NCBI RefSeq assembly: GCF_016097555.1
Contig: NC_054707.1
Location: 83,674,121-83,738,120 of the forward strand
Source of the DNA: Gigantopelta aegis
Taxonomy: Eukaryota; Mollusca; Gastropoda; Neomphalida; Peltospiridae
Length of the DNA: 64,000 bases
Direction of reading: 5' to 3'
The notes beneath the pieces were generated by a model that was not told where the DNA came from, did not search any database, and saw only the letters and a program-made list of their open reading frames with translations. Of this stretch, positions 1 to 64,000 are shown piece after piece. How positions within the stretch are numbered: the stretch's first letter is position 1; the number at the start of each line of letters is the position of its first letter. The position numbers were made by a program, and so were the translations under genes.

Positions 1-255
1 AAAATGAATTACTAAAAACAAATTACATGTAACAAATTAAATACGCAACAACAAATTAACAATAGACAAACCACAAGACAAACCACAAGACAGCAACACA
101 ACACACGCGAGTCAAGGTTGACACGCCACAAACGCACGTGCAAACAGAGCAGCTCAAAAGCACGACCTCGCTCTCCGAAGTTTCTGGCAGGAGTGTCGAA
201 TAAAATGTGTTGAGTGCGTCGTTAAATAAAACATTTCCTTCCTTCATATCAGACA
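1..255 (+). repeat. 5'-truncated SINE tail (A type) with flanking sequence
   Basis: Bases about 197-244 match the last part of the tRNA-headed SINE seen complete near 55836 (AAAATGTGTTGAGTGCGTCG, then GTTAAATAAAACATTTCCTT). The head is missing. The preceding 190 bp is AC-rich and unrecognised; no convincing coding sequence is seen on either strand. Confidence 0.55.
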
Positions 256-430
256 TGGGGTAATCGTAATCAGTAATCGTAATCGATTACAATTGATTAC
301 ATATTTTCATGTAATCGTAATCGTAATCGATTACTCTGTTTGAGAATACCATGTAAACGTAATCGTAATCGATTACATTGCTAATGTAATCGTAATTTAT
401 GATTACTTCCGTGATTACAACACTAGGATT
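256..430. repeat. Cluster of TAATCGATTAC motifs, probable hAT-type transposon end
   Basis: The stretch repeats GTAATCGTAATCGATTAC several times in both orientations and ends GTGATTACAACACTA, whose reverse complement starts TAGTGTTG. Such subterminal repeats beside a TAGTGTT terminus resemble ends of hAT-family elements. No transposase or partner end is visible, so the assignment is tentative. Confidence 0.4.
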
Positions 431-1500
431 AAAGTTTCAAACTGTATGAACTTGCACTTTTTTTATCATTATATATCAATCATTATTATAGCATCCTTCA
501 ATATACATGTATCTTTAAAGTAATAAAGTTATTACCTACTAGCAATGTAAACAAAGTATGTAAGTTAGGAAAATATTTATACAAAATAATAAGAAGGCGT
601 GAATCTATGGTTACTTAGTCTTAATAGAGTTCTGTACACATATTATCATATTCTCCTAAAACTGTTTTATACCAACACCTTCCATTATGTCTGTAAATGG
701 TTATATTATGTACCATATGTTATGTACACCTGATAAGCTATAAAACTTCAAAGGACATGAAGAAGGAAATGAATAAGTAAATTGAATATAACGGGCATGT
801 ATATATAAGCTTATGAAAACATGCTTATTAACCAAACCGCTTTGATATGCTTGGTAACAACTCAAGTAACAGTGCTAGTATTTGGGTACAGCACTGAGAA
901 ATCAGTGTAGACAATAGAGCTGACTTCCCATTGTTTTCTATTATAATAGTAGAACTATAATTTGACTTGGAAACATTGGAGCTCTCCATGATTAAATATT
1001 TTCATTTCGGGCTAATGTTGCATTTCAAACCATTATTATAAGTAAATATTGTTTAAAACGTAGCTTATTGCTGTGTGTGGATTGGCTGCCTAGTCAAGCT
1101 AACAGACAAGAGATTAAGGTTGTGCGCTGTCCGTCTGCAGTCATTAAGACTAACAAGACAAAACAACACTTTATTTACTCTCTGGCCGTTGCACAACGGC
1201 GTAGGAGGAATATATACATAATATTTCTATAAACACGTGACAAGATGAAAGAGAAATACAAAAGTTAAATTACAATGATTGTGAATTAATTCCTATGAAC
1301 ATTTGCATACAACATAAAGCTGTGAATATTCATAAAAATACAAATATATAAACTGTTTAGCCGGTAGAACTAGTTAAAATTGTTATTTGTAAATTAATGA
1401 TCAATATATATGTAAAATGTACTTCTGGGGGTTGGGGATGTGAAATATCAAGGATGTTTAAATGCATTCATAATTACTTTTATAAACTTTGTTAAATTCT
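431..1500. other. AT-rich stretch without recognised genes
   Basis: No reading frame, RNA gene or repeat could be supported here. Composition is typical of the intergenic DNA in this window. Confidence 0.5.
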
Positions 1501-2548
1501 TTAGTGTACTGATTCGTTTGTTTTGCATTAGTTCTTTGAATTTATAAGTACTTGGTCGAGTATAGTAATACGGATGTAAAAATTGAGTCCTAGAATTACT
1601 AAAAAAGTGCAAATGAAAAGATAGTGAAACTCATCACCAATTTCACTTTCATTGCACAGGGTACACATTCTATCTTCTAATGAAATATTATTCCAGCGTC
1701 CTGTTTCTACCGGTAAATAGTGGTTTGATGTTCTGAATTTTAAGAGTGGTTTCCACAGTTTTTCTGGAAGTATATTAATGTATTTTTCTAAAATTAGTTG
1801 TTCCTTATATAATTGGTAGGTTTTGCCTCTCGAAGATAATGATATGTTACTTCTCCATGTTTGTGAATATTGATCAGTTTGTCTTTGTTTAATTTGTTGC
1901 GAGAGACAATTAACTGATCTGAAAGTTTGAGCTACCCAGACATTACCCATTCCCAAGTTTTCCTAATTTTTTTTAATAGTAATGACTCATTTATATTCTG
2001 TTCCGTTAACAATATAGTCATTTAGCATTACTTTATACAATAACGTCGAACATTTTGACTGCTTTCCTGATAAAAGCCTTGCCCAGTAACATACCATTCT
2101 TCTATAAATTATTAATTCAATAGGAAGTCTCCCTAGCTCTCCAAAGAGCATAAAAAATGGTGTTGCTTTCCTAATAGGTAAAATATGTCTTAAAAAATGT
2201 ATTTGTACGGAATTAAATATATCAATTTTCTCATGTCCCCAGACTTCACATCCGTATAACAAGATTGGAAGGACTATTGAATCAAACATTTTTAATTTAC
2301 ATTCGGTTGATAAATGATTTTTTTTACCTTTTGATAATACAAAATACATGGCCTTAGTAGCCTGTTGGCTGAGCTTAGTTTTAGTAATACGGAAGTTATT
2401 TAATTTAGTAAAGATAATTCCAAGATATTTATATTCTTTTACATTCTCTAGAACAGTGTTTCCGATCTTGAAAGTATGTTTATAATCTCTAGTGGTTCCC
2501 TTAAAAATTAATATTTTCGTTTTGCTACAGTTTATTTTAAATTTCCAT
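1500..2548 (-). mobile_element. 5'-truncated LINE (CR1/Jockey-like), 3' part of the reverse-transcriptase ORF
   Basis: The reverse strand reads SKTKILIF (about 2525), then EYKYLGI, LLYGCEVWG and finally the C-terminal zinc-binding region with RMCTLCNESEIGDEFHYLF. These are the palm/thumb end and zinc knuckle of non-LTR retrotransposon ORF2 proteins. The frame is continuous from about 2540 to 1528 except for in-frame TGA at 1987-1989 and TAG near 1963. Everything upstream of the palm is missing, which is normal 5' truncation. It is dead as a protein-coding unit. Confidence 0.75.
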
Positions 2549-2726
2549 TTTCAAGAATATTGATAAAATATATTTAAGGGGACGCGATGGTGTGATTATA
2601 TCAACACCATACATGCAGAGTAGGATGTGGTTCAGCGATAGATAGATCGCCTGATGTGTGATAGGTACGCAGGATCGACCCCCTTCGGTACATTTGGGTT
2701 GTTTGACTGACTGATAGATTGATTGA

Positions 2727-2992
2727 TTGATATTTATTTTCGTCCTTCAATCTAATTAAGTTTCAAGCAAGCAGTCTTGGGAACACACATCAGCTCTCTG
2801 GCCTGTCTGTCCACGTGAAAGGGTTAGTTGTTAGTGGTTAGTGATAGAGAATTTGGTGTTGTGGCCTTACACCTACCCATTGAGTCGTTAAACTGGCAAT
2901 GTGTGCAAGCCGGTAACGGGGTGCGAACCTAGTACCTACCAGCCTTATGTCCGATGGCTTAACCACTACTCCACTGACTCGACTGAGGCCGG
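2727..2992 (-). mobile_element. tRNA-headed SINE, minus orientation
   Basis: This is the reverse complement, with divergence, of the SINE at 3296-3564. The head (GAGTCAGTGGAGTAGTGG, then GGTTCGCACCCC) lies at the high-coordinate end. The body with CTAACCACTAACAACTAACC and the tail of the family are present. The two copies lie 300 bp apart in opposite orientation. Confidence 0.65.
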
Positions 2993-3295
2993 TTATTTTT
3001 GGTTTCCCCTTTCTCATTTTAACAATGGCAGCTGACTCAAGTTTTGTTCATCGGTGAAAGTGTTTAGGGGAAACTGCAAAATCAACAACATATGAATATT
3101 CATTTGCTACGTTACCTGACAGCCGAGTATGTTTCTACGTCCACACAAAGGAATCGGAAGCGCGACTGATAGGAAATAAACACACCCGTTATCGCGGATA
3201 GTGGATGAATAATTGAGTAGTGGTGCAGAACTCGTCCACGGTTCGCTAAGCTAGAAGCCGATACTTGGCTTTCATCGAGTCACATCACTCGCATT

Positions 3296-3564
3296 ACAGG
3301 CCTCGGTGGCGCAGTGGCTAAGCCATCGGACTACAGGCTGGTAGGTACAGGGTTCGCAGCCCGGTACCGGCTCCAACACAGAGCGAGTTCTTAAGGGCTC
3401 AATGGGTAGGTGTAAGGCCACTACACCCTCTTCTCTCTCACTAACCACTAACAAACTAACAACTAACCCACTGTCCTGGACAGGCAGCCCAGATAGCTGA
3501 GGTGTGTCCAGGACAGCGTGCTTGAACCTTAATTGGATATAAGCACGAAAATAAGTTGAAATCA
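3296..3564 (+). mobile_element. tRNA-headed SINE with 12-bp target-site duplication
   Basis: The head carries A-box-like TGGCGCAGTGG and B-box-like GGGTTCGCAGCCC, as expected of an internal RNA polymerase III promoter. The insertion is flanked by ATCACTCGCATT at 3284-3295 and 3565-3576, which fixes its borders. The body is unrelated to the main SINE family of the window but ends in a similar A-rich tail. Confidence 0.8.
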
Positions 3565-3587
3565 ATCACTCGCATTCTCGTGAAACA

Positions 3588-3809
3588 TATTCCATTCAGA
3601 ACTTATTTTACAATTTTTACGTGATACTGAATTTTATTCTAAATTTTAATTATATCTATCTGTGATATTTGTATTTTTAATTTTAATTTTGAATTTTTAT
3701 ATTGATGTTGATCATCACTTTAGTTTTTCCCATTACAATAGTTTGACACCCAATAGCCGATGTATTTTTCATGCTGGGGTGTCGTTAAACATTCATTCAT
3801 TCATTCATT
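3588..3809 (+). mobile_element. Short LINE-like 3' end with (ATTC)n tail and 15-bp target duplication
   Basis: CATTCTCGTGAAACA flanks the insert at 3573-3587 and 3810-3824. The insert ends GACACCCAATAGCCGATG, then GGTGTCGTTAAAC and (ATTC)5. The same tail (CCAATAGCCGATG then GGTGTCGTTAAAC) ends the B-type SINEs at 35322 and 57049, so this is probably the truncated 3' end of their partner LINE. It has no coding capacity. Confidence 0.65.
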
Positions 3810-3979
3810 CATTCTCGTGAAACAAAACAAAGATTGGATGACATGCCAACAAGCAATCTCGGTCATCTCCGTTAATATCCGCTAATCGTACGTAGTGTCC
3901 TTCTTCATTCATTTCTTTTCAGTTTAAATGCAGAGGCGGATCTGGGGTGGCGGGGCAGGGGCCTTTTGGAGTTACCAGT

Positions 3980-5563
<1,584 letters not shown>

Positions 5564-5585
5564 TATATATATATATATATATATC
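5564..5585. repeat. (TA)n microsatellite, right part
   Basis: Continuation of the TA tract interrupted by the Tc1 element. Confidence 0.9.
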
Positions 5586-5800
5586 AGGGTTTCTGCCAGA
5601 GGGTAAAATGGGTATGGCGCCATACCTAACTTTTTTGCAGATTTTTTTTTTTTAAGTTGACTTTTTGACAAAATGAATTACTCTTATCATTACTGTATGA
5701 TTTTCTTAACCCTAACCCTAAACTTCACCCATTTTCTGTCTGGGGGAGCCCCCCCCCCCCCCCCCCATACCCCATGTCGACTGTGGTTGCATTCAATTCC
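5586..5800. repeat. Probable transposon-derived repeat with C-run and GGCGCC palindrome
   Basis: It starts CAGGGTTTCTGCCAGA, contains the perfect palindrome GGTATGGCGCCATACC near 5609, then an 18-base C run near 5749 and a second GCGCCATACC near 5804. The reverse complement of its start (TCTGGCAGAAACCC) recurs at about 11302-11315, so both may be ends of one repeat family. Two CCCTAA units near 5710 are too few to call telomeric. Confidence 0.4.
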
Positions 5801-7050
5801 ATAGCGCCATACCCAAAAATGAACACATAGCCTACTTTATATCTGTAGTTGCATTATATACTTTTGAAAAAAGCAAGATATTCGTCCTACTTCAATATGC
5901 TGACAAAAATGTAAAGACGATTACAAAAATTCACTCACGTATCTGATCCACAAGTCTATGACGTAAAAAAATAATTAAGTTAATACTCAAACTTAAAAAT
6001 AATATTTTGACATAGAGATTTGAACCCACAATAATCTTAAGAGATTCGTACACTTATCCATCACACTACTAGGGACGGCTGCCAATACCTCACTTTTTTT
6101 CTCGTGACTTTCTGGCAGTTCGTGCAAATTGCAGAGTATAACAAACGGACATCTAATTTGCCGGACGAGTATTTCTGTCACTGCTGTAGAAGGAATTTAA
6201 GTCCGGTAGGAATACAAGTCCTAGGATAAAAACAACTTTAAAATAAATCAGGTATGAAAGTCCGGGTAGGACTATGGTTCTTAAGCTATGGAGGTCCGAT
6301 AGGACTACTGCTCCTTGGGAAGCGAGGTCCAACGGACGTCGGTTCCTACGGACCTGCGTTCCTTTTACACCGGGTCTTCTGAAAATAGAGCTCAAAACGT
6401 ATTGAAGACATTGCATGTATGTTTTTAAATCTAGAAGTCGTCTGCTTAGAATGGACTGGATACACCATAATTATCTAGTAGAGCTACTATTTGACAATTG
6501 TTATTCATTGTTATGGTAAAAAGGAATCATATTTAATTAGCTTACATTATTCTGGGACAAAATCAAACTCTTATCTTGTAGTTTTAACTCACACTAACGT
6601 GAGCGCATGCACATAAACATATAAATAGCAATGATCTTTTTCATTACTACAGCCCAGGGCTTATTCCAAACGTCAGTCCAAATATTACTGTAGTAAACAA
6701 TAAGTACACCGTTATGCTATGTAATATAATAACTAAGTACATCTTATATTTTGGTATAATGTTGGGGGTTTTTGACAGATTTTTTTTTTCTTTTGATATT
6801 TATTTTATTAGTAGCCTACTACTGTAGCATTTACTGGATACTGGAGATTGTACCCCTTCTTACATCGCCACAAAGAGGACTGCCACCCTGAGACTAGGTT
6901 TATATACTAAAGCACGCGCAGTTCTACCTTTATTCTCTTTGTATTGCAATACAAGTCAAGCTCCATACCTCGGCTGTTCTAGCATTTTGTTTTCACCCCT
7001 GTATTAAAAATGAGATTTATCATAATTTAATGGTAATTTGTAAATAATTA
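5800..7050. other. No recognised gene
   Basis: The stretch at 6185-6380 has degenerate copies of GTCCGGTAGGACTA-like sequence. The short reading frames here look like chance. Nothing else is supported. Confidence 0.4.
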
Positions 7051-7054
7051 TTTT

Positions 7055-7185
7055 TATTTATACTGGGTTTCTTTTTTTTTTTCAAAAATGTTATTTGAGT
7101 TGGTATGGGTTTAAAACTTGATAACATGTTTTATATGAATTTTAACTGTATTCATTATGAAGTTACATGCCAATTCACTGGTTTC
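7055..7185 (+). repeat. Dispersed repeat, first copy
   Basis: About 120 bp including GAGTTGGTATGGGTTT and ATGAATTTTAAC matches the reverse complement of 19825-19975. The protein readings of both (MNFNxIHYxVxCQF) are alike only because the DNA is homologous. Confidence 0.5.
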
Positions 7186-7240
7186 CTTTTGAAGGAAACA
7201 GACTACATACAGGGAGCACATGATTATTATTCAACAAAGA

Positions 7241-7499
7241 ATATTCTAGTTTTGATTTTGGCTGTGCATTTAAATTACAACGTGATAATTTGAGAAGGGC
7301 CAGTAAGATTTGTCTTCAACTGGCCCTGCTGGCGACCATGGTTTTCATGTTAATTTTTAACCCTGCAGGTGCTAATGGCATCAAACCGTATCAGTTTGAA
7401 AAACTTATCAGAGACTTTGTTCCTGATCCTGGAAATGTTGTCTTAGAAGAAAATTCGGACGAATCAACTGCCGACGAAAGAAAGAAATGTTTTATTTAA
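7241..7499 (+). CDS. 3' end of an unrecognised membrane-protein frame, last codons replaced by a SINE
   Basis: The frame is open from about 7242 (an AG at 7248-7249 could be a splice acceptor) and reads RRASKICLQLALLATMVF, a hydrophobic helix to FNPAGANG, then KPYQFEKLIRDFVPDPGN and an acidic end ENSDESTADE. A SINE sits inside a duplicated target exactly at the end of this frame. In the uninterrupted target sequence ADE is followed by GAC GAG TAA (7796-7804), so the ancestral tail was DE-stop. The present frame instead ends in RKKCFI at 7499. The family is not recognised. It could be a terminal exon of a gene lying further left or a retrocopy; no upstream exon was identified. Confidence 0.4.
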
Positions 7500-7781
7500 C
7501 GACGCACTCAACACATTTTATTTACGGTTATATGGCGTCAGACATATGGTTAAGGACCACACAAATTGAGAGAGGAAACCCGCTGTCGCCATTTCATGGG
7601 CTACTCTTTTCGATTAGAAGCAAGGGATCTTTTATATGCACCATCCCATAGACAGGGTAGTACATCCCACGGCCTTTGATATACCAGTTGTAGTGCACTG
7701 GCTGGAACGAGAAATAGCCCAATGGGCCCACCAACGGGGATCGATCCCAGACCGCTTTACCACTGGGCTACGTCCCGCCCC
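7479..7781 (-). mobile_element. A-type tRNA-headed SINE with 14-bp target duplication
   Basis: Minus orientation: tail AAATGTTTTATTTAACGACG at the left, head (reverse complement of GGGCGGGACGTAGCCCAGTG) at the right. CAACTGCCGACGAA occurs at 7465-7478 and 7782-7795. The copy retains box A and most of the body; the region between box A and box B is shortened compared with the copy at 57049. Confidence 0.85.
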
Positions 7782-8040
7782 CAACTGCCGACGAAGACGA
7801 GTAAGCCACACGGCCATAGACTAGCATACAACAAGCATTTTGTTAAACAATTTTGTATGACTTTTTTAAGGTAAACTGAAGCAAATGGACCTAATTAGAA
7901 GAAAAACACACAAAATGTAATAATATTTCATCATAAATCTTGTTCAGCATAGATGTAAACATGACACGTCAGTGGATATTCCAGAGGCCAATTTCGCAAA
8001 TTTGCAAAAAAGCGTCCCCTCATCACAAAAGCAAGATATA

Positions 8041-8105
8041 CAGGGCCGTAGCTAGGATTTTTTGTTGGGGTGTGGGGGGGGGGGGGGGGGGGGGGGGGGG
8101 GGAGC
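8041..8105. repeat. G-run repeat element end
   Basis: CGTAGCTAGGATTTTTTG followed by more than 30 G residues. The sequence before the G run resembles those at 44118 and 45291 (GTAGCCAGGATTTA), so these appear to be ends of one repeat family that carries a homopolymeric G tract. Confidence 0.5.
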
Positions 8106-8970
8106 AACTGAGTAGTTAATAGTCTAAAAGTCCTTAAACGGTTAGAGGAAAATGCAAAGACGGCCCTGATATAATACTTTTAACAAAAAACTAAAATTAG
8201 CACAATTTTCTTTGTTATCTTAACTAGTTATCCTGCAAGTTTTAATGTGTTTGGTTAAACTGTGTATTTTTTATTATTAAGAAAATGTGTTACCCGTCTG
8301 CCAAAATTGTCCACAGCCTGGCACAGAAACACGGAAATGTTGGAAAATGTTACAATTTTGCCACATACTGACAATCACTTTAAAAGTAATAGGTCCTATC
8401 GACAATATCTTTATGTAGTCTTTGCATTTATTAGAGGGACATTCCTGAGTTTGCTGCCATTTTAAAGATGTTATCGACTAACAGAGACTTTTTAACGACT
8501 GTAATTACATATCAAATATATTTTTCTGCATAAAATATTAGTGGCTGTATATTAAACGTGTTTCTGATTGTTCTAATATTTGTACTAGGTTAAATTTTAT
8601 TTTATTTCCTAAAATATTTGTTTTTCGTACGTACCCAATTATTTAAGACAAAATCCAGTTTGAGCTTCTTACAAATATTAAGACGACCAGAAACACATTA
8701 AATACACAGACACTGATATTCTAAACAAGAAAATATATTTAATATGTAAGTTTAATCGTAGAACTATTTTATGCAGCAAACTCAGGAATGTCCCTTTAAT
8801 ATAAAATACATCAGGACCGTAGGAACTGGGGAGGGGCGGGCCTAGGGGCTTGTTCAGATCTCCATCCCACACTTGAGGATGAAAATGTATGTTTTAAATG
8901 TTCACTACTCTACATAAATAAAGATGATATAAAGATGAAAATCTAGTTCGTATCCCTCACTAGATACTGT

Positions 8971-9012
<42 letters not shown>

Positions 9013-9350
9013 CAAATATCGTTCTTGCAGGCCTGTACAAATGTAAATAATATGTAGAGGCTGAGGTTAGGAGCCAGTTCCTTTTATCTTTAAGATTTTG
9101 TAATCATGATTTAAAACCAACTGTTTCATGTAGTTTGCTCCACATACTGACATAAAACACATTTTTTTTTATATATTGGAATAAACAAAACAATTACAAT
9201 ATATCCAGTGGTATTTTATTTAATCATTCATGAAGAAGAATATATGATGTTTATTCCAAGTGGTAACTATTGTTAATTTTGCTTTAAATTGCTAGATGCC
9301 AAAAGTGATTAATTATATTATTTTATGTTAACAGTCGAAAATTAGACGAC
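8106..9350. other. No recognised gene; (CA)n at 8974-9010
   Basis: A pure CA microsatellite lies at 8974-9010. GGGACATTCCTGAGTTTGCTG at 8434-8454 recurs in reverse complement near 8773-8792, forming the ends of a loose 360-bp inverted pair that may be a MITE. No coding sequence is supported. Confidence 0.4.
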
Positions 9351-9559
9351 CAATTGTTTCAACCTCTGTCAAAGGTAGCAGGCTTTCTGCCAGAAAATAA
9401 TTTGAGGGTACGTAATAAAAACAAAAACAAAAATAAAAAAAATATATATATGACTTTTTACCTCAAATTCAAAATGGAAACCTCTATTCCAGGCAATAAC
9501 AGGACTAAAGACAGACATTTTTTTAAATTACTGAGATTATTTCCTTCAGAAAAAACAAA

Positions 9560-10558
9560 AACTAATTAAAAATCTGTTTTGGAAAAATGTATTACAAAGT
9601 TGGTTAAAGATACAACAAAAATAGACTTGGGGAAAATAATGATGAAATAATGAGTGCAAATATTTGGTATAATAGACATATCATTAAAGATGATAAACCT
9701 ATATTGTATAAACACTATATTGAAAAAGGCATAATTTTTATACAAGATTTATTGAATGAGCAAGGACAGTTTATGGATTATGAAGTTTGTGAAGCAAGAT
9801 ACAATATAAAATCAGTTTTTTAAGAATATGCCACTTTAATAAGAGCAATCAGAACATTTATTGGCAATATTAAAACTGATAACCAAATATTTGTACCTTT
9901 GAACAATCCAATTTTCCCTTTCAATCTAAGAATTTTTCTAAAAGATGCAAAGGGATGTAAAACAATATACCAATTATTGAACAGGAATAAAGTAATACCT
10001 ACATCACAAATAAAATATTGTAAATTGGGTTGTACGTTTTCTCCACAAATATGGAGATATTATTACAGTTTAACATTTTCAGTTTTAAAAGACCCATCTT
10101 TAATGGGGTTCCAGTATAAAATCTTACACAGAACTATAGCAACAAATACTTTTTTGCATAAAATAAAATATATAGATTCTGATATTTGTCATTTTTGTAA
10201 TCTCCAACCAGAAACATTGGAACATTTGTTTTATAATTGTACAAAAGTTGCTGAAGTCTGGAAAGCTGTTGAATATTGGTTACAAGCCAAAGATGAACAC
10301 ATCTCATTGGACAAAAATATAGTTTTGTTTGGACTTACAAATCAAAAATACAGATTTATTAATTGGCTAATTATTAATGTAAAATATTACATTTATGGAA
10401 TGAAAATTCAGAAGTCCGGACTAAATGTTGAGGCACTTCAAAATATAATAAAAGATAAATTGCAAATTGAAAAATATATATTGTATAAAAAATGTCAGTT
10501 CAGTGAATTTGAAGAAGTTTGTAGACCATGGCAAATTTTCTTCGAAACTAATGGTTGA
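9560..10558 (+). mobile_element. 5'-truncated LINE (L1/Tx1-like) ORF2 C-terminus
   Basis: The translation shows LFWKNVLQSWLKIQ, then IWYNRHIIKDDKPILYKHY, GIIFIQDLLNEQGQF and, in the longest open part (9899-10558), the zinc-binding motif CHFCNLQPETLEHLFYNC followed by W. This order is the C-terminal end of L1/Tx1-type reverse-transcriptase proteins. A frameshift lies before about 9660 and an in-frame TAA at 9821-9823. The catalytic domain is absent. Confidence 0.75.
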
Positions 10559-10602
10559 TGGTTATAGTTTGGAAATCTGTCTTCTTTACTCTTTATTTAT
10601 TA

Positions 10603-10717
<115 letters not shown>

Positions 10718-10719
10718 GA

Positions 10720-11854
10720 CTTGAACATTCTCTCTTATTTTTTATCTACCCATATGAAACCTGTAATGTAAAGGTATTGTATATTGGTTATTTTTAATAG
10801 AGGTTATTCACGTCACAGCATTTTGCTTCCCTTGTTGAGAATAACCTCTATACATGCATATTTATATATGTACATGCAGGGATTTGTCCAGGATTTTTCA
10901 CTAGGGTCCCATAGCAGATGAAATTGAGAAAACAAAATAAACAATGAAGATAAATTGGGAATTTTCAATGCCTGTTTCTTTTGGGAGGGGGACCTTTTTG
11001 GGTACCAGAGAATGTCTGGATAGATCCCTGACATATAGGCCTATAAGTAGTTGTATTATAGACTCATACTGTAAGTAATGATTTCAGGGCCCCTAACCCT
11101 GACATTACCAAATGGTTTCTGGGGTAATATATATATATATGGGTTTGAATTTTTTTTTATTGGATATTTTATTCCATGCATATTTACAAATTTTAAACAG
11201 CAATTCTCTTACTATAATCTATCTAAAAATTAAAACAAAATATATCCATTAATTTCCGAGATGTTTTAGTACATACATGTAATTTTACCCTCCGTACAAT
11301 CTGGCAGAAACCCAGGGTAGGTAAACAGTTATTTGGTGCAGAGTATTTTTAATATGACATACAGAAAGCATTGCAAAGTGCAATTTTATTATGTTTCAAT
11401 AGTGGACATTAGCTTTAAAACTAATTAACCATCATTCCTTCTGGCCACAGTACATATGTTGACACTTGTTCCTACCAAAGTGTTAGCATTTGAATTTTAA
11501 TGGCAACATACTGAACTGACGATAAACATTGTTAACTAATGTATCAATTCACGTTTTGAAGCTGTTTTGTTATGGAGTTAACAAAACCATCTAGATCAAG
11601 AGATGTTAGTATGAAATCGCTATGGGCTGTCGGTGAAAATTAATTTGGTAATTATAGGTAAATAAATGTGAAGTTTAAATATTCATATGTGAACAAATTG
11701 GAATACCTTTATTTAATGTATATCTTAAGTACATACTTGTTTTGGGGAAATCAAATTCACAATTTTGGCCTATTTCCCGTTTCTTGGGATGCATTTCTGT
11801 TACTGTTGCATTTAAAACACTACGCAGTTAACCATCATATAATTACGCCGACTG

Positions 11855-11887
<33 letters not shown>

Positions 11888-12480
11888 TTAATAATAATTA
11901 TCTTGTAAATTAAATTTCCGATAAACCTGGAGACAAACAAAGACGACTGAAAGGCACAACCAAAGAATCAACACGTGTACCGGTACTGCTGGAAGTCTTT
12001 GATAACTCTCATCGATGACGTATTGCCTCGCTTTCGTTCTGATCTACGCATAATCCCGCCCACTTCTCTTTTAACCCTAGCCCGAGTACTCTGACTGTAA
12101 GAGAGCTAGACGGACATTTGGACATAAACACGCTCTCATTACAATCAGAGACCAAGCTATGTATTTTTTTGGCAATTGCTGACAACCAAAAAGTTGGAAA
12201 AGATTTCCACTCTAATACCACAACAATCCTATGTTTGACGTCAAATACACTTACATCGACCATTTTCGAGTTACTTGATTTAAAAAATTCAGATATTAAT
12301 CACTAATACACACACTACAGAAAGAAACCCGACAGCACCCACATTCAGCTAAGCTTCGGCAAACTCCGGACAGCAGAATTCTAAGTTCGCCGACCTATAT
12401 CGTGACGTTGCGTCACATGATCGCCCACTCAGCCATTCCGTTTTCCAGGGGCCGTCTCAAAACGACAAGTGCCCGACAAT
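10720..12480. other. No recognised gene; (AAT)n near 11861-11885
   Basis: AT-rich DNA with short repeats. TCTGGCAGAAACCC near 11302 is the inverse of the repeat end at 5586. The region 12010-12480 is less AT-rich and lacks a convincing exon. Confidence 0.4.
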
Positions 12481-12486
12481 CACAAA

Positions 12487-12612
12487 AAAAGTTTGTTTTG
12501 TGTAACGACACCACTAGAGCACATTGATTCATTAATCATCGGCTATTGGATGTCAAATATTTGGTAATTTTATCATAGTGTTAGAGAGGAAATCCGCTAC
12601 ATTTTATCATAA
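12487..12612 (-). mobile_element. B-type SINE, tail-side fragment
   Basis: GTTTGTTTTGTGTAACGACA, then CACTAGAGCACATTGATT and CGGCTATTGGATGTCAAA match the tail of the complete minus-strand copy at 57049. The tRNA head is missing. Confidence 0.7.
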
Positions 12613-12644
12613 AAACAACTCTTCGTTGTGGTTGACTAAAGTAG

Positions 12645-13628
12645 TGTCGGAAAGAGAATTAAAATTATTTTCGTTAATTATTTCTTTCATATTAAACTGA
12701 CAAGTAAATATTTTGTAAATACCTATTTAATGATACTCTACCTAATGTAGCAGTTACTTGTTTGGGCTCTCACTGATGTACAAGGTGGTGTTTACTCTTG
12801 AAATTAAAATAAAGATGTCAGTAAACAGGAGATTTGTGACCTTTATTGGAACAGATTTTGATTGATATGTGTCAATTTCATTTACCCTTAAACAAACTTA
12901 ATTTAAAACTGCAAGTTAACTGATTATTTTGAATAGCTGCATACATTATTAATTTTGACCAGCATATTTAGTGAATGTAAATTCAATATAAATACAGTAG
13001 AAATTTACACAAACTTGCAACCACTTAAAGGTGCTATATCAGAAGTTATGTGTGAGCATCTGTTTGTGATAAAGATTCTCCAATAAAAATGTATTTTCTA
13101 CTAGTAGATAAAATCATTTCCTATAATTATTTATGGGCATATAGTTAAAGGTGTAGTCTTTAAATATTAAAGCAAAATTTAATAAAAACATGATTTGCAA
13201 TAGCTGTCATTATGCAACTTTGAGATAGCACCTTTAATACCGGAAAATAGATCACAAACTCAAAATGGTTCTTGACAGTTTTGCTCAAAAGTTACTTATA
13301 AATGTTTACAAATGTTTTGTTTTGGAGAGGAATAGGGGTAAACCATAATCAAAACGGTCCCTCACATATTGTAACAGCAATGAAATAATTGACATATGTT
13401 GACCAAACTTTGTTATAGTCTGTTCCAATAAAGTGCACAAATCACCTGTTTACGGACATATTTTTTTAATTCCAAGAGTAAACACCACCTTGTACATCAA
13501 TGAGAGCCAAAACAAGTAAATGCTAAGTTAGGTAGACTATAATTAAATATATATTTACAAAATGTTTACTTGTCTGTTTAATATGTAAGAAATAATCGAC
13601 GAAAATCATTTTTATTCTATTTCCGACA
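12645..13628. mobile_element. Non-autonomous element with ~235-bp terminal inverted repeats
   Basis: Bases 12645-12878 and 13387-13628 are imperfect inverted copies. Both contain GTACAAGGTGGTGTTTACTC in the reading from the outside, with the left copy near 12780 and the right near 13478. The arms begin TGTCGGAAA. About 500 bp of unrelated AT-rich DNA separates them, including a nested MITE. No transposase is encoded. Target duplication could not be settled. Confidence 0.65.
13029..13233. mobile_element. Nested MITE with TTAA target duplication
   Basis: The ends read AGGTGCTATATCA and TGAGATAGCACCT as inverted repeats, directly bordered by TTAA at 13025-13028 and 13234-13237. A TTAA duplication is characteristic of piggyBac and Kolobok elements. 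At 205 bp it has no coding capacity. Confidence 0.7.
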
Positions 13629-13780
13629 GCATTATAGTGTCACAAAGAGATAAACACGACTGTGTGTCAGATGGAAATCTGTGCTGTGTGTTCAATGGTG
13701 ATCAATAAAGGCGATGCAGCAGGAAAAGACAGACCTTTCTTTATTGAAATAGTGCGGTATTGTCCGTGTATGTGAATGTT

Positions 13781-13853
13781 GCATCACATGAAACATCACA
13801 TGATAAAATAATGTTGCATCACATGAAACATCACATGATAAAATAAAACAACA
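13781..13853. repeat. 35-bp direct duplication
   Basis: The block GTTGCATCACATGAAACATC plus ACATGATAAAATAA occurs twice in tandem. Confidence 0.85.
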
Positions 13854-14174
13854 TCATTGGCTGTCGTGCCGATAATAAACTAGGGCATTGTCCACACGAA
13901 ATACGATACCGGTATTCTAAACAGAATATCGTAACCTAGAATACGGAAATAAAATACATACAGTAAATATTAAAATAAACTAATTGCACAAATATTTACT
14001 CCCGTTACATATTACAGCAGTTTTACTACCATTAACTTGTTTGTACTGACAACTTCTTGCTTTAATGATCAAACTTGGCAACCACGATATTTTGAACCAT
14101 ATGTATAATAATCTATTTATTACCTCGCTACGTGTATCTTATCTTTTAGTCAAGTTAAAATTCTGACATATAGT

Positions 14175-14373
14175 TTTACATAGGAAACCCGCTACATGTT
14201 TTCATTAGTAGCGAGGTGGGCATGCACCATCCCACAGACAGGATAGCACACACCACGGTCTTTGATATGCCAGTTGTAGTGCACCGGCTGGAAGGAGAAA
14301 TAGCCCAATGGGTCCACTGACGGGGTCCATTCACGTGTCAGGCCAGCGCTTACCACTGGGTTGTGTCTCGCTC
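14175..14373 (-). mobile_element. tRNA-headed SINE, tail lost
   Basis: AGGAAACCCGCTACATGTTT, CACCATCCCACAGACAGGAT and AGAAATAGCCCAATGGGTCC match the body and head of the SINE family in minus orientation. The head ends in CACTGGGTTGTGTCTCGCTCC. Confidence 0.75.
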
Positions 14374-14494
14374 CTTACATCTGATAGAAACTTCACCTTC
14401 AACATTAACATCTTTCTTTCAAAAACACTGAAACACCTTGACAGTATTTACTTTTAAGGAGATAACAAAAAAATCATAGAACGAAAACGATGCT

Positions 14495-15062
14495 GACCGC
14501 GAAATATTGTTCCCACTGTACTGATAGGAGGACTTCCACTGTATAATGCTCGCTGAGGTAGACGCGAGATATTGTTTCCACTGTACTGGTAGGAGGACTG
14601 CCACTGTATATTGCTCGCCGGGCTAGACGCGAGATATTGTTCCCACTGTACTGGTAGGAGGACTGCCACTGTATATTGCTCACCGGGCTAGACGCGAGAT
14701 ATTGTTTCCGCTGTACTGGTAGGAGGACTGCCACTGTATAGTGCTCGCCGAGGTAGACGCGAGATATTTTTCCCACTGTACTGGTAGGAGGACTGCCACT
14801 GTATAGTGCTCGCCGGGATAGACGCAAGATATTGTTCCCACTGTACTGGTAGGAGGACTGCCACTGTACAGTGCTCGCCGGGCTAGACGCGAGATATTTT
14901 TCCCAATGTACTGGTAGGAGGACTGCCACTGTATAGTGCTCGCCGAGGTAGACGCGAGATATTGTTTCCACTGTACTGGTAGGAGGACTGCCACTGTATA
15001 GTTCTCGCTGGGCTAGACGCGAGATATTGTTCCTACTGTATTGGTAGGAGGACTGCTAGACG
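14495..15062. repeat. 65-bp minisatellite, about 8.5 copies
   Basis: CTGTACTGGTAGGAGGACTG recurs at 65-bp spacing (for example 14581, 14646, 14711). Because 65 is not divisible by three, all frames stay open on the minus strand and give repetitive chance frames that are not genes. Confidence 0.93.
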
Positions 15063-15109
15063 CTATAAAACTGTCTCCAGGCTCAGTAAACAATGGCACG
15101 TCCGACTAA

Positions 15110-15870
15110 GCACCCGGACGTGCATAGAGTACTATAGCGCTGTTCTAATGGTTGGTTATAATCCCGGACGTGTATAGAGTACCATAGCGCTGTTCTAATG
15201 GTTGGTTATAATCCCGGGCGTGCATAGAGTACCATAGCGCTGTGCTAATGGTTGGTTATAATCCCGGGCGTGCATAGAGTACCATAGCGCTGTGCTAATG
15301 GTTGGTTATAATCCCGGACGTGCATAGAGTACCATAGCGCTGTTCTAATGGTTGGTTATAATCCCGGACGTGCATAGAGTACTATAGCGCTGTGCTAATG
15401 GTTGGTTATAATCCCGGACGTGCATAGAGTACTATAGCGCTGTTCTAATGGTTGGTTATAATCCCGGACGTGCATAGAGTACTATAGCGCTGTTCTAATG
15501 GTTGGTTATAATCCCGGACGTGTATAGAGTACTATAGCGCTGTGCTAATGGTTGGTTATAATCGCGGACGTGTATAGAGTACTATAGCGCTGTTCTAATG
15601 GTTGGTTATAATCCCGGACGTGTATAGAGTACTATAGCGCTGTTCTAATGGTTGTTATAATCCCGGACGTGCATAGAGTACTATAGCGCAGTTCTAATCG
15701 TTGGTTATAATCCCGGACGTGCATAGAGTACGATAGCGCTGTGCTAATGGTTGGTTATAATCCCGGACGTGTATAGAGTACCACAGCGCTGTTCTAAAGG
15801 TTGGCTATAATCCCGGACGTGTATAGAGTACCATAGCGCTGTGCTAATGGTTGGTTATAATCCCGGACAC
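15110..15870. repeat. 50-bp minisatellite, about 15 copies
   Basis: The unit contains ATCCCGGACGTG, ATAGAGTACTATAGCGCTG and TTCTAATGGTTGGTTATA and recurs every 50 bp. Copies differ by one to three substitutions. Confidence 0.95.
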
Positions 15871-15957
15871 TTGATCCGTTGGGCCCTACCGCTGTGAAGA
15901 TCTTATCACACAAACATTATCGACTGTGTGGGCAAATATTCAATATAATTGTTCATC

Positions 15958-16636
15958 CAATGTAGATGATGTAATTAACGTACATATGGTGGGGTTGGAG
16001 TTTGGAGATCGGTGTAGATGATGTAATTAACGTGAATATGGCGGGGTTGGAGTTTAGAGATCGGTGCAGGTGATGTAAGTAACGTGAATATGGCGGGGTT
16101 GGAGTTTGGAGATCGGTGCAGGTGATGTAATTAAAGTGAATATGGCGGGGTTGGAGTTTGGAGATCGGTGCAGATGATGTAATTGACGTTAATATGGCGG
16201 GGTTGGAGTTTGGAGATCGGTGCAGATGATGTAATTAACGTGAATATGTCCGGGTTGGAGTTTGGAGATCGGTGTAGATGATGCAATTAACGTAAATATG
16301 GCGGGGTTGGAGATTGGAGATCGGTTCAGATGATGTAATTAACGTGAATATGGCGGGGTTGGAGTTTGGAGATCGGTGCAGATGATGTAATTAACGTGAA
16401 TATGGCGGGGTTGGAGTTTGGAGATCGGTGCAGTTGATGTAATTAACGTGAATATGGCCGGGTTGGAGTTTGGAGATCGGTGCAGATGATGCAATTAACG
16501 TGAATATGGCGGGGTTGGAGTTTGGAGATCGGTGCAGATGATGCAATTGACGTGAATATGGCGGGGTTGGAGTTTGGAGATCGATGCAGTTGATGTAATT
16601 AACGTGGATATGGTGGGGTTGGAGTTTGGAGATTTG
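15958..16636. repeat. 52-bp minisatellite, about 13 copies
   Basis: The unit contains GATGATGTAATTAACGTG, AATATGGCGGGGTTGGAG and TTTGGAGATCGGTGCA at 52-bp spacing. Confidence 0.95.
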
Positions 16637-16735
16637 TTGTTACACACGAATTATAACCGATCATCGAGGATGACATTCCAGTCGATTCCCCACACTAGAG
16701 TAATGTCTCAAGAAGAGAACCGCAAGTGTTCAGTC

Positions 16736-17945
16736 CCTTTACCCAGTTTAACAGTTCAAATAGTCAGGTCCACTATCTCCTTTTTACCCAGTGTAACAGT
16801 TCAAATAGTCAGGTTCACTATCTCCTTTTTACCCAGTTTAACAGTTCAGATAGTCAGGTCCACTATCTCCTTTTTACCCAGTGTAACAGTTCAGATATTC
16901 AGGTCCACTATCTCCTTTTTACCCAGTGTAACAGTTCAGATAGTCAGGTCCACTATCTCCTTTTTATCGAGTGTAACAGTTCAGATAGTCAGGTCCACTA
17001 TCTCCTTTTTACCCAGTTTAACAGTTCAGATAGTCAGGTCCACTATCTCCTTTTTACCCAGTTTAACAGTTCAAATAGTCAGGTCCACTATCTCCTTTTT
17101 ACCCAGTTTAACAGTTCAGATAGTCAGGTCCACTATCTCCTTTTTACCCAGTTTAACAGTTCAAATTGTCAGGTCCACTATCTCCTTTTTACCCAGTTTA
17201 ACAGTTCAGATAGTCAGGTCCACTATCTCCTTTTTACCCAGTTTAACAGTTCAAATTGTCAGTTCCACTATCTCCTTTTTACCCAGTTTAACTGTTCAGA
17301 TAGTCAGGTCCACTATCTCCTTTTTACCCAGTTTAACAGTTCAAATAGTCAGGTCCACTATCTCCTTTTTACCCAGTTTAACAGTTCAAATAGCCAGGTC
17401 CACTATCTCCTTTATACCCAGTTTAACAGTTCAAATAGTCAGGTCCACTATCTCCTTTTTACCCAGTTTAACAGTTCAGATAGTCAGGTCCACTAACTCC
17501 TTTTAACCCAGTTTAACAGTTCAAATAGTCAGGTCCACTATCTCCTTTTTACCCAGTTTAACAGTTCAAATAGCCAGGTCCACTATCTCCTTTATACCCA
17601 GTTTAACAGTTCAAATAGTCAGGTCCACTATCTCCTTTTTACCCAGTTTAACAGTTCAAATAGTCAGGTCCACTATTTCCTTTTTACCCAGTTTAACAGT
17701 TCAGATAGTCAGGTCCACTATCTCGTTTTTACCCAGTTTAACAGTTCAAACAATCAAATCCACTATCTCTTTTTTACCCATTTTAACAGTTCAAACAATC
17801 AAATCAACTGTCTGTTTTTACCCAGTTCAACAGTTCAAATAGTCAAATCAACTATCTCTTTTTTTACCCAGTTTAACAGTTCAAATAGTCAGATTCACTA
17901 TCTTTCCGTTTTCACCCAGATTAACAGTTCAAATAATAAATTTCA
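16736..17945. repeat. 45-bp minisatellite, about 27 copies
   Basis: ACCCAGTTTAACAGTTCAGA recurs every 45 bp. The period is a multiple of three, so two + strand frames stay open for hundreds of codons (one spans 16574-17506 and repeats 15 residues). These frames have no independent coding evidence. Copies at the 3' edge are more diverged. Confidence 0.95.
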
Positions 17946-19820
17946 GAACCTCTTTTTCTCATATGTTCTTTATTTGGTGTTCTCCCCCGCATATACCAAT
18001 TATTGCTAACTGTGCAGTCATGTCAGCACTCTACATCGTGGACATTAAAATTCAATTAATTCCCATGTGAGTAGTTTTACTTTTAGCGTCCGATCTATAA
18101 AGTGGGCTGTAATGTGTCGGTAAAAAATATATAGATCCGTTGTAAATGGAGTTTAATCAGGGAGTTTGCAGTGCAGCAATGCTCCCCGCATATACAGTGA
18201 CATTCAAGATTGTATTTCAGTATAATTGACGTATATTTGAAAACTGTATTACTACCATATACATTCTATGTATATTGTTAGACATATAATAAGATGCTTG
18301 TTTGTACCGGACTATCAAACTACAGAACTATGATTGGTCTTGCTATAAGTAAACGGCTTACTTGAACAATTGCTCGTGAACAGACGATAACAAATTAGCT
18401 ATCTTGCTGTTAGAAACTAGATTGTGTATGTCTGGGGGGAGGGGCTGGGAGAGGCAAGTTTAAGTTGAAACACGTACACGTCCATTGATGAATATAGAAT
18501 TTAATGAAACAAATTTCATAAGTAAGATCTGATACATTGCATTGTTTTGGAGGAGGGGGTATTGCTTGGGGGGTGTTGAATGTGTTTTACTATATATGTA
18601 ACTGGTTTCTTTACTTGTTTATATTTTTATTTTATGCTGTATCTCGCTTTTTGCAAAACACGGGGAGGGCTGTTTAGAAACATTTGAGAACAATTCCCCA
18701 CCAAGTATATTAGAAGTGCCTTCCCACAAGCCTGTGTCGAGTGTGGCCGATAGATGGAGTCTGACTGTATCACGTCACTCTCACTGGATACGCACAAATA
18801 GGTAAACCTGTGCTATTCTATTTCATTGGCTGTTCCGACGGAATTCATTCTATTGTTTAGACCGGCCGCGGTGGATCCATAACGTTTATTATTTCAATCG
18901 ATTGGATACCACAATAACCAATGAATAAAACACGCCGTTTATTTAGAGGCGAACGCCTTTGAAGTTTGGAATGGGGTTTTGCACTTTGGTTATCTGTTAA
19001 CCTACTGAATCACATATAACTGTCATATGGTAAGTGATTGGACTGAGATTACTGTAAAGCTTCCAAAAGAGGTATTATCCATTCTAGTGACCATTTGTAA
19101 AGAATATGCCAAATAAAACCGGCAACGATTATAGCATGCGGCGCTTCGGATCAACAACAGGCATTATCGGTTACCATGGAGACACTTGAAAACTTACATC
19201 ACAATAAGTGTTTATTTCAAGCAGTGCAATTGTCTTTCATATTCACGGGACCACTTTTTTAAATTTAAAAGTCTTCGAAAATTAATCGTAACTACTACAA
19301 CGTTGATGAGTGAAAACGTACATTGGAATTGGTGGTACATAGCGTACGTTAACAGAGGTAGGTCTACAAGAACGGTGGTCGTTACACGGTGTTGAGGGTG
19401 CGGGTTTGTTTGTTGTTTGTTTTAAAGCGGATGAAATCAGAATTGTTACGGTCATGTGATTTTATATAAATGTCTTTACATTGTAGGGCGTAAGGTTTTG
19501 TCGGCGTGTAGACATTGTTTCAGTAACTTGTATGTTTTTCATATTATTTAATATTTCCATTTGTCTGAGGACAATGATGTGACGGGCGCGCAATTTGGTT
19601 TAAAAATATGTCAGCTATTGACGACGTTTTCATTTTACAAACTCTGGTTAATAGAAGAGTAAAGGAAATTCAACGACTGCATTGCTATGTTTATAGATTA
19701 CAGGGAAGCGTTTAATTTCGTAAATAGGCAAAACCTGTGAAATAAATTAATTAAACAGTGTGTGGAGGGGAAATGGTTGCGATTATATGTTCGTTGTATG
19801 TCAGTGTAATTTGTAAAATG
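17946..19820. other. No recognised gene
   Basis: Ordinary mixed-composition DNA. The short frame at 19186-19395 has no recognisable domain and no splice context. Confidence 0.4.
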
Positions 19821-19824
19821 CTGA

Positions 19825-19975
19825 ATGAGATATAACCATTTATATATGAATTGGCATATAACTCTATAATGAATGATGTTAAAATTCATATTAAAATATG
19901 TTATTAAGTTTAAAACCCATACCAACTCAAATAATAAAAAATAAAAAAATCAGTGTAAATAAAAAGGTTTCTTTA
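19825..19975 (-). repeat. Dispersed repeat, second copy
   Basis: Reverse complement of the repeat at 7055-7185. Confidence 0.5.
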
Positions 19976-20304
19976 CAAATGATCATATAAGTACGATACT
20001 GTTTATCACCAACAAGGCCCTCGCCGATATGAACATTTCATTGTGTATTTATCACTTTCCACATTAAGTGAAAATCAGTAATTACATTTCACCAGTGTCT
20101 TTGTTAGCACACCAAACGATAGATAGAGACAAACTATTACAATATATTTTGATGATTTAATTACAGCATAATTCAGTTGTCTTGTCTATATTTAACTCGT
20201 TCTTCATTCTATAATTATTGATGTTTGAAATAGAATATCCCCAACTTATTTTTAACAGTATATTATATAATCGTCTTTATTATTTTATTGTATTTGTATT
20301 AATA

Positions 20305-20450
20305 GCGGATTCGTCACGAGTATTTTTTTGTGTGGAAAATATCAACCGAGTCTATGTTAATCGGTATTTTTTTAGGATCTGCCGAGACAAATACCTATTA
20401 ACTAGACGAGGTTGATATTTTACATATTAAAAAACACGAGTAGCGAATTC
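20305..20450. repeat. Fold-back hairpin 1 (imperfect)
   Basis: Arms GATTCGTCACGAGTATTTTT and its inverse near 20420-20450 flank a loop containing further pairing (AATATCAACC with GGTTGATATT). Confidence 0.6.
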
Positions 20451-20510
20451 TGTTTATCCTAGAACACTTCTAAAATAACATTCTATTTATTATTTTTGCA
20501 TTAATCAGGT

Positions 20511-20592
20511 TTGCATACCATTATTAAGCGGGTTAATAAAGTAAATTATCACATGGGTTTATGACATGGATATCATGAGTAAGTTATAGGAT
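20511..20592 (+). repeat. ~82-bp repeat, copy 1
   Basis: TTGCATACCATTATTAAGCG, ATCACATGGGTTTATGACAT and GAGTAAGTTATAGGATA recur almost identically at 22081-22163. Confidence 0.8.
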
Positions 20593-20597
20593 AAATA

Positions 20598-20747
20598 GAG
20601 GTTATTACCAGAATGTTTTTCGGTATCGTCAATATCATATATTAGGAATAAAAATTGTATTATGCGAGCCTCTGGCGAGCATAATACATTATTTTTTATT
20701 CCTAATATATGATATTGACGATACCGAAATACACGAGGGTAATAATT
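20598..20747. repeat. Fold-back hairpin 2
   Basis: GGTATCGTCAATATCATATA plus TTAGGAATAAAAA pairs with its inverse at about 20690-20727. The loop centre reads GCGAGCCTCTGGCGAGC. Confidence 0.85.
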
Positions 20748-20944
20748 TCTTTATCATATAATCTCAAGCTTAATACAACATATTTTTGTAAACTGTACAC
20801 GCAACTTTAATTCCAGTCCGCCATTACTAGATTTTCAAATGACGTAAGAATATGTGGCGCGGTGTATTTTTGAATGGAAATGACGTCAAACTCAAATGAC
20901 GTCATTTTGGATGTCCTTTCAAAACAAACTAGGGCTTAATATAA

Positions 20945-21084
20945 GTTGTAGAAGCATCACGAGGGGTATATGGCTTTTTATGTACCCTCTGTGTGTTCTT
21001 TTACCCCGAGCCGAAGGCGAGGGGGTAAAAGAGCACACAGAGGGTACATAAAAAGCCATATACCCCGAGAGATGCTTCTACAAC
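20945..21084. repeat. Fold-back hairpin 3
   Basis: GTTGTAGAAGCATC, GGGGTATATGGCTTTTTATG and TACCCTCTGTGTG all have their inverse on the other arm. The loop centre is CGAGCCGAAGGCGAG. Confidence 0.9.
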
Positions 21085-22080
21085 GAATTTATCTTGCCGA
21101 CATGTTAAACCATATAGCCAAATAATCAAAATAACGCCAGAAAATAATTGTTAACAATTTATTAACGGAGCCGTACCACGCGGACGCGAACGAAACCACT
21201 TGCCAGTGACGAAAAATAGTTCCGTCGATAAACGAGTTTTTAACTTCAAATGTTTGTAATACGAAATTGTCTGAAACAGATATTAATAACAAAAATAAAA
21301 AACACTTTTTTTTTTATTAGAAATGTATGTAGTAAAAAAAAAAAAATATTAAAAACAAAACAAAACAACAACTGTTGCTAATCGCGCATTAATACAATAA
21401 CACCACGACCGTAATTAGGTGGCCGAGTTCAACATTGCAGCTTTTAAAAGTATTGAAATAGTGTATTTTATAGTAAAATTAAATTAATTATGTATACTTG
21501 GTTGATTATCAATGTTATTTATAATCTAATTATTGTTTTAGCATTAACTGGGGCGGCTGGAAACTGTTGGAAATTACAGACGGGGTATAAGAGAATTTGG
21601 CTCCGCCCACAGGGGGATAAGGGATTTGTCCAACGGCAAACAACCAATGGGATTAAAGAATTTTACATGAAGGCGAGATAACATTTTTTGTTTTCTAAAC
21701 GCTGGACAGCTTTCAGTGTCAAATTGCCATTGAAATGTTTTTATTCGATGACTATGAATGCATACGTCAATTATGGAGTGTCACCCAAGTACGTTTGCTT
21801 AAATGTCAATAAACCTAGTGCCGTGACCTCGATTAATTTACATCTAATTTGCAAAGTTATCAAATTCTTAAAGTATGTGATCTGAGAAATAACACATACA
21901 TGTACTTTGATTGCACTGAAAATGTAAGATATTATATGATAAATACTATTATACTACTGTCTCCTGTAAACACTATCCTGTCACTACAGCTTATGTATCA
22001 AAGCTCAGGTACACAGGTCGTGTTGGCTTGTAAGCAAATGACTCATCCACAGCAACACATTACCTAGAGACCTTGCAAAT

Positions 22081-22163
22081 TTGCATACCATTATTAACCG
22101 GGTTAATACACTAAAATTATCACATGGGTTTATGACATGGATATCATGGGTAAGTTATAGGAT
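22081..22163 (+). repeat. ~82-bp repeat, copy 2
   Basis: Direct copy of 20511-20592. The degenerate Tc1 element starts 8 bp after it. Confidence 0.8.
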
Positions 22164-22170
22164 ATATATA

Positions 22171-23763
22171 CTGAACAAAAAAAGAAACTTCCGATTTGTA
22201 CATATACACTGAACAAAATAAGAAACTTCCCCTAACTTTGCTTGAACATAACTTGATGAAAACAAACCGGGGGAATAATTGTTATATATGCGTTTAAAGA
22301 GTGTTCCATGATGCATCGTTTGGTGCAAAATCATGGCCATAGGTTAACAGAAACTGGGAGAAATTTTGACCAAGTGTGGTAGGGGTTAAAAAAAAACCCA
22401 CCCACTTAATAACGGGTATGACCACCTCTTGAAATGACCACTGCAGTGCATTGCAGGCGCATAGAATTGACTAAAGTGTTGATTTCTGCCTGTGGAATAT
22501 TGTTCCATTCCTGAATGAGCGCTTGACGAAGTTCGTTGACGTTAGCGGGTGGGTTGGGACGACGCCTCAATCGTCTGTCCAGACTATCCCAGACATGCTC
22601 GATGGGGTTGAGATCAGGACTTTTAGCGGGCCAGTCATCAATGAACTCAATGTTATTTGTCCTAAGAAAATTTAAAGTGTCTCTAGCTGTATGAGAGGTG
22701 GCATTATCATGCTGAAAAATCGAGATGTTGGCGTTGTTATGGAACAGAGGAATGACGTGATGAGCGAGAATGTCATCGCGGTAACGTTGAGCATTTAAAT
22801 TGCCATCAATGACGACTAGTGGTGAACGATAACCATGGGCGATGGCTGCTCAGACTATGACACAACCCCCACCCCCGAAACGATCTCGTTCAAGAACACA
22901 ACAGTCAGCATAGCGTTAATTTCTCCTACGGTAGACGCGCACCCTGCCATCACCACGTTTTAAAGAAAATCTGGATTCATCCGAAAAAAGAACGGTATTC
23001 CAGCGTCGCCGTATCCAACGAGTGTGTACACGTGCCCAATTAAGACGATTTAGACGATGACGTTGCGTTAAAACGCATCCGACGTAAGGACGTCGTGCAT
23101 GTAAACCGTTCTCCCGCAGACGATTACGAACAGTTTGCCCACTGATTCGGTTATTATGAAGCCCAGGTGTGTTAGCAGCAGTAGCAGTCGCAGTTTGGAA
23201 TCGATTGCGCAAATACGTGTTCATGATATAGCGGTCTTGACCACGTGTTGTAACACGCGGACGTCCACGACGTGGCAAGTCGTTGGTGCTTCCTGTCGTT
23301 CGAAATCTTACGCGAAGATTTCGTATCGTTCGACTAGAACTCCCAACATGCCTTGCAACGTCTTCTGTCGACATGCCAGCATCAAGCATGCCAATCGCCC
23401 GTTCGCGTAAATTATTGGGTATTCTTGGCATACTAAAAATGATATAATTTAAAAAACGTTAATTTTTTTACAAATTTTGAAGCGTTTTCGTTCACTTGAC
23501 AACAATGTCAGTAAGACAAGTAAAACAAATTGACCGAATACTATACGGGACATGTCGAACCATGCATGCACGTGCAAATTGAGTTTCACGTTGTCTACGA
23601 TTAACAGTGCAAAAATAATTGATAAAATTCATGAATCCTGATAATACAGCTCACGGCTAATACTACCTATATAATTTCATTACACAATGAATTCTTTAAC
23701 ACAACAAATACTATATGTACAAATCGGAAATTTCTTTTTTTGTTCAGTTCTTATTTTGTTCAG
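22171..23763 (-). mobile_element. Degenerate Tc1/mariner transposon with offset double inverted repeats
   Basis: The ends hold two related repeats in offset order. Repeat a (CTGAACAAAAAAAGAAACTT) lies at 22171-22202 and inverted at 23716-23747. Repeat b (CTGAACAAAATAAGAA) lies at 22209-22224 and inverted at 23748-23763. TA-rich sequence borders both sides. A single transposase frame with two stops lies inside on the minus strand. Confidence 0.85.
22406..23431 (-). pseudogene. Tc1-family transposase (DD35E) with two in-frame stops
   Basis: The minus strand reads MPRIPNNLRERAIGMLDAGM from 23431 with helix-turn-helix and GRPR region, Asp151 (FSDESRF), then TAA at 22916-22918 and TGA at 22850-22852 (the latter at a position that is Trp in the intact element at 4394). 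The frame continues through FQHDNATSH and SPDLNPIEHVW to the C-terminal RGGHTRY and stop at 22406-22408. There are 35 residues between the second Asp and the Glu. No frameshift is seen, so decay is mild. Confidence 0.88.

Positions 23764-23769
<6 letters not shown>

Positions 23770-23822
<53 letters not shown>
23770..23822. repeat. (TA)n(CA)n microsatellite
   Basis: TATATATA followed by about 22 CA units. Confidence 0.95.
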
Positions 23823-23974
23823 CTAAGAGAATATTGTATTTCCTTTGACAATGTGTAACATGTATGTTTAATAACTGTCCATGTTGGAGTTAAAATATCT
23901 GCATCTAACCAACTACGTACTTGTCGTTATTATTATATTATATTGTCTGAGAAAAGAGATAAAATTGCATTCGT

Positions 23975-24895
23975 AATTGTGGTTACATTACTGTAATAAG
24001 ACGCCAATCAGAACAATGGTGGTTACACAATTGTAACAAGAAGTCAATAAATTTTATGATGGGTACACTGTTTTAACACGAATACTATCAGAATTATGAT
24101 GGTTACAATATTGAAACACCAATTCTATCAGAACAATGGTGGTTACACTATTGTAACAATAATTATATTAGAACTGTGTTGGTTACACTATTGTAAAAAG
24201 GTATGGTGATTACATTATTGTAACAAGGTGTGGTGGTTACACTACTGTATCTAAACGTCTAGTATATATAATTGTGATGGTAACATTATTGTAACAAGAA
24301 GTGTATCAGAACCATGGTGGTTACACTATTGTAACAAGAAGTGTATCAGAACCATGGTGGTAACACTAGTGTAACAATGTATGATGGTTACACTACTGTA
24401 TCTAAATGTCTATTATATATAATTGTGATGGTAACACTATTGTATTAAGAAGTGTATCAGAACTATGGTGGTTACACTATTGAAACAAGAAGTGTATCAG
24501 AACCATGGTGGTTACACTAGTGTAACAATGTATGATGGTTACACTACTGTATCTAAACGTCTATTATATATAATTGTGATGGTAACACTATTGTAACAAG
24601 AAGTGTATCAGAACTATGGTGTTTACACTATTGTAACAAGAAGTGTATCAGAACCATGGTGGTAACACTATTGTAACAAGAAGTGTATCAGAACCATGGT
24701 GGTAACACTAGTGTAACAATGTATGATGGTTAATCTACTGTATCTAAACGTCTATTATATATAATTGTGATGGTAACACTATTGTAACAAGAAGTTTATC
24801 AGAACTATGGTAGTTAGATTAGTGTACGAATAATTATATTAGAATTGTGATGGTTACACTATTGTCGTGGTTGCACTATTGTAACATGACGTCTA
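23975..24895. repeat. Minisatellite with GTTACA-CTAT-TGTAAC hairpin units
   Basis: A unit of about 40 bp carries GGTTACACTATTGTAACAAG and AAGTGTATCAGAACCATGG. It is interleaved with a longer unit containing TACTGTATCTAAACGTCTAT that recurs about every 175 bp. Most units contain the perfect 6-bp inverted repeat GTTACA/TGTAAC. Confidence 0.88.
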
Positions 24896-25327
24896 TCAGC
24901 ACAGATCTGTACGGGATGTTGCAGATATAACTGACTCTGATCACAGCCTTCAAGAGAAAGAGCAAATAACTCACCTTGACCTAAACTTCGTCTTAAACGA
25001 AACGAAAAACACTGTTTAAACTAAAAGCAATAATATTAATTAATGTATTCTATTTTATTAAACATTATTTTGTTTGATAACTATAATCGACAAACCTTGA
25101 ATAATACGATTCAGAGAGATCAACACATTCACAATTATCACAATACTTTTAAAATATAGTTATAATCGATGGGAATTTTACTGGTTCAGTATTATTACTG
25201 AAATAAATTGAATTTGAAAAGTGTTTAAATTAAAAGTAATAATATTAATTAATGTATTCTATTTTATTAAATATTATTTTTATAAAATTATTTTCAAATT
25301 ATTGTTTTTTTTTACTCTAGGGTGGTC

Positions 25328-25682
25328 ATGATGGCGTCTTTCCTTAGCTGTTGGACAAACCAGTTTGTATTGATTACCTTAGCAATTCTGGACACACTAA
25401 TCATCGACGTGTCAACAACGGTTACCGCCCCTCCTGGCGCAGGCTCGCTGTTTTCACAGAGAAACGAATTAAACGACTTTGTCGCCCCCGGGCCATCAGT
25501 AGCCGTGTACCCCGGCGTTGGAAGCGCTCAGTACTGTGCGCTGTGGTGTTCCATGGACACCGAATGTCTGTCGTTCTTCTATAACAAACTGACAGCCTCC
25601 TGCGACCTGCGGCACGACATCCTCCCACTAGGCGTGACAGCGGCGTCGAACCCAGGCTCCAGATACTTTGCACTAAATACAA
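25328..25682 (+). CDS. Exon 1 (coding): signal peptide and PAN/apple-like module
   Basis: The reading frame is open from 25322, but the first ATG codons are 25328 and 25331, so translation probably starts at 25328. A pyrimidine-rich acceptor (TTTTTTTTTACTCTAG) ends at 25320, so this is probably the second exon of the mRNA. It encodes the signal peptide, a Pro/Gly/Ser linker and the four-cysteine core CALWCSMDTECLSFFY. The donor A|GTAAGT at 25683 is a strong consensus and leaves phase 1. GC content is clearly higher than in the flanking AT-rich DNA, as expected for selected coding sequence. Confidence 0.8.
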
Positions 25683-28600
25683 GTAAGTGATACTCCAATT
25701 GCTGAATTCATCTTTTTCCTTCGCTTTCTGTCCAAACTGTAGTTATCGTTCGTGTTCTTTTATTCACCTCTTTTCTTCGTCGTCTTAATTGTCAGACTAG
25801 AACAGGACATTATATTGTTGTAACATTAGTATCACCATGGCTAGAGTTCTCCTTGTGATAAAATTGCCAACATACATGCATTAATTAATTAATTAATATA
25901 ATATAATAACTGGCCTATTTCTAGCATACGACGTGTATTTTCAATATGTTATTATATATGTTTTCTTGCTATATTCATCTTATTTTATAATGCATCCTAG
26001 ATAATATACACTTCACATTTCGTTTGACTTAAATGGCAGTTAACGAGTTAAACGTTAATTGTATTATTACCCATATGGTTAGAAATATCTTGGTACATAT
26101 CAATGTGATACGTCCCACTAGAACGCCAAGTAAGACATATCACTTTGACGTCACACGATGACGTCATCGATTGGCGCACTACAACCTTAGAGGAATGTCA
26201 ATTATACGAGTTGGGTGATATAAAGTATGGGTAATAAATAGGATATTAAACTCGCTACCATTTCGTATCATGTTTATGTCCTTCGTAAAATAATTTTCAT
26301 TGTCACTGATTAAAGCTCGTGACAAGTGAAAATTATTTCACTGGGGACATAAACATGATACGAAATGGAAGCTCGTTTAATAGCCTATAATTATAAACGA
26401 GCTTCCATTTCGTATGAACGACGGTTTTGTCGTCAGAGATTTTGTAAATGGTAATGCCCCTTTTAACCATGACATACAACCCATAATGATATTTTATTCG
26501 CTGTAAGCATACAGTTTATAGGCACACACATATACATTATTCATAACATATAGAGGATATTTCATGTTTTTTTGTCAAATATGATTTATATCTCATCAAG
26601 TGAAGTTTGCAATCATATCTTACGAGTTGCGCTTTCAATTTACCTTTATTTTTAAAATGCCAGCAGCAAAATAGTTTCGACTTTCTTACAGTGAAGATAA
26701 CACTTTTTACAGTGACGATAACACATTTTAGAGTGAAATAGTGAAATTTTCACTCTAAAAATGTGTTATCGTCACTGAGTGACTGATAACACTTTTGATT
26801 CACTGATATTTTAAGATATTTCACTAAATGTTATATAACAATTAGATCTATCATAAATTATCTTTTCTCTCAGAAATTGCTCCTAATAGATATTTACATG
26901 GTTTTGTCAGCTGCTTTACGCTATTTATGGACAGTAATTGTATTAGTTTAAAGGAAGATGGTCGTGTATAATAATAATATGGTTCAATATATCTGCCTCT
27001 CAGTGTACTATAAAATGGACAAATAGAGGAATAAAATTTTATTTCTTGACAAGACAAATGTCTAACACGTGACTAGTGTCTAACACGTGACTAGTGTCTA
27101 ACACGTGACTAGTGTCTAACACGTGACTAGTGTCTAACACCAGACAATTGCCTAAAACGTCACTAGTGTCTAACACGTGACTAGTGTCTAACACGAGATA
27201 AGTATCAAACACGTGACTAGTGTCTAACACATGACTAGTGTCTCACACCAGATAAGTGTCTAACACGATACTAGTGTCTAACACGAGATAAGTGTCTAAC
27301 ACGATACTAGTGTCTAACACGAGATAAGTGTCTAACACGATTCTAGTGTCTAACAAGAGATAAGTGTCTAACACGAGATAAGTGTCCAACACGAGACTAG
27401 TGTCTTACACCAGATAAGTGTCTAACACGATAGTAGTGTCTAAAACGAGATAAGTGTCTAACACGATACTAGTGTCTAACACGAGGTAAGTGTCTAACAC
27501 GATACTAGTGTCTAACAAGAGATAAGTGTCTAACACGAGATAAGTGTTTAACACGATACTAGTGTCTAACGCAAGATAAGTGTCTAACACGATACTAGTG
27601 TCTAACACGAGATAAGTGTCTAACACGATACTAGTGTCTAACACGATACTAGTGTCTAACAAGAGATAAGTGTCTAACACGAGATAAGTGTCTAACACGA
27701 TACTAGTGTCTAACACGAGATAAGTGTCCAACACGATACTAGTGTCTAACACGAGACAAGTGTCTAACACGATACTAGTGTCTACCGCGAGACAAGTATC
27801 CAACAAGGGATAAGTGTCTAACACGATAGTAGTGTCTAACACGAGATAAGTGTCTAACATTATACTAGTGTCTAACACGAGATAAGTGTCCAATACGAGA
27901 CAAGTGTCTAACACAATACTAGTGTCTAACACGAGATAAGTGTCTAACACGATTCTAGTGTCTAACACGAGATAAGTGTCCAACACGAGACTAGTGTCTA
28001 ACACCAAATACGTGTCTAACACAATACTAGTGTCTAACACGAGATAAGTGTCTAACAGGATACTAGTGTTTAACACGAGATAAGTGTCTAACACGATACT
28101 AGTGTCTAACAAGACACAAGTGTCCAACACGATACTAGTGTCTAACGCGAGATAAGTGTCTAACACGATATTAGTGTCTAACACGAGATAAGTGTCCAAC
28201 ACGGGACTAGTCTCTAACACGAGATAAGTGTCTAACACGATACTAGTGTCTAACACGAGATAAGTGTCCAACACGATACTAGTGTCTAACACGAGACAAG
28301 TGTCTAACACGATACTAGTGTCTAACGCGAGACAAGTATCCAACAAGGGATAAGTGTCTAACACGATAGTAGTGTCTAACACGAGATAAGTGTCTAACAT
28401 GATACTAGTGTCTAACACGAGATAAGTGTCCAATACGAGACAAGTGTCTAACACAATACTAGTGTCTAACACGAGATAAGTGTCTAACACGATTCTAGTG
28501 TCTAACACGAGATAAGTGTCCAACACGAGACTAGTGTCTAACACCAAATATGTGTCTAACACAATAATAGTGTCTAACACGAGATAAGTGTCTAACACGA

Positions 28601-31600
28601 TACTAGTGTTTAACACAAGATAAGTGTCTAACACGATACTAGTGTCTAACAAGAGACAAGTGTCCAACACGATACTAGTGTCTAACACGAGATAAGTGTC
28701 TAACACGATACTAGTGTCTAACACGAGATAAGTGTCCAACACGAGACTAGTGTCTAACGCGAGATAAGTGTCTAACACTAGATAAGTTTCCAACACGAGA
28801 CTAGTGTCTAACACAAGATAAGTGTCTAACACGATACTAGTGTCTAACACGAGACAAGTATCCAACACGAGATAAGTGTGTAACACGATACTAGTGTCTG
28901 ACAAGAGATAAGTGTGTAACACGATACTAGTGTCTGACAAGAGATAAGTGTCTAACACGAGATAAGTGTCTAACACGAGATAAGTGTCCAACACTAGACT
29001 GATCTCTAACGCGAGATAAATGTCTAACACGATGCTAGTGTCTAACACGAGATAAGTGTCCAACACGAGACTAGTGTCTAAGATAAGTGTCTAACACGAT
29101 ACTAGTGTCTAACACGAGATAAGTGTCCAACACGAGACTAGTGTCTAACGCGAGATAAGTGTCTAACACGATACTAGTGTCTAACACGAGATAAGTGTCC
29201 AAAACGAGACTAGTTTGTAACACGAGATAAGTGTCTAACAAGATACTAGTGTCTAACACGAGATAAGTGTCCAACACTAGACTGATGTCTAACGCGAGAT
29301 AAATGTCTAACACGATGCTAGTGTCTAACACGAGATAAGTGTCCAACACGAGACTAGTGTCTAACACGATACTAGTGTCTAACGCGAGACAAGTATCCAA
29401 CACGGGATAAGTGTCTAACACGATTCTAGTGTCTAACACGAGATAAGTGTCCAACACGAGACTAGTGTCTAACACGAGATAAGTGTCTAACACGATACTA
29501 GTGTTTAACACGAGATAAGTGTCCAACACGATACTAGTGTCTAACAAGAGATAAGTGTCCAACACAATACTAGTGTCTAACACGATATAAGTGTCTAACA
29601 CGAGATAAGTGTCTAACACGATACTAGTGTCTAACGCGAGACAAGTATCCAACACGGGATAAGTGTCTAACACGATAGTAGTGTCAAACACGAGATAAGT
29701 GTCTAACACGATACTAGTGTCTAACACGAGATAAGTGTCCAATACGACACAAGTGTCTAACACGATACTAGTGTTTAACACGAGATAAGTGTCCAACACG
29801 ATACTAGTGTCTAACAAGAGATAAGTGTCCAACACAATACTAGTATCTAACACGAGATAAGTGTCTAACATGAGATAAGTGTCTAACACGATACTAGTGT
29901 CTAACGCGAGACAAGTATCCAACACGGGATAAGTGTCTAACATGATACAAGTGTCTAACACGAGATAAGTGTCCAATACGAGACAAGTGTCTAACACGAT
30001 ACTAGTGTCTAACACGAGATAAGTGTCTAACACGATTCTAGTGTCTAACACGAGACAAGTGTCCAACGCGAGACTAGTGTCTAACACCAAATACGTGTCT
30101 AACACGATACTAGTGTCTAACACGAGATAAGTGTCTAACACGATACTAGTGTTTAACACGAGATAAGTGTCTAACACGATACTAGTGTCTAACAAGAGAT
30201 AAGTGTCCAACACGATACTAGTGTCTGACACGAGATAAGTGTCTAACACGATACTAGTGTCTAACACGAGATAAGTGTCCAATACGAGACAAGTGTCTAA
30301 CACGATACTAGTGTCTAACACGAGATAAGTGTCTAACACGATTCTAGTGTCTAACACGAGATAAGTGTCCAACACGAGACTAGTGTCTAACACCAAATAC
30401 GTGTCTAACACGATACTAGTGTCTAACACGAGATAAGTGTCTAACACGATACTAGTGTTTAACACGATACTAGTGTCTAACGCGAGACAAGTATCCAACA
30501 CGATATAAGTGTCTGACACGATAGTATTGTCTAACACGAGATAAGTGTCTAACACGATACTAGTGTCTAACACGAGATAAGTGTCCAATACGAGACAAGT
30601 GTCTAACACGATACTAGTGTCTAACACGAGATAAGTGTCTAACACGATTCTAGTGTCTAACACGAGATAAGTGTCCAACACGAGACTAGTGTCTACACCA
30701 AATACGTGTCTAACACGATACTAGTGTCTAACACGAGATAAGTGTCTAACACGATACTAGTGTTTAACACGAGATAAGTGTCCAACACGATACTAGTGTC
30801 TAACAAGAGATAAGTGTCTAACACGAGATAAGTGTCTAACACGATACTAGTGTCTAACACGTATCCAACAGATAAGTGTCTAACACGATACTAGTGTCTA
30901 ACACGAGATAAGTGTCCAATACGAGACAAGTGTCTAACACGATACTAGTGTCTAACACGAGATAAGTGTCTAACACGATTCTAGTGTCTAACACGAGATA
31001 AGTGTCCAACACGAGACTAGTGTCTAACACCAAATACGTGTCTAACACGATACTAGTGTCTAACACGAGATAAGTGTCTAACACGATACTAGTGTTTAAC
31101 ACGAGATAAGTGTCTAACACGATACTAGTGTCTAACTAGTGAGAATAAGTGTCCAACACGATACTAGTGTCTAACACGAGAGAAGTGTCTAACACGATAC
31201 TAGTGTCTAACACGAGATAAGTGTCCAACACGATACTAGTGTCTAACACGAGACAAGTGTCTAACACGATACTAGTGTCTAACGCGAGACAAGTATCCAA
31301 CACGGGATAAGTGTCTAACACGATAGTAGTGTCTAACACGAGATAAGTGTCTAACACGATACTAGTGTCTAACACGAGATAAGTGTCCAACACGATACTA
31401 GTGACAAGTGTCTAACACAATACTAGTGTCTAACACGAGATAAGTGTCTAACACGATTCTAGTGTCTAACACGAGATAAGTGTCCAACACGATACTAGTG
31501 TCTAACACGAAATAAGTGTCTAACACGATACTAGTGTCTAACACGAGATAAGTGTCTAACACGATACTAGTGTCTAACACGAGATAAGTGTCCAACACGA

Positions 31601-34600
31601 TACTAGTTTATAACACGAGACAAGTGTCTAACACGATACTAGTGTCTAACGCGAGACAAGTATCCAACAAGGGATAAGTGTCTAACACGATAGTAGTGTC
31701 TAACACGAGATAAGTGTCTAACATGATACTAGTGTCTAACACGAGATAAGTGTCCAATACCAGACAAGTGTCTAACACAATACTAGTGTCTAACACGAGA
31801 TAAGTGTCTAACACGATTCTAGTGTCTAACACGAGATAAGTGTCCAACACGAGACTAGTGTCTAACACCAAATATGTGTCTAACACAATAATAGTGTCTA
31901 ACACGAGATAAGTGTCTAACACGATACTAGTGTTTAACACAAGATAAGTGTCTAACACGATACTAGTGTCTAACAAGAGACAAGTGTCCAACACGATACT
32001 AGTGTCTAACACGAGATAAGTGTCTAACACGATACTAGTGTCTAACACGAGATAAGTGTCCAACACGAGACTAGTGTCTAACGCGAGATAAGTGTCTAAC
32101 ACGATACTAGTGTCTAACACTAGATAAGTTTCCAACACGAGACTAGTGTCTAACACAAGATAAGTGTCTAACACGATACTAGTGTCTAACACGAGACAAG
32201 TATCCAACACGAGATAAGTGTGTAACACGATACTAGTGTCTGACAAGAGATAAGTGTGTAACACGATACTAGTGTCTGACAAGAGATAAGTGTCTAACAC
32301 GAGATAAGTGTCTAACACGATACTAGTGTCTAACACGAGATAAGTGTCCAACACTAGACTGATCTCTAACGCGAGATAAATGTCTAACACGATGCTAGTG
32401 TCTAACACGAGATAAGTGTCCAACACGAGACTAGTGTCTAAGATAAGTGTCTAACACGATACTAGTGTCTAACACGAGATAAGTGTCCAACACGAGACTA
32501 GTGTCTAACGCGAGATAAGTGTCTAACACGATACTAGTGTCTAACACGAGATAAGTGTCCAACACGAGACTAGTTTCTAACACGAGATAAGTGTCTAACA
32601 AGATACTAGTGTCTAACACGAGATAAGTGTCCAACACTAGACTGATGTCTAACGCGAGATAAATGTCTAACACGATGCTAGTGTCTAACACGAGATAAGT
32701 GTCCAACACGAGACTAGTGTCTAAGATAAGTGTCTAACACGATACTAGTGTCTAACACGAGATAAGTGTCCAACACGAGACTAGTGTCTAACGCGAGATA
32801 AGTGTCTAACACGATACTAGTGTTTAACACGAGATAAGTGTCTAACACGATACTAGTGTCTAACAAGAGATAAGTGTCCAACACGATACTAGTGTCTGAC
32901 ACGAGATAAGTGTCTAACACGATACTAGTGTCTAACACGAGATAAGTGTCCAATACGAGACAAGTGTCTAACACGATACTAGTGTCTAACACGAGATAAG
33001 TGTCTAACACGATTCTAGTGTCTAACACGAGTTAAGTGTCCAACACGAGACTAGTGTCTAACACCAAATACGTGTCTAACACGATACTAGTGTCTAACAC
33101 GAGATAAGTGTCTAACACGATACTAGTGTTTAACACGATACTAGTGTCTAACGCGAGACAAGTATCCAACACGATATAAGTGTCTGACACGATAGTATTG
33201 TCTAACACGAGATAAGTGTCTAACACGATACTAGTGTCTAACACGAGATAAGTGTCCAATACGAGACAAGTGTCTAACACGATACTAGTGTCTAACACGA
33301 GATAAGTGTCTAACACGATTCTAGTGTCTAACACGAGATAAGTGTCCAACACGAGACTAGTGTCTACACCAAATACGTGTCTAACACGATACTAGTGTCT
33401 AACACGAGATAAGTGTCTAACACGATACTAGTGTTTAACACGAGATAAGTGTCCAACACGATACTAGTGTCTAACAAGAGATAAGTGTCTAACACAAGAT
33501 AAGTGTCTAACACGATACTAGTGTCTAACGCGAGACAAGTATCCAACACGGGATAAGTGTCTAACACGATACTAGTGTCTAACACGAGATAAGTGTCCAA
33601 TACGAGACAAGTGTCTAACACGATACTAGTGTCTAACACGAGATAAGTGTCTAACACGATTCTAGTGTCTAACACGAGATAAGTGTCCAACACGAGACTA
33701 GTGTCTAACACCAAATACGTGTCTAACACGATACTAGTGTCTAACACGAGATAAGTGTCTAACACGATACTAGTGTTTAACACGAGATAAGTGTCTAACA
33801 CGATACTAGTGTCTAACAAGAAATAAGTGTCCAACACGATACTAGTGTCTAACACGAGATAAGTGTCTAACACGATACTAGTGTCTAACACGAGATAAGT
33901 GTCCAATACGAGACAAGTGTCTAACACGATACTAGTGTCTAACACGAGATAAGTGTCTAACACGATTCTAGTGTCTAACACGAGATAAGTGTCCAACACG
34001 ATACTAGTGTCTAACACGAGATAAGTGTCCAACACAATACTAGTGTCTAACACGAGATAAGTGTCTAACACGATACTAGTGTCTAACACGAGATAAGTGT
34101 CTAACACGATTCTAGTGTCCAACACGAGACTAGTGTCTAACACCAAATACGTGTCTAACACGATACTAGTGTCTAACACGAGATAAGTGTCTAACACGAT
34201 ACTAGTGTTTAACACGAGATAAGTGTCTAACACGATACTAGTGTCTAACAAGAGATAAGTGTCCAACACGATACTAGTGTCTAACACGAGATAAGTGTCT
34301 AACACGATACTAGTGTCTAACACGAGATAAGTGTCCAACACGAGACTAGTGTCTAACGCGAGATAAGTGTCTAACACGATACTAGTGTCTAACACTAGAT
34401 AAGTTTCCAACACGAGACTAGTGTCTAACACGAGATAAGTGTCTAACACGATACTAGTGTCTAACACGAGATAAGTGTCTAACACGATACTAGTGTCTAA
34501 CACGAGACAAGTATCCAACACGAGATAAGTGTCTAACACGATACAAGTGTCTAACACGAGACAAGACTTGTGTTACTATTTAACAGAGCCCAGGAGGATG

Positions 34601-35716
34601 ATGGGAATACCCCTCAAGAAAACAACGAAACGGTCCTCTTCCTAGTTTGGAAGTGGGTTTTTTTTCATCTTGGGAAGACCTTGTATGACTGTACCCTACT
34701 TGTGTTTACTGAGTCTAGTTATTTGGAATGAGTACAGTCTTCCAAGACTTCTCAAGACTTGTTAGTATGGAAACCTCGCCGTGTAGGGGGAGCTATCGGT
34801 CTCGCTCGCCATCACTCCCGTGGGACTAGTTCAAGGAGAGTAATTGTTAGCTCTCCTTATCAGGAGAATCAATATAGTATCAGTATGGTAATACCTTAAA
34901 GGCTTCCCGTAATCTACGTTAGGGAAGCAATTAATCAACCCCTCGACTGGTTTTCACGACGAGGTCGGTCATATCTAAATACATGTAGTTGTCATGTTTT
35001 TATAGTTTATGTTCTAGATGGGGTTTCCCGTTACTACCCTACTACTGCTATTCGGCTTGTAAACATTTAACTTTTAAACTGAATCAGCCGCACTAAGTCT
35101 TGTTCCTCTTTATGTTCTAGATGGGTTTTTCCGTTACTACCCTACTACTGCTATTCGGCTTGTAAACATTTAACTTTTAAACTGAATCAGCCGCACTAAG
35201 TCTTGTTCCTCTTTATGTTCTAGATGGGTTTTTCCGTTACTACCCTACTACTGCTATTCGGCTTGTAAACATTTAACTTTTAAACTGAATCAGCCGCACC
35301 AAGTCTTGTTCCTCTTTATGTGTGGGGCGGGACGTAGCCCAGTGGTAAAGCGCTCGCTTGATACGCGGTCGGTTTGGCATCGATTCCCGTCGGTTGGCCC
35401 ATTGGGCTATTTCTCGTTCCAGTCAGTGCACCACGACTGGTATATCAAAGGCTGTGGTATGTGTTATCTTGTCTGTGGGATGGTGCGTATAAAATATCCT
35501 CTCTATGACTGTGTCAAAATGACCATATGTTTGACATCCAATAGCCGATGATTAATAAATCAATGTGCTCTAGTGGTGTCGTTAAACAAAACAAACCTTT
35601 AAGTATGAAATACACTTCCACATTTCTCTCTCAGCATGTTTACAGTTTCGTTGTTTGTTTTTTCCATTGTATTTCCAACTGTACTTATTCCAGTGAGCTC
35701 TGTTCGGTGCTAGTTG

Positions 35717-35763
<47 letters not shown>

Positions 35764-38700
35764 TTAATCTGTAGTAAATATTTTCATCGGGAGTGGCAGC
35801 CTTCCTATAGAGGAGGCACTAAATAGAGATCCATGGAATCATCCACTATTTTGTCAAATGCCCATTCGACTCTGCATTGTGCAGAGATACGACCCTGGCC
35901 ATGTATTACGATTTTGTCGTTCAGATTAATACAGACAGACATTGAGTATCTTGTTAATTAATAATACAGCATCTTTATATATTTACAGTGTTAAACGCAA
36001 TCTGATTAACATTAGCTCTACTGGTCTACCCGTAGATCTATCAGCATTGCGTGGACTCCCATGTCCAGGTGACCTTTCATCTATAAATAACAATTTAAAT
36101 ATCGATCAATTACACTTCGTCTATTATAGCGTTATTTGGGAGCATACGAATTCTAAAAATATTGGGCGAGACTATTTATGCAATAGGCGAATTTGTTAGT
36201 ATATTTCAACATTAAAAAGCAGTAATAAACTCTGGATTGTATACTAGTATGAACAGATTTAATGGCTATATCATCACGGTTTTGGGGGGTTTTGTCTTGA
36301 AACGAATTTTATATAAAATTTTAAATTGAAATTAGTTTCCGGCATACTTCGTAATTCACCCGAATCATTTCGTATACCCTCGGTATAATCCCGAATGTTT
36401 TCAAATTATTTTCAAATCACTGGATTCCCAGTCTGGAGCTCCACGCGGTAAGACGTGTTTGTTTCGCTTGTGCACACTGGACGTGCTTTCGTGTACTCGA
36501 CTCGGGGATCCTTCATTTCGTTGTTTTTGTCAGCGAAATGAAGTTTTCTACTGGGATGTATGCGGCCATTGGAACTGATTGAACGCTGGAACGCTTCTCG
36601 TTTCGACAGCCTGCACCACCAGGTTGGATTCTTTTTTAGCGAGATTCCTTGCCTCCACGTCATTTCTTCGGCTGACTATGTCAACTCGTTTTTTCGTGAC
36701 TCGTATGACGGCCATTCTGCAGAACGCCACGGTTGTTCGTGTTTAGTATCTACATGTCCGAGCCTGTCCTAGCAGCACTGGATGATTGACTGTCCCACTT
36801 TAAAGTTGAAATAGGAAGCGGGGTCGGCCCCTACTACTCTTTTCTAGACTTTACTTTGTTATATTGTGATACCATCTCGTATCCTTCGGAGTCGGGCCCG
36901 TCCGCACCACTATACCAACCCATGACGACTGGACTATACCCGTCTGATACTCTCTCTCTCGTTCAGACGGATCCGGCTTCTCAAGATCTGTATTTCAGCA
37001 CAGCACTACACCTTCAACGTCTAATGACTGTCAATCTAGGGGGTTTCTTGGCGGGATGCAACCCATCTCGTCCCTATAAGCTGTTCACCCAAACGGCCTT
37101 AACGAGGCCACTCACGTGGACATATAGATCGGACTTTTATGTCAAAATTACTTTCTTTTTTAATATTATTAAATAGTCCGATCCCCTCTTCTTTCTCTTA
37201 TTTATTTTTGGACTGTTCTTCTAAAATGCTCCAAATTATATAACTATTCGGCTGAGCAGTCAATTCTTTTTATTTTTGGCTTGTAACGTTTTATTTAAAA
37301 AAAAAATTAAATTCTATTCTATTCTATTTTTTACTAATTGCTATTTTCAAAATTCTGCCCATTTTGAACTCTATCCGATCGTATCGGAGGCAGGACTCGG
37401 GATGGGCGTGTTCGAAACCCTAGTGGTATATCTATTTATCAAATCACTGGCATGATTTTGCAAGTAAGGTTTTGATTGGTCAAAGGAAAGGTCATCTGGA
37501 CATGACGGGGTGCTGTTAGATCCACAGGTAATAGTAATTAACCAGTGGAGCTAATTTTAATTAGATTTTGTTAAACGTAAACGTATCCTTCCATCACTAC
37601 ACAATATCATTTTTAAAATGCATTTTTTCAATGTTCAATCGTGCATACTTGTTTGCGCTATTTACAACCGAAAGGAAACACTGTAGACTTATAAATGTTT
37701 GTTTCAGAATGCACCGTCCTCCCTACAATTATACCCAACGGGCATCCTCAACCGAACTCCAGCAACTCGGTGTGGACGGTTGGTGACGTCATATCCGTGA
37801 CCTGTGACGCGGCGCGCGTGCTGTATGGCCAGTTACGGTGTGAAGGAGGGAATAAGTGGAATATCCCGGCATGTGGTAACAATTAAACCAACAAACATCA
37901 CTTAAACATTGAGTTCATTGTAATACTGAGTTAACTACAGGTTTTGGAACGAAGGAAGGAAAAAAAAAGAAATGTTTTATTTAACGACGCACTCAACACA
38001 TTTTATTTACGGTTATATGGAGTCAGACATATGGTTAAGGACCACACAGAGTTTGAGAGGAAACCCGCTGTCGCCACTACATGGGCTACTCTTTCCGATT
38101 AGCAGCAAGGGATCTTTTATTTGCGCTTCCCACAGGCAGGATAGCATAGACCATGGCCTTTGTTGAACCAGTTATGGATCACTGGTCGGTGCAAGTGGTT
38201 TACACCTACCCATTGAGCCTTGCGGAGCACTCACTCAGGGTTTGGAGTCTGTATCTAGATTAAAAATCCCATGCCTCGACTGGGATCCGAACCCAGTACC
38301 TACCAACCTGTAGACCGATGGCCTAACCACGACGCCACCGAGGCCGGTCGAAGGAAGGATTACGTCGCACTAGAATGACTTTATAACCCGGCACTTATAT
38401 ACCATAGCGTTTATTCGTCATTATATATGTCCTGAATATATCACATTATTATGTGATAGAATGAGAGAGAGAATGACAGATTGACTGAATGTTTAACGAT
38501 AACCCAGCACAAAATAATAATCGGCAACTGGGTGGACACATAAAGACAGACAGACATGGGTGGATGATTTCTTGGCTACACGTTTATTTTTCTTTCTGCT
38601 AGAGATTCCATCGTGTGCTGCTTTAAAGGCTTGTGACGTCAACGCTGTGGACGAAGAATACTGGCTTTTCCCCGCAATCTTGCAAGGTCAGAAGGTCAAG

Positions 38701-41700
38701 GTCTACTGCAGCGATATGACGTCAGCGACGCCAAAAGAGTATATCACTCTAGAGGGAGATAACTATGGCCAATCGCCAAACATCAGCAATAAGAACTGCG
38801 AAGGAGAAACCCAATCTAAAGTACCTAACTTGGTTGGAGAATCGTCATACACCAAGATCAGAATCAATCTCACGGTAAGCGACTATAGTACCCGATGTGG
38901 TTGAAGAATCGTCATACACTAAGATCAGAATCAATCTCACGGTAAGCATCTATAGTGCCCGATGTGGTTGAAGAATCGTCATACACTAAGATCAGAATCA
39001 ATCTCACGGTAAGCATCTATAGTACCCGATGTGGTTGGAGAATCGTCTACACTAAGATCATAATCAATCTCACGGTAAGCGTCTATAGTACCCGATGTAG
39101 TTGAAGAATCGTCATACACAAAGATCAGAATCAATCTCACGGTAAGCTTCTATAGTACCCGATGTAGTTGAAGAATCGTCTACACCACGAACAGAATCAA
39201 TCTCACGGTAAACGTCTATAGTACCCCATGTGGTTGAAGAATCGTCATACACTAAGATCAGAATCAATCTCACGGTAAGCGACTATAGTACCCGATGTGG
39301 TTGAAGAATCGTCATACACTAAGATCAGAATCAATCTCACGGTAAGCATCTATAGTGCCCGATGTGGTTGAAGAATCGTCATACACTAAGATCAGAATCA
39401 ATCTCACGGTAAGCATCTATAGTACCCGATGTGGTTGGAGAATCGTCTACACTAAGATCATAATCAATCTCACGGTAAGCGTCTATAGTACCCGATGTAG
39501 TTGAAGAATCGTCATACACAAAGATCAGAATCAATCTCACGGTAAGCTTCTATAGTACCCGATGTAGTTGAAGAATCGTCTACACCACGAACAGAATCAA
39601 TCTCACGGTAAACGTCTATAGTACCCCATGTGGTTGAAGAATCGGCATACACTAAAATAAGAATCAATCTCACGGTAAGCATCTATAGTACCCGATGTGG
39701 TTGAAGAATCGTCTACACTAAGATCAGAATCAATCTCACGGTAAGCGTCTATAGTACCCGATGTGGTTGAAGAATCGTCTTACACCAAGATCAGAATCAA
39801 TCTCACGGTAGGTTTCTATAGTACCATATGTGGTTGAAGAATCGTCTACACCAAGATCAGAATCAATCTCACGGTAGGTTTCTATAGTACCAGATGTGGT
39901 TGAAGAATCGTCTACACTAAGATCAGAATCAATCTCACGGTAAGCGTCTATAGTACCCGATGTGGTTGAAGAATCGTCATACACTAAGATCAGAATCAAT
40001 CTCACGGTAAGCGTCTATAGTACCCGATGTGGTTGAAGAATCGTCTACACTAACATCAGAATATATATCACGGTAAGCGTCTATAGTACTCGATGTGGTT
40101 GAAGAATCGTCTACACTAAGATCAGAATCAATCTCACGGTAAGCGTCTATAGTACCCGATGTGGTTGAAGAATCGTCTACACTAATCTATAGTACTCAGT
40201 AAGATCAGAATCAATCTCACGGTATAGTACCCGATGTGGTTGAAGAATCGTCTACACTAAGATCAGAATCAATCTCACGGTAAGCGTCTATAGTACCCGA
40301 TGTGGTTGAAGAATCGTCTACACCAAGATCAGAATCAATCTCAGTACTCGATGGTTGAAGAATCGTCTACACTAAGATCAGAATCAATCGATGTGGTTCG
40401 GTAAGCGAATCAATCCCACGGTAAGCGTCTATAGTACCCGATGTGGTTGAAGAATCGTCTACACCAAGATCAGAATCAATCTCACGGTAGGTTTCTATAG
40501 ATGTGGTTGAAGAATCGTCTACACTAAGATCAGAATCAATCTCACGGTAAGCGTCTATAGTACCCGATGTGGTTGAAGAATCAATCTCTGTAGTACACGA
40601 TGTGGTTGAAGATCAGAATCAATCTCACGGTAGGCGTCTATAGTACCCGATGTGGTTGAAGAATCGTACACAAAGATCAGAATCAATCTCACGGTAAGGT
40701 TCTATAGTACCCGATGTGGTTGAAGAATCGTCTACACCAAGATCAGAATCAATCTCACGGTAAGCGTCTATAGTACCCGTATGTGGTTGAAGAATCGTCT
40801 ACACCAAGATCAGAATCAATCTCACGGTAGGTTTCTATAGTACCCATATACCCGATGGTTGAAGAATCGTCTACACTAAGATCAGAATCAATCTCACGGT
40901 AAGCATCTATAGTACCCGATGTGGTTGAAGAATCGTCATACACCAAGATCAGAATCAATCTCACGGTAAGTCTATAGTCTATGTGGTTGAAGAATCGTCT
41001 ACACCAAGATCAGAATCAATCTCACGGTAGGTTTCTATAGTACCCGATGTGGTTGAAGAATCGTCTACACCAAGATCAGAATCAATCTCACGGTAAGATC
41101 AGTCTCACGGTAAGCGTCTATAGTACCATATGTGGTTGAAGAATCGTCATACACTAAGATCTCAATCTCATAGTAGAAGTAATCGTCTATACACCAAGAT
41201 GTGGTTGAAGAATCAATCTACCCGATGTGGTTGAAGAATCGTCACCAAGATCAGAATCAATCTCACGGTAGGTTTCTATAGTACCCAATCTGGTTGAAGA
41301 ATCGTCTACACCAAGATCAGAATCAATCTCACGGTAGGTTTCTATAGTACCATATGTGGTTGGAGAATCGTCTACACTAAGATCAGAATCAATCTCACGG
41401 TAAGCGTCTATAGTACTCGATGTGGTTGAAGAATCGTCTACACTAAGATCAGAATCAATCTCACGGTAAGCGTCTATAGTACCCGATGTGGTTGAAGAAT
41501 CGTCTACACTAAGATCAGAATCTATCTCACGGTAAGCGTCTATAGTACCCGATGTGGTTGAAGAATCGTCTACACTAAGATCAGAATCAATCTCACGGTA
41601 AGCGTCTATAGTACCCGATGTGGTTGAAGAATCGTCTACACTAAGATCAGAATCAATCTCACGGTAAGCGTCTGTAGTACCCGATGTGGTTGAAGAATCG

Positions 41701-44700
41701 TCATACACAAAGATCAGAATCAATCTCACGGTAAGCGTCTATAGTACCCGATGTGGTTGAAGAATCGTCTACACAAAGATCAGAATCAATCTCACGCTAA
41801 GCATCTGTAGTACCCGATGTGGTTGAAGAATCGTCTTACACCAAGATCAGAATCAATCTCACGGTAGGTTTCTATAGTACCCAATCTGGTTGAAGAATCG
41901 TCTACACTAAGATCAGAATCAATCTCACGTTAAGCATCTGTAGTACTCGATGTGGTTGAAGAATCGTCATACACAAAGATCAGAATCAATCTCACGGTAA
42001 GCTTCTATGTGGTTGAAGAATCGTCTACACCAAGATCAGAATCAATCTCATGGTAGGTTTCTATAGTACCCAATCTGGTTGAAGAATCGTCTACACTAAG
42101 ATCAGAATCAATCTCACGCTAAGCATCTGTACTACCCGATGTGGTTGAAGAATCGTCATACACTAAGATCAGAATCAATCTCACGGTAAGCATCTATAGT
42201 ACCCGATGTGGTTGGAGAATCGTCTACACTAAGATCAGAATCAATCTCACGGTAAGCGTCTATAGTACCCGATATGGTTGAAGAATCGTCATACACAAAG
42301 ATCAGAATCAATCTCACGGTAAGCTTCTATGTGGTTGAAGAATCGTCTACACCAAGATCAGAATCAATCTCATGGTAGGTTTCTATAGTACCCAATCTGG
42401 TTGAAGAATCGTCTACACTAAGATCAGAATCAATCTCACGTAAGCTTCTATAGTACCCAATCTGGTTGAAGAATCGTCTACACTAAGATCAGAATCAATC
42501 TCACTAAGCATCTGTACTACCCGATGTGGTTGAAGAATCGTCATACACTAAGATCAGAATCAATCTCACGGTAAGCATCTATAGTACCCGATGTGGTTGA
42601 AGAATCGTCTACACTAAGATCAGAATCAATCTCACGGTAAGCATCTATAGTACCCGATGTGGTTGAAGAATCGTCATACACTAAGATCAGAATCAATCTC
42701 ACGGTAAGCGTCTATAGTACCCGATGTGGTTGAAGAATCGTCTACACCAAGATCAGAATCAATCTCACGGTAAGCGTCTATAGTACCCGATGTGGTTGAA
42801 GAATCGTCTTACACTAAGATCAGAATCAATCTCACGGTAAGCTTCTGTGTGTGGTTGAAGAATCGTCATACACTAAGATCAGAATCAATCTCACGGTAAG
42901 CGTCTATAGTACCCGATGTGGTTGAAGAATCGTCTACACTAAGATCAGAATCAATCTCACGGTAAGCGTCTATAGTACCCGATGTGGTTGAAGAATCGTC
43001 TACACTAAGATCAGAATCAATCTCACGGTAATGTGGTTGAAGAATCGTCTACTAGTACTCCGGTCTATAGTACTCGATGTGGTTGGAGAATCGTCTACAC
43101 TAAGATCAGAATCAATCTCACGGTAAGCGTCTATAGTACCCGGTGTGGTTGAAGAATCGTCATACACTAAGATCAGAATCAATCTCGCGGTAAGCTTCTA
43201 TGTGGTTGAAGAATCGTCTACACCAAGATCAGAATCAATCTCACGGTAATATTCTATAGTACCCGATGTGGTTGAGGAATCGTCTACACCAAGATCAGAA
43301 TCAATCTCACGGTAAGTTTCTATAGTACCCGATGTGGTTGGAGAATCGTCATACACTAAGATCAGAATCAATCTCACGGTAATATTCTATAGGACCCGAT
43401 GTGGTTGGAGAATCGTCTACACTAAGAGTAGAATCAATCTCACGGTAATATTCTATAGTACCCGATGTGGTTGAAGAATCGTTATATACCAAGATCAGAA
43501 TTAATCTCACGGTACCATTTGTGACATTGTTTGTGTTTTTAGGTGTGAGACGATCCGACATATGTTTCGTTTCATTGTCCCGCTCCATAGTTATTCCAGG
43601 CCCTAGTGTTTGTTTGTGGTGTCTGGAGTGAGGTAGGTTGTAGGGTCGGCAATCCCCACCTCCACTTTTTGCCTCACCCACCTTCACTCTTTGCCTCACC
43701 CACCTTCACTCTTTGCCTCACCCACCTTCACTCTTTGCCTCACCCACCTTCACTCTTTGCCTCACCCACCTTCACTCTTTGCCTCACCCACCTTCACTCT
43801 TTGCCTCACCCACCTTCACTCTTTCCCTCACCCACCTTCACTCTTTCCCTCACCTACCTTCACTTTGCCTCACCCATCTTCACTCTTTCCCTCACCTACT
43901 CCCAATCTTTGATTTTCCCCACCCCAACTCTTTGATTCCCCAATCCTTACTCTTTACCTTCTCCGCTGTTTGCGTGGGGTTTTTCCTGAACGAATGTAAT
44001 GCTGTACGACTGATGTATCAAAGACCGTGTGTTGAGTGGGCGTCACATAGTCACTTAAAAACCGTTAATGAGCATTCCTTCTTTGTTTTTGTTTTTGACC
44101 ACTGGACTAACCAGGATTTTATATATTGGGGAGGGGGCAACCCATATTGGGGGGCTAACCCACACTATGTACGTATGTATGTATGTATGATTTTATATAA
44201 TTTAATAGTTAAAAACAAAAACAAATTTGATTGTGGGGCATGACCCTCGTGCCCCCCCCCCCCCCCCCCCATCTCCAACGCCACTGAACATAACCAATGT
44301 TACTCTTCAGAAACTAAAGATAATGTAGACAATTCCCGAAAATTGCATTTTCACTCTTGAAAATATCACATCTCAACATTACCTGAAGATAAACACTTGC
44401 CTTGTAGAGTATGTTCAACATTTCCCGCTCTCCCCGCTCTCTCCCCGCTCTCTCCCCGCTCTCCCCGCTCTCCCCCGCTCTCTCCCCCCGCTCTCCCCGC
44501 TCTCTCCCCCCGCTCTCCCCGCTCTCCCCCGCTCTCTCCCCCCGCTCTCCCCCCGCTCTCTCCCCGCTCTCTCCCCCCGCTCTCCCCGCTCTCCCCCGCT
44601 CTCTCCCCCCGCTCTCCCCGCTCTCTCCCCGCTCTCTACCCCCGCTCTCCCCGCTCTCCCCGCTCTCTTTCCTCCGCTCTCTCCCCCCGCTCTCTCCCCC

Positions 44701-45664
44701 CGCTCTCTCCCCCCGCTCTCTCCCCGCTCTCCCCGCCTGAAAGAATGAGGACACTCCCCGAACGATTGTTTTTATGTAGCCTAACACGAAACGCTATATA
44801 ATTTCTAGTAGTGTTCTGTCCGCATATTCGAATATTACCGCGGTAACGTGCTATTCGAAATTCGAATAGTATGTTCCAGTATTGGAATATCTGGAGTTTT
44901 TAGGTGGCATGAGAAAATGGCTCTAAATGAGATGAATAATGCGGCTCCTTTGAATTGTTAGATCGGTCGTACATTGCCTCGTGCATTCAGTCGGGAACAT
45001 ACAACGTCTCCAACTTCCTAATAGAGTATTAACAGTGTTGTTTGATGTGGCTGGCTGACACTGAGTTTTAAAAATGTATTTTCAATAATACGGTTCATCT
45101 ACACAAACCAATGTCGATTTCAAATCGTATAAACAAGAATTAAAACAAAAACTCTGCTATCGATTCATACAACAGTGGTTTTTCGAATATTACAAACTCT
45201 TCTAAAGGCCATTTTATACATTATTAAAAAACGAAAGTTTACTTTGAAACCTATTTGACCAGATTATCCTACCGAAGTAGCATTGGCGTAGCCAGGATTT
45301 AATGGGGGGGGGGGGGGGGGCAACCCATATTGGGGGACCAACCCACACTATGTATGTATGTACTGATGTATGAAAATCTATATATTGTATTATGTCGAAG
45401 TTCACTGTTACATACAAAGATATTAACGCACTGGCGCAGGGGATAATTAAATCCTTTCTGGCCTCACAAATTGTCCCATGAAGTTGCTGGGACTAGAACC
45501 TGTGGCACCGAATCGCCTCCAAATTACAGACTATATATACAGTCAAACTTCAGTAACTTGATCCTGAAGGGGACGAGGAAATATTTCGAGTTCAGGGAGT
45601 TTGTGTTTTCGAAATTATTATAATTTATATATATGCGTGTGTGTATGGTATATATATATATATA

Positions 45665-45722
<58 letters not shown>

Positions 45723-48700
45723 CGTGCGCGCGTATGTGTGTAAATGAAAACAAGAATAAAACCCCACATGCAATTCAAAACAAGAAAAAACAAATAAGAA
45801 AGAAAAACAAATTGTCCGGTGCCGTTGCATACAGACTGGATAATTAAACAGGATACGTCAAATTTAAGATTACCGCTCGAAACAGGTAGATGCATATGGT
45901 ATAACATTGATAAAGAAAACATGCAATACTGATATTTGAAGTGAATACCATTATTTATTCAATTGTAAAAAATCAAAATAATGAAAGCATGAGAAGAAAA
46001 TATACACCAAAATACTCTAAAACTAATACTAACGTTTTGAAAATGAAAGGTATTCTGTCTATGTGTAATGCACCATTATTTGAAAACCTTGATTAATGAA
46101 ATTGTGAATTGTTTTTTTTTTTTTGCGCTTTTTAGAGACCGGGTATTTTCGTTAAGTACCAGGTGTTTGTTCAACTTCATTACAACTATAGATATTCCAT
46201 GTTGATGCGTGTTCTTGTTAGGTTTGTTAACTATGTATTTCAATTGTCCTGTTGTAATGTGCCCAAGTGTTGTTAAATAAAACCACCCGAATACGTTGCG
46301 TCGGCAGTTCAAAGCACGTCAAAAACTCATTTAAGGTAGTATGCAATTGTATTTCATCTAGTACCACTGTGTCAGGTAACCTTGTGCTTGAAACATGTAT
46401 GGAGTACCTGTAAAAATGGTACTCATATTTTGTGCGGAGCTAAGGTAGTCATAGACTGTACCTGTTATCTCTGAAATAAGCAGCTTGATCCCCATTTTTT
46501 CTTATTTACTTTAAGGGTGAGGGGGTGGTAGTATTTATATCCGTAGTGTATATGTCGATTGATACGCTGCAGGTAGGAGTTGTAGCCACATCTGTTACTA
46601 TTGTCGTCTATGGGATTTTATTTGGTGGTTTACACCCTTAAAGCTGAACACTGTCAGTGTCAGATTGCTACATTTTATGGCTTAAAAAATTATAATAATT
46701 AAAAAAAACCTGAACTGAGTTTTTTTCATAATTTGATATTGATAATTCAGTAATACTACGCGAAAAGTCAAAATATATAGCTAGGTTAGCTACCAGTCAC
46801 TACTGTATTATGATTTTTGTTTGGTTTCTGTCGTATCTTCGTTTTGGAGGTTATTCAAAACTCATTACACAGTTCAAACTATTAACAAACAACCGTTAGT
46901 TTGTCGAGTCAAACTCGTTAAGTTGTAGTCGAATATTCTCTCGTCATTTCCATCGAATAATCGAACACTATTTTCAGATCGAATACCGAACACTAATTTT
47001 CAGTTAAAGTTGTGCTTGATTTTTGTTTTATTTCCAGACGATGGAAGTGGATATTGACGACGCCACGTTCGCAAACATCACGAGTACGGATGACTGGCCG
47101 TATGCAATAGCCAGGGATTGCTATGCAATTCACTATAACGGAAACCCCTACTGTGGCGGGCCTAGGGGAACGTTCACGGTCAATACAACAAACACAGGTC
47201 TTGTTGTCAAGTCGACGGTACGTTGTTCTTGTGGGTCGACGGTACGTTGTTCTTGTGGGTCGACGGTACGTTGTTCTTGTGGGTCGAGTGCTTTTCTTTG
47301 CGTTTGTTGTTTTTAATCCGTCGACTTCTGTATCTAATCAAAACGAAATTCGATATAAAGAAGCGTACTGGGGCCATTTTGAATTATGTCCATCACACAC
47401 ACACTAATTCATTAATGGAAGTGAATGTATAACCATGTTCACGTCTCTCTTCCCACACCCACACACCCACACCCACCCCACCCCCAACAAATGTGACAGA
47501 GAAAACATGTTGGTCAGGTTTCAATGACTCTTCAAAGAGAAAATGTGAACACGATAGATTTAATCGGATTCTAAAACTAAAACGTGAACACGATAGATTT
47601 AATCGGATTCTAAGATTAAAACGTGAACATGATAGATTTAATCGGATGCTAAGATTAAAACGTTATGTTTAACAAAACCAGTAGCGATTTCGGCTATCGG
47701 ATGTCAAAAATTTGGTAATTCTGACATATAGTGTTAGAAATAGGAAACCCGCCACATGTTTGTCCATTAGTAGCTAGAGATCTGTTATATACACCATCCC
47801 ACAGACAGGATACAATATACCGCAATCTTTGATACACTTGTCATGGTGCATTGGCTAGAACGAGAAATATCTCAATAGACATCCGATAGCCGATGATTTA
47901 TAAATCAATGTGCTCTAGTGGTGTCGTTAAACAAAACGAATTTTAAACGCAATTGACCCACGGACAGGAATCAGTCCGAGACAGACCGCGCATCAAGTGA
48001 ATACTTTTCGACTGGGCTCCGTCCCATCCCGATTCTACGAATACTTTTCGACTGGGCTCCGTCCGATCCCGATTCTACGAATACTTTTCGACTGGGCTCC
48101 GTCCCATCCCGATTCAACAATTGCGTCCTAGTGACAATAAAGGTATTTCAGCTGTTTTATATTTCAGCTATTTGATATTTCAGCTATTTAATATTTCAGT
48201 CTTCTTCTTCTCCATTATTTTGTGTCAAGGATTATTCAGCAAGAAATGAGTGAACTGGATTTTGTTATTTTCTCGTACGTTAAATGTGTATATCTGGCTG
48301 CCCTGCTCTACAGAGCCTATCCATTTCCCTGGGAGACATAAACATCAGTTGAAACAAACGAACCACAGTATTGTTGGGTTTTTATTATTTCCTTGGGACA
48401 CACAAACATCGGGTGAAATTAGCGTACCACAGTATTGTTTGGTTTTCTTTCATCAGGTGACCTGGAAAATATTTGGTTGGAAATCCTATCAGATCATTGA
48501 TCGCATGCCTGGTGATTCGGTCATCAACCTGAACTGTGGAGGCTGGCCTGGAGGCTGTGCGCCAGGCGGACCTCTACTGCTAGAACTCAACCCAAACGAA
48601 GGTTTGTCCGCTTGTCTGCGTGTTTGTTAGGATATCTGTGTTTGTGGCTGGCTGATGGTTGTTTGAATATTAGGATGTCAGTGTCTGTGGCTGGCCGATG

Positions 48701-50297
48701 GTTGCCTGCATGTTAGGATGTCTGTGTTTGTGGCTGGTCGATGGCTGGCAGCATGTTAGGATGTCTGTGTTTGTGGCTGGTCGATGGCTGTCTGCATGTT
48801 AGGATCTCTGTGTTTGTGACTGGTCGATAGCTGTCTGCATGTTAGGATTTCTTTGTTTCTGGGTGGTCGATGGCTGTCTGCATGTTAGGACGTCTGTGTT
48901 TGTGGCTGGTCGATGGCTGGCTGCATGTTAGAATGTCTGTGTTTGTGGCTGGCCGATGGCTGTCTGCATGTTAGGATGTCTGTGTTTGTGGCTGGCCGAT
49001 GGCTGTCTGCATGTTAGGATGTCTGTGTTTGTGACTGGCCGATAGCTGTCTGCATATTAGGATTTCTTTGTGTGTGGGTGGTCGATGGCTGTCTGCATGT
49101 TAGGACGTCTGTGTTTGTGGCTGGCCGATGGCTGTCTGCATGTTAGGATGTCTGTGTTTGTGGCTGGCCGATGACTGCATGTTAGGATGTCTGTGTTTGT
49201 GGCTGGCCGATGGCTGTCTGCATGTTAGGATCTCTGTGTTTGTGGCTGGCCGATGGCTGTCTGTCTGTTAGGATGTATGTTAGGATGTCTGTGTTTGTGG
49301 CTGCTCGATGGCTGTCTGCATGTTAGGATGTCTGTGTTTGTGGTTGGCCAATTGCTGGCAGCATGTTAGGATATCTGTGTTTGTGGCTGGTCGATGGTTG
49401 TCTGCCTGTTAGGATGTCTGTGTTTGTGGCTGGCCGATGGCTGTCTGCTTGTTAGGATGTCTGTGTTTGTGGCTGGCCGATGGCTGTCTGCATGTTAGGA
49501 TCTCTGTGTTTGTGGCTGGCCGATGGCTGTCTGTCTGTTAGGATGTATGTTAGGATGTCTGTGTTTGTGGCTGCTCGATGGCTGTCTGCATGTTAGGATG
49601 TCTGTGTTTGTGGTTGGCCAATTGCTGGCAGCATGTTAGGATATCTGTGTTTGTGGCTGGTCGATGGTTGTCTGCCTGTTAGGATGTCTGTGTTTGTGGC
49701 TGGCCGATGGCTGTCTGCCTGTTAGGATGTCTGTGTTTGTGGCTGGCCGATGGCTGTCTGCATGTTAGGATGTCTGTGTTTGTGGCTGGTCGATGGTTGT
49801 CTGCCTGTTAGGATGTCTGTGTTTGTGGCTGGCCGATGGCTGTCTGCCTGTTAGGATGTCTGTGTTTGTGGCTGGCCGATGGCTGTCTGCATGTTAGGAT
49901 GTCTGTGTTTGTGGCTGGTCGATGACTATCTGCATTCTAGGATGTCTGTGTTTGTGGCTGGCCGATGGCTGATTGTTTTAGCCTCCTCTCACCTTGCCTC
50001 CCTGGTCACTAGGTCGACTACGAAGGTCACTATGTCACTAGGTCGACTACGTAGGTATTACTTCGAGATAATGGTCTTCAATCGTAGTTGGACTGTCACG
50101 TGTATTTATAACAATGAAAACATACAGTATCATCAAGTGAATTTATAACAGTGACAACAATAAACTGCTATATAGCATCGTCATGTATACTTGTAACCAT
50201 GGAGATCTATTATACAGCATCACGTGACTCATTCACGCTTTGTTTTCCTCTCTTTGCAGATTTACCAGAGGAGAGCGCATCGTATGCCAAGTGCTGA
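25328..50297 (+). CDS. Secreted PAN-sushi-GON domain protein, six coding exons (385 aa)
   Basis: Joining exons 25328-25682, 37708-37875, 38603-38874, 47038-47217, 48457-48601 and 50260-50297 gives 1158 nt: 385 residues plus stop. Intron phases are 1, 1, 0, 0, 1 and every border is GT-AG. Residues 1-26 form a signal peptide with core FVLITLAIL. Residues 60-115 are PAN/apple-like (Cys70, 74, 80, 92). Residues 120-174 are a four-cysteine sushi module with Trp169 before the last Cys. Residues 176-372 match a GON domain: SCAALKAC, EEYWL, VKVYCSDM, PKEYITLEGDNYG, PYAIARDCY, GTFTVNTTNTGL and a closing CGGWPGGCAP. GON is known from GON-1/ADAMTS9/ADAMTS20; no metalloprotease or TSP1 repeat is visible, so an extracellular matrix or defence role is only inferred. 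The AG at 25319-25320 suggests an upstream untranslated exon. An extra exon inside intron 1 cannot be excluded. Confidence 0.8.
26241..26385. repeat. Fold-back hairpin 4, in intron 1
   Basis: CATTTCGTATCATGTTTATG and its inverse near 26350-26368 pair, with AAAATAATTTTCA / GAAAATTATTT inside. Another half copy (CGAGCTTCCATTTCGTATG) follows at 26398. Confidence 0.85.
26710..26777. repeat. Fold-back hairpin 5, in intron 1
   Basis: CAGTGACGATAACACATTTT plus AGAGTGAAA pairs with its inverse ending CGTCACTG. Nearly perfect 30-bp arms. Confidence 0.85.
27057..34563. repeat. 7.5-kb satellite of 18/36-bp units
   Basis: Two alternating 18-bp units, TGTCTAACACGATACTAG and TGTCTAACACGAGATAAG, make a 36-bp dimer repeated about 200 times. 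The first 200 bp uses a variant TGTCTAACACGTGACTAG. The minus strand stays open for up to 553 codons reading LDTSIV-LDTYLV because 18 is a multiple of three. There is no start context, domain or flanking exon, and the frame breaks repeatedly, so it is not called coding. Shared rare variants show block duplications of roughly 2.7 and 3.36 kb. Confidence 0.95.
35005..35320. repeat. ~103-bp unit in three tandem copies
   Basis: TTTATGTTCTAGATGGG starts units near 35005, 35109 and 35212. Each includes CCGTTACTACCCTACTACTG and AACTGAATCAGCCGCAC. Confidence 0.93.
35322..35596 (+). mobile_element. B-type tRNA-headed SINE
   Basis: The head is GGGCGGGACGTAGCCCAGTG with box A TAGCCCAGTGG and B-box-like GCATCGATTCCC. 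The tail is CCAATAGCCGATG and GTGCTCTAGTGGTGTCGTTA. Part of the middle is deleted after GGATGGTGCGTATAAAA. Confidence 0.85.
35723..35764. repeat. (ATT)n microsatellite
   Basis: About 14 ATT units. Confidence 0.95.
35998..37568 (+). mobile_element. MITE with 9-bp target duplication, interrupted by a 1.0-kb insertion
   Basis: TGTTAAACG lies at 35989-35997 and 37569-37577. The left inverted repeat starts CAATCTGATTAACATTAGCT and the right end is TGGAGCTAATTTTAATTAGA. Internal sequence matches the uninterrupted copy at 58289. The copy is split at 36424-37438. It lies in intron 1 and ends 140 bp before exon 2. Confidence 0.85.
36424..37438. mobile_element. 1015-bp insertion of unknown family inside the MITE
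   Basis: TCAAATCACTGG flanks it at 36412-36423 and 37439-37450, a 12-bp target duplication typical of target-primed retrotransposition. It contains poly-A-like T/A tracts and (TTCTA)n near 37315 but no recognisable protein domain. Short frames inside look like chance. Confidence 0.6.
37708..37875 (+). CDS. Exon 2: sushi/CCP module
   Basis: The acceptor TTTGTTTCAG ends at 37707 and the donor is G|GTAACA at 37876. The exon is symmetric (phase 1-1), which is typical for shuffled sushi modules. It encodes Cys-x30-Cys-x11-Cys-x10-Cys with the motifs VGDVISVTCD and LRCEGGNKWNIPAC, including the Trp normally found before the last cysteine. At about 56 residues it has usual sushi size. It lies 12 kb after exon 1 and 727 bp before exon 3. 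Confidence 0.8.
37876..38602 (+). other. Intron 2 (727 bp), mostly a SINE
   Basis: Bounded by G|GTAACA and CTGCTAG|A. A chimeric SINE fills 37961-38348. Confidence 0.75.
37961..38348 (-). mobile_element. Chimeric SINE: A-type tail with a different tRNA head
   Basis: CGAAGGAAGGA flanks the copy at 37950-37960 and 38349-38359. The left part is the A-type tail and body (AAATGTTTTATTTAACGACG, GGGATCTTTTATTTGCGC). The right part is a head of the type seen at 3296 (inverse of GGCCTCGGTGGCG and GGTTCGGATCCC). Box A and B remain. Confidence 0.85.
38603..38874 (+). CDS. Exon 3: N-terminal part of the GON domain
   Basis: The acceptor TTTCTTTCTGCTAG ends at 38602; entry is phase 1 (codon GAG split G|AG). 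It encodes residues 175-265, starting EIPSCAALKACD and ending YTKIRINLT. SCAxL, EEYWL, VYCSDM and PKEYITL are hallmarks of the start of GON domains. The donor ACG|GTAAGC at 38875 is phase 0. The last 54 nt of this exon plus about 13 nt of intron are the unit tandemly repeated through the next 4.7 kb. Reading past the first donor hits an in-frame TGA at 38902-38904, so only the first donor can yield the full protein. Confidence 0.82.
38821..43513 (+). repeat. ~66-bp minisatellite built from the exon 3 / intron 3 junction, about 70 copies
   Basis: Each unit holds GTACCCGATGTGGTTGAAG, AATCGTCATACACTAAGATC, AGAATCAATCTCACG and the donor GTAAGC. The first unit starts inside exon 3 (GTACCTAACTTGGTTGGAGA at 38821). 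Unit length is 65-67 bp, varying with CGTCATACAC versus CGTCTACAC. The first six units are duplicated as a 400-bp block (38879 onward and 39279 onward). Units from about 40180 to 41230 are scrambled by deletions. Minus-strand frames of up to 180 codons here arise from the 66-bp period and are not genes. Confidence 0.93.
43656..43905. repeat. 22-bp minisatellite
   Basis: CTTTGCCTCACCCACCTTCA with 22-bp spacing, about 10 copies, the last ones degenerate. Confidence 0.93.
44105..44290. repeat. G-run repeat element, copy 2
   Basis: ACCAGGATTTTATATATTGG, CAACCCATATTGGGG and AACCCACACTATGTA, ending in GTGCCCCCCC and AACGCCACTG. The first part recurs at 45283-45365. Confidence 0.55.
44428..44740. 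repeat. Homopyrimidine minisatellite (CCCCGCTCTCT)n
   Basis: Irregular units of 9-14 bp made of CTCTCCCCGCTCTCTCCCC. Reading frames on both strands (Ser/Pro/Leu-rich or Glu/Arg/Gly-rich) come from the repeat only. Confidence 0.93.
45283..45365. repeat. G-run repeat element, copy 3
   Basis: GTAGCCAGGATTTAATGGGG followed by a G run, CAACCCATATTGGGGGA and ACCCACACTATGTATG. Confidence 0.55.
45630..45720. repeat. (TA)n and (GT)n microsatellite
   Basis: About 7 TA units, then about 28 GT units. Confidence 0.95.
47038..47217 (+). CDS. Exon 4: central part of the GON domain
   Basis: The acceptor TTTTATTTCCAG ends at 47037; entry and exit are phase 0. It encodes residues 266-325, including PYAIARDCYA, PYCGGPRGTF and NTTNTGLVV, which match the middle of GON domains (AxAxDCY followed by a GTFxxN block). 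The donor ACG|GTACGT at 47218 is part of a 24-bp unit present three times, so two further in-frame donors lie at 47242 and 47266. Confidence 0.8.
47211..47288 (+). repeat. 24-bp triplication of the exon 4 splice donor
   Basis: GTCGACGGTACGTTGTTCTT followed by GTGG recurs three times without a mismatch. Each copy carries the donor ACG|GTACGT, at 47218, 47242 and 47266. The frame is open through all three. Confidence 0.95.
47660..48000 (-). mobile_element. B-type SINE with an inverted tail fragment inside
   Basis: The minus-orientation body runs from about 47662 to 47877 (GGCTATCGGATGTCAAAAAT through CTAGAACGAGAAATATC). It is broken by a + strand tail fragment at about 47878-47945 (CCGATAGCCGATGATTTATA through GTGGTGTCGTTAAACAAAAC) and then continues to the head (GACCGCGCATCAAGTG). 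It lies in intron 4. Confidence 0.7.
48001..48118. repeat. 40-bp triplication of the SINE head
   Basis: ATACTTTTCGACTGGGCTCC plus GTCC.ATCCCGATTC recurs at 48001, 48041 and 48081. The first copy is the SINE's own head. Confidence 0.9.
48457..48601 (+). CDS. Exon 5: C-terminal part of the GON domain
   Basis: The acceptor TTTCTTTCATCAG ends at 48456. The exon encodes VTWKIFGWKSYQ and then LNCGGWPGGCAPGGPL, corresponding to the W...G and CGGxCGxC ending of GON domains. Exit is phase 1 at G|GTTTGT (48602). If the intron is retained the frame runs ten more codons to a stop, replacing the normal last 12 residues by GLSACLRVC. Confidence 0.78.
48602..49975 (+). repeat. 43-bp minisatellite starting at the exon 5 donor, about 31 copies
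   Basis: The unit is TTAGGATGTCTGTGTTTGTG, GCTGGCCGATGGCTGTCTGC and ATG. The first bases of the intron (GTTTGTCCGC..TTGTCTGCGTGTTTGTTAGGAT) align with the unit, so the array appears seeded at the splice donor. A block of about 250 bp is duplicated (around 49200 and 49470). Confidence 0.92.
50260..50297 (+). CDS. Exon 6: last 12 codons and stop
   Basis: The acceptor TCCTCTCTTTGCAG ends at 50259. Joined to the last G of exon 5 it reads DLPEESASYAKC followed by TGA at 50295-50297. The acceptor is strong and the phase fits, but 12 codons carry little statistical weight, so this is the least certain exon. No canonical AATAAA was noticed in the few hundred bases after the stop. A MITE begins at 50672. 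Confidence 0.6.
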
Positions 50298-50671
50298 CGT
50301 CTAAGCATGTTTATATCGGATTGGTTGTAATAGTATTCATAGAGATCGTCATCTCGATCATTGGCTGGTTGTAGCTGAACTACACACACTTGTAAACGCA
50401 TACTCACGCCTCTTGCACGTGCGTTGTACAGAAAGACATTTCACTGCTGGTATGGAAATTATTTGTTCTGACGCGTGTAACGTAAGATACGTTATATGAT
50501 ACACCTATGTACACACATGCGCTTGTCGACATATAGCCACACAAAACGCAGTCCACTGTAGTGTTTGAGTGTTTATTTGACAGGGATGTAAAGTTAACGT
50601 TACTATGAGGGGACTATTTGACGCTGATATTACAGCCTGCGTATTACCGAGCAGATCTTCTCGTCTCCTTG

Positions 50672-51895
50672 CAATCTAATTAAAATTAGCTCCACTGGGT
50701 CTACCAGTAGATCTAACAACATTGCGTGGACCCCATGTCAGGTGACATTACATCTATAAATAACAATTTTAATATCAACCAGGTCAGGTCAGGTCATAGG
50801 GTTTTACGTGCACATTCAGAACAAGCTGTTGTAGCGCACGCCTGTCATGGCCGGTATTCCTTTGTCCGGTTCCTTATTAGAGTAGATGCTGGGCCATTAA
50901 ATGGGGGCGGGTGCATTGTTATCATTAGTCAATGCACCCTGTGTACTGATGCGGTGTGTTTGTGAATCCTAGTTTCGTGTTAAGGTTGTACCTATTGTCC
51001 TAAGTCCCTATTCTAGTGAATCTCAACGGCCAATCAGGACCACCCCCTCCCCCTCTGTTTTTGTATAGCATTGAATACAATGACAGAAGGGGAGTTATAC
51101 TAGCCTAGCTATCTAATTTGAAGGGCTTTACCCTTATAGTGTAGGTATTGGTTAAAAAGCCTATTGCTTGGCATACTTAATTTTATTACCAATGAATGAA
51201 ACAATGATTACTCTCAGGAGTCAACTGTTAGTAGTTACAAATAGCATTCATCAACAATCGTACACTTGCACACCAATTTTTCAATTGTTAGTAGGAGGGA
51301 GTGGTACCTGAACTAGAAAAAAAGAATTATTATTACTACGTGATTTCTTATTGGTATCAGACAATAATATCTTATTAATATCTTATTAAGTAAGCTTACT
51401 TGGGGTCTTGTCTGGTTGTCTGGGTAGTTGGTTTATCGGATATCAACCAATTACACTTCGCCTTTTATAGCGTTATTCGGGAGCATACAAATTCTGAAAA
51501 TATCGGGCGAGACTATTTATGTAATACGCGAACTTGTTGGTCTATTGAATATTGAAAAAACAGGGGGAAAAGTGCAGAAATAAACTCTGGATTGTATACT
51601 AGTATAAATAGATTTTATGGCTATACCATCGCGTTTTGGGGGGGTTTTTTCGTCTTGAAATGAATTTTATGTAAACTTTTATATTGCAATTAGTTTCCGG
51701 CATACTTCGTAATTCACCCGAATCATTTCGTATACCTTCGGCATAATCCCGAAGGTTTTCAAATTCTTTTCAAGTCACTGGCATGATTTTGCAAGTAAGG
51801 TTTTGATTGGTCGAATGAAAGGTCAACTGAACATGAGCTCCAACGGGCTGTTGTTAGATCCACATGTAATAGTGGAGCTAATTTTAATTAGATTG
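50672..51895 (+). mobile_element. MITE with 9-bp target duplication, interrupted by a 658-bp insertion
   Basis: GTCTCCTTG lies at 50663-50671 and 51896-51904. The inverted repeats are CAATCTAATTAAAATTAGCT (left) and its inverse at the right end. The internal sequence matches 58289-58838. Confidence 0.9.
50782..51439. mobile_element. 658-bp insertion inside the MITE, family shared with 59729
   Basis: ATATCAACCA flanks it at 50772-50781 and 51440-51449. It starts GGTCAGGTCAGGTCATAGGG and contains ACGTGCACATTCAGAACAAG, CTGTTGTAGCGCACGCCTGT. The same start occurs at 59732. No coding capacity is recognised. Confidence 0.65.
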
Positions 51896-51972
51896 GTCTC
51901 CTTGTCACTCCGGATCCTGTGTCGTCGTCTGTGGACCCGGCGATCCGCAGGGCCAATCCAGTCTCATACTGG

Positions 51973-52325
51973 TAAGGGGTCGGCATCTAGCTCAGTGGAT
52001 AGAGTACTCCCTGGAGTATCTGGGTCGTACGGGCCACTGGGATTATTCCCTTCTCAACCAATGATCCACGACTGGTTTACCAAAGGTCATGGTGTGTGCT
52101 GTGCTCTCTGTGAGAAAGGGCATATAAAGAGTCCTTTCCAGCAAATGGAGAAATGCAGTGAGTTTCCTCTGAGTTTGTCATGTATACCACGGTCACTGGT
52201 TAGGGTATAAACATACAACCAGAGAATGGCTCTACTGATGTGGTTCTATCCTCTGATGACGTCATGTCAGAGTTGTTGATGGTTCATAAACCAATGTGCT
52301 CTCATGGTGTCGTTAAACAAAACTG
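51973..52325 (+). mobile_element. SINE with a third tRNA head and B-like tail
   Basis: The head GGTCGGCATCTAGCTCAGTG has box A TAGCTCAGTGG. The middle is diverged (CATATAAAGAGTCCTTTCC). The tail AATGTGCTCTCATGGTGTCG then TTAAACAAAAC is the B type. Confidence 0.75.
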
Positions 52326-52576
52326 TTAACATACTAATACGGTATCTCTGTTAAATACAGATATTTATTCACTGAAAATGCCCCAGTCTTACGCCAAAAT
52401 GGCCCAGTCTTACGACAAAATGGCCGTTATTGCTTAAATTCGTCTCAACCAGTGACACCGACATGACTGCATCCAGCCACAATCTAACCTAGCGTGTGTT
52501 ATAAGTTAGATGACGGTCGATGCCGACTGTTAACAGAATTGGAGTTTGTTATTGTTTGTGACATCGATGCTAATTC

Positions 52577-55436
52577 TTGTGAGGGGTGTGAGAATATGAC
52601 GCTGTGAGGGGTGTGAGAGTATGACGCTGTTAGGGGTGTGAGAGTATGACGCTGTGAGGGGTTGTGAGGGGTGTGAGAGTATGACGCCGTGAGGGGTGTG
52701 AGAGTATGACGCTGTGAGGGGTGTGAGAGTATGACGCTGTGAGGGGTGTGAGAGTATGACGCTGTGAGGGGTGTGAGAGTATGACGCTGTGAGGGGTTGT
52801 GAGAGTATGACGCTGTGAGGGGTGTGAGAGTATGACGCTGTGAGGGGTGTGAGAGTATGACGCTGTGAGGGGTGTGAGAGTATGACGCGGTGGGGTGTGT
52901 GAGAGTATGACGCTGTGAGGGGTGTGAGAGTATGACGCTGTGAGGGGTGTGAGAGTATGACGCTGTGAGGGGTGTGAGAGTATGACGCTGTGAGGGGTTG
53001 TGAGGGGTGTGAGAGTATGACGCCGTGAGGGGTGTGAGAGTATGACGCTGTGAGGGGTGTGAGAGTATGACGCTGTGAGGGGTGTGAGAGTATGACGCCG
53101 TGAGGGGTGTGAGAGTATGACGCTGTGAGGGGGTGAGAGTATGACGCTGTGAGGGGTGTGAGAGTATGACGCTGTGAGGGGTGTGAGAGTATGACGCTGT
53201 GAGGGTGTGTGAGAGTATGACGTTGTGAGGGGTGTGAGAGTATGACGCTGTGAGGGGTGTGAGAGTATGACGCTGTGAGGGGTGTGAGAGTATGACGCTG
53301 TGAGGGGTGTGAGAGTATGACGTTGTGAGGGGTGTGAGAGTATGACGCTGTGAGGGGTGTGAGAGTATGACGCTGTGAGGGGGTGTGAGAGTATGACGTT
53401 GTGAGGGGTGTGAGAGTATGACGCTGTGAGGGGGTGTGAGAGTATGACGCTGTGAGGGGTGTGAGAGTATGACGCCGTGAGGGGTTGTGAGAGTATGACG
53501 CTGTGAGGGGTTGTGAGGGGTGTGAGAGTATGACGCTGTGAGGGGTGTGAGAGTATGACGCTGTGAGGGGTGTGAGAGTATGACGCCGTGGGGTGTGTGA
53601 GAGTATGACGCTGTGAGGGGTTGTGAGGGGTGTGAGAGTATGACGCTGTGAGGGGTTGTAAGGGGTGTGAGAGTATGACGCCGTGGGGTGTGTGAGAGTA
53701 TGACGCTGTGAGGGGTTGTGAGGGGTGTGAGAGTATGACGCTGTGAGGGGTTGTGAGGGGTGTGAGAGTATGACGCTGTGAGGGGTTGTGAGGGGTGTGA
53801 GAGTATGACGCTGTGAGGGGTTGTGAGGGGTGTGAGAGTATGACGCTGTGAGGGGTGTGAGAGTATGACGCTGTGAGGGGTGTGAGAGTATGACGCCGTG
53901 GGGTGTGTGAGAGTATGACGCTGTGAGGGGTTGTGAGGGGTGTGAGAGTATGACGCTGTGAGGGGTGTGAGAGTATGACGCTGTGAGGGGTTGTGAGGGG
54001 TGTGAGAGTATGACGCCGTGGGGTGTGTGAGAGTATGACGCTGTGAGGGGTGTGAGAGTATGACGCTGTGAGGGGTGTGAGAGTATGACGTTGTGAGGGG
54101 TGTGAGAGTATGACGCTGTGAGGGGTTGTGAGGGGTGTGAGAGTATGACGCTGTGAGGGGTGTGAGAGTATGACGTTTGTGAGGGGTGTGAGAGTATGAC
54201 GCTGTGAGGGGTTGTGAGGGGTGTGAGAGTATGACGCTGTGAGGGGTGTGAGAGTATGACGCTGTGAGGGGTGTGAGAGTATGACGCTGTGAGGGGTTGT
54301 GAGGGGTGTGAGAGTATGACGCCGTGGGGTGTGTGAGAGTATGACGCTGTGAGGGGTGTGAGAGTATGACGCTGTGAGGGGTGTGAGAGTATGACGCTGT
54401 GAGGGGTTGTGAGGGGTGTGAGAGTATGACGCTGTGAGGGGTTGTGAGGGTGTGGAGAGTATGACGCTGTGAGGGGTGTGAGAGTATGACGCCGTGGGGT
54501 GTGTGAGAGTATGACGCTGTGAGGGGTGTGAGAGTATGACGCTGTGAGGGGTGTGAGAGTATGACGCTGTGAGGGGTTGTGAGGGGTGTGAGAGTATGAC
54601 GCTGTGAGGGGTTGTGAGGGGTGTGAGAGTATGACGCTGTGAGGGGTGTGAGAGTATGACGCTGTGAGGGGTGTGAGAGTATGACGCTGTGAGGGGTTGT
54701 GAGGGGTGTGAGAGTATGACGCCGTGGGGTGTGTGAGAGTATGACGCTGTGAGGGGTGTGAGAGTATGACGTTGTGAGGGGTGTGAGAGTATGACGTTGT
54801 GAGGGGTGTGAGAGTATGACGCTGTGAGGGGTTGTGAGGGGTGTGAGAGTATGACGCTGTGAGGGGTGTGAGAGTATGACGCTGTGAGGGGTGTGAGAGT
54901 ATGACGCTGTGAGGGGTTGTGAGGGGTGTGAGAGTATGACGCTGTGAGGGGTGTGAGAGTATGACGTTGTGAGGGGTGTGAGAGTATGACGCTGTGAGGG
55001 GTTGTGAGGGGTGTGAGAGTATGACGCTGTGAGGGGTTGTGAGGTATGACGAGTATGACGCTGTGAGGGGTGTGAGAGTATGACGCTGTGAGGGGTGTGA
55101 GAGTATGACGCTGTGAGGGGTTGTGAGGGGTGTGAGAGTATGACGCCGTGGGGTGTGTGAGAGTATGACGCTGTGAGGGGTGTGAGAGTATGACGTTGTG
55201 AGGGGTTGTGAGGGGTGTGAGAGTATGACGCTGTGAGGGGTGTGAGAGTATGACGTTGTGAGGGGTGTGAGAGTATGACGTTGTGAGGGGTGTGAGAGTA
55301 TGACGCTGTGAGGGGTGTGAGAGTATGACGCTGTGAGGGGTGTGAGAGTATGACGCCGTGAGGGGTGTGAGAGTATGACGCCGTGAGGGGTGTGAGAGTA
55401 TGACGCTGTGAGGGGTGTGAGAGTATGACGCTGTGA
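52577..55436. repeat. 25-bp minisatellite, about 2.9 kb
   Basis: The unit is GTGAGGGGTGTGAGAGTATG plus ACGCT. A longer variant adds GTGAGGGGTT before the unit. Combinations such as GACGCCGTGGGGTGTG recur at regular distances, showing higher-order structure. It is G-rich on the + strand. Confidence 0.97.
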
Positions 55437-55835
55437 TTCGCAGTAACGACTTAGTACGACTTAATACAACACGGAATTTGTTTTGCTCGCTACGTTTTGG
55501 TTCAGGATGTGGTGTCTATAATTTAAATCGTTACAGAATTTTGTTGATTAAAATGTCAACTTCTCATTGATGTACTAATTGACGATCAACCTATATTCTT
55601 TATTTACAAATATACGCTATTACATTTAATTTAATAAACATTTTAAACTGCAATGTTTTGAATTTAATATCTTATATTTGTAAGTAAAGAATATTGCTAG
55701 AAATAAAAACGATTCAAAAACATCATCTGTTCTTATATTATTATTTTTTGACCAAAATTAATTAATTTTCGATCCAAGCACAAATTATGGACGTGAAAAC
55801 ATTTGCCAATGAACAATTGTCTTCACCAAAATACA
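55437..55835. other. No recognised gene
   Basis: AT-rich DNA between the 25-bp array and a SINE. Confidence 0.5.
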
Positions 55836-56162
55836 GGGGCGAGACGTATCCCAGTGGTAAAGCGCTGGCTCGATGCACAGTAGGTCTAGGATCGATTCCC
55901 GTCGGAGGGCCCATTGGGCTCTTTCTCGTTCCAGCCAATGCTCCACAACTGTTGTAACAAAGGCCGTGGTATGTACTATCCTGTCTGTGGGATGGTGCAT
56001 ATAAAAGATCCCTTGCTGTTAATCGAAAAGAGTAACCCATGAAGCGGCGACAGCGGGTTTCCTCTCTCAATATATGTGTGGTCCTTAACCATGTGTCCGA
56101 CGCCATATACCCGTAAATAAAATGTGTTGAGTGCGACGTAAAATAAAACATTTCCTTCCTTG
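55836..56162 (+). mobile_element. A-type tRNA-headed SINE, nearly complete
   Basis: The head GGGGCGAGACGTATCCCAGT and B-box-like GGATCGATTCCC are followed by CATATAAAAGATCCCTTGCT, CGACAGCGGGTTTCCTCTCT and the tail AAAATGTGTTGAGTGCGACG. It is the best example of the A type here. Confidence 0.88.
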
Positions 56163-56565
56163 TAGATTATATGTAAATAAATGTAAAACTGTTTTAGGCT
56201 CACTTGTTCAAAATGAACACTTATTACTTTTAACTAAAAACCATTTGGTAGTGTTCTGCAATGGAATCACCTTTAGACGTTTTGTATTTTGTGTAGTTTT
56301 TAAAGGCTTGGCATAGATTCCTTTCTAATTAATGGATGAGTAGAACAATTGATCGGGGAAGTTTTGGCTGAAAGGATGTAGCAATAAACTTAGGAACCTT
56401 TCCTGGCTGACCCTAGCCTTTCAGCAACATTTGTGTCGTCAAGCGGGTAAAAAAGGCAGTCCGATGGTCTTTCTGAAAATGTAAACGTTTTAAAAATCTG
56501 TTTAATTCCTTGTGTTAAAAAATCTCCTGAAATTCCGATGTAGTCAACAAGTTGCCACGAAACCC

Positions 56566-56822
56566 GGGGCGGGACGTAGCCCAGTGGTAAAACGCTCGCT
56601 TGATGCACAGTTGGTAACAAAGCCGTGGCATGTACTATCCTGTCTGAGGGATGGTGCATATAAAAAATACCTTGCTGCAAATCGAAAAGAGTAGCACATG
56701 AAGTGGCGACAGTGGGTTTCCTCTGTATATATCTGTGTGGTCCTTAACCATATGTCCGACGCCATATAATCGTAAATAAAATGTGTTGAGTGCGTTGTTA
56801 AATAAATCATTTCCTTCCTTCC
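56566..56822 (+). mobile_element. A-type SINE with internal deletion
   Basis: The head GGGGCGGGACGTAGCCCAGT joins directly from GATGCACAGTTGGTA to ACAAAGCCGTGGCATG, so box B and about 65 bp are missing. The tail is complete. Confidence 0.85.
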
Positions 56823-57048
56823 CATGAAACCTCTTTGTCGAACTAACTGGAATTTTACACCCAAAAAAAGAGTAAAATTCTCAGTTATTAGGCTTCTAAA
56901 AACTGGGTTCAGTCAAAAGTCACCAAAAGACGAAAATGTTATTTTTAGAGAAACCATTTTTTTTAATAAACATACAGATATATAGATAACCCTAAGCTTT
57001 TAGAAATTCAAGACAAGACGACATCAAGTTTGAAGAGTAAACGTTCTA

Positions 57049-57357
57049 AAGTTTGTTTTGTTTAACGACACCACTAGAGCACATTGATTTATTAATCATC
57101 GGTTATTGGATGTCAAACATTCAGTAATTTTTTACAGTCTTAGAGAGGAAACCCGCTACATTTTTCCAATAGTAGCAAGGCATCTTTTATATGCACTATA
57201 CCACAGACAGTTTAGCACATACCACGGCCTTTGATACACCAGTCGCAGTGCACTGGCTGGAACGACTAATAGCCCAATGGGCCCACCGACGGGAATCGAT
57301 CCCAAACCAGCAGCGCATCAAGCGAGCACTTTACCACTGGGCTACGTCCCGCCCCTA
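57049..57357 (-). mobile_element. B-type tRNA-headed SINE, nearly complete
   Basis: Minus orientation: tail AGTTTGTTTTGTTTAACGAC at the left, then ATCGGTTATTGGATGTCAAA, CACTGGCTGGAACGACTAAT and head CTTTACCACTGGGCTACGTC at the right. It is the most complete B-type copy. Confidence 0.88.
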
Positions 57358-58102
57358 CCAAGTTTGACGAGGGTAAAGGCTGTAAGACACCAAACAAGGA
57401 ATAACTAGCCAAGTAAACACAATACATGTCTTACTGTTAATACTATTCAAATCCCATTCATTGTATCAAGTGTTAACCATTGGGACAAAACATGGTGTCA
57501 TATGACAACTACTAATCTATCAAAATGGAAGTGAAAGAATTACACATACGTACCCCTTTTCTTGCATTTTAGTATCCGAGGTCACATTGTTATCCTGAAA
57601 GTACTAACAAATATCGCAAGCATATAAAATATAATGGATATTTCGGAATATATCAAATAATTAAAAGTCTCTGTTTACCAATAAAAATAATACTGATATT
57701 TCAATATTTATGTCAAAACTTAAATCTGACAAAACAGTTAACATATCGTCGTTTTTGTTAATTCCTTAAAATTGCCAATATCGGGTCTTCTTGACTCGTA
57801 GCAACTGAGTTAAAATGGAGGAAGATGGATGAACATTCAGTGCCTGTCACATGACTTCAAGCATGTCGCATCAAAAAGACTAACTCTTTTTAAAAGGTAT
57901 GATTCCCATGTCCCCCTGTTGTTAGAATTTGTTTTTAATTATTATAAACTATTTTCAAAAGGTATCCTGCATTTGTGTGTCCCTACTGTATTGAATAATA
58001 GACCTAGTCTATTCAAAACAAGTGTTAATAATTTTGAGTGTATACAAGGGGTCCAACCTAAACCGTATGACACGTGCTTGAACTTCGTATACCTCTACCA
58101 AA

Positions 58103-58134
58103 ATGGCGGATAAAGCTCGCTTCGACACACGACG
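58103..58134 (+). CDS. Possible isolated first coding exon (MADKARFDTR)
   Basis: ACCAAAATGG is a good translation-start context. Ten full codons follow, MADKARFDTR, then a near-perfect donor ACG|GTGAGT (phase 2). Such short N-terminal exons are common, but no downstream exon was identified before the window ends, and ten codons cannot exclude chance. Confidence 0.25.
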
Positions 58135-58288
58135 GTGAGTACTTTTTGTCTTACAGCTGCATGCTAAATACCTTTCTGATTAAAATAATATTGCGATACG
58201 GCTCTAGAATGAATACTCTATCCTCGTTATTTTGACGGCCAAAACAAACATGATCAAAGTTTTTTGTAGAAATCAAAACTAAACGTGC

Positions 58289-58838
58289 AGTCTGATTAAA
58301 ATTAGCTCTACTGGTCTCGCCAGTAGATTTAACAGCATTGTGTGGACTCCCATGTCCAGGTGACATTTCATCTATAAATAACAATTTAAATATCGACCAA
58401 TTACACTTCGCCTTTTATAACGTTATTCGGGAGCATACAAATTCAAAAAATATCGGTCGAGACTATTTATGCAATAGGCGAACTTGTTGGTCTATTTCAA
58501 CATTGAAAACACGGGGAAAAGTGCAGTAATAAACTCTAGATTGTATACTAGTATAAACAGATTTTATGGCTATACCATCACGGGGTTTTTTTCCGTCTTG
58601 AAACGAATTTTATATAAAATGTTATATTGAAATTAGTTTCCGGCATACTTCATAATTCACCCGAATCATTTCGTATACCCTCGGCATAATCCCGAATGTT
58701 TTCAAATTCTTTTCAAATTACTGGCATGATTTTGCAAGTAAGGTTTTGATTGGTCGAATGAAAGGTCAACTGGACATGAGCTCCAACGGGCTGCTGTTAG
58801 ATCCACATGTAATAGTGGAGCTAATTTTAATTAGATTG
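58289..58838 (+). mobile_element. Complete MITE, 550 bp, with 9-bp target duplication
   Basis: CTAAACGTG flanks it at 58280-58288 and 58839-58847. The inverted repeats are CAGTCTGATTAAAATTAGCT at the left and AGCTAATTTTAATTAGATTG at the right, about 25 bp with a few mismatches. A 9-bp duplication is typical of Mutator-like elements, but the family is not proved. It encodes nothing. Confidence 0.9.
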
Positions 58839-58847
58839 CTAAACGTG

Positions 58848-59728
58848 AAAAGTGTTTTTACTGAACAGTTTGTTTGAACTGACAACTGTACCAAGTTACA
58901 GAAATATTAAATCAAAACTGTACGAAGGTTACACTTCAAAGGAAAAGGTGACGGACGGACGCCGCAGAGACCGGCATTAGAAAATCTCCGCTCACGAACG
59001 TCACAGTGGAGCTTAAAAAGTATATGAAATTTTAAATATTGTAAAGATTTGTTTATAAAGTGATACCAAGAAAAATATCCACCTTAAAGTAGTCCAAAAC
59101 TAAATTAAAAATGGTAATTTTGTTATTCAGCTGTGAGGAAATTGCGTTTCAAGCCATCTAGATTTAAAAATCACCACTCAAAAAGTACCATTGTATTAAT
59201 CTATATTCAACATTTCCCGGAGAACATACACACGGATCCCCCTAAGGAGCTCGGGTGATTCGCGCCTATGCGTAAGATACTTCATGCCTTGCATGTTCAG
59301 ACCCCCTGACAACACACCAAGACCCCCCCCCCCCCCCCCCCCCCCCCCACACACACACACAAACACACACCTCGATCATAAGCGTACGAGACGGAGGGAG
59401 TAAAACCTCAAATTCGGGCAAAACTGACAGAGATATTTGGGCAAAATGTGATACCTTTTTACAATGGTTTTCCATCATTCTACATTCAAAATTAGTTGCA
59501 ATCCACGTAGGCCTAAAAGTGCGTAGTGAATCGTTTGCAACCCAATATGGATGTTTGGCAGTAATGTTAATATGAATGAATGTTGTTATCCAGATTCGGG
59601 CAATTTCGTTTCGGGGAAAAAAGCTCGTCTGCCCCGCTACAAAAATGGGAGCCCGTACGCCTAAGCCCCAGGTGTTTCGCTTTTAAAAATACTGTTGGCT
59701 TCGATCATCTTGTTAACAAGGTGGGCGA
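58848..59728. other. No recognised gene; C-run/CA-run near 59324-59369
   Basis: A run of about 26 C followed by (CA)n. No coding sequence supported. Confidence 0.4.
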
Positions 59729-60430
59729 TAGGTCAGGTCATAGGGCTTTACGTGCACATTCAGAGTAAGCTGTTGTAGCGCACGCCTGTCTTGGGCACAA
59801 GAGCCGGCCTCGGCCGGCTCCTCCGTCCGGGACAGGAAAGGTGTTGGGGCGGGGGGGGGGGGGGGGGAACTGTGAGCACCAGCAGCCCGACCGTGGTCGG
59901 TAGCAGGCGGAGGGGTAATGGTGCTATGGAATTTTGAATGGAGCAAGAATTATGCCAAAAGACAAAAGGTGCGCAAGTTTGATTGAGGAATTTGGGCGCA
60001 ATTTTGAACGGTCGGTCAAAAAGAAAGTTCCGGAGCTAATATAGGTTTTGACATTAGTGAATCGAGAGTAGCTCGTTAATTAGACCTCTATGGTGCTGTG
60101 GTGTCTCCCTAGGTTGCCCATAGGGCCCTTAAAAAGGGCTTGCCCGCTTCTGGTCGTTGCATAACAAGCCAGGGGAGACTCGTCCAATTGTGTAAACACC
60201 GGTAGGCAAGGCGCTGTCGTTCCGGGGGTTTTCCAAATCTTGTTGTTGTTGCAGTTAACGACGTCCTCCTCTTGGGTGTCACCAAGTACCAAGTAGACCA
60301 CCAGCAGCCAGTATTTGGGGGTGGGATAGGGTAGGCTGGTATTCTTTTGTCCAGCTTCCCCTGGGTGCAGTGCAATTGTGGGTGGGCGATATACGCCATT
60401 CAGTTTATATGGCACTCTTTCATACATTCC
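59729..60430. repeat. Second copy of the GGTCAGGTCATAGGG repeat family
   Basis: It starts GGTCAGGTCATAGGGCTTTA, CGTGCACATTCAGAGTAAGC, matching the insert at 50782. It then diverges and includes a G run near 59850. The right border is uncertain. A minus-strand frame at 60080-60427 has no recognisable domain. Confidence 0.5.
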
Positions 60431-61060
60431 GCCATTATATTAGGCCTATCACATGACAACAGGCTTCACACTGATTGGTCAGTGCAGCAGTTTTGTTGCC
60501 AACATTATCGGAGTTTGCCGCACACGGACGATTTTTGTTGTAGATGGTGATTTTGTCGCCAACAAAATTGAACATGTTCGATCTCTCTAACGATTGTTGG
60601 CAACAAATGTTACTTTTTTACAAATTGCAGCACACGACTGTGACGGTACATGCTCTTAATTTCTTTTCGCCTGTGGCGTTATTAATTGTGTTAGAGGGCC
60701 GTGTGCAGTCCAATAAGCACTTAAAGGAAACATGTCACGTAAACCATATTTGGCACCAACCATGTACAATTAATTATAAATTGAACCACCTAAAAAAAAA
60801 AATTATAAAAAATTAATTACTTAAAATATCTCCATAAAAGAACCCCAGATACGAGCTCTTAGCGGAAATTGCCGATCTTTAATGAGCAGGGCAATCACGA
60901 GGTCCGTGACGTCAGAGACGCGTCGCTTGATCTGACGCCTTACACTTAAAAGCATTAGTCCGTACCACTCATAAAGAATCTAAGACTTGCACAGCTTACC
61001 AAAACAATGAGTGTTCGTTCGCAAAAACGTTTTGCCGTATCAATATGAGCTGTTAGTAAA
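60431..61060. other. No recognised gene
   Basis: No domain, splice pair or repeat could be supported. Confidence 0.4.
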
Positions 61061-61062
61061 TG

Positions 61063-61330
61063 AAGAAAGACACACATTTACTTACAACAGTGATACTGAA
61101 GAAAAAAACGGATAGCGAGTCGGAGGGTGGAGAAACTGATGGTGCCAGACCAGACCGGTCGACCAATTTACAGCCCGGAGCCCGAAAGTAACCCGGAGAC
61201 AAAACCAAAACTCGGATGCTAATGCCGAGGTGTATACTGTTCATATTTAGCATAAAGATACACCTCGATATGATGTATTTAAATATGTAAAAAAAATATA
61301 AATGTAGGACAAAAAAAAATTGTTTGTTTT
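61063..61330 (-). pseudogene. Fragment related to the THAP-domain sequence at 62264
   Basis: The minus strand reads ANAEVYTVHI, stop, HKDTPRYDVFKYVKK, matching VANAEVYIVHIWHKDTPQHD from the copy at 62264-62480. The DNA shares GCCGAGGTGTA and CTTTCGGGCTCCGGGCTGTA. It is broken and probably a decayed duplicate. Confidence 0.45.
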
Positions 61331-62124
61331 TTTTTAGAAAATATCGCATTTTTTTTATGTTCGGGCTGTACATAATGAAATCTGTATGCACAGTGTAAAC
61401 AAACGCTCTAATTTACGACAAGGCGCTTCACTTTCATTAACCTGGCTTGTAAAACAACATAAATGACTTGAGAGTATAATCAACTTTTAAACTAAATATA
61501 TTTCTATTTGCATCAATAGAACGAAATGGGGTTATAGTATTTTTCTCTCATAAAAAAAAAGTAGCATATTATTAGGCCTATTGGTAGGGTGCGTTAGAGT
61601 AAAAACGACCACTCACGATACCCAAGTGATAATTTTCTTTTCTTTGGTACTACGTAATTGGTCAGTTTTGTAATTTTAGATGGGAAAGTCTACTTAATCA
61701 AGGGTTTTACAGCATTATTTACAGTAATGAAGCAGGGCGGCTGATAATGTCCATTAACATTGTACTGTAGTCGCGACAGGTTACGCCACAATACCCTGTG
61801 ATCTTTAAAAAAAACTGGCACGTATTTTGTGCGTATGTCTAGACCGTGGTAATCACTTACCTGGTCGATACCCTGCAATTTACACCTGCCAATCAGGAAT
61901 CACATGTGCAGGCCACGGAAAGAAAGGACCAATTAACTAAAACAACACTCCGATTCTCAAGTCAGCCCGTGGATGAAACATAATAGTTATTTCGACACCG
62001 ACAGTAGTGGTTTATTTTGTATTGAACTTCGTGTTGCTTTGGGGCTTCGGGCGATGAGGAACGTTTTTGTGACGTATTCCGCCCGAAGATTAAAAACATT
62101 ATTTAAAATTATTATTGTTTTCTA

Positions 62125-62200
62125 CACATTTTTTAAAAACATATTTAAATACATCGTACTGAGATGTATCCTCATGCCAAATCCCATGTTTGTATATGCC
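62125..62200 (-). pseudogene. Short third copy of the same fragment
   Basis: AAATACATCGTACTGAGATG and TATCCTCATGCCAAAT match the same part of the two neighbouring copies. Confidence 0.35.
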
Positions 62201-62263
62201 ATATTTAATTACTTATTGACGTTTCCTTCTTCGGACGGCGAATACAGATTTTGTTATGTAGGC

Positions 62264-62627
62264 CTACAGCCCATACATGAAAAATCTTTTTTTTTTCCAA
62301 AAAAATAAATAAATAAAAAATTCTACATTTTTGTTTTTAACATATATAAATACATCATGCTGAGGTGTATCTTTGTGCCAAATATGTACAATGTACACCT
62401 CGGCATTCGCAACAGAGTACTGTTTTTTTGTCTCCGGGTAACGTTCGGGCTCCGGGCTGTAAATAGGCTGACACCAAAGTACTATGCGGTGTTGGTGTCC
62501 AATCATTTCTTTTGCGATAAAATACACGCGTCTTTCTTCGGATACAATCCTTTGGAAAACCATAAAAAGACAATCCCGATCGTTTAAACTGTTTATTTTT
62601 ACACCCAAAGGCCGCACAGTACGGCAC
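62264..62627 (-). pseudogene. THAP-type zinc-finger fragment
   Basis: The minus strand reads PYCAAFGCKNKQFKRSGLSF, YGFPKDCIRRK and RNDWTPTPHS. The C-x4-C start, LSFYGFPKD and W-x-P spacing are those of the THAP DNA-binding domain. The codon expected to be the start Met is GTG, the cysteine-histidine end is degenerate, and the frame seems to shift near 62480 toward the ANAEVYIVHIWHKDTP segment. THAP domains occur in host regulators and in P-element-like transposases; which applies here cannot be told. Confidence 0.5.
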
Positions 62628-64000
62628 TATTGGACTGAAAAGATCGGAAGCCCCTTACTCCATATATAAACAGTTAACAACAATGGAAGAGTACAGCGGC
62701 TCTGACGTCACTTCCCTTTTTTTCCGAACGCTCACGAAGAAATATGTATAAATCGTACTTTGATACTGATTAGCGTAATTTCTTCATTTTAAGTTAACTA
62801 CACGTATTTTATTGTTATAAAGTTATTTGTATATTATTTTTATATCATTTTTCTTTTAAAATGAGCTATAATATGGTCACGTGTCATGTTTCCTTTAAGC
62901 CCAGATGGGCAACTTGTTACGTAATACCTCCGCGCGAACGTACACACTTAGCGAGGTGCGGAGGCCATGTGGCTAGTAGTTACGTAATATCTCCGGTAGT
63001 GCTGTTTATGGCCAGGAGATTGCTCGCGGTTGGCGACAGCCAGACTGACGATCAGAGAGAAATATACCTACTCTAGTAGAGGTGGAATATCAGATGATGA
63101 GATTCGGTGCCGCGATTTACCCCCAGGCGATTTCTGATTTTATAATAAATAGCTAGTTTTTAGAGATATGGGCGAGAACGAACTAGGAAGGCTCCAGGGG
63201 ATCACGGACGTCGTCCACTGAACGATCTATATTAGTTCAGACGGGACTTTGGTAATTATATATTTTCTGCTCTGTGTATAACCTTGATGTGATTGATGTG
63301 ACTTTAAATATTTTAATACTGTATTATACCAATATTCTTTAGACAGTGTCTTCGGTCATCTGACGAAGTAAATCGTAGACTTTTTGTTCTAACATTATAC
63401 GAGTATTTGGTAATATAAAGCTTAGCCAGTCATCCTAGAAGACCTAGGTAAACTGTAGGTTATTGTCTTTATTGTGATAGGTACCAGTATTAATTCTGTG
63501 TTACAAGGTTACTGAATGAGTAGTTAGGGTTAATTAAAAATTAACCCGTTAGGAATAGAGCTGTAATTCCTTTATTAATTAAGTTCCCCTGGAAGCGTTT
63601 CTCAATTATCACACGTGTGGGTGTTGTGTCACGGTGAAGTGATTCGCATATTGTGTAACTAGACACCTAGAGATTAACTAATTAAGTGATCAGTTCTGGG
63701 TTGTTATTATTGTTGTTATTAATTAACTACTACGGCTGTACATTTGTTAGCGTAGATTAATACAGATTCCAAAGTGTATTGTGTTTTTGTTGTGTTTCTA
63801 GTGAACTAAACGTGCTATAATAATATATACTTTATATAAGATCGTATCTCTGATCATACCTAGACGAGCCATACTAGGGTTTAACCGCCCGTTACAGAGA
63901 GATCTAATAGATATACAGTTAGGAGAGATATTTGGACAATCGTGTTTTATTCAGTTACGGGTATTATAGAATCCCCGTGACAACGACCAACAAGGTTTAA
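62628..64000. other. No recognised gene
   Basis: Mixed sequence with no supported coding frame. It may belong to a larger repeat or transcription unit continuing beyond the window. Confidence 0.35.

Follow-up and report, generated by a model that had tools for sequence, protein, structure and literature searches.

An exon-intron boundary minisatellite with predicted decoy splice donors in a PAN-GON gene of the gastropod Gigantopelta aegis

The window, the whole 64,000-nucleotide stretch of Gigantopelta aegis DNA analysed here, contains a PAN-GON gene whose six exons, joined in compatible phases, give an intact open reading frame (ORF) of 385 aa.

25328..25682, + strand: exon 1, with start codon, hydrophobic N-terminus and PAN domain; donor AA|GTAAGT (Pfam, phase check, translation)
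37708..37875, + strand: exon 2, sushi-like by eye; donor GTG|GTAACA, with no array there (sequence, phase check)
38603..38874, + strand: exon 3, first part of the GON domain; predicted true donor ACG|GTAAGC (GON HMM match, exon-unit alignment)
47038..47217, + strand: exon 4, second part of the GON domain; donor ACG|GTACGT (Pfam, sequence)
48457..48601, + strand: exon 5, end of the GON domain; donor AAG|GTTTGT (Pfam, sequence)
50260..50297, + strand: exon 6, with the stop codon TGA (phase check, translation)

In the joined protein the GON domain is spread over exons 3 to 5 (Pfam, E 2.2e-30; the HMM match in exon 3 is G000:C9:83712731-83712994), and PAN_1 is matched at E 1.3e-5 on the exon 1 ORF and at E 4.4e-5 on the joined protein. 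Exon 2 and the joined protein gave no sushi match when searched against Pfam. A long tandem array begins inside exon 3 and runs far into intron 3, and three features of the locus bear on its interpretation:

38832..43514, + strand: array with units of 66/67 bp that spans the exon 3 donor, unit 1 being the exon end (TRF, segmentation)
38832..39631, + strand: 400-bp block duplication within the array, 38832-39231 against 39232-39631, with 2 differences (sequence comparison)
38902..38904, + strand: in-frame TGA reached from any donor beyond the first (sequence, frame check)

TRF places this array at 38831-43514, with periods of 66 and 133, and by segmentation it has 72 unit starts; of these 72 units, 51 measure 66 or 67 bp, and irregular units are located between 40163 and 41230. 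The earlier note had traced the array to the exon 3/intron 3 junction, and the exon-unit alignment bears this out, coming close to the 54 nt of exon and 13 nt of intron that it had assigned to each unit: about 60 nt derive from exon 3 (38815 to 38874) and about 7 nt from intron 3 (GTAAGCG), the most upstream 17-nt stretch of the alignment having a score that 3 of 2000 shuffles matched. The donor is retained by most units, as had also been claimed, with GT at the aligned position in 65 of 72 (63 by a stricter motif count). The 9-mer of the true donor, ACGGTAAGC, is exact in 40 units, unit 1 included, and has no occurrence outside the array on the + strand of the window. A figure of about 70, proposed for the decoy donors, holds for the units and is somewhat high for the decoys themselves, about 64 of which have GT and 39 of which are identical to the true site over 9 bases. 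The U1 duplex of the true donor is -8.2 kcal/mol, and hence so is that of its 39 exact copies.

Where did these copies come from? A genome search with exon 3 together with 26 nt of intron returned matches only here, all 71 of those listed falling at this locus, query included, and because of this we conclude that the array arose locally. The search scored the best candidates only and skipped very common words, and when run with the last 78 nt of exon 4 it missed that exon's own 24-bp copies, so short copies escape it. The possibility, raised alongside the original claim, that the array is older than the exon or unrelated to it is contradicted by the same 71 of 71 local matches listed. That a dispersed satellite landed next to exon 3 by chance is scarcely credible given these matches and a unit that holds coding sequence in register with exon 3; a dispersed satellite or transposon-borne repeat was rejected, no copies at other places being found among the matches listed. 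Alternatively, the gene might be a pseudogene or the array an assembly artefact, in which case the decoys would never matter. The irregular units could be polishing errors and the 400-bp block pair could by itself be looped assembly, but the units are diverged, unlike looped assembly (mean pairwise identity 0.89 among the 62 of 72 units that are 56-69 bp long), and the gene retains its full ORF, consistent phases and a strongly scoring GON domain. We reject the pseudogene reading because the six-exon ORF is intact, and consider it very improbable that either account explains the locus.

How might a gene live with so many copies of its own splice site? The TGA begins 28 nt downstream of the true donor (exon 3 ends at 38874), and use of a later donor would therefore bring in a premature stop, as the earlier note had predicted; the 385-aa frame is open only with donor 1. 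We think it probable that the exon 3 array is a "mirage", the name given to such arrays in amphioxus, grown by unequal recombination and tolerated through exon definition. The minisatellite would have begun when a segment covering the exon end and the intron start was duplicated in tandem, and unequal recombination or slippage would then have enlarged and homogenised it. With long flanking introns, the spliceosome would define the exon first and prefer the donor nearest the exon's own acceptor, that is, the first copy; the copies beyond it would be ordinary intron, and the gene would survive because of this preference. From the sequence we infer the recombination mechanism, the use of the first donor and the mostly silent state of the decoys. 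Among human 5' splice sites that score nearly equally and have long flanking introns, the upstream site is reported to be preferred (PMC9225289), and a preference for exon proximity of this kind would favour the first donor here. Since that preference in human is no more than a bias and the decoys are not weakened, it is plausible that some of them are used and that the resulting mRNA decays.

A second donor-straddling array lies one exon further on:

47211..47287, + strand: array at the exon 4 donor, 24 bp x 3.2 (TRF, sequence)

Its copies of GTCGACG|GTACGT, at 47211, 47235 and 47259 with donors at 47217, 47241 and 47265, are in frame and free of stops, and use of its decoys would add 8 or 16 codons. 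This array bears on whether the decoys could serve regulation by unproductive splicing, in which some transcripts would take later exon 3 donors, reach the TGA at 38902 and be degraded, lowering or tuning output. GT at the donor position in 65 of the 72 exon 3 units, the exact 9-mer in 40 and a stop following every later donor would all suit such a role, as would the pattern of conservation, mean consensus frequency being 0.97 over the 42 columns before the donor and 0.89 over the 24 columns after it (same 62 of 72 units). This difference could be a hint of constraint; about 17 of the 24 post-donor columns are likewise exon-derived, and homogenisation would account for the difference too. The donor columns themselves (G 0.94, T 1.00) are conserved no more than their neighbours in these units, which argues against regulation, as do the absence of a common logic among the arrays, that of exon 4 being in frame and without a stop, and the array of a P450 gene, in which the copied donor is weaker than the true one (-2.0 vs -5.9 kcal/mol). 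Nothing in the present sequence data favours regulation by unproductive splicing, and we judge it unlikely.

The earlier note knew of no described case of a coding exon's 3' end amplified in this way, and in this it was mistaken: the amphioxus mirages (PMC3902484) and human IFI6 (PMC4526556) are precedents. In amphioxus, mirages are reported on the donor or acceptor side in Adh3, the globins BflGb6 and BflGb9, TnC and PGBD5, and are described as leaving normal splicing undisturbed (PMC3087553, PMC3902484). They share with the exon 3 array the minisatellite-like copying of an exon-intron boundary, many copies carrying splice signals. The exon 3 array likewise has a tandem unit that spans the boundary, a splice signal kept in many but not all copies, and tandem-repeat turnover, seen in the TRF period of 133 beside 66 and in a 391-bp exact internal copy (38854 vs 39254) that takes in the final 21 nt of exon 3 together with the true donor. 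The differences are of scale and setting: the exon 3 array has 72 unit starts, whereas the two BflGb6 haplotypes described have 6 and 3 repeat units (PMC3087553); the phylum is another, the molluscs; and in one paralogue a single intron has decoy donors at one end and decoy acceptors at the other. Human IFI6 (6-16, G1P3) also has an exon-end minisatellite whose units supply donor sites, and the use of two of its downstream units as donors is reported to allow three mRNA species (PMC4526556, citing Turri 1995), whereas later donors of the exon 3 array are predicted to truncate the protein. In human segmental-duplication genes, internal tandem repeats at exon-intron boundaries are reported to be capable of altering splicing and of making new introns, with on average four 30-bp units; the exon 3 array is far longer and intronic (PMC2812944). 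Closer in taxonomy is the minisatellite in an intron of the abalone TSSK1-like gene, likewise a gastropod, with a 27-bp unit shown 62 times and a copy number that varies between individuals; the part of that account consulted does not state whether it spans an exon boundary (PMC6905558). In the portion of the abalone TSSK1-like, Conus, door snail and earthworm literature surveyed, no boundary arrays are described.

The exon 3 array is not a one-off, since arrays of the same kind, known from amphioxus, lie at exon edges of other sampled genes. Four GON paralogues have boundary-spanning arrays, at three donors and two acceptors, and a P450 gene has one as well:

C5 GON exon: donor array, 29 bp x 59
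C7 GON exon: donor array, 31 exact AAAGTCGCT|GTGAGTG, true site included
C7 gene, next exon: acceptor array, 99 bp x 7
C3352 GON paralogue: acceptor array, 32 bp x 10 (by eye)
C9:68790708 GON paralogue: donor array, 103 bp x 3.8 (by eye)
P450 gene: donor array, 44 bp x 12, donor near G000:C14:41292456 on the minus strand

The C7 paralogue has a single 2.4-kb intron, at G000:C7:1024863-1027233 on the minus strand, with about 30 decoy donors at one end and several decoy acceptors at the other. Were the donor arrays inherited from one event? Unit sequences differ between the arrays of the three GON genes with large donor arrays, and a tree of 25 rows does not unite these genes as a clade: three changes are needed on it, the starred branches force at least two, and a single change is found in 0% of 200 bootstrap trees. 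With its labels shuffled the same tree requires just as many changes, 2.9 on average, and by itself it therefore shows hardly more than "not one clade". The grouping expected of a single inherited event is thus not seen for the three genes, although one gain followed by losses may account for the tree.

A genome rich in minisatellites would place some of them across exon edges by chance, and the question is whether edges also favour their founding. Neutral placement without such a bias is compatible with the growth of the exon 3 array as a tolerated mirage, differing from it on founding bias only, and we see it as evenly balanced. Arrays make up 13.5% of the GON loci sampled outside the window, at 0.21 per kb and with a mean period of 68 bp; the edges come from 63 GON matches, 9 of them outside the fetched stretches, and a match was excluded as an edge if its start lay past profile position 104 or in the interval between 6 and 69. 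The strict automatic count outside the window, 3 of 86 edges against 1.24 expected, puts the array rate at edges not significantly above random placement (Poisson P 0.13). As a control, 20 P450 exon ends were taken from 93 matches, about 18 with a GT visible by eye near the expected place; one of the 20 donors is straddled (L062) and one array begins within about 20 bp of a donor (L063). Adding these donors gives 4 of 106 (P 0.07), in keeping with neutral placement. Two cases escaped the automatic rule: at the C3352 acceptor, CAG|AG, it chose the second AG, and the HMM match of the C9:68790708 donor fell outside the counted classes. Their inclusion speaks against purely neutral placement, at 5 of 88 (P 0.01) or 6 of 108 (P 0.005), counts that were made post hoc and in part by eye, and that draw mostly on related genes.

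Boundary minisatellites may be genome-wide, affecting a few percent of all exon edges (by extrapolation, thousands of introns) and sometimes placing decoy donors and acceptors at opposite ends of one intron; we advance this tentatively, with the balance slightly against it. If so, the spliceosome must routinely single out the first donor from dozens of identical ones and the last acceptor from among several identical copies. Such loci would be a natural experiment in exon definition and would keep supplying new exons, introns and in-frame isoforms, among them those with 8 or 16 additional codons at exon 4. Splice-site choice has mostly been studied with few competing sites; in a gene with an intact frame and about 64 decoy donors in one intron, RNA would show how strongly exon proximity alone decides. 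Haemocyanin matches in this genome likewise point to a mollusc, and the locus would then show that mirages exist beyond chordates and recur within one genome, which bears on intron growth and the origin of new splice sites.

The host gene has a further array, placed close to an exon end:

48625..49971, + strand: array of 43 bp x 30.9, 23 bp beyond the end of exon 5 (TRF)

The exon 5 donor and the first partial unit of this array can be brought into register by a gapped alignment only.

By its anatomy, as read from the DNA, the array at the end of exon 3 appears to be a further mirage, a minisatellite whose unit spans an exon-intron boundary, and it matches the amphioxus mirages as excerpts of two papers describe them (PMC3087553, PMC3902484). 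The earlier note's statement that it knew of no described case is thus overturned, the more so as an excerpt on human IFI6 shows that repeat units of this kind can act as real donors (PMC4526556). The present array is larger than those amphioxus mirages whose copy number is given in these excerpts, and its host is probably of another phylum.

The window corresponds to G000:C9:83674121-83738120 in the genome searched (1.149 Gb in 5216 contigs). In that genome the molluscan haemocyanin domain PF14830 has 5 matches (best E 5.8e-33), all confined to C2783 and C5121, two contigs with high list numbers, and a mollusc is a probable source. Six + strand exons with compatible phases make up the host gene, giving 1158 nt, or 385 codons plus stop.

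Exons of the host gene, from the phase check (window coordinates)
25328-25682, + strand, exon 1
37708-37875, + strand, exon 2, resembling sushi by eye
38603-38874, + strand, exon 3
47038-47217, + strand, exon 4
48457-48601, + strand, exon 5
50260-50297, + strand, exon 6

Pfam reports a PAN_1 domain (E 4.4e-5) together with a GON domain at residues 178-362 (E 2.2e-30) that spans the exon 3/4 and 4/5 junctions, and reports no sushi in exon 2 despite its appearance. From the exon ends, intron 3 measures 8.2 kb and the intron upstream of exon 3 727 bp. Intron 1 holds an array of about 208 copies of a 36-bp unit (7.5 kb, 27059-34565), for which no connection to any exon edge was seen.

TRF calls the exon 3 array at 38831-43514 with periods of 66 and 133. 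Segmentation yields 72 unit starts, the exon 3 end being the first, with 66 or 67 bp in 51/72 and GT at the aligned donor position in 65/72 (63/72 by a stricter motif), in keeping with the roughly 70 mostly donor-bearing units noticed at first. The exact true-donor 9-mer, ACGGTAAGC, is present in 40/72 units and nowhere else on the + strand of the window. Its U1-duplex energy is -8.2 kcal/mol, exact copies therefore being equal, and that of the variant ACGGTAGGT is -8.5 kcal/mol. The unit had been read as 54 nt of exon plus 13 nt of intron; its origin in the exon 3/intron 3 junction is confirmed, with the split moved to 60 nt of exon (38815-38874) and about 7 nt of intron, so that the unit is mostly exon. 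That the array might be unrelated to exon 3, one of the refuting conditions set by the earlier note, is contradicted by this alignment. It is also contradicted by a search of the genome for exon 3 and the first 26 nt of its intron, in which all 71 best-candidate matches, query included, lie at the host locus. For the 78 nt at the 3' end of exon 4 the sole genome match is the query itself, in a search that also misses this exon's own 24-bp copies. Block 38832-39231 and the next 400 bp show 2 differences, and 391 bp are identical (38854 versus 39254) across the true donor and the final 21 nt of exon 3. Unless this block pair is an assembly slip, the array would have turned over recently, carrying the functional boundary along.

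Which donor is used? As anticipated, read-through beyond the first donor meets an in-frame TGA, at 38902, so use of later donors would truncate the host protein; nonsense-mediated decay is expected for mRNAs spliced there. The open frame of the host gene requires donor 1, and paralogue exon starts require the last acceptor. In a human data set, according to an excerpt of PMC9225289, competition between 5' sites of near-equal score tends to be won by the upstream one, which lies closest to the acceptor of the exon, provided that the introns on both sides are long. If this exon-proximity rule holds in the present animal, as we infer, it would predict donor 1 at the exon 3 array and the last acceptor in acceptor arrays.

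A second array (24 bp x 3.2) spans the exon 4 donor, with GTCGACG/GTACGT (slash, splice boundary) at 47211, 47235 and 47259; since its copies are in frame and stop-free, splicing at a decoy would lengthen the reading frame by 8 or 16 codons. A 43 bp x 30.9 array starts 23 bp past exon 5 and may take in that donor, a first partial unit there aligning only with gaps, and TRF of the window finds no array at the exon 2 donor.

Profile search gave 63 GON-domain exon matches across the genome, 54 of them covered by examined stretches or the window.

Boundary arrays at GON exons outside the window
C5:17263079, donor array, 29 bp x 59, ACATCACC/GTAAGTA
C7:1027234, donor array, 31 exact AAAGTCGCT/GTGAGTG, true site counted
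C7:1024680, acceptor array at the next exon of the C7 gene, 99 bp x 7
C3352:2219, acceptor array, 32 bp x 10, about 6 nt of exon included, judged by eye
C9:68790708, donor array, 103 bp x 3.8, judged by eye

By coordinates, the two C7 arrays occupy about 93% of their 2.37-kb intron. The same gene carries a 161-bp unit x 5.9 (G000:C7:1022731-1023682), the start of which resembles by eye, in reverse complement, an interspersed element of the window (37970-38350). The three GON genes with large donor arrays form no single clade in a tree of 25 exon sequences, nor do they in any of 200 bootstrap trees (0%); the trait takes 3 changes, at least 2 of them forced by starred branches, versus a mean of 2.9 with labels shuffled on the same tree.

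Boundary arrays are not confined to GON genes, since one of 20 P450 exon ends (sampled as a control from 93 matches) has a straddled donor: at C14:41292426, 44 bp x 12 runs to the end of the examined stretch, with true donor AAAGGA/GTAAGT and copies AAAGGA/GTTAGT (or GTTAGA). One further array begins within about 20 bp of a donor, and the remaining 18 exon ends have no such array within 220 bp.

Is this chance? Sampled loci outside the window hold 47 arrays of period at least 15 and score at least 100 (0.21 per kb, period averaging 68 bp, 13.5% of sequence). Were founding segments placed at random, 1.4% of exon edges would be straddled. The strict count outside the window is 3/86 (P 0.13; class A donors 2/24, B acceptors 1/18, A acceptors 0/23, B donors 0/21), or 5/88 (P 0.01) with the two by-eye cases, and the P450 sample brings these to 4/106 (P 0.07) and 6/108 (P 0.005), all P values being rough because most edges belong to related genes and the background rate was taken from those loci too. 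A founding bias toward exon edges is suggested, not shown.

Three exons of the conserved chaperonin family PF00118 (G000:C4:33755057-33755305, C2:43214846-43215034 and C4:19809938-19810111) have open frames of 680, 653 and 624 aa, which from coordinates alone far exceed the matched stretch; stop-free minisatellites that cross an exon edge or lie next to it would account for this. Elsewhere in the window, four distinct minisatellites (65, 50, 52 and 45 bp) follow one another at 14498-17935 with gaps of about 60-100 bp, and downstream of the host gene lies a G-rich array (unit 25/50 bp, about 2.9 kb, 52578-55436) whose GC skew is near 0.6. Tc1/mariner-like transposase frames (DDE_3, HTH_Tnp_Tc3_2) stand at 4334-5392 (+) and 22406-23458 (-), the second split in two pieces.
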